Assembly (NCBI RefSeq): GCF_000189635.1
Contig: NW_002476424.1
Span: forward strand, 1 to 64,000
Direction: 5' to 3'
DNA from: Tetrahymena thermophila SB210
Lineage: Eukaryota; Ciliophora; Oligohymenophorea; Hymenostomatida; Tetrahymenidae
DNA: 64,000 nucleotides
Below are positions 1 through 64,000 of the stretch, piece by piece. Numbering within the stretch: position 1 is the stretch's first letter; the number at the start of each line of letters is the position of its first letter. Under the pieces are notes generated by a model. The model had not been told where the DNA came from, made no database searches, and was given only the letters and a program-made list of their open reading frames with translations. A program made the position numbers and the translations under genes.

Positions 1-624
1 TCCTATTCTCTAAAACTGAAAATTTATTTTCAATTATTATATAAATTAAGCATTCTGTTAAATCCTGATAAATATAAATTTAAAAAAAAAAATGTAAATT
101 TTATGTAAAATTTTAAAGCGCAATTCTAATAGTTATTAAAAAGCTCTTCATTCTCACTTTTAAAATACATAGAATCAGTTCAGAATTAAGATATTCATTT
201 TATTCATTAAATTTTATTTTATTCTATGTTAGATTATTTAACTTTAAAAAAACAAATATTCATCGATTTTTTAAATTCGTTGAAAATTAATGCTGTAGAC
301 TTTGTAAGATATTCCAAATAATTAAAAAGATATGTTTCAATGTTATTTTTTCAAAAAAAATTATTGGGCCTTTTAAATTGATAAATTCTGATGAAATCTT
401 TAATTTATTTTTATTGATCAAAATAATCCAATTAAAAAGATATGTTTAACATAAATTGAAAAGGCTATAAATCAAAACTCAATAATTAATCTATTTGCAG
501 TCTATTTTAATTAATTTCTAAATTAATAAACTCTTAGCCATTTTAAAAAGTAATCGATAAAGCAAGTTTATGATATTTTAATAATAATAACAAACAACAT
601 AAAATATTAAAAAAAATAAAAAAT
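1..624. other. AT-rich upstream region, no gene seen
   Basis: No coding stretch with a balanced residue composition was found on either strand. The last ~100 bases before the first protease gene are A-rich, as expected for a ciliate promoter and 5' leader. Confidence 0.6.
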
Positions 625-1848
625 ATGAGAAATATCATTTTCTTAACTTTATCAGCTTTGTGTTTAAGTGCAGTTGTTGCTTAAGATTCAAATCAAGAAA
701 TATTAATATCTAGAGGGCTAGTTAATTATACTGATGCAGATCTTCTAAGTATTTACTAATCTTATGGATACGAGCCTGATCCAAGTAGCGAAAGGTTTTA
801 GCTTTTTAAAAGTAGATTAGCTAAGATAATTGAACATAACTCTAATCCTGATAAAAAATACAGTTAAAAAATCAACAAACTTACTTTCTAGACTGGTTCA
901 GAACTAAAGAAGTTTAGAGCTTCATAAAATTGCTCAGCTACTGCTTAAGCAAACACCCGTTCATTCAGAAAATATGACTTGAGTTAACTCCCTTAATATG
1001 TTGATTGGAGAGAGAAAGGAGTTGTAACTTAGGTTAAGAATTAAGGTGAAGGTAAAACTAATTTTAATATATTTTTATATTATAAATGTATTAATATTTA
1101 TGTAATAATATTAGATTGTGGTTCATGCTGGGCATTTGCAGCTGTTGCAGCTCTTGAATCTCATTATGCTTTAAAAACTGGTAAAAAGCCAATTTAATTT
1201 TCTGAGTAGCAACTTGTTGATTGTGCTAGAAAATTTGATACCCAAGGTTGTGATGGTGGATTACCTTCCAAAGGTTTTGAATATTTAGCTTATGCTGGAG
1301 GAATTTAAAGTAATTTACTTTAATTTAATTTAGGAATTATTTATTTAATTTAAGATATTAATAATTTTATATATTTTTTATATAAATATTTTATTATATT
1401 AGCTGAAGCTGATTATCCTTATGAAGGAAAGGATAAAAAATGCAGATTTAATAGCTCAAAGGCTGTAGCTTAGGTCGAAAAATCCTTTAATATAACATTT
1501 TAAGATGAGAATGAATTGATTTATCATTTAGCTAACTATGGTCCAGTTGCAATAGCTTATGAAGTTAATGATGATTTTGATAACTATAAAGATGGTGTAT
1601 TTACAAGTTCTAATTGCTCTACTGATCCAGAAGATGTTAATCATGCAGTTCTTGCAGTTGGCTACAATATGACAGGTAAGTACTTCATAGTTAAAAATAG
1701 CTGGGGTAAAGATTGGGGAATGAATGGTTACTTCTATATCGAACTTGGATCAAATATGTGTGGATTAGCAGATTGTGCAAGCTATCCTATTATTGATGAA
1801 GACGATGATGATAATGATGATGATGATGAAGCCGACAAACATGATTGA
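625..1848 (+). CDS. Papain-family (C1A, cathepsin L-like) cysteine protease with acidic tail
   Basis: Secreted or lysosomal endopeptidase of the papain family, 355 residues. Exons are 625-1051, 1115-1309 and 1403-1848. The first ATG is followed by a signal peptide (about residues 1-19, ending VVA). An I29-type inhibitory propeptide follows, with the pattern [13 protein letters not shown]. The mature enzyme starts near YVDWREKG. The catalytic Cys is in CGSCWAF, His in [10 protein letters not shown] and Asn in NSWGKDWG; the oxyanion-hole Gln precedes the Cys (TQVKNQGE). The GCDGG motif of the family is present. Many Gln codons are TAA or TAG and the stop is TGA at 1846. The C-terminus is an Asp/Glu-rich tail of about 20 residues not typical of cathepsin L. 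The downstream gene is a close paralog. Family and activity are clear; substrate and compartment are inferred. Confidence 0.95.
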
Positions 1849-3829
1849 AGGATGATTTTGAAGAAAATATAATTAATAAGCCAAAAATTTACTTAAACAA
1901 ATAAAAAATAAAAATATAATTAATTGATGAATAAATAAATATGTTTTTATATTTATGAAAACTTGTATGGCTTTTAAATTTTTTGATTAATCTTTAAATT
2001 TATTTTATCATGCTAATTCAGACAAAATTTCTATTTAATAAATTTTAGATGTTTAATATCAAATTAAATTTTATAGTTTTTTTTAATTAATACCCACCTG
2101 CCCTTTTCAAATTTTTTCAATAAATCTTGCTATATTCTCACCTACATAAATATTAACCATTAATACATATTATAAATGTTTAATTAATGATTTTTTATAA
2201 AAAAAAAATTAAATCTAGATACTAATTACACTCCAACTTCATCTCAAATGACTGATTTTACTTCAGCAGCAAATAAATTAATACCCACATGTAGTAATTA
2301 TCATTTAGTAAATCCTACATCAAAAACAAGCTAGCTTAAATTCTAATTATTAAATTAACATAAGTTAAATTATCGATGATTTAATATATCAAATAGATTA
2401 ATAACCGATATTTATTTATAATTTTCAACATTTTAAAAATAGGAATAATTGATTTACAAAATATAATCCCATAAAAATGACTTAAAATTTAATTGTTCAC
2501 CCAAAAATCAAGAGAGACAAAAAGGCTGAAAATTAATAATAGATATTTTAAAAGTACTTCAGATAAAAGAAAATTGAATGTAAAATATAAATTATATATA
2601 AATGAGGATGGGTTGATTTTAATTATTACAAAAAGTCAAATTTTTTTATATTTTATGTAAATAAATATGAAGGAGAAAGAAAGATTTCATTTCTGATGAA
2701 AATACTTCAAAAAATAAGAAAACCTTAATTTTCATCATTTTTACATTTTAAAAATCACTTAATATAAATTTTATATGAATTATAAGCATTCACCCATCTA
2801 TACCCATCTATGGTGAGTTGAATGAAGTTTTGAAAATAGTGGAAGATATATAAGGGTTAAAAATATTTGTTTTGGTTTTAATTTCCCAAAATAAAAGAAA
2901 TTATGTGATAACATAAATAGGTGCAAATATATAAAAATAAAAAAATTATGTTTAATTAACTAACTTTCATAAATTTTAGATTTTAAAATTAAATACTTCA
3001 GGAAAAAGTGTAAAATTATATTAACTATTTTTATTAAAAAATTTATATAATTAAATAATAGAAAATTATGTAATAAAAAAAGTATGATAGAATTTAATTA
3101 TATATTATTAATAAATGTTTTAAATTTTTATTTGTTTGCAAAATGAATGACTAGAAATAAAATTAAATAATGCTTGAAAATAAATACATATTTCAAATAA
3201 TATAATTAGATTTAAAGTAGTTTTAAATAATAAAATACTCACTTTATTTATAAATTTAAATAATTTTAGTAAATTATTAACAAAATCTTTTTAATGTAAA
3301 TTTAGTAACACTTTTTTTCTAAATATAATGAAGTAGAATAGTTTTTATTCATAAATTTTAATGATTATAATTAATCATTTAAAGTCTATTAAATTTGTAA
3401 ATACTATCATTTATCAGATTTGTAGACCTAAAAAGTTATAAAATTAAACAATAAAAGAATTTTCAAATACTTTTATTAAATTATTAAATGAAATTTTCCT
3501 TTTTCACAAAAAATAAGTCTTTATAATTGAATCTGATGTTTTCTATTTGTTAATCAAAAAATTGATTAAATTTTGTCAATTTATGTATACTTTTTTGTTT
3601 TTTTCTATTCTAATAATTAAAAGCGAGTAAATATATAATCTCTACCACAAAAATGATGAGCTTATAAGATTTGTATATTTCATTACAAGATCTATTTTAT
3701 AAAAGATTATATTAAGTTTTGCATGAAACACTTTAAATTTCCCAATTTTTCTTGAAGGCAATTATAAAATAAAATAAATTTGGATATTTAATTTAATTGA
3801 TAATTAGAAAATCTAAAGAAATTAAATAA
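1849..3829. other. Intergenic AT-rich region between the two proteases
   Basis: About 2 kb without a supportable gene. It holds two copies of a short motif, aattaatacccac, at ~2087 and ~2277. An imperfect inverted repeat begins CATTCACCC and ends GGTGAGTTGAATG at about 2789-2826. I saw no third protease copy or relic. Confidence 0.5.
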
Positions 3830-5336
3830 ATGAGGAAATTCATAGCTGTGATTCTTTTAGCTCTGTCTATTGCTGGCTCTTTTGCTTAAGATTTAGACTA
3901 CAAATAGTAGTACTATGAGAGCTTACTAAATGCTACGGACTCTGAACTCTTGAAATTATTTGGGTCATACGGATTCTACCCTAACTAAAACAGTGAGAGA
4001 TTTTAGCTATTTAAAAAAAGGGTAGCTAAAATTGCTGAACATAATTTGAATCCTAATAAGAAATACACTCAAAAAATCAGTAAATTTACATTCTACACAA
4101 ACGAAGAAATATCTAAGTTGAAGGGTTCTCAAAATTGCTCTGCTACAGCAAAAGAAAATACTCGTATCCTTTAAACTTATGATCTTAGTGAAATTCCTGA
4201 TTACGTTGACTGGAGAGAGAAAGGTATCGTTTCTTCTGTTAAAGACTAAGATGCTGTTGGAGGTAAATTAATTATAAATAATATAATAATATTTTGTGAA
4301 TTAAAACTTGATATAATTTCTTTAATAGTTTAAAAATTAACTTAAAATTTATATATAATTTAGATGACTGTGGTTCCTGCTGGACATTTTCTGCAACTGG
4401 AGCTATAGAATCTCACTTAGCTTTAAAAACTGGAAAAGCACCTTTTAATCTTTCATAGTAATAATTAGTTGACTGTGCAGGAAAATTTGATAATCAAGGA
4501 TGTGATGGTGGTTTACCTTCAAGAGCATTCGAATATATTGCTTATGCAGGTGGTATTGAAAGTAAGATTTTTATATAGATTTGCTCTAAAAAAATATATT
4601 TTATTATTCTATTTCAATAAATTTTGAATAATTTTTAAATTAATAATCTTAACTAACTTAAAAATTACTTAATAAAGGTAGTCGCGATTATCCTTATAAA
4701 GGAAAAGACGGTAAATGCAAATTCAAACCTTAAAAAGTTGTAGCAAAAGTATAAAGCTCTTTCAACATTACTTTCTAAGATGAAAACGAGTTGATTTATC
4801 ATTTAGCAAAGAATGGACCAGTTTCTATTGCCTATCAAGTCACTGATGATTTCGAAAATTATGAAGGAGGAATCTATTCTAATCCTGAATGTTCTACTGA
4901 CCCTCAAGAAGTTAACCATGCTGTATTAGCTGTAGGATATAATTTGACTGGTCGCTACTACATCGTCAAGAATAGTTGGGGTAAAGATTGGGGCATGGAT
5001 GGTTATTTCTACATAGAGCTTGGCTCAAATATGTGTGGTTTAGCTGATTGTGCTAGTTATCCTATCCTTGGTGATCAAATCATTGACTCTTAAGAAGAAG
5101 CTGATATTGATGATGAAGTTGATGATGAAGCTGATAGCGATGATGAAGATGACGAAGATGATGATGAAGATAGTGAAGATGATGATGAAGATAGTGAAGA
5201 TGATGATGAAGATAGTGAAGATGATGATGAAGATAGTGAAGAAGAAGATGATGATAGTGAGTCAGATAATGAAGACAGAATAAGAATTAACAATCATCAA
5301 TAGAATTTCATCAATAAGATGAATCATTAGATATGA
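3830..5336 (+). CDS. Papain-family cysteine protease paralog with long acidic repeat tail
   Basis: Second tandem cathepsin L-like protease, 429 residues. Exons are 3830-4262, 4364-4561 and 4678-5336; the two introns interrupt the same protein positions as in the upstream gene, which shows duplication. It has a signal peptide (MRKFIAV.. to SFA), an I29 propeptide ([13 protein letters not shown]), catalytic Cys in CGSCWTF, His in [10 protein letters not shown] and Asn in NSWGKDWG. After the catalytic domain the frame runs on through TAA (Gln) at 5091 into a ~80-residue tail. That tail is almost all Asp, Glu and Ser, with four exact copies of a seven-residue unit DDDEDSE, and ends at TGA 5334. 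A standard-code reading would stop at 5091 and miss the tail. The tail could bind calcium or alter sorting; that is inference. Confidence 0.95.
5157..5240 (+). repeat. Four exact 21-bp tandem repeats encoding DDDEDSE
   Basis: The unit GAT GAT GAT GAA GAT AGT GAA occurs four times without a mismatch in the coding frame of the second protease. Perfect identity implies recent slippage or expansion. The antisense strand shows a matching Ser-rich open frame, which is only a shadow. Confidence 0.95.
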
Positions 5337-5796
5337 ATTAAAATAAATCTAAGATATTGATTTTAAAGTTATATATAAAATTTATATTAAATTGTTTTTT
5401 TTAAAAGTAAAAAATATTTTCAAGAAAAAAAAATCTTTAATATCTTTTTTTAATCATAACTCTACTAAATATAGTTGTTATTATTTTTAATTATGTATTT
5501 TTTAATTTCTAAATTAATAATTTTTACTTATTTTATAAGTTTTTGTTTTCAACAAATCTGCTTTTTGCTTATAAAAAATAAAGCAACTCATATTAATGAT
5601 TTATTTTTTATTTTTCTAATTATCAACTTTTATTTTGCATAATTTAAAATTAATTAAACACAAAAAAATTACAAATGTTTTTTAATTTGAAATAATTTTT
5701 TTAAACTTCTTTTGAAGTATCTTTAAATTGGTAATGATTATTAAATCTTCTGAATATTTTAACAATATAAAATAGGGAAAAAATCATAAAATAAAA
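5337..5796. other. Intergenic between convergent genes
   Basis: A 460-bp AT-rich spacer between the ends of the second protease (+) and the Nup85-like gene (-). It must hold both 3' ends; no gene or RNA was recognised. Confidence 0.6.
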
Positions 5797-8700
5797 TCAA
5801 ATAAATTTATATAAATCAACAAAGAATATTTTTTAGATATTTAATAGATAATAAATAAATTAAGGATTTATAGAAGTATTATAAATAATCATAATGTATA
5901 GCTGTTCATAACTATTGAAATAAAGTGCTACATTTCCTGATTTAGCTATTTATAAACTTATAAAATAATTTAAATAAAATGATAATTTATTGTAAATTTT
6001 ACTTTGAATATTTTAGATATCATTTAACAACTCATATTCCATAATGTTTTCTTTGATTTCCCTCATTAATTACTAAGTTCTGAGCACTAAAATATTATAA
6101 ATTTATTATGACAACTTTATCTGGGATGCTTTTAATACTGTTTCTATTAATCTAAGACCTATGACAAGCTCTTTTGATAAACAGTTTTACAATTTTATCA
6201 GGTTGTATATGTCTTACTCAATTGATCCTAATAAGTTTTTATCTTAAAAGTTATTATCCCTATTTAACTTACTAATAGCATCTGCAAGTTTTTCATAAGA
6301 GTACAAAAAATTTAGGTGCTTTCTTATAACTTAAGTATGAATGTAATACTTATTGATAATACAAGATTTTTTTTCCAAGCAATCTACAATAGACTTTAAA
6401 TCAACATCACATCTCTAAAATAATAAATTTACAATAAGCTCTCTCAAATATTTATAATTCTCTTCAATTTTTTTTAATTGAGAGCCTGTTAATACTTTTT
6501 AGAAATCTTCATTTTATGGAGGACATTCTTCAATTTAGAAATCAGCTAATTAAATATAAAATTCAAGAGCTTTATCGTATTAATTTTATTGCAATAAGCT
6601 CATAGCTTTAGCAGATATTTAGCTTTTAACACTTTCATTTAGTATAGGATCTTTTTCTTTTTACACATCTTAGACTATTTAAGCAAAGTTACTCACAGTG
6701 TTGCTTTTAGAGACCAACAAATCTTCAAATATTTAGCTGTGATTCAGTTTCTTATCTATAATATCAACTCTCTGTACAAAATTGTTGATGTAAATGCTCA
6801 TTAATTGATAGTCAAAAATATCATTTTAAAGATATTATAAAAACTTAAACTAAATTTCTTCCCTAAAATTCTATTTATATTCAAAATTATTAATTTATTA
6901 TTTTTTAAAATATATTTTAAATATTTTGTAAAATTAAAAAAATAAAAAAGATTTTAAGAAGAAATTTTATTTCTATTTATTAAATGTGCTTGATTTTGAT
7001 AAAAGGTATTCCTTTTTTTATATTTTGAAGATTAGTTTTATTAAATTTAAAGTGATAAATAATAATAGATTTATCTTTATTGAAACAAATAAATGCTATT
7101 CTTTCAAATTATAATTATTTTTTGCATTGAGATATTTAGTTTATTGAAAAATTAAGAAGAAGTAAAGCAGATTAAGATTAAATATTTTACTCTCTATAGT
7201 TAATCGTATGTGGGAGTATAGTCATCAAAAGTGAATTCAGCAACTTGTAAGATATCTATCAAATGGAAAAAATAGAAAGGATGAAGAATGCCCTAAGCTT
7301 TCTGAATACTAGCATAGCAGTCTAATTGAGTAATCAAATAGAAAAACATTTGTTAAACGTGATCCCCGCTCTTTTCAATTTGATGCTAATAGCTAAAATT
7401 AATATTTAATGATATTTTTATTCATCAAATTAATATTTAATAATATTTTTCTGAATGAAATAAATATTTTACCATTCATGAATTTAAGTTTTGAGCTAGT
7501 CTATTGTGAATATAGGGTTAGCAAAAAGTATATAAAAAATAACAAAAGTCATCCAATCTTATTAGCAGAAGGTGTGTATAAACTGAATGTTGCCACTAAG
7601 CACTTGCAAAAAGAAATAAAGTTCACTCTAAGGATTAACATTTTTACTTATTTCTTATCTAATTATTATTAAAATTAATTTAAAAATCATTTATTTTAAT
7701 ATAATTTTTACATTCTTTATTTAAACTCTTCATGTCTTCTAATAAATTCTTGCTTTGGGATAAGTCTAGCATCTTGGCCTTTAAAAAAATATTTCTTCAT
7801 TTTTAAAGCATCCTTTTTTATATTAAAAGGTTTATTTAGATATTTCAAAAATATATTCACTAAAACTATTACAATTATGTTGAGTATTATCCTTTTTTCG
7901 TATCCTTTTTAGTCTTCTAACAGGCAAATAACTTGGCTTATATTCAGATTTTTTAAGAAATGATAAATTTAGCTCCAAACATCAAACGTAAGGATTTCTT
8001 GATTTATTGTTGGATTAGTTGAGTCTTGGTATAAATTAAGTAATCTAACAATCATTTCTGATTTTGAAAAATCTATTTTCTTGAGCTTTGATCTTTGCTT
8101 TTCTATCTTTAGATTCTTAATAAAGTCATAGTATATTAAGCTTATCTATTATATTAAAAGAATTCTTAGTAAGCAAATCAATCAATTACATATATTTACT
8201 ATTGTATAATTCAAGTGTTACTAAGTCCATTAATTTTAGATGCCTATTTATAAGTATCTTTTAAATGTGTCTATGTATTAATCTAATGCTTATACAGAAA
8301 TATCTTGATACTGTTCCATAAATTCTTTTTCACTTGCATACTTGCTATTATTTATTTATTTATATTCAAGAAAAGATTATAGCAAGAATAAGATATTTTT
8401 AAATACGTTTGTTAGTTTGTTGAAATCATTTTTATTTCTTCTGATTTTACTTTAATGAAATTCTCATCTATTTTTTATCTTTGATTGTGGAAATTTTAGA
8501 ATATTTCGCTGAAATCTTTGACCATCTGTTAAGTAATATTAAATCTTTATGAAACAATAATAAAAAGAAGCTTCAAATAAAAAACAAATTTTAAACTAAA
8601 GTTTATTAAAAAGATAATAACTAAATACATCTCTAAATGATGGTGGAATAATATCTGAGAAATATAAATTAACTGCCTATCCCTTTTTACTTTTTGTACT

Positions 8701-8826
8701 ATTGAAACTATTATTTTGGTCATAAACAAATAATTCATTATCTACTCCCCAGCAAAATAGCACAGGATTCTAATTATTTTAGATAGAATTTTTATTAACA
8801 AATAAGTTATTGTTTTCAGGTATCAT
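5797..8826 (-). CDS. NUP85: Nup85-like nucleoporin (Y-complex scaffold)
   Basis: Seven exons in transcription order: 8826-8629, 8525-8407, 8344-8200, 8145-7712, 7658-7473, 7392-7191, 6870-5797, giving 785 residues with no in-frame TGA. I recognise the family by pattern. An N-terminal short segment (VLFCWGVDNELFVYD) resembles the beta-blade that Nup85 inserts into Seh1. A long all-helical body follows, with a W..FV..LLF.NP-like helix (DWMTFVIFYILFANP) and the hallmark stretch ILHPFYFFHLIDILQ, which matches WWFVAHLTDLL of animal Nup85. Usual family length is 650-750 residues, so the size fits. Its role would be structural, in the Nup107-160 ring of the nuclear pore. The last intron (6871-7190, 320 nt) is long for this window and its 3' site is the least certain. 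TGA stop is at 5797-5799. The assignment rests on remembered motifs, not a search. Confidence 0.65.
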
Positions 8827-9358
8827 ATGAGCCTAGCTATATACTATATAATGCTATTAGGATTATACTTAAAGCGTAAATTATTTTATTTTATATTATT
8901 TAGAAATAAAGCTAAATAAACCTTTTATTATTAGAATCTTTTCAAATTAATATTTAAACTTAAAATTAGTCACAAAAAAAAAAAAAGATTAAAATTTAAT
9001 TAAAATTGCTTTTAAGACACTAAGCTATAAATAAAATATTAGCTAGCTACATCAATTTTATTTCATACTATTTGTAAATTAGAATTAAAATATTAGTTAG
9101 ATTGAAGCTACAAATTAAAAGATTTTAAATTTTAATTTGACTAATTATAAAAATATTTTTTTATTCAATCTATATTAATACTTTAATTAAATTGAGTAGT
9201 TAGTTTAAATTGCATTTTATTATCAAAAATAAAGATTGAGCCTTAATAAACAGAGATAAATTATCAAATAATGAATACATTTATTTATAGTTATTAATAT
9301 ATAATACAATTTTTAATTTGATATTTATTACTAATCACTTTATTTTATTGAAATTAAT
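8827..9358. other. Intergenic AT-rich spacer
   Basis: About 530 bp between two genes on the minus strand. It contains the Nup85-like promoter side and the 3' end of NOG2. No further gene was seen. Confidence 0.6.
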
Positions 9359-11746
9359 TCATTCATCTTTCATTTCTTCGCTTTAATCATCATCATCACC
9401 ATCTTCTTCTTCTCCTTCGATTTCTTCTTCTTCATCATCATCATCCTCTTCTCCATTTTCGGCTTCTATATCATCATCATTAGCTTCTTTTATATCTTTA
9501 TTTATATCATTAGCTAATCTTTCCTTATATTATTCATTAGTTTCTTAAATAACTTTAACTTCTATTTCCTTATTAACTTCTTCTATGGCTTATGCGTCTA
9601 TATTTTCTTCTCCGATTTTAGATGCTTCAATTTTATTTTTATTCATTTCCTCATCAGGTTTATAATCAGGAGGGAAGTTGAAGTAAGGAATTACACCTCT
9701 TTACCAATCCATAATAACAATTTTTGCAACTGTTATAATATCAGGTTCACCACCCTATTTTAATAAGTAAAATTTAAATATCTTAATAAATAAACCTTAA
9801 AATATTTAAAATCTAAATTTGATTGCATTTTGAAAAAAAAATTTTACTAAAATTTTAATTTGGATATTAATTTAAAATAAATAAAATAGGATAAAGTAAT
9901 ATATGTAAAGTAATTGAAGTATATATTTTAATTAATTAATTAATAAACTATAAAAATTTACCTTTTTAAGTTTACCCTTTTTGACTGCTAATTTTTCTAA
10001 GAAATCTTAGTCATCTTCCCATTCATTTACACCATAAGTTTTTTTAATGTGGATAGGATTTGTTTTTTAAAGAATAACATGGATATAGAAAGTAGGATCA
10101 TCAATTTTTTCAGCACGAATACAACCCTTAAGTACGACTTCTGTATCATCACGACCATCGTGATAGTAAACAACACCAGGACAATCGATAAGATAAATTC
10201 TTTTAGTTAAAGTGATATATTACCAAACACGAGTTTCACCAGGAATGGGAGCACTTTTACAGACCTTCTTTTGCTTCAATGAGTTAATAATTGAAGACTT
10301 ACCAACATTAGGATAACCAATAAAACCAACAGAAATGTGTTTCTTATCTTTGTGGATGTTATCATATTATCTCAACAAGTTAATAAGAGAACCTTTACCA
10401 AAAGGATTATTCAAAGAAGCATGATATGCAATAGTGGGGAATTCCTTATTCAAATATCTTAACCATTTTGTCTATTATAAAAATAACAAAAATTAGTAAA
10501 ATTTTAAAAATTAATTATTTAAGTTGCTATTTAAAAATAATATTTTGTATGTTTTTTTATTTTTTTCAATAGCTCAATTTGCTTAAAATTTAATTATTTA
10601 CTGTCAACCAAGTAGGAATCAAATCACACTTATTCATAACAAAAACTAAATGCTTATATGGGCAGTTCTTCTTAATGTGTTCTTCTACGTGCTTTGAACG
10701 AGTACCCATAGGATTTCTGGCATCCAAAATTTAAACTATAACATCAGAGGCATCAAGTACTTTATATAATTCTTCCCAAATTCTTCTAGATTGACCAGCT
10801 TCCATACGTCTATCTCTGCATTCGTTCTTAAAGTCTAGCATCTATTTAAAAGGAGGACATTAACTTATTTTGCTTAATTAAATTTATTTTATTTTACTTA
10901 GTGCTTAGTTAAATCTTAATCCTTCTTAGGATCATATTTTTGATCATTTTCCTCTACTTATTATATTAAATCTTCATATGAGTAAGATGTTGATTTAACT
11001 CTCTTTCTACTGGCCTTAGGTCCAAAAGTTTCCTATTTATAACAAAATATCATTCATTTAACACTTTTACTTGATAAAATTATATTCTAGTAATCTTTAA
11101 AAAGGGAAGTTAGTTGATAGAACAATTTCATCTCCCTTATAAGAATAAAAGCTTAATAAAAAATCTTTAAAACTTTACTTCATATTTTTCAATATCTAAG
11201 ATGTTCATTTTAGTTTCGTTATTGGCATCTGTAAGAAGAGAAATGGGGAGTTTTTTAGATTTGACTAAAACATGACGGGGATCATTAGATTTTTATTACA
11301 TTTCAACTCTAAATCTTTCTAAACTCTTTTAATCGATAGTTCTAACAGGACCGAACCACTTTCTATCAGGTTCAATTCTAGAGGGACCTGAAGGCTATTT
11401 TCTCATAGCTTCACTATTTAAAAATAATAAGAAAATGGATTTAAAAACGATAGCTAAAGCAAAGAAATCATAAAAAGAATAGAGATCATATTTAGAATAT
11501 CTATTAAAAATATTTTAACTAAATTAAAATATAAATTAATTACTAATCAGGCTTGTCCTTGTACATATTCAAACGCTTAATAGCATTTTTAGTACGGACG
11601 TGAGTCCATTTACCTTCACCCATTCCTGGTAACTTTCTATTAGGATTATCTGAGTTATTAGACTTAGATGGCTTCTTTTAGTTAGATTGCCACTTCTTTT
11701 ACATTTTTTCAGCGTGCTTGACACTCTTTGAAACTTTTTTAACCAT
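9359..11746 (-). CDS. NOG2: Nucleolar GTP-binding protein 2 (NOG2/GNL2), 60S ribosome assembly GTPase
   Basis: Circularly permuted GTPase that acts in the nucleolus and nucleus on pre-60S ribosomes. Exons in transcription order are 11746-11544, 11413-11179, 11032-10898, 10841-10602, 10471-9962 and 9754-9359; 572 residues. The N-terminal NGP1NT region is evident ([18 protein letters not shown], then [27 protein letters not shown] and [14 protein letters not shown]). The GTPase motifs come in permuted order: [10 protein letters not shown]4 NKCD, then G1 [10 protein letters not shown]2-like IPGETRVWQ and G3 DCPGVV. The C-terminus carries the family segment [14 protein letters not shown], followed by a tail of about 100 residues rich in Glu and Asp. 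The ATG at 11746 gives the conserved MVKK start. Intron phases all agree. Identification is firm. Confidence 0.96.
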
Positions 11747-14140
11747 TTATAAATACTTTGTTTGCTATATAATTGAATGTTTTATTAATATTTCTTGCAA
11801 TTATTGCTACTATCAATATATTAAATTTTTAATCTATTTATAAATCCTTATTAACCGATATTATATATTCAATTTTGATATTGTTAATTTGAGCAAATTT
11901 TATTAACTCTTCTTACAAACTCAATGAAAGTTAATTAATTTTTGCAAAAATTTTAATTTTACGGCTAAATTTGTTAACTACTTCATCGATTAAATTCACC
12001 CCTTAAATCAAATATTTGTATCTTGCTTGATAGCGCATTCAAAATCTATTCATTATTTCTACCTTTGTTTGCTAATTAATAATTCTTTCTTTCATTTTAC
12101 TGCTACTTATTCCTTATTTCTATTTCTAATTATTATCTAAAATTATATTTTTATTCCTCAACAAAATCTATTTTATTTATTAATTTTCAATAAAATTAAA
12201 TTTGTAAAAAATTAATTTGTAATTTTAAATATTCAACAAAATACAAATTAATTATTTAATATCAATAAATTTAAATTTTTATTCATAATTTTCTTATGAA
12301 AATTAGTTTGTTTTATTTAATTTAATTTGATAATTTTTATCTAGCTCTACTACTTTTATTTAATAAGGCTGGTAATATTGTTAAAATTATTTTCAAATTA
12401 AATTTTTAATTTTTGTTCCTCATTAAAAATATATAAAAAAGAATAATATCATCTATAAAATAAATGAAAAAATAATCTAAGTTAAAGAAATTTAGAAAAT
12501 AAATTTAAATATTAATTTTTTTTCATAATCATTATTTAAGTTAATAAGCAAATATTAAAAGACTTACATTTGTATAAATATATAATCAACTACTGAGATA
12601 ACTTGATTTTGCTATTATAAATTTGCAATCATTAAACTATTTATATTATTGATTATGAAACCTTCTACTAATATTAAGAAAAGTGAATTTCTGATAAAAT
12701 ATATTTTTTATATGACTATAAAATTTTGAAACAAAATGAAAAACAATTATTTAATACACTTTACATTTTATTTAAAGTTAATTTAAATTTAAAAATATAG
12801 TTGTGTTATAAATGATTTTATTTAAACATAAATGGGTTTTTTAATTTTTTTATTGAGAAGTATCGAGTATATATACATATTTTAATCATAAAATATTTAT
12901 ATGACTTTATATATTGTAAAATACCTTATTGAATATACATTTCAAAATATTTTGATTAATTTAATATTTAAAAAATAAAAATATTAAAATAACTAATTAT
13001 TGAGTTTTATTTATTTAAATTTCTTTGTTGAAAAAGTTTTAAACACACATTTTAATCTAATAAAACAAAACATGAAAAGTTAATATTAAAAAAAAGGATA
13101 TAACAAAAAAATAAAAATAAAATAAATTTATATCATTCAAATTTTAATAAAATTAACTAAAGAAAGCTAATATTAAAATTAATATTGCTTACAAATATTT
13201 TTGAATTTATTTGATTAAGTTATTAATTTGAAGAGAAATATAATATTTTTAAATATTGCTTTGTGATAATCCTTAGACAGAATTAAAAATTAGCATTTTT
13301 AAAATATCTTTTGAATTAGAAGAGAAGAAAAATAGACTAAATAATTTCTTCTTTTCTTCTTTTTATTTTCTCGATATGTTCTAATTAATTTTGAGAAAAT
13401 TAATGTTTTTTAAAAAAAACAATTGGAGAGAAATTTAATAACTTTATGTAAATCTAATTTTTTGTTTTTGTTTTGATTTTTTGGTTCTATAAACTCAGTT
13501 TCATACATTTATTAAAATTCGTATTTTTTGTTTTTCATAATATTTCTATGTTTATTTAGCAATGCCTTTATCGATTAATCAAAATTTCCTCTTTATTTTT
13601 CTATAGATTAATACTTTTATAAACTTTGATATCTAATAAATCAAGGCTTGATTGATAAATTAAACTATTAGCATTTCAAAAACACCATTTGTATATCACT
13701 TAATAATATAATTATTCATTTAAATATAATCAAGCTTCAAATTATTTTTGAATCTACTTTTTAAATAGATCTTGTTACATTTTTTTGGAATAAAGAAATA
13801 ACTCAAAGTTGAATTCAAATAATAAAAATAAATTACAATACATAACTTTATAAAAAATTTCATTTATAGCTAAGAAATAGAATAATTATAACTGAAATTT
13901 AATAGTTGAATAAGGTGAGATTGATATATATAAAATAAATAAACAAAAGAAGTGATTGAATAGTACTCAAAGAGTGTTTTTATTTATATAGAAAGGATTA
14001 AGTCAACCAAATCTTGGAGAATTTGAGTAAATTTGGTTGTGGATTACTAATAGCGATGTTAGTTATTAGAAGGGTTTTCATATCGTTTTAACAAAAATAT
14101 GATCGATTATTTTGTAGTTTTTGAAAGGTTTATTGCGTTT
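11747..14140. other. Gene-poor AT-rich region
   Basis: About 2.4 kb. Open stretches exist only because TGA is the sole stop and rare in this base composition. Translations are dominated by Lys, Asn, Ile, Phe and Leu with almost no Gly, Ala or Pro, so I see no gene here. Confidence 0.5.
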
Positions 14141-14914
14141 TCATTATAATAAAATGAAATGTTAATTGAAAGCATCAGCGTTGTTATTATTGTTGTCAAT
14201 CATATTTTCTTTACCACATTATTGATAGTTATTGTTATTGTTGCAGAAATATTAGTTTTCTTAATTTTATTATTCATTGTCTGCTTCTAAAAAGTCATCG
14301 AATAACTCTTATGAATGTTGGCTTGAGTTGTTATCAAAATCAAAATCAATTTAAATTTCATTATCATTAAAATCAATAGCATTGCTTGCTTACTAAACAG
14401 TTTGTCCGTTAGCATTATTAGAATTTAAACCATCTAATTATTCTTCAAATGTTGTTTGATTTTCAGAGAAATTTTGTTAACTATATTAAGAAACTTGATT
14501 TGAAGTATCACATGATTATATAGATTGTTCATAATTAAAGTATTCTTTTAAAGTTTAAGAGTTTTTCACTAGATCACAAGCCAAATTGTATGAGATATTG
14601 CCTTAATTCTCTTGGAGAAACTATTTCAAGCGCTTTTAGCAGCTTTTGAAATTCATTCTAAGAATATCCATGACACTAATTTATCCTAAAATGAAATTGA
14701 TCTTCCCACTGTTCTCAGAAAGTAAAAGCTGAGATTTAATAAGTTGAATATCAAGTTACAAACAAGGAATGTAGTTATCAATATTTAAGTTAAATGTTTA
14801 GAATATCTTTATTCTCCAGTCATTTATGCACTGAATCATAGAGAATTAGCTATCTAAAAACTATTAGCCCTAGTTCTCGGCATTAAAAAATGTTTCTTAA
14901 CTTATGATTTGCAT
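14141..14914 (-). CDS. Gln/Asn-rich protein of unknown function
   Basis: Uninterrupted frame of 257 residues from ATG 14914 to TGA 14141-14143, with TAA/TAG read as Gln. The N-terminal ~120 residues look helical and balanced (for example IQLIKSQLLLSENSGKINF and MDILRMNFKSCQKRL). The C-terminal half is rich in Asn, Gln, Ser and Asp, with runs of five Asn and the acidic patch DFDFDNNSSQHS. No signal peptide or membrane segment is visible. The frame stays open upstream of the ATG without a good start, so an upstream exon is possible. I do not recognise a family. The low-complexity tail is common in ciliate transcription or RNA-binding proteins, but that is only a hint. Confidence 0.6.
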
Positions 14915-17577
14915 GAGAGAAGGAAAATATTTGAAGTTTTGTAGAGTTTAAAGGTAGTTAAAAGGTAGATGTTGAAGAAAAAAGAATATTTTAGAATTCT
15001 TTGTATTTTTCTTTTTTTTTTCTTTTTTTATTTAATTAATTAATTCTTATTTAGATTGATTTCTCTGATATTTCTATTCAAAAAATCTTTGAATTGACCA
15101 ATTAATTATAATAAATAAATCTCCACAAAAAAAGCAAAGTGTAAATAGAATCAAATTTTATTTTATATAATTTGTTATAATTGCATCATTACAGACACTC
15201 GAAAGAAGAAAAAAAAACAAAAGCAATCGATTTATAATTTTATATTTTTATTTTTCTTGATGTTGTCTATTCTTCATTTTGAAAAATGTAATTTACAAAA
15301 AGACGTACAAAGCAATATTTAAAGTCTATTCAAACAAAATCAGAAAACGATTTTTAAACTTATAAAAACAGCATTTTTAAACCATTTTATGAACTTAAAA
15401 TTGAGCTAAATTATTTTTTTCTGAGTTTTTTGATACAATTCAAACATTTCAATCAAAATAATAAACAAATAAATTTACAGTGTTTGAATAAAAAAATGAG
15501 TAAGTGATTAAAATATGGAGAAAACTGATAATTATCGTTATTCTAAATTTTAACTTACTTATTGGCTTGGATAATATAATTTTTCTATATTTTTATGTAA
15601 CATCATTTACTTAATACTGTATTTGCCTAAATAAGAACTCACAAAAAAAACAAGCCCTTTTATTTTGAATTATTTTTCTAAATTTCTAAAACCAAATAAT
15701 TTCTTTCTCGAAGACTTCTAATTTTCTTATCTGATTATTTCTAGCTTGGCTTTCCTCTACAATAATTATCTGATAATTTATTAAAATATTTCTTTCAAAG
15801 CCAAAAATCTCTTTTCAATAAAACTAAACACTTGGAACTTCATTAATTACTGAAATTGAGGCTTTTAAATGCAAATTTAATTTTATTAAATATTAATGAA
15901 AAACCCATTTTTCCGCTTAATACCACAAAATTTGATATCATAGCATCTATTTACAATATATAATTTAATTATTATTCAAACTAATTGTTATTTTTTTTTG
16001 CGCTTACTCACTGATCTCTCAAATTAAGGCTAATAAATTAAATTTCCCATTAATCTGAGAGTAATAATAGCTCTGATATTATTATTAGAAATGATAAAAT
16101 CTAATTCAAATTTAAAATGATATTTTAAAAAGTAATAGACTAAAAAATGGTTTTAAATGAAATTTTCATCATTTAATAATAAAAATTTGAAGGAAAATTA
16201 GAAAAATTATTGAAATATGAAACAAAACAATTTATTTAAAAAATATATACATACTATTTTAGTTGTATGTATAAAATATATATTTAAATAAATATAGAAA
16301 TTTCGAAATCGAGCGTATTTTATTAGTAAATATAGTTTAATTTACTTTATCAAAAAAAATTTTGATATTGTAAGACTGAAATCAATATTTTGTAATTTAC
16401 TAATTATTTCTGATTTAATTTCAAGTAAATAAACACTAATAATGATTACATATATTTCATTTAAAATGATGTGAGAGTTTTGAAGCTACATTTTATACTT
16501 TCTTTAAGAGTAATTTGCTCAAAATTTATTAACTATTAAATGTTTCATATCATATTGCTAATAATATTTTGATTTGATGGTTTGGATTATTTAAAACTTA
16601 GTACTAGAAGTTTCAGTCAATATCTAAACATTTTTCATGAATATTAAATATTTTGAAATTTTATATTTTTAGCACATTTTAACTTTAGTAGTTGCTTTAA
16701 TATCTTGGTTCTATAAAAAATTGTTTTTCTAAAAAGAGATAGACAATCCTTATGTATTTAAGTCAAAAATAATACAGATTAGATCTATCCATTTATTTTA
16801 TTCCATTCTAGAAACTTCCCATTAATCAATTAATATGTTGTTCATTAATTTATTAAACAAAATCTCTGATAAGATTATTTAAATTTCAAAATTTTCTATT
16901 CTTAATTTGAAATTTCTAAATACTGCTGTTATTAAATATGGGACTTAAACAATGTTTACAATCTTTGGAAAAAAATATTTCTAGCTATTTATAACTGAAA
17001 AACACAATGTTTTATTTAAAATTTTTTTTCTACCTTTCTATTTCTTCAGATGAAATTTTGATTACTTTTATTTACTTTATTAATTTAAATAAAAAACAAA
17101 ATACATTTATCTATTTCATATAAATTTAAAAATTGTAAACAATATATTTTAATAACAATATTTTATATTCTGATATTGATATTTTTAGAAAATCATTTAA
17201 TAAACAGATTTCAAAATACCAAACTAAATTATTTAAATTTCTACTTTTTGTAACTTTATTTATTTGCATGAATATAAATTTTAATTTAATATAAATCATT
17301 TTGCATAAATAAAAATAATAAAATTCATTGATTATTTTTTAAAAATTAATAAAACTGCATATTTTATGATAAATTAATAAAAACTAAGAATAAAAGTTTA
17401 TAAAATAATACTTTTTTAATTAATGTATCAGTTAATAACTAATAGCATTATTTAAATTTATTATATGATATTGATTATATTAGTATTAGTTTTAATTATA
17501 TTTTATTTATTTATTATTTAAATAGATTATCTTAATATAAATAACTTACTTAATCAAAAGTATTGATTGAAATTGAT
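14915..17577. other. Gene-poor AT-rich region
   Basis: About 2.6 kb, beginning with a pyrimidine-rich tract (15008-15036 on the plus strand) upstream of the Gln/Asn-rich gene. No coding segment, RNA gene or repeat family was recognised. Confidence 0.5.
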
Positions 17578-18478
17578 TCAAAGAGGCATATTATTTATTA
17601 CTATTTCATTTTTTTTATTTTTTGTAATACCAATTTAGTAAAATAATTTAATTAGTCTTTAAGTGAAAGATGAATATTCTTATTATGAAAAGGTTTAATA
17701 TTCTTTCTATTTTGAGAGCATGTTAATTATAAAAGCTGTATTTAGAATTGACTATTTAAATTTTTAAGTAAATGTTTCATCTAAATACACATACTTGTGC
17801 TCCCAATTTAAAAAGTTTAAGTTTTACATTTTCTTCTCATACAGCTCCTTTTAAAGAAACCTCATTATATTTTAAAGAATTGGATTATTAACGGCTTCTA
17901 AAGAATGGCCTGAAAAATTTGATGTCATAAATAAAATTAACTCTTTTTTATTCAGATTTATCATTACTAAATGAATTTCATTTAAAGAAAGTAAAATTGG
18001 TATAAAAATCTTATCGAATTTATCAAAAATAGTATTATTTTGACCTGTATAAGGTTTCATGTAATGTCTCATACATTTAAAATCTAAATTGTCTTATTGT
18101 AAAGGATTTTCTTTGGTGAAATATTTGTAAAAACTTGAGGAAAGATAAAGAATTCTCATTCCTTTTGGAAATTCCTTTTAATTTAATTGATAAAGATAAA
18201 GCTAATGTCCCTGTCTCTCTTCTAAATATTTTATAAAGAAGTTTAATCCATCTTCAGTTAATATATTTCCACTCCTTAACTTTATGATGTCTCCTTCTGT
18301 AATAGTTTTTTCATACCTTTAGCAAACAATATTGCTATTTTCATTGTTTATCACTGATTCATTATAGCGCTATCCAAAAGCATAGGCATAATTTTTATCA
18401 CTAATGCTCTAATTTATTGAAGACATACCTGCTAAAGCCAAACTGCTTCCTAAATTAAAACCAATAGGACTATTCTAA

Positions 18479-18519
<41 letters not shown>

Positions 18520-21140
18520 ACTATTTCTAAGAGAATTATTATTGCTATTATTTCCGATCTCAAATTAGTTTTTAAAGTTACTATTATTATAAACACTAGA
18601 ATGATTTTATAAACTTTATTTGATTGAAGAATTGTAAAGTTAAGACTATTCATTAGTTTAATTAGACTTGGAATTTTTTGATGCCTACCAATCTAAACCT
18701 AATTTATGAAATATCATACTATGAAATCTAAAGTTGTATTCATCAATTAATTGCTTGTAAGTCTCAATGTCATAATTATAGTAATAGTGAAGCAGCTAAA
18801 CAAAAGTGTTATACCTAATGAATTTTTATAAAATATTTTTAATTTTTAAATTTCAATGAAGAACTTTAACTTTAATAAGATTCATAAATAGAAAATAAAT
18901 TTTGTTATCAAAAAACTATTAATAAATAATCTATAAAATGTGATCTTTTAATAGCTTATTTGATTGATCAAGAATAGTTATAATATTTAAAATAGCATTT
19001 GTATATTAGTAGCTATTATCATCAAATGATAATACATAATTAATTGATATTAATTACCATTCCATATATTCTCCAACTTATCTTTCTTTGTCGATTGCAT
19101 CTTAAACATTGTTTTGCTACTTAAAATCAATTCTTTTATTCATATCTACTTCAAATTATTTAAGTATTGTCTTCAACTCTCCAACTGATAGCTATACTTA
19201 TTGCTTTTCCAAAACATCTTCCTTAGTTATCTCTCCCCTTTCATATTATGCTAAAATGTCATCCTCTGAGATCTCATCTTCCTCTTCTTCGTCATAATCT
19301 TTTCGTTTCTTTTTTTTCTTGTGAGTTTTTGCTTACTTTATTTATAAATCAAACTCTTACAACTTTTTGTTTATATAATAATCTGCTAATCTATTAATAA
19401 AATATAAATTATTGTTAATAAATTCTAAATACAAAGTATTTTACGTTTCCTTTTCAATTTATTCTTATTTTTTTTTCCTTTTCATTTCTTTGGACACATC
19501 ATATTGGAGTTTCTCAACCAATAAATCAAGCTCTTCTTTAGGGATATTTAATATACCATTTTACGAATATCTTCTTTTAAGTTCATCAAACTCTTGCTAA
19601 AAGTTAAAATTATTTAAAATTTCATCTTGTTCATCTTCTTATTATTCTTAAGGTTCATAAAAATTATCTTCTTAATCTTCTTCTGCTTCTAATATGGGAG
19701 AGCTTTCGTGTTTCTTCTTTTTCTTTTTTTTCTTCTTTTTGGATTCTTTTACATTTAAATAAAATAAATGATTAAATATTCATATCAGCCAATTATATTC
19801 TTAATATAAATTTTACCTTTTTCAAACGCTTAATTAGAGGATGGAGGGGATAGAATGCCTTAAAGTGATACAATAGATGGCATGGTACTGTCAATGCTTT
19901 TTTTAGACTGAACAAGCTTAAATCCTTCAAAAATATGATTATTTTTTGGATCTTGCATCATCATTTTAAAAAGTAACCATTCAATAATCGTTGTTTGTTT
20001 TTTAATTATCTCTAAAGTCTACTAAGAAAACTCTGAAAACGGCTAAGGGTTTCCAGGAGGATCAATAAGCCACATTAGTAATCTGAAAACTAGAGTTCCA
20101 CTATATTTTGCTTCAGTCGGTGAATGAAAGCTAAAATTTTCAACATAATTAATTACAGAATTTTTCAGATCAAATTATTCAGCTATCAATGCAGAAACTA
20201 CTTCTGCATATTCATCTTTCATGTGATCCTTAAAAATAAAGAAATGACTTTAGTTCTAATTCAAATCAACAAGAAGAAGAGACCAAGTTTTTTCGTAATA
20301 TATAACAACAGCAACATTTTCGTAATTGTTAACCAATTCTTGATATTGATAATAGTTTTCAAAATTTGTTAAGTAGTCTGCATCAATTTATTTCTACGCT
20401 GTTAAACCTTAGATTATCAGAGTTATAATACACAAATTCTTTTTGGTATTGATTTAACCTTTTTGTTCATACAAGTTTTCTTAATAATTATGTGCATAAT
20501 TTAGTAAAAATGCCATCAAAGGCACTGATGATGTTTGTTCTTCAGTCAAAAGCTCTAATTGCTCATAAGTTAAGCTCAACCCCATTCTATTAATTATAAC
20601 ATCTTTTGAAACAAATACTTCTTTAGCTTTAGTTTCAAAAAATTATCTCATTTATATGTATTCCTCATCTTGATAATCCCTCATAGAAGGTATTGTTTTG
20701 TCCCTGACAATGTATTGTCCTGGTCTCTTCAAAAGCTTAAGGGAACATTCACCTTCCCTATTAAGTACTATCTCATTAACAACTACCTCTTATTTATTAT
20801 AACATCCAAATATTCTATTTATCTTCTCATATAGGTCCTCATCTAAATAAAAATCTTGAAAGTTTATTTTTGTTTTACAGCACTTACAAGGAAAACTAAA
20901 TTTATAATTCGTATTTTTGCTGTTTTTCATGCACAATTAAACTAATTCATCTTCATCATACAAACATTATAACTGCTTACAATTTATATTACGATAAGGT
21001 ACTAACATTGAGTTAGGATCACTTGATAAAACTATGCTAATATTTACTTCATTTTATTTAGGGTTCTTCTGAAAAAGCAGATTTAACATTCCGCTCTTCT
21101 ATTTTTTGAAGAGCATTTCCCTTATGTTATCTACATCCAT
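17578..21140 (-). CDS. SP-RING (PIAS/Siz type) protein fused to Ulp1-like pseudoprotease domain(s)
   Basis: Exons 21140-19817, 19745-19058 and 18814-17578 give 1,082 residues. Residues ~47-100 form an SP-RING/MIZ-like zinc module: VPYRNINCKQLQCLYDEDEL, then FPCKCCKTKI and FYLDEDLYEKI, matching the C..LQC...C..C..D.Y pattern of SUMO E3 ligases. Residues ~840-1045 look like a C48 (Ulp1/SENP) protease: DIIKLRSGNILTEDGLNFFI (the L..G.WL.D..I.F motif), then IFIPILL..NEIHLVMINL (the PI...HW.LVVIDL motif). The catalytic DCG region reads TQKFKQSILNTAFI, so the Cys is missing. Residues ~150-360 may be a second degenerate copy (TWSLLLVDL, then EAKYSGTLVFRLLMWLI). A Lys/Glu-rich linker and a poly-Asn tract lie between. 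An in-frame TGA just before ATG 21140 supports the start, although open sequence lies further upstream. Its likely role is in SUMO conjugation or binding. Confidence 0.75.
18482..18519. repeat. (TTA)n trinucleotide repeat encoding poly-Asn
   Basis: About 12-13 uninterrupted TTA units on the plus strand, read as AAT (Asn) in the minus-strand SP-RING gene. They lie in the linker between its charged region and the C-terminal Ulp1-like domain. The tract is probably length-variable between strains. Confidence 0.9.
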
Positions 21141-22020
21141 TCCTCACTTATTATGCATATAAACCTTTTCTAATCTAATCCCAACTAAAAATACACCTCC
21201 TTTAATTTCCTAAATATAAAATTATAAGCTTTTTTATGAATGTATTAAATCACCAATTAATTATAAATTAACAATGATTTTTTTTAATGAGTAAGTGACA
21301 AAAAAATCTGATTATTAACTTTAATATTTCTAATTTGATTTCAGTAATCAAAGAAATTTAAAATAAATATAAAATAAGTGTATATATTAGCATGCTAATT
21401 TTAAATGTATAACTAACTACTCTAAATTTATAAAATTAATTATTTGTATTAAATATTTAACTATTATAAAATATTTAAAATTTTTATAATGGTTAGATAT
21501 GAAAATCAAAACATTTGCTAACTAAAGTTTTATCAAATTTTTAAGATTTGAAATAAATTTTTATTAACAAAAAGAGTTTTTTAATTTCAAGGTATAAAAT
21601 TTATAATTATATTTATCGGAGTAGAGTTTGTTTAGATACAATAATTTTATTTATCAATTTTTTATACATAAAAAATAATAATATTAATTTATCATTTTAA
21701 AACATGATTTATTTAGTTATTTTAATTTTGATATTTTTTACTTGTCTCATTTTTATAAAAACTTGATTATTCTTTTGAAGCAAACTAGAAATAAATATAG
21801 AACTTAAAAATAATTGATTAGTTTAATCAGTTATTATACCATTTAATTTAGTTATAGAAAATATTTATTAAAATCTTAAAGAAATTAAAGAATTGATAGA
21901 AATTTAAGAAGTATAAAATTTTATTTTATAAAATTGAAAAATAAAAATAGATTTAATTTGCATAAATTAATTTCAAAACATCCTAAACAGATAATAAAGA
22001 AATAATAAATTTTATATTTA
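21141..22020. other. Intergenic AT-rich spacer
   Basis: About 880 bp between two minus-strand genes. The first ~60 bases could hold an upstream exon of the SP-RING gene (an open stretch reading VGIRLEKVYMHNK ends in TGA just before its ATG). The rest is featureless. This whole spacer is missing from the duplicated relics at 25.4, 26.4 and 35.2 kb. Confidence 0.45.
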
Positions 22021-22956
22021 TCATAGTAGATTAATTTTATTCAATACTTCAAAAAATATATTGAAATTTTAATTATAAATGTTTTTATTTTATATAATAT
22101 TATAATAATCATTTTAAAATTCTTAGTTTTTTTTGTTTACATTCCTTAATGCCTTTTAATTATTGTCTTATTATGATACTAAAATTTACTATACTTTTTT
22201 AGTTATTTATTTCCATTGCTCCCTAGTGATTGATGTGTATTTTTTGTAGTTAAGTTACAAATCAGATCCTAATTCTTTTAAGTCTAATTTGTTGTTTTAA
22301 TCTTCATCTAAAATATTAAATAACCAATCTGTAAATAATTCATATTTTTCTTATTTTTTTGTTAATTTGCTGAAAAATTGATAGTTGGTTTGTTTATTAA
22401 GTTAATTTTCTTCATCTTTATTAATTAATTCTTTAGGATTTGCAAATGTCAAAACTTTTTTTAGATCTAATGACTTTTCTTTTTTTGTAGCTTCAAGGAA
22501 TTGAAAAAGTAGTTTTTTAGGGTTTTTCTTTATAAATTTAATAAAATCTTATTTATTCATTTACAATTGTTACTATTCAAACTAATTAAATTCATCTTAT
22601 TCTACTAAACCATCTCCATTTAGATCATAGATTTCAAAAAATAGTTAGGAATAGGATTTTAAATCCTTATTTATTTTTTCTTAAACATGTTTTTATTTAA
22701 GTAAGATTTATACCCTATTATAGAAATCCTAAGCATATTTTAAGTCTTCAGCTTGGTTTTCAATACTAATACTTTTAACTTCTTCAGCAACTATGTAGGT
22801 TTTTTCAGTTGAGATGAAGATGAGAATTCCTGAAACAATCAGAATTACAACTATAAAAATCATTGCAAATAAATCCAGATATCTTTGTTTTGTTATTATT
22901 CCATTCTCTTGCTACTATTAAATTTATTACTAATATTAATCCTACTATTAGTTCAT
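22021..22956 (-). CDS. EF-hand calcium-binding protein with N-terminal membrane anchor
   Basis: Single-exon gene of 311 residues. Start is ATG 22956, followed by a Gln-rich cytosolic head, MNQQQDQYQQQ. One hydrophobic segment at residues ~31-49 (FAMIFIVVILIVSGILIFI) acts as a signal anchor. The luminal or extracellular part has two canonical EF-hand loops: DLNGDGLVEQDE near residue 111 and DEDQNNKLDLKE near residue 217. In both, positions 1, 3, 5, 9 and 12 carry acidic or amide ligands. The spacing of ~100 residues suggests further degenerate EF-hands between, as in reticulocalbin-like proteins. TGA stop is at 22021-22023; the last ~40 residues are the least certain. Internally deleted relics of this gene lie at 25.4, 26.4 and 35.2 kb. 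Calcium binding is well supported; the exact role is unknown. Confidence 0.8.
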
Positions 22957-23717
22957 AGTTTAGTCTAAAAATTGCTTACTATTTTAAAATTAACACAAAA
23001 TTAAGTTATTTAGATATTTATTTGTTCGCAAAAAGTCAATTTAAAATAATTCAATAATATTTTTGATAAAGAGAAATATCAAAAATTGTAATTTTAAAAA
23101 AAATCTATTGACAGCTTTCAAAATACAACCTTACAAAATAATTAAAAAAAAAAAGCACTTATTTAAATTAATCATTTTATTTTTTAGTAAATCAAATAAA
23201 ATATTCAATATTAGCATAAACAATTAATTACCCTTTCAATAACCATAATAAAAATTAATTACTGTGAAAGATTAATACAAAGTGTTAGTTATATTATAGT
23301 CATAAACTAGAGGTCTGATATATATACTCAATGAATCTAATTTAAATTTAGAGAGTTGAGTTTTTGTAAAACATTTTTATTTATTTTTGATTTTACTCTG
23401 TTGAAATTTATAAATAATTAAGTAATTCGACTCAAAAGAATTTTTGAAGGTTTTAATAATGTTTAGTGATTTTAAAAATAGTAATCACAATATCAAAAAA
23501 GTATGAAAAAAATATTAATTTTATAAAATACTTTATATATATATTTACAGTTCAAGAGGCGAATTTTTATAAAATGTTGTTATTAATAAGTTACAGTGAT
23601 TTTTCTTTTATGATATTCTTAAATTTGGGTATAAAATTAGTTAAAATGGGTTAAAAATTTTTTTGAAAATTGAAAACCTTTTGTCAAATTTTGAACTTAA
23701 AAAATGAAGACTAAGGG
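22957..23717. other. 5' flank of the EF-hand gene, duplicated elsewhere in the window
   Basis: AT-rich region upstream of the EF-hand gene. It recurs with moderate divergence after each EF-hand relic (about 25.6-25.9, 26.7-27.2 and 35.5-35.9 kb). Shared landmarks are ataaccataataaaaatta followed by a short agaggtctg motif near 23310. No gene was seen inside. Confidence 0.6.
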
Positions 23718-25375
23718 TAGTTTAATCCATATTCAGTTAATATGTTTCCACTTCTTAGCTTTATGATATCTCCATTCGTATTATGTTTTTTACACTAAGC
23801 AAAGAATATTATTATTTTGATTGTTTATAATCTACTCATTATAGCTCTACCCAAAATCATATCATAATTTTTATAACTAATACTCTAATTTATAGAACAA
23901 ATTCCTGCTAAAGCCAAACTGCTTCCTACATTGAAACCAATCAGACTATTATAATTATTATTATTGCTTAGAGAAATTTTATTATTTTTCAGATCTCAAA
24001 TTAGTTTTAAGTTTAGTATTATACTAGAATGACTAAATAGATTTTATTTGATAGAAGAATTGTAAAGCTAAGATTTTTTAATAGTTTAATTTGATTTGGA
24101 GTCTTTTGATGCCTACTAATATAAACCTAATTTATGAAATTTGGTACTGAGATATCTAAAATTGTATTCATAAATTAATTGTTTGTAAATCTCTATGTCA
24201 TAATTATAATTATAGTGAAACAGCTAAGCAAAATTATTTCACCTAATTTTAATATATTTTTAACTTTTAATTCATTAAAGGAGAATTTTAACTGCAATAA
24301 TATTCATTTAGTAAATAAATTATGTTTTCAAAATACTAATAATAAATTAAAAAATTCAATATTTAATAACTTACTAAATTTGATTTCATTATGCTTGATC
24401 ATTAATGGTTTTAAAATCTAGAATATCATTTTGTCTATTAATAGCTTTTTAAATATATCAACAAATGATAATATAAAATTAATTGATATTAATTACCATT
24501 CCATATATTCTCCAACTCATCTTTATTTGTGAATTGCATCTTAAATATTGTTTTCTACTTAAAATCAATTCTTATATTTATTTCTACTTCAAATTATTTA
24601 AGCATTGTCTTCAGCGCTCCAACTGAAAGCTATACTTATTACTTTTCTAAAAATTTTTCCTTAGTTATCTCTCCCCTTTTATATTATGCGAAAATATCAT
24701 CCTCTTAGATCTCTTATTCCTTTTCTTCGTCATATTCATTTAGTTTATTTTTTTCTTGTGAGTTATTGCTTACTTTATTTATTAATCAAACTCCTACAAC
24801 TTTTTGTTATTTAATAATCTGCTAACCTAAAAATATATGAAGAAGATTAAGAAGATAATTCTTATGAACCTTTTGAATAATAAATAGGACAACAAGATGA
24901 AGATTTAGATAATTTTAACTTTAACAAAAGGTTAATGAATTTAAAAGATGATATTCTTAAAATGGTAATTAAATATTTGCTTAAGAAACTCCAGAATAAC
25001 CTGTTTTAATAATAAAAAAGGAAACAAAAATAAGAAGAAACTTAAAAGGAAAAGCAAATTTCTTTATATTTAGAATTTATTAAAAATAATTCGATTTCTT
25101 ATATAATAAAGCTTTTTTGTTTCTTCTTTTTGGATTCTTTTACATCTAAACTAAATGAATGGAGATATAACAGCCAATTATATTTTTAATCTAAATTTTA
25201 CCTTTTTAAAACTTTTAATTAAGAAAAAGGAGGAGATTGAATACCTTAAAGCGAAATAATAGAAGGCATTCAATATCAGTGCTATTTTTAGAATAAATAA
25301 GCTTAAATCCGTCAAAATAGTCAATATTTTTTGGATCTTGCTTCATTATTTTAAAAAGTAATCAGAAATATAATA
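23718..25375 (-). pseudogene. Relic 1 of the SP-RING/Ulp1-like gene
   Basis: Clear but degraded copy of 18241-19985. It covers the start of the C-terminal Ulp1-like domain, the 243-nt intron and the charged linker; the SP-RING part and the last ~220 codons are absent. Small indels and TGA codons break the frame. An internal block (24833-25104) is inverted. The right edge jumps from the equivalent of source position ~19979 directly to the equivalent of ~22088 in the EF-hand gene. Confidence 0.85.
24833..25104 (+). repeat. Inverted block inside SP-RING relic 1
   Basis: The plus strand here reads like the coding strand of the SP-RING linker (source 19400-19690, complement), for example gaagaagattaagaagataa followed by tcttatgaacct. 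The flanks on both sides keep the opposite orientation. The block was therefore flipped after duplication. Confidence 0.85.
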
Positions 25376-26040
25376 ATAATTTTAAAATTCTTAGATTTAT
25401 ATTTTTACATGCAATAATGCTTTTTAATTATTGCCTTATTATGTTATGATACTTAAATGTACTATAAGATTTTAGTTATTGTATCCATTGCTCCCAAGTG
25501 ATTAATGCATATTTTTGTAGCTAAGTTATAAATCATATTCTAATTCTTATAATTCTATTTAGCTATTTTAATCATTTTCTTAAGTAGAATATCAATTTAA
25601 AATAATTCAATATATTTTTGAGAAATAGTAAATAACATATAGCCAAAACAGAGTTCTATCCGAGCCAATGACTTGAATTTAGATAGCAGAATAATATTAA
25701 CATGTCTATTTTTGATTACATCTAGTTAAAATTTAATAACTTAAATAACTCCATTCAAATTAATTTTTGAAGGTTTGACTAAAGTTGATTTGAGATTATA
25801 TAAATAGTAATTACAATATGTTTAAATTATGAAAAAAATAGTAGTTTTATAAAGTATTAAAAACCACCTTTTAATTTTTATCAATCATACTTTTTAATTT
25901 ATATAAAAATATATCAAGATACAAATAGGGTATGTATTGAAGAATAAAAATAAGTACTGTAAAATGTTTATAACTCGTTATATTTATACCCATTTTTAAG
26001 AGAGTCTAATTTAAATGATTCGTTTATTTTTTGATTCTTA
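25376..26040 (-). pseudogene. Relic 1 of the EF-hand gene and its 5' flank
   Basis: Matches 22088-22310 (the C-terminal codons up to the second EF-hand), then skips to the 5' flank near 22980-23700. Most of the coding region, including the membrane anchor and first EF-hand, is deleted. It cannot encode a functional product. Confidence 0.75.
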
Positions 26041-26440
26041 TAAGGCTGGGTAGGCAAAAAAGTAGAGGGAAATAAGTATATTTTTTGTTTGATACTTTTG
26101 ATATTTTTCAATTGCTGAAATAAAAATAATCATTTTAAAAAAAGAAAAATAGAGAAATGGGATTTAGGTTTGTTTAGTAAATAAATAAAATTAGAAGTAT
26201 TAGTATCGAGTTACCTTCTAGTATTGATTAAAAAACTAGTCCAGTGATAGTAATTAATTATATAAATTTTATTTACAGTTATATGTTTGTTTTTCTAGAC
26301 AAATTTTAGAAAAATTCTTCATAATTAGCTATTTTATTTTAGAAAGCATTATTTAAATAATCAATAGATAGTCACTTATATTACGAATTTAAAAGATCAT
26401 GATAAACAAAAAATTAACAATCAATTAATTAATTTAAAAT
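26041..26440 (+). other. Orphan copy of the receptor-gene upstream region
   Basis: Strong match to the sequence just upstream of all three receptor genes (landmarks gggtaggcaaaaaagtagag, gagaaatgggatttagg, agtccagtgatagtaatta). No receptor ATG or coding sequence follows; an EF-hand relic begins instead at ~26441. This is best explained as the promoter ghost of a lost fourth receptor copy. Confidence 0.75.
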
Positions 26441-27100
26441 CTTGTCAGAAATATAATAGCAATCTTAAATTCTTAGTTTTAAATTTTTAGAGGATTAAAT
26501 GTCTTTTAATTATTGCCTTATTACGATACTAAAATTTAATATATATTTTTAATTATTCATTTCGATTACTTCTTAGTGATTGAAGCATATTTTTGAGAGC
26601 TAAGTTGTAAATCCGCTCCTAATTCTAATAATTCTATTTAGTTATTTATCTTAATCTTCATCTAAAGCAGTTTATTTTAAATATTGCTTAGTATTTTAAA
26701 ATTATCATAAAATTAAATTGCTTAAATATTGATTGAATTAGAAAAAAATCAATTTTAATAAATAAAGATTAAAGAATAAAGTAGTATATTAAAAAAAAAT
26801 TCAATAAACTGTTTTCAAAATACAACATTATAAATAATTTTAGAAAAATTGTTAGTTTAATAAATTATTTTAGTTTTTAGTAAATCAAATAAAATATCTG
26901 AATTAACTAAGTAATAAACAATTACTTTTTCTATAACCATAATAAAAATTAATTACTATGAATTACTAATACATAATATTAGCATATTCAGCACAGAGGT
27001 CTGTCCTAAATAATAAATTGAATTTACATAGTGGGATTATGTTAAGCAACTTTTAATTTTTTTTATTTACTCTAGTTGAAATTCTAAATAACTGAAATAA
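26441..27100 (-). pseudogene. Relic 2 of the EF-hand gene and its 5' flank
   Basis: Second internally deleted copy: source 22088-22312 joined to ~22965-23320. It keeps the codons for EREQW-like and DEDQ-like segments in degraded form. The same deletion end points as relics 1 and 3 show that they share one deleted ancestor. Confidence 0.75.
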
Positions 27101-27329
27101 CTCCAGTAAATGAATTTTTGAATGCTTGAATAAAGTTGATTTGAGATTACATTAATATTAATCGCAATATCCAAAAATTATGAAAAAAAATATTAGTTTT
27201 ATAAAATATTATATACATTCTTAAATTTTCATCAGCTATTATTTTTAATTTATTTAAAAATATACCAAAATAAAAATTAGCTAAGTATTGATGAACAAAA
27301 ATAAATACTGTAAAATATTAATAACTCCT

Positions 27330-27899
27330 TACATTAATACCCATTTTTGAGAGAAGTTAACTTAAGCAATTTGCTTAATTTTTTTGAATCTTAAAAGGAT
27401 GGGCATGCAAATAAATAGAGGGATATAAGTATGTTTTTTGTAGGTTATTGAATAATTTCGATATTTTTCAATCGCAAGAAATAAGTATCTAGAAAAAATA
27501 TATTATTTTTAAAAAATCAGAAATGGGATTTAGGTTTGTTCAGGGTTATAAAAATAAAATCACAAATTTAAGTATCAAGCAACCTTCTTGTATAAATTAA
27601 AAAATTAATCCAGTAGAATAGGTTGATTATTTATATTTTATTTACATTTATTTGCTTATAATTTTCCTAAGTTCTAAAGAAAACTTTAGCTATAGAAAAA
27701 TGCTTTTCATAATTAACTGATTTTATTAAGCTATTTTATTTTTAAATTTTTTGATTTTAAAGGCGGCCTTTATATAAAGTAAATCATTTATCACTGTTAT
27801 TACTAATATAAAAAATCAAATTCAGCAAAAAATAAATAAATAATCAATTAAATAATTGAAAAGTATTAATTAATTAAAAAAACAATTAATATTATAATA
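27330..27899 (+). promoter_or_regulatory. Upstream region of receptor copy A, conserved in all copies
   Basis: This block recurs before copies B (~35975-36481) and C (~42850-43406) and as an orphan at 26041. Copies keep the order: a tacccatttttgagag motif, ~60 bp spacer, a tgggtaggcaaa motif (tgggcatgcaaa here), aaatgggatttagg, then an A-rich leader ending acaattaatat before the ATG. Conservation in noncoding DNA suggests regulatory content, or simply recent duplication. Confidence 0.55.
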
Positions 27900-30800
27900 A
27901 TGTTATCAACTATCTTAGTTTATTTACTTTTCAGTTTAATACAGAGAAGTATCTCTTATAACCTTAGTCCAGAAGATGAAATAAATGTTCCTGTTTTTCA
28001 GCCAGTTCCATCTTTAACAATAGATACTTCTTTACTATGTAAGGATGCATAATCAAATTAGTTATAACCATTTACTCAATCGTCTAAAAAATATGTAGCG
28101 CTTAGCATGGGAAATTGTGGAGTATATATCTTTGATATTACTTATTTAAATAATCCTTTGATCGTTTTTAATGACACGCTTGCTTTTAATGGATACACAT
28201 AGGGAATAACTTTCAGTGATACTACAAAGTTTCTATGGATTGGACATTCGACTGGTTAATTTTTTGGTATCGATACTAAAATTTAACCTTTTGCTATCAC
28301 CGTTAAAGGAGTATCTAAAGGTAATTTATCAATAAACAAGATAATCCTATGGCCTCTGGATAATAATGTCCTCTTTTTAATGTGTTTTACCTAATTTTAA
28401 ATATTTAATTTTAGGGAGCCAAGCTAAGGGTTGATCTATCTATAATCAGTAAACGTTAATGGAATTAATACCTTCTAAATTGAATTTGTTAGAGGATATT
28501 CAATTGCTTTAGTTACTACATCAAATGTAGGAGTTTAGTTTTTTACAGTTAGCAATGGAAAAGATATAAACAGTATCTCTTTTACTTATTCCTGTTTTCT
28601 AAAGCCTTTGTTTTTTGATGTTACTAATTTCTAACTAATTGATGAGAATACGATCGCTATTATGATGGTATACAGAGGTGCTTATATCTATAATATTTAA
28701 AATTTTCTTGATAGTGGAGGCTAGACTTGTACAACTACTATATTTTAGTGGATTGATTAAACTGAAATTGAAGGATAAGGTGGTTAAATGTATCTTTCTT
28801 AAAATAGAAGATATCTCTATACATAATTTAGATCAGTGGGAGTTCAAGTATATGATGTTAAGGATAAGACATTCTAAATTGTCCAAAGAATATTTATTGA
28901 ATCTAACTGTAACGATATACGATTAAGCAGTGCAGAAGATCTCCTTTATTATACGAACTCATTAACATTGTAAATATTTGAAAGGACTACGCCAAACTTC
29001 AACAGAGACGTTCCAAATTTAATGCTGAATTAGTATTAGATTACTTCTTATAACTTCTTCAAAGAAGAGCGTAAAACTGGCAGTCTAGATTACTACTGCT
29101 ATTTCAACTAGAATAAACAAGAACTATATATGGCGAGAGCTGATTTTGGAGCTGCTGTTTTTAAATATCCTGGACAAGGAATTTTAGAGAGTTAATCATT
29201 CGTCTATAGATAATCAAGTAAACCGTTTCCAAATAGTAAAATTGCTTTTCTCTAAGATAATAGCACAGCTTATCTATCTCGTATAGCAGGTGGATTATCA
29301 ATTATCGATTTTAGTAATTCTAGTTCTCCAGTAATATTAAAAGAAAATGTTACTTTAGGTTCTCCTATTGTTGCCTTTGTTTATGTAGAATTTTTCAAAG
29401 ATTTTTAATTTGGAGTTGTTTGTAATTACGTAAATGGATATATAATTTCTATTAAAGACCCTCTAAATCCTTTTATTATCAGTGTCATAGATACATATAA
29501 GTACACAGGAGGAGATGCTAGCTTTATTAAAGCATTTATAAGTAAAGACAACAATAGAATGTTCATGATGCTCGAATCTCTTGGCATGTTCGTAGGAAAT
29601 ATTACTGACCCGTTAAATCCTTAAATAATTTCTTCATTTTTTGCTTTTGGATGTGCAGATTTTAAGTATTGATTAAATTCTTTTACATTTTTAAATACTT
29701 ACTATTTAACTAATAAAATACAAGAAGAGTATTTAGCTAAAAATATAATTAAATTGACTTTTTTGCTATTTATTATTAATCAAATTAAAAAATTTTTTAC
29801 TTAAAAATTTTTATTAATTTTTTTTAGATTAACTTAAGACGAAAAGTATGGCATTTTAGCTGCCACTTTCAAAGGTATTATAATATTGTAAAATCAACCT
29901 AATTATACACTAACACAAATATCTGAATTGAAGGTAGTGGGTTCTCTTCATCATTTCATTTTAATGTCAAATGATTAGTATATTTTAGCTACAACTTTTG
30001 AATATTCTTCAATAATTCTAATAAGCATAGTTGATATTCTTAAACCTACAATTGTGTAAATTATTGGAGATTCAGGTGCATGTGGTTACTATAGCTTGTG
30101 TCTTACAAGTGATAATACATAGGTATTTATAACAAACTAGTATTTCTTATATCTTCTTTAAGTTTAAAATTAAATAATCTTGCATACTTAAATTTATTTA
30201 CTATAAAGCTTATCTAATTCTAATCAATTTAAGCGATAAGTCTTGCCAAAAAGATAACCATTATAAGTTGGCTAAAAAATTGAGATGCATTTGGTTCCCA
30301 TTTATTAGAGTTAAGGTATAAGAGTTAACAGTGCTCAGTATTATTTTTAAAATACTCTTCAAGCTTTACCCTCGTGGATAATATTTTAGCCAAGCACTTA
30401 AATATTAAGCTTGAGCATCAGCAAAGATTCCCTTTAAAGAGATAGTGAAGGGTAGTATATTGACACTATTCAGTAAGTAGTTTTCCTAACTTACTAGTCA
30501 GTAGTAGACTCAGCTTTTGTAAATAATTACCTACAAATCAACGATGATGACTCTCTTTCTATAAAGGAAGCCTGCATAATTACTGGAATTATGGATTAAA
30601 GTGGATTCGTTTAACCTTCCTATACTCCATCTTAAGAATTAAATCTTGGAATAAATGAATAAATTTATCTAGCAAAATGGTAAGGGTCGTAATAAAGCCT
30701 CGTTAAGAAATTTATATAGTATGTTATAAACTAAAATATTATAAATTATACTATCAGCTTTTATATTACTTAATCCATTCAAGTTGATTTAAAAAATAAG

Positions 30801-33599
30801 AATTAAATTATATTTTCTATTTCAAATGACATAACAGTTGAATTACAAATTGTTGAAAGAATTGCTGGGGGATATACTCTACCAACAAACAAGATTAAAT
30901 TTGTCAATAAAAGCTATTCAAGTGTACTTATTCTAATTTCTTCTGCCTCAGATTAACTTAAACTTGAGGGTAGCCTTAATAATATAAATAGCATCTTATA
31001 AAACGGTTTGAAGTATTCAATTAGTAAAAACATTTCCTCTGAAGATATATTAATTTAAATGACAGTTTCTGATGGAGTTAACTATGATTATATCAATACC
31101 TTTTCTTATAAAGACGCGGTTTTTTTATCTCTATAAACTCCAGTTACTCTTTCATAAGACATTAATTTATAAAGTGACTTTAACTCTAAATATGATAGTG
31201 GAAAAATTTATATTTATGACAGTTTTTAGTATCAAATAAGTAGCTCAGTCTTTACATGTAATGATTCACCTATTTTACAGTACTCAGTTAAGATAAAATA
31301 AGAAAACCAATTTGTTGATATTCCTAAAGGTTATTGGATTTAATTCTCTCCTACTGATAGAGTGTTAACTGGAAATCCCCCAGTTTCTTATTTTAACAGC
31401 TTTGTTGTGATCTAAGTTAATGCTACAGATGGCTACACTTATAGTGTTGACCAATTTACCATAAATCCTTGCCTGATACCTTTCAGTTACGCTATTCAGT
31501 TAGCTATTTAAATTCTTGGACCTATATTTGGTATACTAGGATTGTATAAGTATAAGCATTTGATCTATAATATATATTTTAAATAATAATATATCTACTC
31601 TAAAGATGTTGCTTATGTAGGAGAAATATATTAAAAATAAATAACAATAACTAATGATGTTAGAGGTTTAGCAAAGAAATTATGGAAATTTTTCCAAAAA
31701 ACACTAGGAGAGAAAGAGATTTTGTGTTAATTATCTCAGTAATTAATGAAAGAAAATTAGGCTACAAGCTACCAATACTTTAATCCTAAAAAGAGAGAGG
31801 AGGATTTAAAAAATATAGAAGAAGAAGATGATATTAGTTTTGAAGAAGAGGTTATTAATAAAATGTACCCTTTTGGAGTAAATAAAGATTAAATAGGAAT
31901 AGTAGATAGAAAATCTAAAAATATTATGATGCAAAGTTCGCAAAAGTTAAATCTATCTTTAAAAAGAGGATTATCAGTAACCAAGACTATTAACTAAAAT
32001 GAAAATAGTCCAAAATTTGAATGTTCTCTACCAAATACGGAAAAATGTACTACAAATTTTCAAATTAATAACTAGATTTAATAAAATCAAAATCTTTTTA
32101 AATCAACTAAATATGAAGTAAAGTAGAAAAGAAAATTAGTGGATTAAAATGTAAACTCTAAATCTGTAGCTGACAGCATAAGATTTGATCTATTACAAAT
32201 GTCAACCTAACACATTAAAATGGATTAAAGCAACATAAATTATCTAGAGGGAAATGAAATTAATCTTTTTGAAAATGGGCAAATTAATTTTTCATCAATT
32301 TTATAATTCATTAAATAAAAATAAGAATAGCTACATGAAAAAAATAGAATTCTTAATGAAAAGTAGCTAGAATCTCTTTTAAATAGATATTCTATGTTGT
32401 CATAAGCTATTTGCTGCTATTTTGTAGACTACTTAATCGAAAAAGATAAAATTACTAAAAAAATATTTGAATGTATGCATAGTAAAGCTTGCCAGTATTA
32501 TTTGAAAATAGATTGGTATAAAGCATATGTTGACATAAAACATTCTTTTGATAACATGAATTCTTACCCTGAAATTAATATTAATGAAAAGACATATTCT
32601 GCTTCTCTTAGAGAAATTTTTAGCTCTATTTCAAGATATTATTATGATCCAGATACTAAAAATCCTAAGGAAATAAGATTTTTCTAGGCTTTACTCAAAG
32701 AAGCTATTAAATCAAGGGCCATTGGGTTCTCTAGCAAATCTACTTAATTCCTTTAAGTGACTCAAGGAGAGAGCTTACATACATTTAGCCACCTAATTTA
32801 GTCAGTTAAGACATTCGAAAAAAGCTCTTATACCTTATGTTGTTATACTTTGCGTAAGCTTCTAGACATCCATTACTTAGAAAAAGGATTAACAGATAAT
32901 GAAAAACTGCCTTCTTGGATTCACTCTATAGATTTAATTAATGGAGTAATATTAATTAGTGGAATTCCAGAGAAAAAAGATATAGGAAGCATATTAATTA
33001 AAATTATAGACTCATCTTAGTTCATTGTTAAAAGCTTTGAAATCCAAGTTCTTTAAAAATAAACAGAAAATAACGGAGAGAAAATAATTTAAACACATGG
33101 TTAAAATCATACTTAGTTAATAAATATTTAAAATAATTCAGACTAATCATAATTTAATTTGTAAAAAATATATTAAAAAAATAGATTAAAGAAAGCTTCT
33201 ACCTTTGCTAAAAATGCTAATCTTGAAATTTAATTAGCCTAATCATATTAAATACATGATATTAATCAATTAAATGGAGAAAGCTCTCCTTATTCCCCAA
33301 TAAATCACATTAAATATGCAGACTTAGATGAATAACCCTTATAATTGGATGAAGTATAAGAGATTGAATTAAAATCTATGAAAACTGCTTAACAAAATAT
33401 ACAATAAAGAAAATAATAGTTAGTTAAGTCATTAAAATAATCTGATTTTGCTGTAAATATGAGTCAACAAGCAAATAAGTAATTACCTGAAAATTCTTAT
33501 TTGATGCTAAATACAATTAGTTTATAAACTTAAGAGATAGATAATCAAAATGTTAATAATATTGAATAAATTTAAAAATAACTTTAAAATATTCCTTGA
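27900..33599 (+). CDS. LVIVD-repeat receptor-like membrane protein, copy A
   Basis: Two exons, 27900-29665 and 29828-33599, give 1,845 residues. A signal peptide (MLSTILVYLLFSLIQRSIS) leads into a large ectodomain of LVIVD-type beta-propeller repeats, seen as GVYIFDITYLNNPLIV, GLSIIDFSNSSSPVIL, GYIISIKDPLNPFIV and ISIVDILKPTIVQII. Segments resembling cadherin-like (dystroglycan-type) domains follow, then one membrane segment near residue 1145 (LAIQILGPIFGILGLY). The cytoplasmic tail of ~690 residues starts with KYKHLIYN and contains a conserved middle part (CCYFVDYLIEKDKITKKIFE, then RKLLDIHYLEKG) and a Gln/Asn-rich end. The intron interrupts a codon after ADF in all copies. The architecture is of a surface or adhesion receptor; ligand and role are unknown. 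Stop TGA is at 33597. Confidence 0.85.
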
Positions 33600-34219
33600 C
33601 TAAAAGCTAAATAAGAAACTATTGAAAAAAGGTATTACATTAATTCACATTTGAAAAAATAGCATACACTAAATGAAGACGAAAAGTAAATCATAAACAT
33701 CTAAAGTGGTTTAGCTGAAATTTGATTTTATCTTTCTAAGTTCTAAATTTAATTACCAATAGATAGATAGATAAATAGGTATCTCATCTTTAAAAAATTT
33801 TATTATTAATGAAATAATATTTATTTTAACAATAATGTAATTATATTATATTTTTAAAGAATAATATTCATTTTTTAAGTTCCTTTAATTCATTATTTTT
33901 ATTATCAAAGTAATTAATTAGAATATTTTTTTTTGTTTTTAATCAGTTTTCTAATTTTAATTCATCTATTTTTGGTATTTAGCCTAAATATTTTCTATTA
34001 TCTATATCTAGTCTGCTATAAAAATTCATATCCCTTCTCCCTTCTAAAATTTTTATATTAGAAGTGAAATACGCATTTGGTATAAAATATCTTAATTTTT
34101 TAATAAAGCTGTTAGTGGTGACAAAATATGGAGTATTGGTTAATTTTTCACATCCAATATTTTGAAAACACAATGAACCAATCAATACCAATTATTTTTA
34201 AAAAAATGTATTTTAAACC
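33600..34219. other. Spacer after receptor copy A
   Basis: Receptor 3' flank. The segment around 33960-34060 (tatttagcctaaatattttc, then catatcccttctccctt) recurs after copy B near 42570-42650. It contains a gatagatagata tract at 33763. No gene was seen. Confidence 0.55.
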
Positions 34220-35185
34220 AATACTCAAATATATTTTTAACTTTTAATATATTAAAGGAGAATTTTAACTGCAATAAGATTCACTTAGAGTAAATAAATT
34301 ATGCTATCAAAACACTAATAATAATTTAAAAAATGCAATATTTTAATAACTTATTTAGCTTAATTTCATTTTGATTAATCAAGAATGGTTTTTAAATTTA
34401 AAATAAAATTTTGTGTATTAATAGCTATTTAAATATATTTTCAAGTGATAATACCAAATTAATTGATATTAATTACCATTCCATACATTCTCCACTTATC
34501 TTCCTTTGTAAATTGCATCTTAAATATTGTTTTTCTACTTAAAATCACATATCTAATTCAAATTATTTAAGTATTGCCTTCAGCTCTCCAACTGAAAGCT
34601 ATACTTATTGCTTTTCTAAAAAATTTTTCTTAATTATTTCTCCTCTTTCATATTATGCGAAAATGTCATCCACTGAGATCTCTTCTTCCTCTTTTTCATC
34701 ATATTCGTTATTATCTTTTTTCTTATGAGTTTTTGCTTACTTTATTTATAAATCAAACTCCTGCAACTTTTTGTTATTTAATAATCTGCTAACCTATAAA
34801 ATTATGAAGAAGATTAAGAAGATAATTCTTATGAACCTTTAGAATAATAAAAAGATCAACAAGATGAATGTGTTTTAATAATTAAAAAGGAAACAAAAAT
34901 AAGAAGAAACTGAAAAGGAAAAATAAAAGTAAATTTTTTTATATTTAAGATTTATTAAAAAAAAAACTTCTAATTTGGGAGAGCTTTCTTGTTTCTTCTT
35001 TTTGATATTTAAATTTTACCTTCTTCAAACTTTTAATTAAGAAAAAGAAAGAGATAGAAAACCTAACGGTGATATAATAGATGGCATAGAACTATCAGTG
35101 CTAATTTTAGAATCAAAAAGCTTAAATTCTTCAAAATAGTCAATATTTTTTGGATCTTGGTTAATCATTTTAAAAATTAATTAGA
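34220..35185 (-). pseudogene. Relic 2 of the SP-RING/Ulp1-like gene
   Basis: Degraded copy of about 18815-19985: part of the long intron and the charged linker. It is shorter than relic 1 and lacks all Ulp1-like codons. It carries the same inverted internal block (34798-34965), so it descends from relic 1 or from their common inverted ancestor. Confidence 0.8.
34798..34965 (+). repeat. Inverted block inside SP-RING relic 2
   Basis: Reads in the same reversed orientation as 24833-25104 and starts with the same gaagattaagaagataattc. It is shorter because of an internal deletion after aacaagatgaa. Confidence 0.8.
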
Positions 35186-35900
35186 AATATAATAATAATA
35201 ATAATAATTTAAAATTCTTAGTTAAATATTTTTACATGTCTTAATGCTATTTAATTATTGCCTTACTATGTTATGATACTAAAATATGCTATAAGTTTTT
35301 AGTTATTTATTTCCGTTACTCCCTAGTGATTGATGCAGATTTTGTATGGCTAAGTTATAAATCACATCTTAGTTCTTTTATCTATTTTAAACATTTTCTA
35401 AAACAATTTAGTTTAAAAATTGTTTAATATTTTTAAATTTTCGCAAAATTAAGCTATATTAATATTTTTTGATTAGTCAAGTATCAATTTACAATAATTC
35501 ATATGTTTTTGAGAAATAGTAAATAACAAAAATTGAATATTAATTTAAAATTTATTGAAAACTTTCAAAATACAATATTAAAAAAATTTAAAGAAAAATA
35601 CTTAATTAAATAAATTATTTTAGTTTTTTTGTAAATCCAATTAATATTGAAATTAGTCTAATAAGTAACATACTACTTTTTCAATAAACTTTATAAAAAT
35701 TTATTACTGTGAAATATTAATACATAATATTAGCTTTATTATTGCCAAAGTAGAGGTCTGTTCTAGCTAATGACTTGAATTTAGATAGAAGAATCATTGT
35801 AACAATTATTTATTTTTGATTTAACTCTAGTTGAAATTTTAATAATTGAAATAACTCCAGTAAAATCAATTTTTGAAGATTTGACTAAAGTTGATCTTTT
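35186..35900 (-). pseudogene. Relic 3 of the EF-hand gene and its 5' flank
   Basis: Begins with the same junction as relic 1 (agaaatataataataataa) and holds the degraded C-terminal codons. It then skips to the EF-hand 5' flank, including the gtagaggtctg landmark at ~35750. Most coding sequence is missing. Confidence 0.75.
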
Positions 35901-35974
35901 TAAAAATATAAAGATACTAATCAGGTGTGTATTTATAAATAAAAATAAATACTGTAAAATATTTATAACTTAAT

Positions 35975-36481
35975 ACATTAATACCCATTTTTGAGAGAGT
36001 CTAATTTAAATTAATTTTTTCCTTTATTTTTTTGATTTTTTAAAGGTTGGGTAGGCAAAAAGTAGAGAGATATAAGTATTTTTTTTGTTAGATACTTTAG
36101 ATATTTTTCAATCACCAAAATAAAAATAATCATTTTAAAAAAAGTGAAATGGGATTTGGTTTGTTTAGTATAAATAAAGTTAGTAGTAATAGTATTGATC
36201 TACCTTCTAGTGTTGATTAAAAAATTAGTCCAGTAATAGTAATTAATTATTTAAATTTTATTTACACTTATTTGTTTGTATTTATCAAGAAATTTTAAAA
36301 AATTGCTTTTCATAATTAATGAATTTTGTTTGGCAATTTTATCAACTTTTAAACTATTATTTAAATAATTAATAGTTTTTCACTGATATTAAGAATCTAA
36401 AAGATTAATCTAAACAAAAAATAAATAATTAATTAATTTAAAAGTATTAATTACAAAAAAAAAAACAATTAATATCATATA
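35975..36481 (+). promoter_or_regulatory. Upstream region of receptor copy B
   Basis: Same ordered motifs as upstream of copy A: aatacccatttttgagagag at 35981, gttgggtaggcaaaaag at ~36046, gaaatgggatttgg, then an A-rich leader before the ATG at 36482. Confidence 0.55.
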
Positions 36482-39400
36482 ATGTTATCAGTTATCTTAG
36501 TTTATCTACTTTTTAGCTTAATACAGAGAAGTATCTCTTATAATCTGAGTCCATAGGATGAAAAAAACATTCCTGTTTTTTAACCAGTCCCATCTTTAAC
36601 AATAGATACTTCTTTGTTATGTAAAGATGGATAATCATATCAGATTTAACCATTTACCCAATCATCTAAAAAATATGTAGCACTTAGCATGGCAAAATGC
36701 GGAGTATATATCTTTGATACTACAAATTTAAATAACCCTTAAATCGTTTTTAATGACACTCTCGCACTTAATGGAACAACATAGGGAATAACTTACAGCG
36801 ATACTACTAATTTTCTATGGATTGGACATTCGACAGGTTTATTTTTTGGCATTGATACTAAAATTTGGCCTTTTTCTATCACAATAAAAGGAGTATCTAA
36901 AGGTAATTTATCAATAAATTAGATAGTACTATGGCCTCTGGATAATAATGTCCTCTTTTTAATGTGCTATACCTAATTTTAAATATTTGATTTTAGATAG
37001 CCAAGTTAAGGGTTTATCCATCTATAATCAGTTATTGTTAATGGAATTAATACCTTATAAATTGAGTTTATTAGATAATACTCTTTTGCTTTAGTTACTA
37101 CATCAAATGTAGGAGTTTAGTTTTTTAAAGTTAACAACGGTTAAAATATAAGCAGTATTTCTTTTACTTATTCCTGTTTTCTAAAGCCTCTCTTTTTTGA
37201 CGTTGTCAATTTCTAACTACTTGATGAGAACACGATCGCTATTATGATGCAATATAGAGGTGCATATATTTTCAATATTCAAAATTTTCTAGATAGCGGA
37301 GGCTAGACTTGTACTTCTACAATATTTTAGTAGATTGATTTAACTGAATTTGAAGGATTAGGTGGTTAAATGTATCTTTCTTAAAATAGAAGATATCTCT
37401 ATACATAATTTAGATCGTTGGGAGTTTAAGTATATGATGTTCAGAATAAGACATTCTAAATTGTCCAAAGAATATTTGTTGATTCTAGCTCTAATGATAT
37501 AAAGTTAAGCAGCTCAGAAGATCTCCTTTATTATACAAACTCATTAACACTGTAAATTTTTGAAAGGACTACCCCAAATTTCAACAGAGATGTTCCAAAT
37601 TTAATGTTGAATTAGTATTAACTTAGTTCTTATAACTTCTACAAAGAAAACCGTAAACATGGCAGTCTAGATTACTCTTGCATTTTCAATTAGAATAAGC
37701 AAGAACTTTATATAGCGAGAGCTGATTATGGATCTGCTGCGTTTAAATATTCTGGACAAGGAATTTTAGAGAGTTTATCGTTTGTCTATAGACAATCAAG
37801 TTCGTCATTTCCAAATAGTAAAATTAGTTTTCTCAAAGATAATAGCACAGCTTATCTAACTCGCATAGGAGCAGGATTATCAATTATTGATTTTAGTAAT
37901 TCTAGTTCTCCAGTAATATTAAAAGAAAATGTTACTTTAAGTTCTCCTTTTGTTGCATATATCTATGTTGATTTCTTCAAAGATTTTTAATTTGGAATTG
38001 TTGTTAATTATATAAACGGATATATAATTTCTATTAAAGACCCTCTCAATCCTTTTATTGTCAGCGTCATAGATACATATAAGTACACATAAGGAGATAC
38101 TAGCTTTAATGCAGCCTTTATAGGTAAAGATGAAAACAAAATATTCATGAGGCTAGACACTTATGGAATTCTAGTAGGAAATATTACTGATCTGTTAAAT
38201 CCTTAAATAGTTTCTTCATATTTTTCTTATGGAACTGCAGATTTTAAGTAATGATTAAATTTACTTACTATTTAATTTATATAATTAATTTAAAATACAA
38301 GAAGTGTATCATTCAAATTTTTCAAATGAGGTGCCTTTATTATGAATAATTGATTCTTAAAAGCTTATTTTAAGATTGATTGATTTATTTTTATTTCTTT
38401 GATTTATTTAGCTAAAAAAATAATTAAATTAACTTTTTTTTTTTTTATTAATTTTTTTAGATTAACTTAAGACTAGTAGTATGGAATTTTAGCTGCCACT
38501 TTCAAAGGTATTATAATATTGTAAAATCAGCCTAATTATACTCTAACAGAATTATCGCAATTGAAGATAGTGGGTTCTCTTCATCATATAATTTTGATTT
38601 CAAACGACTAGTATATTTTAGCTACAACTTATGAGTATCCTTCAATAATTTTAATAAGCATAGTTGATATTCTGAAACCTACAATTGTATAAATTATTGG
38701 AGATTCAGGTGTATTCGGTTACTATAGCTTGTGTCTAACGAGTGATAATACATAGGTATTTATAACAGGCTAGTATTTCTTATATCTTCTTTAAATTTAA
38801 AATTAAATAATCTTGCATACTTAAATTTATTTAGTATAAAGCTTATCTAATTCTAATGAATTTAAGAGATAAGTCTTACCAAAAGGATAACCTTTATAAG
38901 TTGGATAAAAAATTGAGATGCATTTGGTTCCCATTTATTAGAGTTAAAGTATAAGAGTAAATAGCGCTCAGTATTATTTTTAAAACATTCTTCAAGCTTT
39001 ACCCTCGTGGATAATATTTTAGCCAGGTACTTAAATATTAAGTTTGAGCATTAGTAAAGATTCCCTTTAAAAAGATAGTGAAGGATAATATATTGACACT
39101 ATTTAGTAAGTAGTTTTCTTAACTTACCAGTAGGTAGTAGACTCAGCATTTGTAAATAATTACTTATAAATCAACGATGAAGACTCTCTTTCCATAAAGG
39201 AAGCCTGCATAATTAATGGAATTATGGATTAAAGTGGATTCGTTTAACCTTCCTATACTCCATCTTAAGAATTAAATCTTGGAATAAATGAATAAGTTTA
39301 TCTAGCAAAATGGTAAGATTCGAATTTAAGTCTTGTTAAGTAATTTATATAGTATGTTATAAACTAAAATATTATAAATTATACTATCAGCTTTTATATT

Positions 39401-42235
39401 ACTTAATCCATTCAAGTTGATTTAAAAAATAAGAATTAAATAATATTTTCTATTTAAAATGACATTACAGTTTAATTACAAATTGTTGAAAGAATTGATG
39501 GGGGATATACTCTACCTACAAACAAGATTAAATTTGTCAATAAAAGCTATCCAAGTGTACTTATTCTAATCTCTTCTGCCTAAGATTAGCTTAAACTCGA
39601 GGGTAGCCTTAATAATATAAATAGCATCTTATAAAACGGTGTGAAGTATTCAATTAGCAACAATATTTCATCTGAAGATATATTAATTTAAATGACAGTT
39701 TCTGATGGAGTTAACTATGATTATATCAATACCTTTTCTTATAAAGACCTGATTTTTTTATCTTTATAAACTCCTGTTACTCTTTCAAAAGACATTAATT
39801 TATAAAGCGACTTTAACTCTAAATATGATAGTGGAAAAATTTACATTTATGACAGTTTTTAGTATCAAATAAGTAGTTCAGTCTTTACATGTAATGATTC
39901 ACCTATTTTACAGTACTCAGTTTAGATAAAATAACAAAACAAATTTGTTGATATTCCTAAAGGTTATTGGATTTAATTCTCTCCTACAGAAAGAGTGTTA
40001 ACTGGTAATCCCCCGGTTTCTTATTTCAACAATTTTGTTGTGATCTAAGTTAATGCTACAGATGGTTACACTTATAGCGTTGATCAATTTACCATAAATC
40101 CATGCATGATACCTTTCAGTTTAGCTATTCAGTTAGCTATTTAAATTCTTGGACCTATATTTGGTATACTCGGATTGTATAAGTATAAGCATTTGATCTA
40201 TAATATATATTTTAAATAATAATATATCTACTCTAAAGATGTTGCCTATGTAGGAGAAATATATTAAAAATAAATAACAATAACTAATGATGTTAGAGGT
40301 TTAGCAAAGAAATTATGGATATTTTTCTAAAAAACAATAGGAGAGAAAGAGATTTTGAGTTAATTATCTATGTATTTAATGAAGGAAAATTAGACAACAA
40401 GCTACAAATACTTTAATCCTAAAAATACAGAATAGGATTTAAAAAATATAGAAGAAGAAGACTATATTAGTTTTGAAGAAGAGGTTATTAATAAAATGTA
40501 CCCTTTTGGAGTAAATAAAGATGAAATAGCAATAGTTGATAGAAAATCTAAAAATATTATGATGTAAAGTTCTTAAAAGTTTAATCCAACTTTAAAAAGA
40601 GGATTATCAGTAAGCAAGGCTATTAACTAAAATGAAAATAGCCAAAAATTAGAAAGTTCTCACCCAAATATGTAAACAAATACAATAAATTTTCAAAAAA
40701 ATAATTAGATTGAATAAAATCAAAATCATTTTAGGACAACGAAATATGAAATAAAATAGAAAAGTAAATTAGTTAATTAAAATGTAAACTCTAAATCTGT
40801 TGCTGATTGCATAAGATGTGAGCTATTAGAAATGTCAAGCTTGCACATTAAAATGGAGTAAAGCAACATAAATGATCATGCACAAAATGAAATTAATCTA
40901 TTCGAAAATGGGGAAATCAACTTTTTATCAATTTTATAATTCATAAAATAAAAATAAGAAAATCTTAATGAAAAAAATAGAATTCTCAATAAAAAGTAGT
41001 TAGAATCTCTTTTAATAAGAAATTCTTTATTATCATAAGCTGTTTGCTGCTATTTTGTAGACTACTTAATAGAAAAAGATAAAATTACTAAAAAAATTTT
41101 TGAATGTATGCAGAGTAAAGCTTGTTAGTATTATTTAGAAATAGATTGGTATAAAGCATATGTTGACATAAAACCTTCTTTTGATAACTTAAATTCCTAT
41201 CCTGAAATGAATATTAATGAAAAGACATATTCTGCTTCTCTTAGAGAAATTTTTAGCTCTATTTCAAAATATTATTATGATCCAAATACTAAAAATCCTA
41301 AGGAAATAAAATTTTTTTAAGATTTACTGAAAGAAGCTATTAAATCAAGAGCCATAGGGTTCTCTAGCAAATCTACTAAATTCTTATAAGTGACTTAAGG
41401 AGAGAGCTTACATACATATAGCCATCTAATATAGTCAGTTTAGACATTCGAATAAAGCTCTTATACCTTATGTTGCTATACTTTGCGTAAGCTTCTAGAC
41501 ATCCATTATTTAGAAAAAGGATTAGCAGATAATGATAAACTGCCTTCATGGATTCATTCTATAGATTTAATTAATGGAGTTATATTAATTAGTGGAATTC
41601 CAGAAAAAAAAGATATTGGAAGCATATTAATTAAAGTTATAGATTCTTCTAAGTTCATAGTTAAAAGCTTTGAAATCCAGGTTCTTTAAAAATAAACAGA
41701 AAATAATTATGAAAAAATTATTTAAACACATGGTTAAAATCATGCTTAGTTTTCAAATATTTAAAATAATTCAGATTAATCATAATTTAATTAGTAAAAA
41801 ATATTTTAAAAAATGAGATAAAAGAAAGCTTCTACCTTTGCTAAAAATGCAAATGCTCATTTTGAAGTATCATTAACCTCATCATATTAAATAAATGATA
41901 CTAATCAATTCAGTGGAATAAGTTTTCCTTGCTCTCCAATAAATCAAAATAAATATGCAGAATTAGACGAATAACTCTTATAATTGGATGTATAAGAGAT
42001 CGAATTAAAATCTATGAACAGTGCATAACAAAATATAGAATAAAGAAAACCATAGTTAGTTAAATCTTTAAAATAATCTGATTTTACAATAAATACCAAT
42101 CAACAAGCAAATACGGAATTTGTTGAAAATTCTATTTTGATGCTAAATACAATGAGTTTTTAAACTTAAGAGAAAGATAATCAAAGGATAAATAATATTT
42201 AAAAAATTAAAAAATAGTTTTAAGATATTTGTTGA
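36482..42235 (+). CDS. LVIVD-repeat receptor-like membrane protein, copy B
   Basis: Exons 36482-38247 and 38461-42235 encode 1,846 residues with the same plan as copy A: signal peptide MLSVILVYLLFSLIQRSIS, LVIVD propeller ectodomain (GVYIFDTTNLNNPQIV, GLSIIDFSNSSSPVIL), one membrane segment (LAIQILGPIFGILGLY) and a long Gln/Asn-rich cytoplasmic tail. No in-frame TGA was found before 42233. The intron is at the same codon and 213 nt long. The ectodomain and membrane region are nearly identical to copy C. Differences from copy A are mostly single residues, densest in the cytoplasmic tail. It appears functional. Confidence 0.85.
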
Positions 42236-43406
42236 ATAAAAGCTAAATAAGAAACTTTTGAAAAAATGTTTAAATTAATTAACATTTGATAACGTAACAT
42301 ACACAAAACAAAGGCGAGAATTAAATCATAAACACCTAAAGTGATTTAATTGAAATTATGGATTTTTATCTATTCTAAGTTCTGAATTTAAATATTAATA
42401 GACATTTCTTATTTAAAAATTTTTATTATTAAAGAAAAATATTTATTAAACAATAATACAATAACATTCATTTTTTAAAGAATAAAATTCATTACTTTTA
42501 TTATCAAAGTTTTGAGTATATTTTATTTGGTTTTTAATTAGTTTTTTAATTTTAATTTATCTATTTTTGTTATTTAGCATAAATATTTTCTATTATCAAT
42601 ATATTCTTTTCTAAAAATTCATAACCCCTCTCCCTCCCTTCTAATTTTTTATATTAGAATATAATTAAGCAAAAATAATTAAGTTGGAGTATTAAAATTT
42701 GAATAAATGTTGTTTATTTTTAAAATTAAGTTTTGAAACAAGAAATATTTATCAAAATTTGAAGAAAAAAAAATTAATTTCAAAATAGTCTCTTGATTTT
42801 TATTTTTGAGAAATGAAAAAAATATTACTTTTTTATTTTTTTGTTTAGAATACCAGTCATAATAATCTAAATTAAAATTTTGTTCATTTATTTTTTTATT
42901 CTTAGAAGGCTAGGCAGGCAAAAAAGCATAGGGCATATTTTTAGATTGTTTGATACTTTAGATATTTTTCAATCACTTAAATTCAAATCCTTAATAAAAA
43001 TAATAATTTTAAAAAAAGAGAAATGGGATTTAAATTTTTTTAGTAAATCAATAAAGTTAAAAGTTTTAGTAGCAAACTATCTTCTAGAATTATTTAAAAA
43101 TTATTCCAGTTTTATAAATTAACAATATAAATTTTATTTACAGTTATTTGCTTAAAATTTTAAAGAATTAAAAAAAAATTCTTTTCATAATTAACGAATT
43201 TTCATTAGCTATTTTAGTTTTTAATTTATTTATTTATTAAATTTAAAAAAGTCTTATTTTTTTGACGTTTTTTTGCTTATTTAATTAATAAATTGTTAGT
43301 CACTGAATCAATTATTTATAAGATGAACCTAAACTAAAAATATATAATTAATTAATTAATTTTAAAGTATTAATTACAAAAAAAACAAACAATTAATATC
43401 ACAATA
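42236..43406. other. Spacer with upstream region of receptor copy C
   Basis: The left part repeats the 3' flank of copy A (catAACCCCTCTCCCTCC near 42620). No SP-RING or EF-hand relic remains, so these were deleted in this unit. From ~42890 the receptor upstream motifs appear in altered form (ggctaggcaggcaaaaaagc, agaaatgggatttaaa). Short AT-rich open frames here are not genes. Confidence 0.6.
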
Positions 43407-46400
43407 ATGCTATAAGTTATCTTAGTTTATATACTTTTCAGTTTAATACAGACAAGTTTCTCTTTTATTCTGAGCCCAGAAGACGAAAAAAATATACCTG
43501 TTTTTTAACCAGTCCCATCATTAACAATAGATACTTCTTTGCTATGTAAAGAAGGATAATCATATTAAATATAACCATTTACTCAATCATCTAAAAAATA
43601 TGTAGCACTCAGCATGGCAAAATGTGGAGTATATATCTTTGATACTACAAATTTAAATAACCCTTAAATTGTTTTTAATGACACTCTCGCACTTAATGGA
43701 ACAACATAGGGAATAATTTACAGCGATACTATTAATTTTCTATGGATTGGACATTCGACAGGTTTATTTTTTGGCATCGATACTAAAATTTGGCCTTTTT
43801 CTATCACAATAAAAGGAGTATCTAAAGGTAATTTATCAATAAATTAGATAGTACTATGGCCTCTGGATAATAATGTCCTCTTTTTAATGTGCTATACCTA
43901 ATTTTAAATATTTGATTTTAGATAGCCAAGTTAAGGGTTTATCCATCTATAATCAGTTATTGTTAATGGAATTAATACCTTTTAAATTGAATTTGTTAGA
44001 TAATACTCTTTTGCTTTAGTTACTACATCAAATGTAGGAGTTTAGTTTTTTAAAGTTAACAATGGTTAAAATATAAACAGTATTTCTTTTACTTATTCCT
44101 GTTTATTAAAGCCTCTCTTTTTTGACGTTGTTAACTTTTAACTACTTGATGAGAACACCATCGCTATTATGATGCAATATAGAGGTGTATTTATGTTCAA
44201 TATTCAAAATTTTCTAGATAGCGGAGGCTAGACTTGTACTTCTACAATATTTTAATAGATTGATTTAACTGAATTTGAAGGATTAGGTGGTTAAATGTAT
44301 CTTTCTTAAAATAGAAGATATCTCTATACATAATTTAGATCATTGGGGAGTTTAAGTATATGATATTCAGAATAAGTCATTCTATATTGTCCAAAGAATA
44401 TTTGTTGATTCTAGCTCTAGAGATTTAAAGTTAAGCAGCGCAGAAGATCTCCTTTATTATACAAACTCATTAACACTGTAAATTTTTGAAAGGACTACCC
44501 CAAATTTCAACAGAGATGTTCCAAATTTAATGTTGAATTAGTATTAACTTAGTTCTTATAACTTCTACAAAGAAGACAGTAAACATGGCAGTCTAGATTA
44601 CTCTTGCATTTTCAATTAGAATAAACAGGAACTTTATATAGCGAGAGCTGATTATGGATCTGCTGCGTTTAAATATTCTGGACAAGGAATTTTAGAGAGT
44701 TTATCGTTTGTCTATAGACAATCAAGTTCGTCATTTCCAAATAGTAAAATTAGTTTTCTCAAAGATAATAGCACAGCTTATCTAACTCGCATAGGAGCAG
44801 GATTATCAATTATCGATTTTAGTAATTCTAGTTCTCCAATAATATTAAAAGAAAATGTTACTTTAGGTTCTCCTTTTGTTGCATATATCTATGTTGACTT
44901 CTTCAAAGATTTTTAATTTGGAGTTGTTACTAATTATATAAACGGATATATAATTTCTATTAAAGATCCTCTCAATCCTTTTATTGTCAGCGTCATAGAT
45001 ACATATAAGTATACATAAGGAGATAGTAGTTTTATTACATTCTTTATAGGTAAGGATGAGAACAAAATATTCATGAGGCTAGACTCTTATGGAATTCTTG
45101 TAGGAAATATTACTGATCTGTTAAATCCTTAAATAGTTTCTTCATATTTTTCTTATGAAACTGCAGATTTTAAGTAATGATTAAATTTACTTATTATTTA
45201 ATTTATATTATTAAATTAAAATACAAGAAGTGTATCATAAAAATTTTTCTAATGAGGCACCTTTATTATGAATAATTAATTCTTAAAAGCTTATTTTAAG
45301 ATTAATTGATTTATTTTAGCTAAAAATAGAATTTAATTAACTTTTTTTTATTTTTATTTTTAATTTTTATTTATTTTTTTTTTAGATTAACGTAAGATTA
45401 GTAGTATGGGATTTTAGCTGCCACTTTCAAAGGTATTATAATATTGTAAAATCAGCCTAATTATACGCTAACAGAAATATCTCAATTGAAGATAGTGGGT
45501 TCTCTTCATCATATAATTTTGATTTCAAACGACTAGTATATTTTAGCTACAACTTATGAGTATCCTTCAATAATTTTAATAAGCATAGTTGATATTCTGA
45601 AACCTACAATTGTATAAATTATTGGAGATTCAGGTGTATTCGGTTACTATAGCTTGTGTCTTACCAGTGATAATACATAGGTATTTATAACAGGCTAGTA
45701 TTTCTTATATCTTCTTTAAATTTAAAATTAAATAATCTTGCATACTTAAATTTATTTAGTATAAAGCTTATCTAATTCTAATGAATTTACAAGATAAGTC
45801 TTACCAAAAGGATAACCTTTATAAGTTGGATAAAAAATTGAGATGCATTTGGTTCCCATTTACTAGAGTTAAAGTATAAGAGTAAATAGTGCTCAGTATT
45901 ATTTTTAAAACATTCTTCAAGCTTTACCCTCTTGGATAATATTTTAGCCAAGCACTTAAATATTAAGTTTGAGTATTAGCAAAGATTCTCTTTAAAAAGA
46001 TAGTGAAGGATAATATATTGACACTATTTAATAAGTAGTTTTCTTAACTTACCAGTAGGTAGAAGATTCGGCTTTTGTAAATAATTACCTACAAATCAAC
46101 GATGAAGACTCTCTTTCCATAAAGAAAGCCTGCATAATTAATGGAATTATGGATTAAAGCGGATTCGTTTAACCTTCCTATACTCCATCTTAAGAATTAA
46201 ATCTTGGAATAAATGAATTAGTTTATCTAGCAAAATGGAAAGATTCGAATTTAAGTCTTGTTAAGCAATTTATATAGTATGTTATAAACTAAAATATTAT
46301 AAACTATACTATCAGCTTTTATATTACTTAATCGATTCAAGTTGATTTAAAAAATAAGAATTAAATAATATTTTCTATTTAAAATGACATTACAGTTTAA

Positions 46401-49112
46401 TTACAAATTGTTGAAAGAATTGATGGGGGATATATTCTACCTACAAACAAGATTAAATTTGTCAATAAAAGCTATCCAAGTGTACTTATTCTAATCTCTT
46501 CTGCCTAAGATTAGCTTAAACTGGAGGGTAGCCTTAATAATATAAATAGCATATTATAAAACGGTGTGAAGTATTCAATTAGCAACAATATTTTCTCCGA
46601 TGATATATTAATTTAAATGACTGTTTCTGATGGAGTTAACTATGATTACATCAATACTTTTTCTTATAAAGAAGTGGTATTTTTATCTTAATAAACTCCT
46701 GTTACTCTTTCATAAGACATTAATTTACAAAGAGACTTTAACTCTTAGTATGATAGTGGAAAAATTTATATTTATGAAAGCTTTTAGTATCAAATAAGTA
46801 GTTCAGTCTTTACATGTAATGATTCACCTCTCTTACAGTACTCGGTTTAGATAAAATAACAAAACAAATTTGTTGATATTCCTAAAGGTTATTGGATTTA
46901 ATTTTCTCCTACAGAAAGAGTGTTAACTGGTAATCCCCCGGTTTCTTATTTAAACAGTTTTGTTGTGATCTAAGTTAATGCTACAGATGGCTACACTTAT
47001 AGTATTGATCAATTTACCATAAATCCCTGCATGATACCTTTCAGTTACGCTATTCAGTTAGCTATTTAAATTCTTGGACCTATATTTGGTATACTCGGAT
47101 TGTATAAGTATAAGCATTTGATCTATAATATATATTTTAAATAATAATATATCTACTCTAAAGATGTTGCCTATGTAGGAGAAATATATTAAAAATAAAT
47201 AACAATAACTAATGATGTTAGAGGTTTAGCAAAGAAATTATGGATATTTTTCCAAAAAACAATAGGAGAGAAAGAGATTTTACGTTAATTATCTAAGGAA
47301 TTAATGGAGAAAAATTAGACTACTAGCTACAAATACTTTAATCCTAAAAATAGAGTATAGAATTTAAAAAATATAGAAGAAGAAGAAGAAGACTATATTA
47401 GTTTTGAAGAAGAGGTTATTAATAAAATGTACCCTTTTGGAGTAAATATAGATGAAATAGCAGTAGTTGATAGTTAATCTAAAAATATTATGATGTAAAG
47501 TTCTCAAAAGTTTAAATTAGCTTTAAAAAGAGAATTATCAGCAAGAAACAATATTAACTAAAATGAAAATAGCCTAAAATTAGAAAATTCTCAACCAATT
47601 ACAGAAATATATACTACGAATTTTGCAAAAAATAACTTGATTGAATAAAATCAAAATCATTTTTAATCAAAGAAATATATAACAAAATAGAAAAACAATT
47701 TAAATGATTCAAATATAAACTCTAAATCTGTAGCTGATAGCATAAGATGTGATCTATTAGAAATGTAAAGCTAACATATTAAAATGGATTAAAGCAAAGT
47801 AAATGATCTAGCAGGAAATGAATATAATCTTTTCTAAAATGGGTAAATCAATTTTTTATCAATTTTATAGTTCATAAAATAAAAATAAGAAAACCTACCT
47901 GAAAAAAATAGAATCCTCAATAAAAAGTAATTAGAATCTCTTTTAATAAGAAATTCTGTATTATCATAAGCTGTTTGTTGCTATTTTGTAGACTACTTAA
48001 TAGAAAAAGATAAAATTACTAAAAAAATATTTGAATGCATGCAGAGTAAAGCTTGTTAGTATTATTTAGAAATAGATTGGTATAAAGCATATGTTGATAT
48101 AAAACCTTCTTTTGGTAACATAAATCCCTATCCTGAAATGAATATTAATGAAAAGACTTATTCTGCTTCTCTTAGAGAAATTTTTAGTTCTATATCAAGA
48201 TATTATTATGACCCAGATACTAAAAATCCTTAGGAAATAAGATTTTTTTAAGCTTTATTGAAAGAAGCTATTAAATCAAGAGCCATTGGATTCTCTAGCA
48301 AATCGACTAAATTTTTATAAGTGACTCAAGGAGAGAGCTTACATACATTTAGCAGTCTAATTTAGTCAGTTAAGACATTCGAAAAAAACACTAATATCTC
48401 ATGTTGCTATACTCTGCATAAACTTCTAGATACCCATTACTTAGAAAAAGGATTAGCAGATAATGAAAAGCTACCTTCTTGGATTCATTCTATAAATTTA
48501 ATTAATGGAATTATATTAATTAGTGGAACTCCAGAAAAAAAAGATATTGGTAGCATATTAATTAAAATTATAGATTCCTCTAATTTCATAGTTAAAAGCT
48601 TTGAAATCCAAGTTCTTTAAAAATAAACAGAAAATAACGATGAGAAAATTATTTAAACATGTGGTGAAAATAATGGTTAACTATAAAATATTTAAAATAC
48701 TTCAGATTAATCATAATTTAATCAGTAAAAAATATTTTAAAAAATGGGATTAAAGAAAGCTTCTACCTTTGCTAAAAATACTAATTTTGAAGTGTAATTA
48801 TCTTAATTATATAAAATAAATGATAGTAATTAATTAAGTGGAGTAAGTTTTAATACTTCTCCAATAAATCACACTAAATATGTAGACTTAGATGAATAAA
48901 ACTTATAATTTGATGAAGTATAAGAGATAGAATTAAAATCTATGAAAAGTGCATAACAAAACATTGAATAAAGAAAACCTCGGTTAGTTAAATGTTTAAA
49001 ATAATCTGATTTTGCAATAAAAATGAACCAACAAGAAAATACGGAATTGACTCAAAATTCATTTTTGAGGCTGAATACAATAGAAAAATAATCATATGAT
49101 TAATAATATTGA
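43407..49112 (+). CDS. LVIVD-repeat receptor-like membrane protein, copy C, with a +1 frameshift
   Basis: Third copy, exons 43407-45173 and 45386-49112. The start is MLQVILVYILFSLIQTSFS. The protein is collinear with copy B, but one extra G at 44345-44348 (GGGG where A and B have GGG) moves the frame. Translation from the ATG would end at TGA 44361 after ~318 residues. Beyond this point the copy-B frame is open to the intron and then to TGA 49110, with no further damage over ~1,500 codons. Either the shift is very recent or it is a homopolymer error in the assembly. The tail ends earlier and differently from A and B (ATA GAA AAA TAA TCA...), through a small deletion near 49080. The ectodomain, membrane segment and tail domains are otherwise intact. 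Confidence 0.75.
44345..44348 (+). other. Frameshift site in receptor copy C
   Basis: GGGG in the codons for RSLGVQVYD, where copies A and B have GGG. Removing one base in comparison restores collinearity with both paralogs. Confidence 0.8.
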
Positions 49113-50472
49113 AAAAATTGAAAAATAATTTTAAGATATTCCTTGACTACTAGATAAATAACAAACTACTGAAAAAAGGCAATAAATTAATTCACATTTG
49201 AAAAATATCATACACAAAATAAAAACTAAAAGTAAGTCATAAACACCCTAATTGATTTAGTTGAAACTGGGTTTTTATCTCTATAAGTTCAAAATTTAAT
49301 TACCATTAAACATCTCTTATATATAATAAATTTGATTATTATTGAAATAATATTTATTTAACAATAATTTAATAATATTTATTTTTTTAAAAAAATATTC
49401 ATTTTTTCAGTACCATTAATTCATTAATTTTATTATTATAGCAATTAGTATATTTTTTTGGTTTTAAATAATTTTAATTAATCCAAAACTTTATTGAAAA
49501 ATCCAATAAAAAATCCATGAAATTGAACAATAGTAATAGCTAAAAGAAAAATATTATTGATGCATAATTTATATAAAATTGTTGTTACAAATATAAATTA
49601 GTTTAAGCTTAAAAAAATAAAATGAATATTTTATATTTTCAATTTGAGCTTGAAATTATGGTTAATTAGTAAATATATAAATCAATATTTGTAAAATAAT
49701 AAAAATTTAATTTACATTTTTAAAATGCTTTGAAACATTTACTATTTAAGACTTTTAGATATTTTTACTGAAATAAAATACCATCCAATTAATAAACTAA
49801 TTAATTAATTATCTATCTCATTTAATTACATCGAAGCATATTAAAAATTTTGGATTTATTAATATGATGAATAATTATTTTCAAATAAAAATTGATTATT
49901 GCACTTATTATTTGACTGAATTAATGTTTGATTTTTATACTTACTGACTGACTGATTCAAACAAAGACCCATTAATTTATTGAAATGGATGTTTTATAAA
50001 TAACAAATTTTATATAATTACATAAATTTTGATTATTATTTTTATCATTTGTTTGTTTGTTTGCTTGTTTGATTTGATTTGCTTTTTGTTGCACATTATT
50101 TTCATAAAAACTTAATATTTTTGTTAACAAAGTGAATAATTAGAAAAAGAGTGAAATAAATTTACTTAAAGGACTCATAAATATTTTAGGAAATGATTGA
50201 ATAGTATAGCAGCATAGAGTCTGGAGATGGTTTCATATATTAAATATTTAAGAGCTTGTGGAAAGTTGATTCTGTTTTAAAGAAAAGTATTTTAAGTTTA
50301 AGAATTAAGCAGTTTAGATTTATAATTTAATTCTGCGAATACATTTATTATTAATTAATTAATTAATGATCATCATTTTTACTAATTTTTTTGATGTATT
50401 TAAGTTCTCCTTGTTAACATTCCAGATACAATCATGTTCTAAAATGGTGGGATATATTCTTGGTATTTCTCT
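49113..50472. other. Intergenic AT-rich region
   Basis: The right end of the receptor array, then ~1.2 kb of unique AT-rich sequence with short simple repeats: gactgactgactgatt near 49946 and tttgtttgtttgcttgtttg near 50048. No gene was seen. Confidence 0.55.
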
Positions 50473-53400
50473 ATGGATAGCTAAGTTTATTTTAAGAAAA
50501 AATAAAATCTTGAAAAGGAGTAAATTTTAAATAAATTTAGCACCAATATTCCTCCTTGCGGGATTGTGGCCGTCTGGATTTATAAGCAAGAGATATAAAA
50601 TGTTAGATAAAAAGGAGAATAGCAATATAGTTATCAATAAAATTCATCAACTAGATATAAATATAGCAGTTAAGAAGACTTTTCTCCAAAAAAATCTTTC
50701 TCTGATATGAGTTCAAAGGAAATCAATTCAAGTACTACGAGCAAGCTAATATATCAATACATGAATTTAGAATAGCTCAGTAAATTCTTAACAACTTTTA
50801 TCTTTTAAAAAATACATTCAAACTTACTTAAAAAAAACTAAACTAACTTTAGATGAATTTCTCATAAAAGCCAGACCAGGAGAAATGATTGATGGAATTC
50901 TCTAAAAGTTCATTTAATCAAAAGGAGACAATAACTGTAAACAATTATAAAATGAATGAAAGTATTACAATTCACTAAGCAATAAATACTTCATTTTAAT
51001 ACATTTTATATTCAAATAAATTAAATTAAACTAATAGCTGTAATTCAAGTAACTTGGAATAGAGAGTTTTATTTGTCGCAGAAAATATCCAACCCAAACT
51101 AAATTAACGACACTAATCTCGATATATATTAACGTGTCATCACTTTTGAATCTGATAACTAGTCATTAACAACTGATTTAAAAGGACATGCGATCAACTC
51201 ATATTTCTAAACAAAGATAGAAGAAATTGTTAAGCATGTTGAAAACACTTATGAAAAACCCATAACTATTTCTCTTTTCAAGGGTATTTTTAAAATTGAT
51301 CCAAAGGGCAAGATATGGTTTCTTTAATGCAAAACTTTATCAGTTTGCCAAAAGATGAATTAAGAATACAAAACTTTAAAAGAAACATCTAAGAGTTTGC
51401 CATTCATTGAAACAGATGTAAATTAAATCACTTAAAAAATTAAAAAATATAATTCTAAATTTAATTAATGCAATTTGATTTCAAAATAACTTTGTTGTTG
51501 AGAATTTTTTGAGAATTAAAATTTGAGAAAAAGTTACAAAAATCATTTTAAGCTTATTAAAAATATTGCTTATGTAAAAATTAAATAGATTCCAAGCTAC
51601 ATAAGTAAGGTGAAAAGTGCTATAGGAAAAGGTATTGATTTACAGTCAAAGGAAATATGCAAAAAATGTTTGGAAGAAGTAGAATTGAATGGAATGTACA
51701 TGGTTGAGTATGATCATATTATAAAGAGTTGGTAATTTGATCATGTTGGAGAAAAAGAAAAGAAAAAGGAATAAAGCGAATAAAAATATTTAGAAGAGAG
51801 GGAAAAATTAGAGAAAATGTATAAATTATTAGATAAACTTGATTTAGATGTTCCACAAGACTTCCCAAAAATAACTGATTAAGATGAAAAGAGATTTGAT
51901 GTAAATCCAAACTATATTATACCAAGAGTAATAAGAAATTAAGAGCCAGAATTATCAGAAGAGTAATATCTTTCTTTAGTCAACAATCCCGGTTTCCGTT
52001 CTAGAGCAGCTCTTATTTGTGAAAACTGTTGTCTCCACATAATGAACAGTATAAACTGGAAAGAAAACCCATCAAAGCTAAAGATAAAAGCTCTAAATGA
52101 TAAAAAGTACTTTGGTGTAGGAGAATTAAAGCCAGAGACTATTATAGCAAGATATAATGTATTTATTATTTATTTTTTTAAATAGATTTTTAATTTTCAA
52201 AATTAATTGTTCGTTCAATAATTTTTGACAAGAATACTATAAATAAAAATAACAAAAATAATTCTAAAAAAGAAAAATAATATTTTCTTTCAGGATAAAC
52301 ATTTTCCACATAAATATTAAATCAAATTTAATCAATTAAAGAACTAATTATTTAAATATTTATTTAACTAAAGAAAACGAGAAAACAAGTAGAACTTAAA
52401 AAAATTTTTGAGGAAGAATTAAATCCTAATTCAGTTAATAAGGAGATCATGATGAGATTTAAAAGAATGGATGCTAACTCTAATCCACCTGAAGAAAGAA
52501 CAGATTTTCCTTTAAGGATGACAGATATTTTTAGTAGAACAGGAATAAAATAAAACAGAAGACACTAACAGTATTTATCTGGATTAGGTATTTCTGAAAT
52601 AAGCTCTTATTAATCTAAATTAGCTGATTAAAGGGAGCAAAAGCTATCGTTTTTAACAAATCCGCCATAACTAAATACGCCTTCAACTGTTTTTGATGTA
52701 TTTCTATTTAATTTTTATTGATAACATTTTTTCTAAAATTAAAATGATATTTTCATTTACAGTTTTTAATTTTTCTTTTATCAAAAGGAATAAGCAAATT
52801 CTAAAATGAGTCAAGTAAATACAAGTTAATTTGCTCAAAAAAATTCTGTTAGTACCTGCTGTTTGAGCCCTCATTCTGCAATTGGTATTATACAAGATCA
52901 TGGTGTATTTAATGAGTCTATTAAGATTTATGCCAAAACTCTTAGCAAGAATAGTCTTTAAAAGTTTTTAATTCCTATTGACAATCGTTTTAAAGCTTCA
53001 AAGGAAAAAAATGAAAGTTAGTAAAAGAAGTTTAAAAGCAAGATAAATAATAACAATTTTAGCACTTAAGAAAACAATGAATCAACACTGACATAAACTT
53101 TAAAACCTTTAAAACATGTTTCGTTACACAAACTCCAAAATTCAAATAAAATTGTCACAAATTAGACCCAACCAGGAACTCTGTAAATTTTAACTGACAG
53201 AAGCCCTACTTCTGAATATTTTGAATCTATTTTAACTTCTAGAAGCAAAGATAAAAAAGAAAATACCTTCAAATAAAGCAGTGATAAGAAAACAAAATAA
53301 TAAAAAAGATCTTAAAATAATTCTTGCATTGATGCACTTTCAAAAGTGAGCGAAAACTAATCTAAATTACAAGAAAATAAATAAAAAGCTGTTGAAAGTC

Positions 53401-53690
53401 ACTCAAAAGAGCACTATTCCCAACTAAAAATACAAGAATCTTAATAAAAAGTATTGGAACCTCTATTATAATTACATGAATCAGATATAGATGATAATGA
53501 GAAATTGTAAAAATTAAGATAAAATTAAAAATAAAAACCTAAAAAAAATTTGAATTCTTTTCATAACAATTTCTAAGCATATTTAACTTCAATTGTGTTA
53601 CCAAATAGTTCAAAAGGTAAAAAAACAATTAATATTTAACAAAATCATTTTAAATCTCAAAGTGTTTAGATTCCAAAACTAAATGAATGA
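50473..53690 (+). CDS. Unknown 855-residue protein with paired cysteines and a low-complexity C-terminus
   Basis: Six exons: 50473-50779, 50853-50936, 51038-51417, 51589-52158, 52374-52697 and 52788-53690. Phases agree and no in-frame TGA remains. The N-terminal part contains FSTNIPPCGIVAVWIYKQE, which looks like a conserved core, then LIKARPGEMIDGILQKFI and SVIQVTWNREFYLS. The middle has two Cys pairs, EICKKCLEEVE and ALICENCC, separated by ~155 residues with a charged, helical linker (EKEKKKEQSEQ), possibly a split zinc site. The C-terminal ~400 residues are rich in Ser, Asn, Gln and Lys. There is no signal peptide or clear membrane segment. I do not recognise the family. The balanced composition of the first 450 residues shows that it is a real gene. 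Confidence 0.75.
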
Positions 53691-54233
53691 AAAATAAATA
53701 AATAAATGAGTGGGCAAGCATTATTTTAAAAATTTAATTACAATATTAACATACATTATCAATTATTATATTTGAATGAATGAAGCTGTATATAATTCCT
53801 CTATTTATTAATTATATATTATTAGCTAACATTTTTAAACTTGACTTTATTCAAATAAGATTTTAAAATATTTTTCTCAGAGAAATAAATGAGTGAGTGA
53901 TAGCATTATATAAATAAATTAATTGCATACATAAAATAAATTATTGATTATTTTTATGAACTAATTAAGGTGTTTATATATCATTATCAATCAAATAATT
54001 CATATTCAAAGAGGTTAATAAAATATTTTTCAATTTTAATAATTTTATAGACGTTTATTTCCATGTTTTTGGTTAACTATTTTATATCAAAATACTTATG
54101 AAGCTTAAAATATCTAGAAATTATTATTATTGAGAGTGTTTTTATAAACTTAAGCTGCTAAAAAATATTAGAAATAAATCTGATTCCCTTTTTTTATCAA
54201 TTAATTATTTGATTTACATAATTTTATATTGAA
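53691..54233. other. Intergenic spacer
   Basis: About 540 bp between two plus-strand genes, AT-rich, with nothing recognised. Confidence 0.6.
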
Positions 54234-55501
54234 ATGTTTAAAAGCTTGGTTTATAAAACATTGAGAACATTTAAAGATTACCCTAAATAAAGGGACCATG
54301 TCATTAAGGGGTTTTCTGTAAAAAAGAATTTTAGAATTACTTTTGTTGATAATACGACTTCTTTACAAACTTCAGTTGTAAGTTCTTCATTTTTAGGAAA
54401 TGTTATTATTGTATTTCATAAAAAATTGATAGGACAAGTTTAAATTAAAAGAAGAAAGATAAATTAATCTTTTAGGTAATTGCTTCAGCACAAGCTTGAT
54501 GATATCTTCCCTCTTGAAGGTAGAATTTATAGAACTTATAATGAATCATATATTTTTTTTTTTTTAGGGAGAAGAAAGAATCAAAGCTATTGTTTCTTTT
54601 GATGACTAAGATAAAAACTCATATGATTTTTATGCAGAATCAATGGCAAATGGAGAAATCAGAGGATTTTCTATCAAATATTAAAGCCCTAATCAACAAT
54701 TTACTCCTTTCTTTAAAGTTGGAAAGGTAACTAATAAGTAGCATTTAAGATAATTACATGAGAATTCATTAAATAATTAAATATTAGGTTTTATATGGAT
54801 ATTAACAAGAGTCTTTCAGTGTACTTAGTTTAGATTATAACGAGTAATAAGATTGGGTTAATTTTTCTGGAAAGTAGGTCTAAGAATTCTACCAAATATC
54901 AGATTAAATTCTAAATTTATGTGATCTTTACACTAAATCAAAAGATTCTAAGTAAATTTTATTTATTTAATAATTCAATTTAAATACATATTGCTTGTTA
55001 TTAAAGAGTTGAAAGATCATTTGGATACATGTTATAAAAAATGCCTGAAGCTCAAGAAGCTTATTTAGAGGCATTACACGAAGATATAATAAACTCAGAA
55101 ATATTCAAATAGATGAAATATCAATGTAAAATATATTATTTTATTTTATTTTACAATTATATCATAATAAATTAGAAATGAATTTTAGCTAAGTTAAAGA
55201 GTTGCTTGAGAAATAATTTAATATTGATGATATCTAACTTACACGTTATCCAGTTGACTTTTACTGTAGATGTTGTAAGGAAAATTTTATGCAATTACTT
55301 GTAAAGATAGGGTCAGAAACTTTAGCTGATATGAAATAAAAGAATGATAGAACTTTAAATTGCATCTATTGTAATACAAACTATACAATAGAAGATTAGG
55401 ATTTTGAATAGCTAATTAAAGAATCTACAGAAATAGAAGCTAAGCAGAAAGCATAATAAACAATTGTATAAAATGAACAAAATACACCACCTAAATAATG
55501 A
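54234..55501 (+). CDS. HSP33: Hsp33-type redox-regulated molecular chaperone
   Basis: Six exons: 54234-54377, 54433-54519, 54568-54726, 54788-54951, 55007-55125 and 55176-55501; 332 residues. Family motifs appear in order: DHVIKGFSVKKNFRITFVDNTTSL near the N-terminus, then LLGNCFSTSLMISSLLKGEERI (LGR..t.aslm...LKGeeri), then MANGEIRGFSIKY (vRGyv). GYMLQKMPEA follows (G.liq.lP.a). Last is the zinc redox switch, with FYCRCCKENF followed ~30 residues later by CIYCNTNYTIEDQD (CxC...CxxC). Bacterial Hsp33 uses these four Cys to release zinc and unfold on oxidation, becoming a holdase; all four are kept here. The length is slightly above the bacterial ~290, with a Gln-rich C-terminal extension. The N-terminus (MFKSLVYKTLRTFKDYP) is basic and could target mitochondria. 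Confidence 0.92.
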
Positions 55502-56850
55502 AAAATTCATCAAATATTTATTTTATTTAAAAAGAGAAAAAAAAAGCATTTTTAATATAACTAAAAATAGTTAAAATTTTATCTATATGATTATTTTGTA
55601 AGTAAGTATTGGATTTTTATTAAACCACTTATTTATTTAAATCTTACTTTTCTGAAGCTTTCTATTTCAAAATATCTTTCTATATTTTATGAAAAGCTAA
55701 TTAATTATAAAACTGAAATAATTTCTTTATTAAATCTGTTATAAATGCATAAAAAATGGATTCAATTGTTATAAAATCACACTTACTTATTAATGAAAAA
55801 AATATTTTTATTTTCTAATTTTAAAATTTCTCATAAAAATTATATTCCAAGTTATAAATTTAAATTCAGTTTAACAATTATATTGATTTATTATTACTTT
55901 TTATTATAATAATTACTATCTAAACTCATTAATTATCCTTAGCCCACCTCAAAATAAAAAAAATATTTCTTTAAATTCTAAATAATTTATATTTTTAGTG
56001 ATTAAACAATGAATCTAGTTTAAAAGGATGAATAACCACAGTTTATTATTAAATATTTAATTGAAATAAGATATTATTTTTATGATTTACGATTATTTAC
56101 AATAGAAATGAGCATATTAAAGGAACTCTGCCATCTTAAAAAGAATAATTAATCATTAAAATATAAATAATAATTAAGATTATAATAATATATTTATTAA
56201 TTTAAATGTTTTTTGTGTTAATTTAATTTAATTATTAATTCTGATCAAATAGTTTTTTTACATCTTAACATCAATAATTATGTTCTAATATCTATTTTAC
56301 ATAAATATACTTACTTACAATATTATTTGTTTTCTATTTTAGATGGAGATTTATTAAATAGTCGTTTATTTGCTTATTGTATGTAAAAGGTTAAGAAAAA
56401 AACTTAGAAAAGTAAATTAGATTATCTAGTTTTTGAATTTAATGAGTATCATTGCTTTGATTAAAGTTATTTAAGTAAAAAAGAAAAATATACTAAAAAT
56501 AGCTAATTTTTTAGTTAGATTAGACTGGAAATATATTGTTTTTTACATTAAAAAACTCTAAAATTTTATATTAAAAATGAGATAGATTTGAATGACAGCT
56601 ATTTCATGATAAATCAGTCGATATTATTTTTCAAATCAAATTATAATTAATTTATTATAATCAGAGTTAGTCAGCCTTTTTTTATTTTAATTCTCATTTT
56701 TCTATTAACTCTATATCTTCCTCTAATTTAAAACTAAAAAAGCAAAAAATTTTAATATAAATAATTTTTTTGTAATTAAAGATAAAAGAAACAATCAAAG
56801 CATAAATAGAATACATACAAATAAATTTACCTATAATTGCTTTAAAAAAT
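55502..56850. other. Intergenic AT-rich region with a long doubtful open frame
   Basis: A frame with no TGA runs from ATG 56009 to TGA 56852 (281 codons). Its translation has almost no Gly or Ala and no Trp, and is mostly Leu, Ile, Phe, Tyr, Lys and Gln. It overlaps the ubiquitin-like start. I treat it as chance openness in AT-rich DNA. Confidence 0.5.
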
Positions 56851-57126
56851 ATGATTATTTAAGTTGTATTTAACAGTTCTTTCAAGCATCAAAATGTTGA
56901 TAACAACTAATTCTCTATTGATGTTGATGCTAATTAGACTGTTTCGAATTTAAAGACCCTCATTTCTTTAAAATTCACAGATCTTGACCCAGAGTTTTTC
57001 GAATTAAAGTAAGGTACAAAAACTCTCAAAGAAGAAATAATTTGCTTGAATCTCTAATAGAGTGAAGGTTCTCCTATAATTGTCACTGTTTTTAACTCAA
57101 CAAGAACTTGTTGCACTATCTTTTGA
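56851..57126 (+). CDS. Small ubiquitin-like protein with C-terminal CaaX box (MUB/UBL3-like), paralog 1
   Basis: Single-exon gene of 91 residues. The N-terminus MIIQVVFNSSFKHQN forms a first beta-hairpin, followed by FSIDVDANQTVSNLKTLISLKF (the beta2 strand and main helix of the ubiquitin fold), then DLDPEFFELKQGTKTL and a last strand PIIVTVFN. There is no di-Gly end. Instead it ends TRTCCTIF, a Cys-Cys pair forming a CaaX box (CTIF), as in membrane-anchored ubiquitin-fold proteins (MUB/UBL3) that are prenylated. It lacks part of the loops seen in ubiquitin. A paralog lies 2 kb downstream with the same features, which supports it as a real gene. It would act as a lipid-anchored adaptor rather than a conjugated modifier; that is inference. 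Confidence 0.75.
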
Positions 57127-59110
57127 TAAAAAATATTGTGAAAACAACCTCACACAGACGAATTTAAAATATAAGCTCTAATATAATAACTAAAAACATA
57201 TTAAAATTGAAAATAAATAAATTTAAATTACTTGCCATAATAAGATATTTACAAAATCAAAATTATATAAAAACTAATATAATCAAAATACAATAATTTA
57301 TTCTTAAAATATTTCTTGAATATAAGTAAATTTTTACTTTTTAATTCATCATTTCATATAACCCTTATATATATTTCACACACTAGACTATTTAGTTGTA
57401 TGCTTATAAAACTAACTGTTTAAAAAAACATGAAATAATCTATTTGCAAATGACTATTCAAAATTAGAAATTCTTTAAATTTTACAATTTTATTGATTTA
57501 ACTTAATATTAGATTAATTAAAATCTATTTTTTATAATTTTTTTCATTTTTTGCATGTTTAAAAATATTTCATTTATTATATTTTTAAGTTTGAATACAA
57601 AAAATTGATGATTTATATATGGTATAAATAATTGTTTTAATTAAAAGTAAATTTCTTTTTAATATAATCAAACAATTTTGTTATCTTTTGTGCAAGCAAT
57701 AAACTTAAACATCTTTTTACTCCTTTTATTTCCTATAGTTAATCTTAACTCTAAAATTATATCTTATGTTTCTCTAATAATGTATTTAACATTTTTATGA
57801 AGTTTTATTTATCTCATTTAAATTAGCAATCTTATAAGAACCACTCCTTTAATTTTTATTTAAATAAAATAACTAATTATACCTAATTATATTTATCTAC
57901 TTTGTTAGTTCAAAAATGTTTATAAAATACCTACCAAATTTAACTCAAAATTATATTTTTACAAATAAACTCTTCTAATTTTAAATCAATATATTTAATA
58001 ATAAATGTTCCACGATTGATTTTAATATCCCCGCAAAGCTCTAAATACCTAATTGTTAGTTATATTTTCTTAATAAATTAATTTTGTGCTATATTTACAT
58101 TATATTTTGTGTTTTCAACTACAGTAATACCAAATAATCAATCTATTATAAATTTCTTTTCTATAAAAATAAATTTATCTCCTAAATATATTAAAACAAT
58201 TCATTTCATTAGTTTATTTAGAAGTAAATATTAAGATTTTTATATGCTGGATATTATTTGTATAAAATATTTAGCTATGAAATAGCTAATGATAAATAAA
58301 AATATACTGAGAGAATTTGCTTTGAATTTTTTACCAATAAAACATTTAATTCATGGTGGTAAGAGGTTCAGAACATATAAAAAAATTACTGCATTAATTT
58401 AAATTATTATTAATATTATAATAAAAGCTAGTTCCTTGTTTTTAATTTTAAGTATTATTCTTTTTAAAATAAAATACTGATTTAATTAAAATAAGTAATT
58501 AACTATAAATAGATATTAAAAATGCTAATTATTCTATTCATTCAAATATTTAATTACAAGCTTAATACTAATTTTAGCATTTGTATTTTTTCAATCCATA
58601 TTTCTTCAAAAATTTTTAACTTTTTTTTTATTAAAGCAAAAAAATTAGTTTGATTTTCATTAATCTTTATTAGTAAGTAAAACTTCAATAAAATTTTCAA
58701 TTAAAGAAGCTACTCTTTATTTAATATATCTAAAAATATGTTTTAGAATGTTTATTTTTTCCAGATGAAAATGAATTTTCTAATAAATAAAATTGATACA
58801 TTTTACTCAAAAAGAGATGCAAATTTTTAGTTAAAATTCTCTTCTTTACATTTAAAATTCAATTAGAATAAATGAATTTGGGAATAGATATGAATAGAAA
58901 GATCAACATTCATTAGTCAATCTACAATTTTCTAATTAAAATAGAACGAATAAGTAGATGTTATTTTTCATTAATTTTTTTAAATAAATTTAATAATAGT
59001 TCTGTGGCAGATAATTTGTATTTAATTGTTAATTATATAAAGATCTATTTTTATATTTATTTGTATATTAAAAAAGGGTTCAAAAGTTAAAGATTTAGTT
59101 TTAAAGTAAG
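57127..59110. other. Intergenic between the two ubiquitin-like genes
   Basis: About 2 kb of AT-rich DNA with no gene recognised. The similarity between the two genes does not appear to extend into it. Confidence 0.5.
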
Positions 59111-59389
59111 ATGATAATCACTCTTAAATTTGATAGCAGATCTAAGCCTTCAACCGCTAATTGCAACTCTTTTTAATTAGATATAGATGCAAATGATTCA
59201 ATAGAAAACTTGAAGGCTTTAATAAGTCTTCGCTATTCAGATTTAGATCCTGATAATTTTGATTTATACTACAAGGGATAATTTATTAAAACCAATCATA
59301 AATGCATATATATTTAAGAAGTTTTACATACAACTGAGCTGGAGATAGTTGCTAATAGTAGAATGACTGACTGCTGCAGATTAATATGA
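59111..59389 (+). CDS. Small ubiquitin-like protein with C-terminal CaaX box (MUB/UBL3-like), paralog 2
   Basis: Single-exon gene of 92 residues, aligned to the upstream paralog over its length: MIITLKFDSRSKPS, FQLDIDANDSIENLKALISLRY, DLDPDNFDLYYKGQFI, then TELEIVANSR and the end DCCRLI. The helix pattern D-N-S-I-E-N-L-K-A-L-I and the YYKG turn are typical of the ubiquitin fold (compare the FAGK turn of ubiquitin). The last four residues, CRLI, are a weaker CaaX box with a second Cys before it. Residues diverge freely while the fold pattern and the terminal Cys pair are kept, which is expected under protein-level selection. Confidence 0.75.
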
Positions 59390-60733
59390 ATAGTATTATC
59401 AAAATTATGAATATTACATATTTAAATCAAAATTATAATTTCATAGATTATTTATTGTAGTAGAAAAAGAAACATTTTTTAAATGTAAAATTATTATTCC
59501 AAATGCTGTTCAATTAGTTAGGAAATAATAAGAACGAACTCATTCATCTTATTTTATTTTTGTTTGAATACCATTTGTTTTAATTGAAAATTCTTAATAA
59601 TTGGGTAAAATGATGAAATCTATAATATCTAAAATCAAATTTGCATTTATTTTACAATAATAATAAATAATATATTAATGAAAATACAAAAGAATCTAAA
59701 TAAATGTTTTCAGAATAGTTAAACTATTTTGTGAACAAATATCTATCTATCTATCTTTAAAAATTTTATCTATATTAACAATGACTTATTAATTAATTAT
59801 TTCTTTTGTAAGCATTAGTATAAAGAGATTAAATTTAAATATAAAGAAAGGCATTAACTGATTAATTAATTTTGCGTTTATAGCCATCTATCTATTCATA
59901 TATTATATTAAGATGATTTTATATTGTATTTTTAGAGCGATTTTTTAAAAGTATTTTTAGAATATTTATGAAAAAACATTATATTACTCTTTTAAAAAAT
60001 ATTTCTTTTAATAGTCATTCATCTTAATTTAACTTCTCAAATTAAAAATTAACTTTTTGAATAAAGTTTATTTGCTTTTTTATTAACAATTTTTTTTAAA
60101 AGGATCAATTTATTGTTAACAATAGATATTTTTTGAATTAAGTGATAATAAGTGGTACACATAAAATTTAACAAACTTACTATGACTTTGGATACTCTTA
60201 TTGATATTATAATATATATATTTTAAAGGTAGTTTTAGCAATTAATTTAAATTAAATTAAAACTACTTGTACACATAATCTTTGTTTAGTCAGTTTATTA
60301 TTGATAAGGAATAAATATTTAGGAAATCATATATATTAATATTTTTCAAATCAAAAGAAGAAAGGGCTATTTATTTACTCTTCAAAAATCCATTTTTTAG
60401 TAAAGAAATACAAAAACTTAAATGATTGTAAATGGAAAGAGTGAATAGAGTACCAAACGATATAAATAAACCCAGTTATGTAGACTAGTGAAATAGGATA
60501 ATTAGGAATATGAACCCTCCTCCTTTATCCCCCGAAATTAAACAAAATTAGTATTAAAGGGATTTTATTTGAGTTTACATTTTTAAAAAAGCACTATTTT
60601 ATGTTAAAGTAATTGATAATTAGATTTGATTGACAAATTTATTTTTGTACTAATATTTTTTTAAGTAAGAAATAACTAGAATGCTAACTATTTGCTATTA
60701 AGGTATATATATATATATTTAAATTTGGTAAAT
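59390..60733. other. AT-rich region left of the assembly gap
   Basis: No gene recognised. Simple repeats include ctatctatctatct at ~59743. A GC-richer patch (gaaccctcctcctttatccccc, split here as gaaccctcct and cctttatccccc) lies at ~60512-60533. The sequence ends in a short (TA)n tract just before the Ns. Confidence 0.5.
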
Positions 60734-60833
60734 NNNNNNNNNNNNNNNNNNNNNNNNNNNNNNNNNNNNNNNNNNNNNNNNNNNNNNNNNNNNNNNNNNN
60801 NNNNNNNNNNNNNNNNNNNNNNNNNNNNNNNNN
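60734..60833. other. Assembly gap (100 N)
   Basis: Exactly 100 N, the usual placeholder for a gap of unknown size. The right flank starts ggggataaa, close to the reverse complement of tttatcccc at ~60524, so an inverted repeat may have stopped the assembly. Confidence 0.98.
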
Positions 60834-61806
60834 GGGGATAAAAGCTACAAACAAAAAACAAAGAGAATTGTAACAATTTTGGAGATTTATTAAGACTTTT
60901 TTTTTCATTATGTGATGTTTACATTTTTTTTTGGAGAAGATTTTATCTAAACTAAAGTAAACTTTCTAACTTTCAAAAGATAACAAACAGCTGAATAATT
61001 AGTTTTTATCTAAAATTCTGTATTTCTTTTTAAGGACTACAAATAAATGAAAATAAAATTAAACTTAATCTTGATAATAATTCGTTACAATTTAAAAACT
61101 ATTTTTTCGATTGTATTTTTAATGATTTATCATTAAAAGATATTATAATTTTTAAATCTTATTTGAACAAAATTTATCAAAATTGAATTATAAAATCATA
61201 CTCTAATTTGTAGACCAATAAGCTTTGAATTATTTTAATATCAAAAAAAGTAAAAAACTATTCTGAATTTAATTTCTGATAATTTATTACTGAATTTAAA
61301 ATTTAAACAAAAACATACTTTTTGACATCGATTAGATAGTAAAAAAATCAATGGAGGATATAACAAAAAATACTGAAATGATCTAATATCAAAATGGTTT
61401 TCAATTATCTTCGACTTTACATATTTTTCTTTTATTTTTTACATAAGTTTTTTAAATTCAACATTCTTTTTCAAAACTTTAATGTATTCCCAAAAATTTT
61501 TTTATTTTTATATATAAAATTTAACTTTTTCTTTTATAATGCTGCAAATATTGTGATAGAAAAATCAATTTTACTCAAAATAATTAGGCTATAGACTTTC
61601 CTTATATAATTAATTTTATATCTAAATTCTATATACTTTTAAGGTTAATTTCAAATATTTTCATATGAATCAAAAATCTCTGTTAAAAGCTAACTTTAAG
61701 CTAATACTAAATGATTGAAATTTATAAAGACATAAGAATATTAAACTTAAAATTTAATAATATAATTAAAAATAAACAATTAAAAAAGGAATTAATATCT
61801 ATAAAA
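60834..61806. other. AT-rich region right of the gap
   Basis: No recognisable gene. The open frame at 61394-61594 is almost pure Phe, Leu, Lys, Asn and Ile, and is not convincing. Confidence 0.5.
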
Positions 61807-62937
61807 ATGAATTTAAAATTAATTCTGTTAACTTGCTATATTTCTACTACAATAGTTCTAGCTGAATCAAAGAAATCTGACACAGCTTGTAGTTCTCATA
61901 CTGCTTTTAATAAAGCAAGGAGTGTTCTTACAAATGCTCTTATTTCTGATGCTAAAGGAAAGCAGAAAAATGAGGCTCTTTAAAAGTAATTTTAAAATGC
62001 TAAACCCTCTAAGAGATCAGCTAATGATCTAGGTGTTTGTTCTTAATATGCAGGATAAAACTCATGTTGCAATATCAATATGGCTAAGCTAATTGACTAA
62101 GCTGCTTTACTAAAAGTCAAGCCTATTTAATAAGCTAAAAGTGTTTTCTAGAAATTCATACGTATTTATATAACTCAATTATATAAAAACTGCCCTGCAA
62201 CTGCAGTTCCCTCTCCAGCTATCACACATGAAAATATAATTATCAATAAAAATTTAAAGATTTTTTAGGTAAATAGAGCAACTTAAGCTTCGTGTAAGAT
62301 AAATTTTGGAAAAGCTATTTCATCTTTCACTAGAGGTGCTTTTTGCTCAATTTGTGCTGGGGTTGATAAATTAAGTGATTACTTCAATGCTCAAGGACAA
62401 CTAAAAATATCTCAAGACTCAGTAAATGTATTTTAAAAGGCAACAGATGAAGCTATTAATTGTCATGCATAGCTTTTTAGTTAAACGAGTATTGAATAGA
62501 TGGTCAACGAACTAAATAGTGCTTATATTAAAGATGGCGATAAATGTGGAGATTCTGTTGTTTCAAAAATGAAATCTATCTTTGCTAACCATAAAGTTAC
62601 TAATGATGATGGTAAAGGTGGTAAAATATGCAAAGGCGTTATTGTTTTTGGCGATAACTCTGCTTGCGAAAATACTCTTTAGGGTGACCCAACTCTAGAA
62701 TAAAAAAGCGGTAGATTCCTTAATTTTGATGACGAAAATATCAACAGATTGCTTGAAGCAACACCTGATGCTGTTATTGATCAAAGTGGAATCAGTATTT
62801 ACACTACAAGCTCAACTGATGATCAAATAGATGAATCAGGTAATGCTATTTCACCTAATTTTGAAGGAATAAAAACTAATAGTAGCATAAGTTTGATTGC
62901 TGGCATTTTAGTTTGGTTATTGTTTTTATTGATATGA
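61807..62937 (+). CDS. Secreted Cys-rich surface protein with C-terminal hydrophobic anchor
   Basis: Single-exon gene of 376 residues. I chose the ATG at 61807 rather than the in-frame ATG at 61711 because it opens directly on a signal peptide (MNLKLILLTCYISTTIVLA). The body has about 12 Cys, including CSSHTAFN, CSQYAGQNSCCN, KNCPA, FCSICAGV and GKICKGV, suggesting disulfide-bonded helical domains. It ends in a hydrophobic stretch (ISLIAGILVWLLFLLI) right at the C-terminus, preceded by Asn/Ser. That looks like a GPI-attachment signal or a tail anchor, with TGA at 62935. The pattern resembles ciliate GPI-anchored surface proteins, but I recognise no named family. The AT-rich stretch at 62222-62268 stays in frame and has no good 5' splice site, so I did not call an intron. 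Confidence 0.8.
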
Positions 62938-64000
62938 ATAAAAAATATTATTTTGTAAATTATCTATAAAAAATATATTAATTACACACATTTCAATATT
63001 TTGAAACTTACTTTTGCAAAAATAATTTTAAATTTTCAAAAATGTTATCAAAAAAATATTCTTAGAAAATAATAAAAACTTATATTTAAAGAATAATTTA
63101 TACACTGTTGTCTGTATTCACAAATAAGACTTTTATATTAAGGTATCTATAAAGATCATATTAGTTTAAAAATTGAAACAGTTTCACAAAATTATTTTAA
63201 AAATTATTTGTTTTTATTAATTTATGTGCATAATATTGAATTATAAATTTTAGTTAGGATAATATATAAATTTATGAAGTAAATAATTATGAAAATTTTT
63301 GAAATATATAAATCTAATATTATAAAGATTAATTTTAATAAAATAAATTTTAAGTTTAAGGGATGAAAATGTATTTATTATTTTTAAAAATATAAGAAAG
63401 CAATTTCATTAAAATTGTCTCAAATAGTAAAAGCAAATATTATTTTTGTTAAAATAAAATAAAAATAAATATATTGAGAATAGAATTTCAAAAAAGTATA
63501 TTTGATTATATTCTACTTAATTAAATGGTTTATTTATTATTGAATAAAAATAAATAAAATTTTTTTTTAATCGCTCTATCAAAATTTGATCAATTGCTCA
63601 TTTGAGTTCATCGGCACAACTAATATAAAATATAATAAAAATTTGGATAAATCATCAAAAATTGGTTGAATTCTCATGTGAGTGCATCAGTAATTTTCAT
63701 AAATGTACAGTTTTACCCTCATTATTTTATAAATAACGGATTTCAATTATATAAATTTTAGAGTATAATTTATAAAAAAGATAAAGAGTAAAAGATAACT
63801 TTATACTTATTAAATTATACATGGCTAAGGTAAAAAAATATGCCTAAATTTTAATTAGCTATATGAAAGGATAGATTAAATTAATTATCTAAATTTGCTT
63901 AAGTTAGTTCTTTATATTTGGCTAAAAGTTTCATATAAAGCATTAATAAATAATTTAATGAATTATTTATAAATTCCTTATTATTGTAAAATTTACATTT
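62938..64000. other. AT-rich 3' region
   Basis: No gene recognised up to the end of the window. It contains the imperfect direct repeat at 63583-63692. Confidence 0.5.
63583..63692. repeat. Imperfect direct repeat, two ~36-bp copies ~73 bp apart
   Basis: caaaatttgatcaattgctc followed by atttgagttcatcggc, and later caaaaattggttgaattctc followed by atgtgagtgcatcagt. The match is about 70 percent and richer in GC than the surroundings. The function is unknown. Confidence 0.6.

Follow-up and report, generated by a model that had tools for sequence, protein, structure and literature searches.

Within the window, the whole stretch of 64,000 nucleotides of Tetrahymena thermophila SB210 analysed here, lies a gene that very probably combines an SP-RING-like finger with dead Ulp1-like domains. 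SP-RINGs are zinc-finger modules of enzymes attaching the small protein SUMO, and Ulp1 domains normally take it off. As judged from the reading frame, the finger and the two Ulp1-like domains most likely sit in one chain. An earlier note on this DNA had presented the fusion as a lone case; we found four relatives in the same genome, L021 and L027 (C228), L036 (C442) and L037 (C129), which are 17-28% identical to the window gene over the aligned parts, so that the family numbers five genes or more and is invisible to Pfam. To this architecture together with a mechanism in which the protein would act as a non-enzymatic scaffold of the SUMO pathway, we assign jointly slightly less than an even chance. 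The features of the gene are as follows.

17578..21140, reverse strand: whole gene, three exons, 1,082 residues, TGA stop
19817..21140, reverse strand: exon 1, residues 1-441 plus one base, carrying the finger and domain A in an unbroken frame
20832..21002, reverse strand: SP-RING-like finger, residues 47-103, VPYRN..C54-x4-C59..C85-x2-C88..FYLDEDL
20763..20780, reverse strand: VNEIVL, downstream of the finger, at the site of a strand in SIZ2, L027 and L037
19941..20663, reverse strand: domain A (residues 160-400), Ulp1/SENP-like putative pseudoprotease whose His-Trp site reads TW
19746..19816, reverse strand: intron 1, GT..AG, 14% G+C
19058..19745, reverse strand: exon 2, poly-Lys tracts, acidic stretch and motif VQLSVGELKTIL
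18815..19057, reverse strand: intron 2, 15% G+C
18721..18759, reverse strand: conserved motif YKQLIDEYNFRFH, residues 690-702, common to L027 and L037
17581..18378, reverse strand: domain B (residues 817-1082), Ulp1/SENP-like putative pseudoprotease whose LNDE site reads LTED

Read with the ciliate code from the ATG at 21140 to the TGA at 17578, and with both introns removed as the earlier note had placed them (19746-19816 and 18815-19057), the gene gives a single frame of 1,082 open codons, 65 of which are TAA or TAG codons coding for glutamine. The start ATG is the second codon 3' of an in-frame TGA. The G+C content is 0.23-0.29 in the exons compared to 0.14-0.16 in the introns and flanks. 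This is a real gene, presumably expressed as a single transcript. The strings previously singled out in the sequence were all located in its frame: CKQLQC (54-59), CKCC (85-88), TWSLLLVDL (285-293), RSGNILTEDGLNFF (851-864), EIHLVMINL (950-958) and QSILNTAF (1025-1032). A stretch similar to the exon 2 motif was recognised by eye in L027, L036 and L037, and the poly-Lys tracts of the same exon form a possible nuclear localisation signal. The motif YKQLIDEYNFRFH of exon 3 was retrieved by tblastn in L027 and L037, with E values of 2e-5 and 0.002.

The zinc ligands of SP-RINGs follow the pattern C-x-H...C-x2-C. In the family, four cysteines are kept in all four readable fingers (C54, C59, C85 and C88 in the window gene), which thus retain three cysteines of this pattern and add a fourth, and the histidine found in 10 of 10 compared SP-RINGs is present in none, being replaced by Gln (Gln56 in the window gene), Thr, Lys and Lys. 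The finger alignment was built without L021, whose first half resisted modelling, and the SP-RING set without L008, a partial match. The finger profile scored 36.4 with hhalign against SP-RINGs of the PDB (maximum of 200 column-permuted controls, 20.95) and the four-member profile 39.6 (maximum of 200 permuted controls, 18.5); overall, finger profiles scored 36-49 against control maxima of 18-23. Taken singly, all four fingers (20.5-35.9 and 26.0-35.0 with two SP-RING sets) also exceeded every one of 87 unrelated segments, the highest of which reached 17.5 and 18.0, respectively. A previous set of 111 controls held 24 segments from SP-RING loci, which topped the finger lists and were separated in this later comparison. 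In PDB searches the finger alone matched no E3, and the top three matches of the four-member profile were SIZ2, NSE2 and SIZ1, each only with E values of 0.13-0.45. The check suggested earlier, a search with zf-MIZ (PF02891), gave no match to the window protein at E<=10, and the 6 places among the best candidates of the same search in the genome (E<=1) included none in the family. Viral contigs scanned with the finger alignment gave 12 pattern matches and no relative. The profile comparisons support a relationship of the finger to SP-RINGs, which upholds half of the note's proposal of an SP-RING E3 module; the other half, a working SUMO ligase, appears doubtful because the SP-RING histidine is absent from the four readable fingers.

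Domain A was assigned in all five genes, in the case of L037 by its position together with the DCG and Trp motifs. The residue before the invariant Trp, where the catalytic His is expected, is T, R, V, R and Q in the window gene, L021, L027, L036 and L037, respectively; the catalytic His is thus absent in five genes out of five. In the window gene the aligned column also lacks the Asp and YSG stands near the Asp-Cys-Gly site, with no Cys there; Cys is likewise missing from this site in L027, and L021 reads DCDG. A profile of three A domains scored 31.2 against a maximum of 19.8 for 120 permuted-column controls, and a profile of all five reached 46.3 against a maximum of 19.4 for 150. The best PDB match of the five-member profile was Ulp1 (E 0.001), and profile comparison related domain A to SENPs as well. 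Neither domain A alone nor domain A with one paralog matched a SUMO protease in the PDB; Ulp1 and SIZ/NSE2 surfaced only with five A domains and four fingers. Taken singly, two of the five A domains (25.6 and 22.7) outscored all 111 control segments, whose maximum was 22.0; the other three (20.0, 13.4 and 13.3) remained below that maximum.

Domain B is carried by the window gene and L021, both without the Asp-Cys-Gly motif. In the window gene its His-Trp site is not conserved and no Cys is found beyond residue 918. Domain B matched SENP2 on its own (E 3.8e-5) and together with its paralog (E 4.4e-6); as these alignments indicate, it is related to SENP2/Ulp1, the sequence match being above chance. 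It also aligned with domain A of L036 (27% identity over 55 residues, tblastn E 0.007; blastp among the five A domains, E 3.4e-4). When the Ulp1 set initially comprised three sequences from the same genome, domain A scored 18.7, below the maximum of 150 controls (19.9), and domain B was marginal at 20.4 (control maximum 20.3), and in a first comparison of A with B (21.7) one of 150 controls was higher (22.0). Once SENP2 and SENP1 were added to the Ulp1 set, from which L004 was excluded for its long insertion, A and B both rose clearly above the controls. The note had allowed for one or two Ulp1-like domains; we retain two for the window gene. The loss of catalysis that it had described holds, since neither A nor B of the window gene has a His-Asp-Cys triad, nor a Cys at either site. 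Its suggested search with Peptidase_C48 (PF02902) found no match in the window protein at E<=10, and the 4 places among the best candidates of the genome search (E<=0.001) included none in the family. Pfam and NCBIfam detected no relevant family in the window protein or in pieces of its paralogs; weak matches to LcrV, PyrI_C, SAM_1, iSTAND and others lay below the family cut-offs and were set aside as chance. AlphaFold2 predictions from the single sequence without alignment had a mean pLDDT of 39.4 for exon 1 residues 1-404 and 35.3 for domain B residues 817-1077, a confidence so low that fold matches to such models would carry no meaning. Comparison of sequences and profiles supports the view that A and B of the window gene are Ulp1/SENP-related and catalytically dead.

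On SUMO binding, we considered Ulp1 D451, which is reported to form a salt bridge with SUMO and to be required for the SUMO-dependent targeting of dead Ulp1 C580S, itself a trap of SUMO conjugates (excerpts of PMC3216068); its placement in WLND was deduced from the same excerpts and the Ulp1 sequence. The aligned residue is Glu in domain B of both the window gene and L021, and Val in domain A of the window gene. The Trp preceding this position and the His-Trp pair are both absent from domain B, and with Val in A these losses mean that the groove for the SUMO tail may fail. Still, the pseudoproteases would plausibly bind SUMO. We propose that the gene belongs to a small ciliate family, expanded within its lineage, that joins an SP-RING-like finger of the SIZ/PIAS type to an Ulp1/SENP-type domain A. 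The catalysis of A was probably lost before or early in the radiation of the family, and at their C-terminus the window gene and one paralog bear a further dead Ulp1-like domain, B. The dead protease domains would keep hold of SUMO or its conjugates and leave them uncut, the finger would offer a docking surface for Ubc9 (E2 docking being presumed) or SUMO substrates, and the Lys-rich linker would carry the protein to the nucleus, its presumed location. Hypothetically, such a chain could be the self-contained SUMO reader/writer imagined earlier. A cooperative version, a ciliate class of SUMO regulators where a C4-for-C3H SP-RING and one or two naturally dead SUMO proteases would act together in one chain, the latter holding donor or conjugated SUMO and positioning it for transfer or shielding it from removal, so that the attachment machinery would have recruited the fold for removal as a reader, seems doubtful and has a modest weight in our judgement.

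The family may alternatively have moved out of the SUMO pathway, its finger and Ulp1-like domains being kept as relic interaction modules for other partners. The histidines lost from 4/4 readable fingers and from 5/5 A domains, the Val at the salt-bridge site of domain A in the window gene and its low identity to the paralogs are all consistent with such a fate, whereas the fact that deep paralogs keep two SUMO-pathway modules together, the invariant Trp of domain A and the Glu at the salt-bridge site in both B-bearing genes argue against it; we rate it as unlikely, with appreciable weight. A smaller chance goes to an inhibitor or decoy, which would rival active SENPs in binding SUMO conjugates, active SP-RING ligases in binding Ubc9, or both, and thereby shield conjugates from removal or limit attachment. 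Catalytic features are gone while the fold relationship is retained, and the same genome carries potential competitors, namely Ulp1 genes that look active, with His-Asp-Cys (L001, L002 and L003), and ordinary SP-RING genes (L005-L007), but sequence cannot tell a decoy from a scaffold.

A division into two genes, one with the finger and domain A, terminated by an intron 1 TGA, and another with a coil and domain B, would follow from retention of intron 1, which places an in-frame TGA after exon 1. We find it quite improbable in view of the paralogs: in L036 the end of domain A with its DCG, the linker and a GELKNIL motif (seen by eye) lie within one frame of 519 codons, in L037 both flanks of the intron 2 junction apparently run through one continuous frame of 483 codons (the exon 3 side by tblastn, the exon 2 side by eye), and order and strand agree for the parts found. 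Asp-Cys-Gly is kept in domain A of L036 and L037, along with an Asp in the strand past the Trp (by eye), and some members might on this ground be active, with Cys-Asp and a substitute for the His, as proteases of a different ubiquitin-like protein; the absence of the His in 5/5 genes, and of a Cys at either site in the window gene, make this very improbable. A fortuitous likeness in an AT-rich gene of low complexity, which would agree with the silence of Pfam and NCBIfam and the failed first profile test, is largely refuted and hardly credible, given that fuller profiles of all three domains exceed permuted-column controls and that the best PDB match of each domain is a SUMO-pathway protein.

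The scaffold that we favour can be set against known systems. The window finger has the same order as those of SIZ1, SIZ2 and PIAS, with a P-x-[RK] loop, C-x(4)-C, C-x2-C and then a helix; it differs from them by the replaced His of C-x-H (Q/T/K/K in the family), by lying below Pfam detection and by its fusion to Ulp1-like domains, and in the window protein neither a SAP nor a PINIT domain was detected by Pfam. In SIZ2, as in L027 and L037, the strand downstream ends in G-[KS]-W-x-P (G-[KS]-W-[DEK]-P in full), of which the window gene lacks the Trp. The Tetrahymena protein Ema2 is described as a SUMO E3 whose SP-RING has an atypical zinc site, which indicates that atypical fingers can work in ciliates; its first Cys is replaced by His, whereas family fingers keep the first Cys and replace the His, and the excerpted report mentions no Ulp1-like domain (PMC10830130). 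Nor is one mentioned in excerpts on Miz1, another ciliate MIZ/SP-RING candidate E3 and a partner of Chd3 in Tetrahymena (PMC6562869). Domains A and B share with Ulp1, SENP1 and SENP2 the core that stretches from the 'iT..Di..L' helix across the central strands, but they lack the His-Asp-Cys triad, are fused to a finger and escape Pfam. Like engineered dead Ulp1 (C580S), which holds SUMO conjugates according to excerpts of PMC3216068 and PMC9784311, they would have the Ulp1 fold without catalysis; those traps are man-made, whereas the inactivation in the window gene is natural, deep and in tandem, with SUMO binding putative. Among the matches listed, the titles and abstract openings contained no published description of an SP-RING/Ulp1 fusion. 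If the pseudoproteases bind SUMO, the protein would be a natural counterpart of the engineered traps, and opposing SUMO modules would have merged into one reader. As SUMOylation is reported to act in programmed DNA elimination in Tetrahymena (Ema2, excerpts of PMC10830130), a new SUMO-related protein group would be directly testable in such a ciliate.

The window also contains two broken partial copies of the gene, whose own frame is intact over 1,082 codons.

23717..25361, reverse strand: broken partial copy 1, parts of exons 1-3, middle inverted (24839-25090 on the forward strand)
34227..35183, reverse strand: broken partial copy 2, end of exon 1 and part of exon 2, middle piece inverted (34806-34956 on the forward strand)

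Under a random expectation of 18% synonymous changes, the differences common to both copies were 6 synonymous and 7 non-synonymous, and the private ones 2 synonymous and 14 non-synonymous in copy 1 and 6 and 9 in copy 2. Between exon 3 and copy 1, 30 of 86 differences were synonymous. Small as these numbers are, the comparison leans towards constraint on the window gene.

In the window, which is the start of the 129-kb contig C124 (genome of 101 Mb in 445 contigs), a single open reading frame was followed across three exons:

21140 (ATG) to 17578 (TGA), minus strand, 1,082-codon open frame encoding an SP-RING-like Cys cluster (the finger), domain A, a linker and domain B
19816-19746, minus strand, intron 1
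19057-18815, minus strand, intron 2

The introns that give this frame are exactly those placed by the earlier note. The gene uses the ciliate code, with Gln encoded by TAA/TAG at 65 codons and by CAA/CAG at 23, and its exons have a G+C content of 23-29% versus 14-16% for introns and flanks. Genome searches with the window protein, then with its relatives, retrieved four paralogs:

L021 and L027, contig C228, about 20 kb apart
L036, contig C442
L037, contig C129

The family size of at least five genes comes from exon-by-exon searches in which the best candidates were scored, and no member was found among the PF02891 (SP-RING) and PF02902 (Ulp1/SENP protease) places listed for the genome. Domain A was assigned in all five genes, by tblastn for L021 and L027, by likeness to domain B and profile for L036, and, for L037, from where it lies in the gene and from its Trp and DCG motifs. 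A complete finger was readable in the window gene, L027, L036 and L037; in L021, whose N-terminal model is provisional, the second Cys pair alone was visible. Domain B was found in two of the five, the window gene and L021. By eye only, the linker motif GELK could be recognised in L027, L036 and L037; the motif YKQLIDEY was recognisable in L027 and L037. Judging from the reading frames, finger/A and B are unlikely to be two separate genes: exon 1 of the window gene holds the finger and the complete domain A without a stop, exon 3 holds the linker together with B, as does a 513-codon frame of L021, one 519-codon frame of L036 contains the end of A, the linker and its first motif (GELK), and a single 483-codon frame of L037 appears to span both sides of the intron-2 junction.

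A Pfam scan of the window protein at E<=10 gave no useful match, and the domains were therefore tested by other means, profile-profile scores being judged against column-permuted versions of the same alignments. Domain B (residues 817-1082) alone matched SENP2 (E 3.8e-5), Ulp1 (0.011) and SENP1 (about 0.02); aligned with a paralog, it matched them at 4.4e-6, 1.1e-5 and 1.4e-4, respectively. Its profile scored 52.3 against a SENP/Ulp1 set (maximum of 120 column-permuted controls, 22.2), and as single sequences the window and L021 domains reached 41.5 and 34.8 (maximum of 111 same-genome open-frame segments, 22.0). An earlier test with a poorer set of three Ulp1 sequences was marginal (20.4 versus 20.3 for the control). 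These matches, above both permuted and open-frame controls, bear out the proposal of a C-terminal Ulp1/SENP-like domain.

Domain A (residues 160-400) was more divergent: alone or with one paralog, it did not find a SUMO protease in the PDB. With the five-member profile, yeast Ulp1 was the top match (E 0.001), followed by SENP2 (0.12); the eight chains listed at E<=10 comprised two SUMO proteases, one FolC and five chains from the Ulp1-like bacterial enzymes Dub1 and 'membrane thiol protease'. Against the SENP/Ulp1 set, A scored 31.2 with three members (maximum of 120 permuted controls, 19.8) and 46.3 with five (maximum of 150, 19.4). Taken singly, two of the five domains exceeded the maximum of the 111 open-frame segments, 22.0 (window, 25.6; L036, 22.7), and three fell below it (20.0, 13.4 and 13.3). 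With the poorer Ulp1 set, A had scored 18.7, below the control (19.9). The second degenerate Ulp1-like domain suspected in the earlier note is thus supported by a profile that finds Ulp1 first and beats its permuted controls. Sequence comparison shows the two domains to be related: window B matched L036 A by tblastn (27% identity over 55 residues, E 0.007) and, in a blastp comparison with the five A domains, at E 3.4e-4; in the earlier test with the poorer Ulp1 set the A-versus-B profile scored 21.7, with one control higher (22.0).

The Trp of the His-Trp pair is invariant in the five A domains, and the His is replaced in each (T in the window gene, R in L021 and L036, V in L027, Q in L037). 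In the strand after the Trp, the aligned column holds Asp in L021, L036 and L037, Ile in the window gene and Asn in L027. The Asp-Cys-Gly site is kept in L036 and L037, reads DCDG in L021 and YSG in the window gene, and has no Cys in L027. Since the His is missing in all five and the Asp or Cys in some, the His was probably already lost in the common ancestor of A, and Asp and Cys would have decayed later in some lines. The window protein is free of Cys between residues 238 and 834 and after 918, so that neither A nor B, as translated, can be a cysteine protease; the catalytic Cys of the C-terminal domain is gone, as had been claimed. L021 B lacks Asp-Cys-Gly, although a Cys lies close to its end (VSCSQ).

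The four-member finger profile retrieved SIZ2 (E 0.13), NSE2 (0.16) and SIZ1 (0.45) as its top three PDB matches; SUMO E3 ligases made up five of the eight chains listed, no single one being significant. Finger profiles of two and four members scored 36.4 and 39.6 against PDB SP-RINGs (maxima of 200 controls, 20.95 and 18.5) and 36.5 and 48.6 against same-genome SP-RINGs (20.5 and 22.9 of 200). All four single fingers (20.5-35.9 and 26.0-35.0 against the two sets) exceeded the best of the 87 open-frame control segments from outside SP-RING loci (17.5 and 18.0); for two of the fingers the PDB set gave a low probability, about 9%. The window finger has C54, C59, C85 and C88, where an SP-RING has C-x-H, a further Cys and C-x2-C, and the His present in 10 of 10 aligned SP-RINGs is absent from all four fingers of the family. 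Of the SP-RING module announced in the earlier note, the profile likeness therefore stands and the characteristic His does not; a putative C4 zinc site is possible. An unusual zinc site need not abolish function, because Ema2, a Tetrahymena SUMO E3 whose zinc-ligand change differs from that of the family fingers, binds Ubc9 in vitro (PMC10830130). Elsewhere in the genome, L010 (G000:C60:874164-877247) has an SP-RING with the first Cys changed to His, as described for Ema2 (PMC10830130), with which it is possibly identical, and L009 (G000:C282:265642-268773) is a single open frame with, by eye, two tandem SP-RING-like fingers.

Beyond the domain assignments, we infer every step of the mechanism. 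In yeast, dead Ulp1 (C580S) acts as a trap for SUMO and SUMO conjugates, and this trapping requires Asp451 (PMC3216068). At the position aligned with Asp451, B has Glu in both the window gene and L021, and window A has Val; we therefore propose by analogy that B would hold SUMO or a SUMO conjugate. A may be a structural part or a second, weak SUMO site, and the finger may be a docking face for Ubc9 or a substrate. Exon 2 encodes poly-Lys stretches, which point to a nuclear location. Rival readings are that the protein is a scaffold unrelated to SUMO or a decoy. The families of the SP-RING ligases and the Ulp1 proteases are old, and a dead Ulp1 has already been engineered on purpose; for a natural SP-RING-like/dead-Ulp1 fusion, we found no description in the open-licence literature searched, a result that applies to that literature.

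Two broken partial copies of the gene lie upstream of it:

23717-25361, broken partial copy with its middle piece inverted
34227-35183, broken partial copy with its middle piece inverted

Both lie beside copies of the EF-hand gene that is this gene's neighbour; together these are decaying block duplications. The 1,082-codon frame is intact whereas the copies beside it are broken, which suggests that the gene is maintained; substitution counts against the broken copies, small in number, lean the same way. In addition to a hydrophobic stretch, the neighbour itself (22021-22980) encodes EF hands that score just under the Pfam cut-off, with upstream fragments of the gene near 25369-25618, 26425-27215 and 35187-35911. 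A long gene region is present in three tandem copies (27253-33950, 36002-42659 and 42863-49475), 84-92% identical in DNA over most of their length, the first with a 1,308-codon frame and a weak Ig-like (He_PIG) match below cut-off. Tandem papain-type cysteine protease genes occupy 574-1848 (Peptidase_C1, E 1e-60) and about 3566-5336, the second assigned from its DNA and frame likeness to the first and ending in an acidic repeat. A GTPase with a long acidic tail (MMR_HSR1, E 9.5e-17) is encoded at 9359-10573, and 55049-55501 resembles the C-terminal part of Hsp33 (Pfam E 5e-12), which is familiar mainly as a bacterial redox chaperone.
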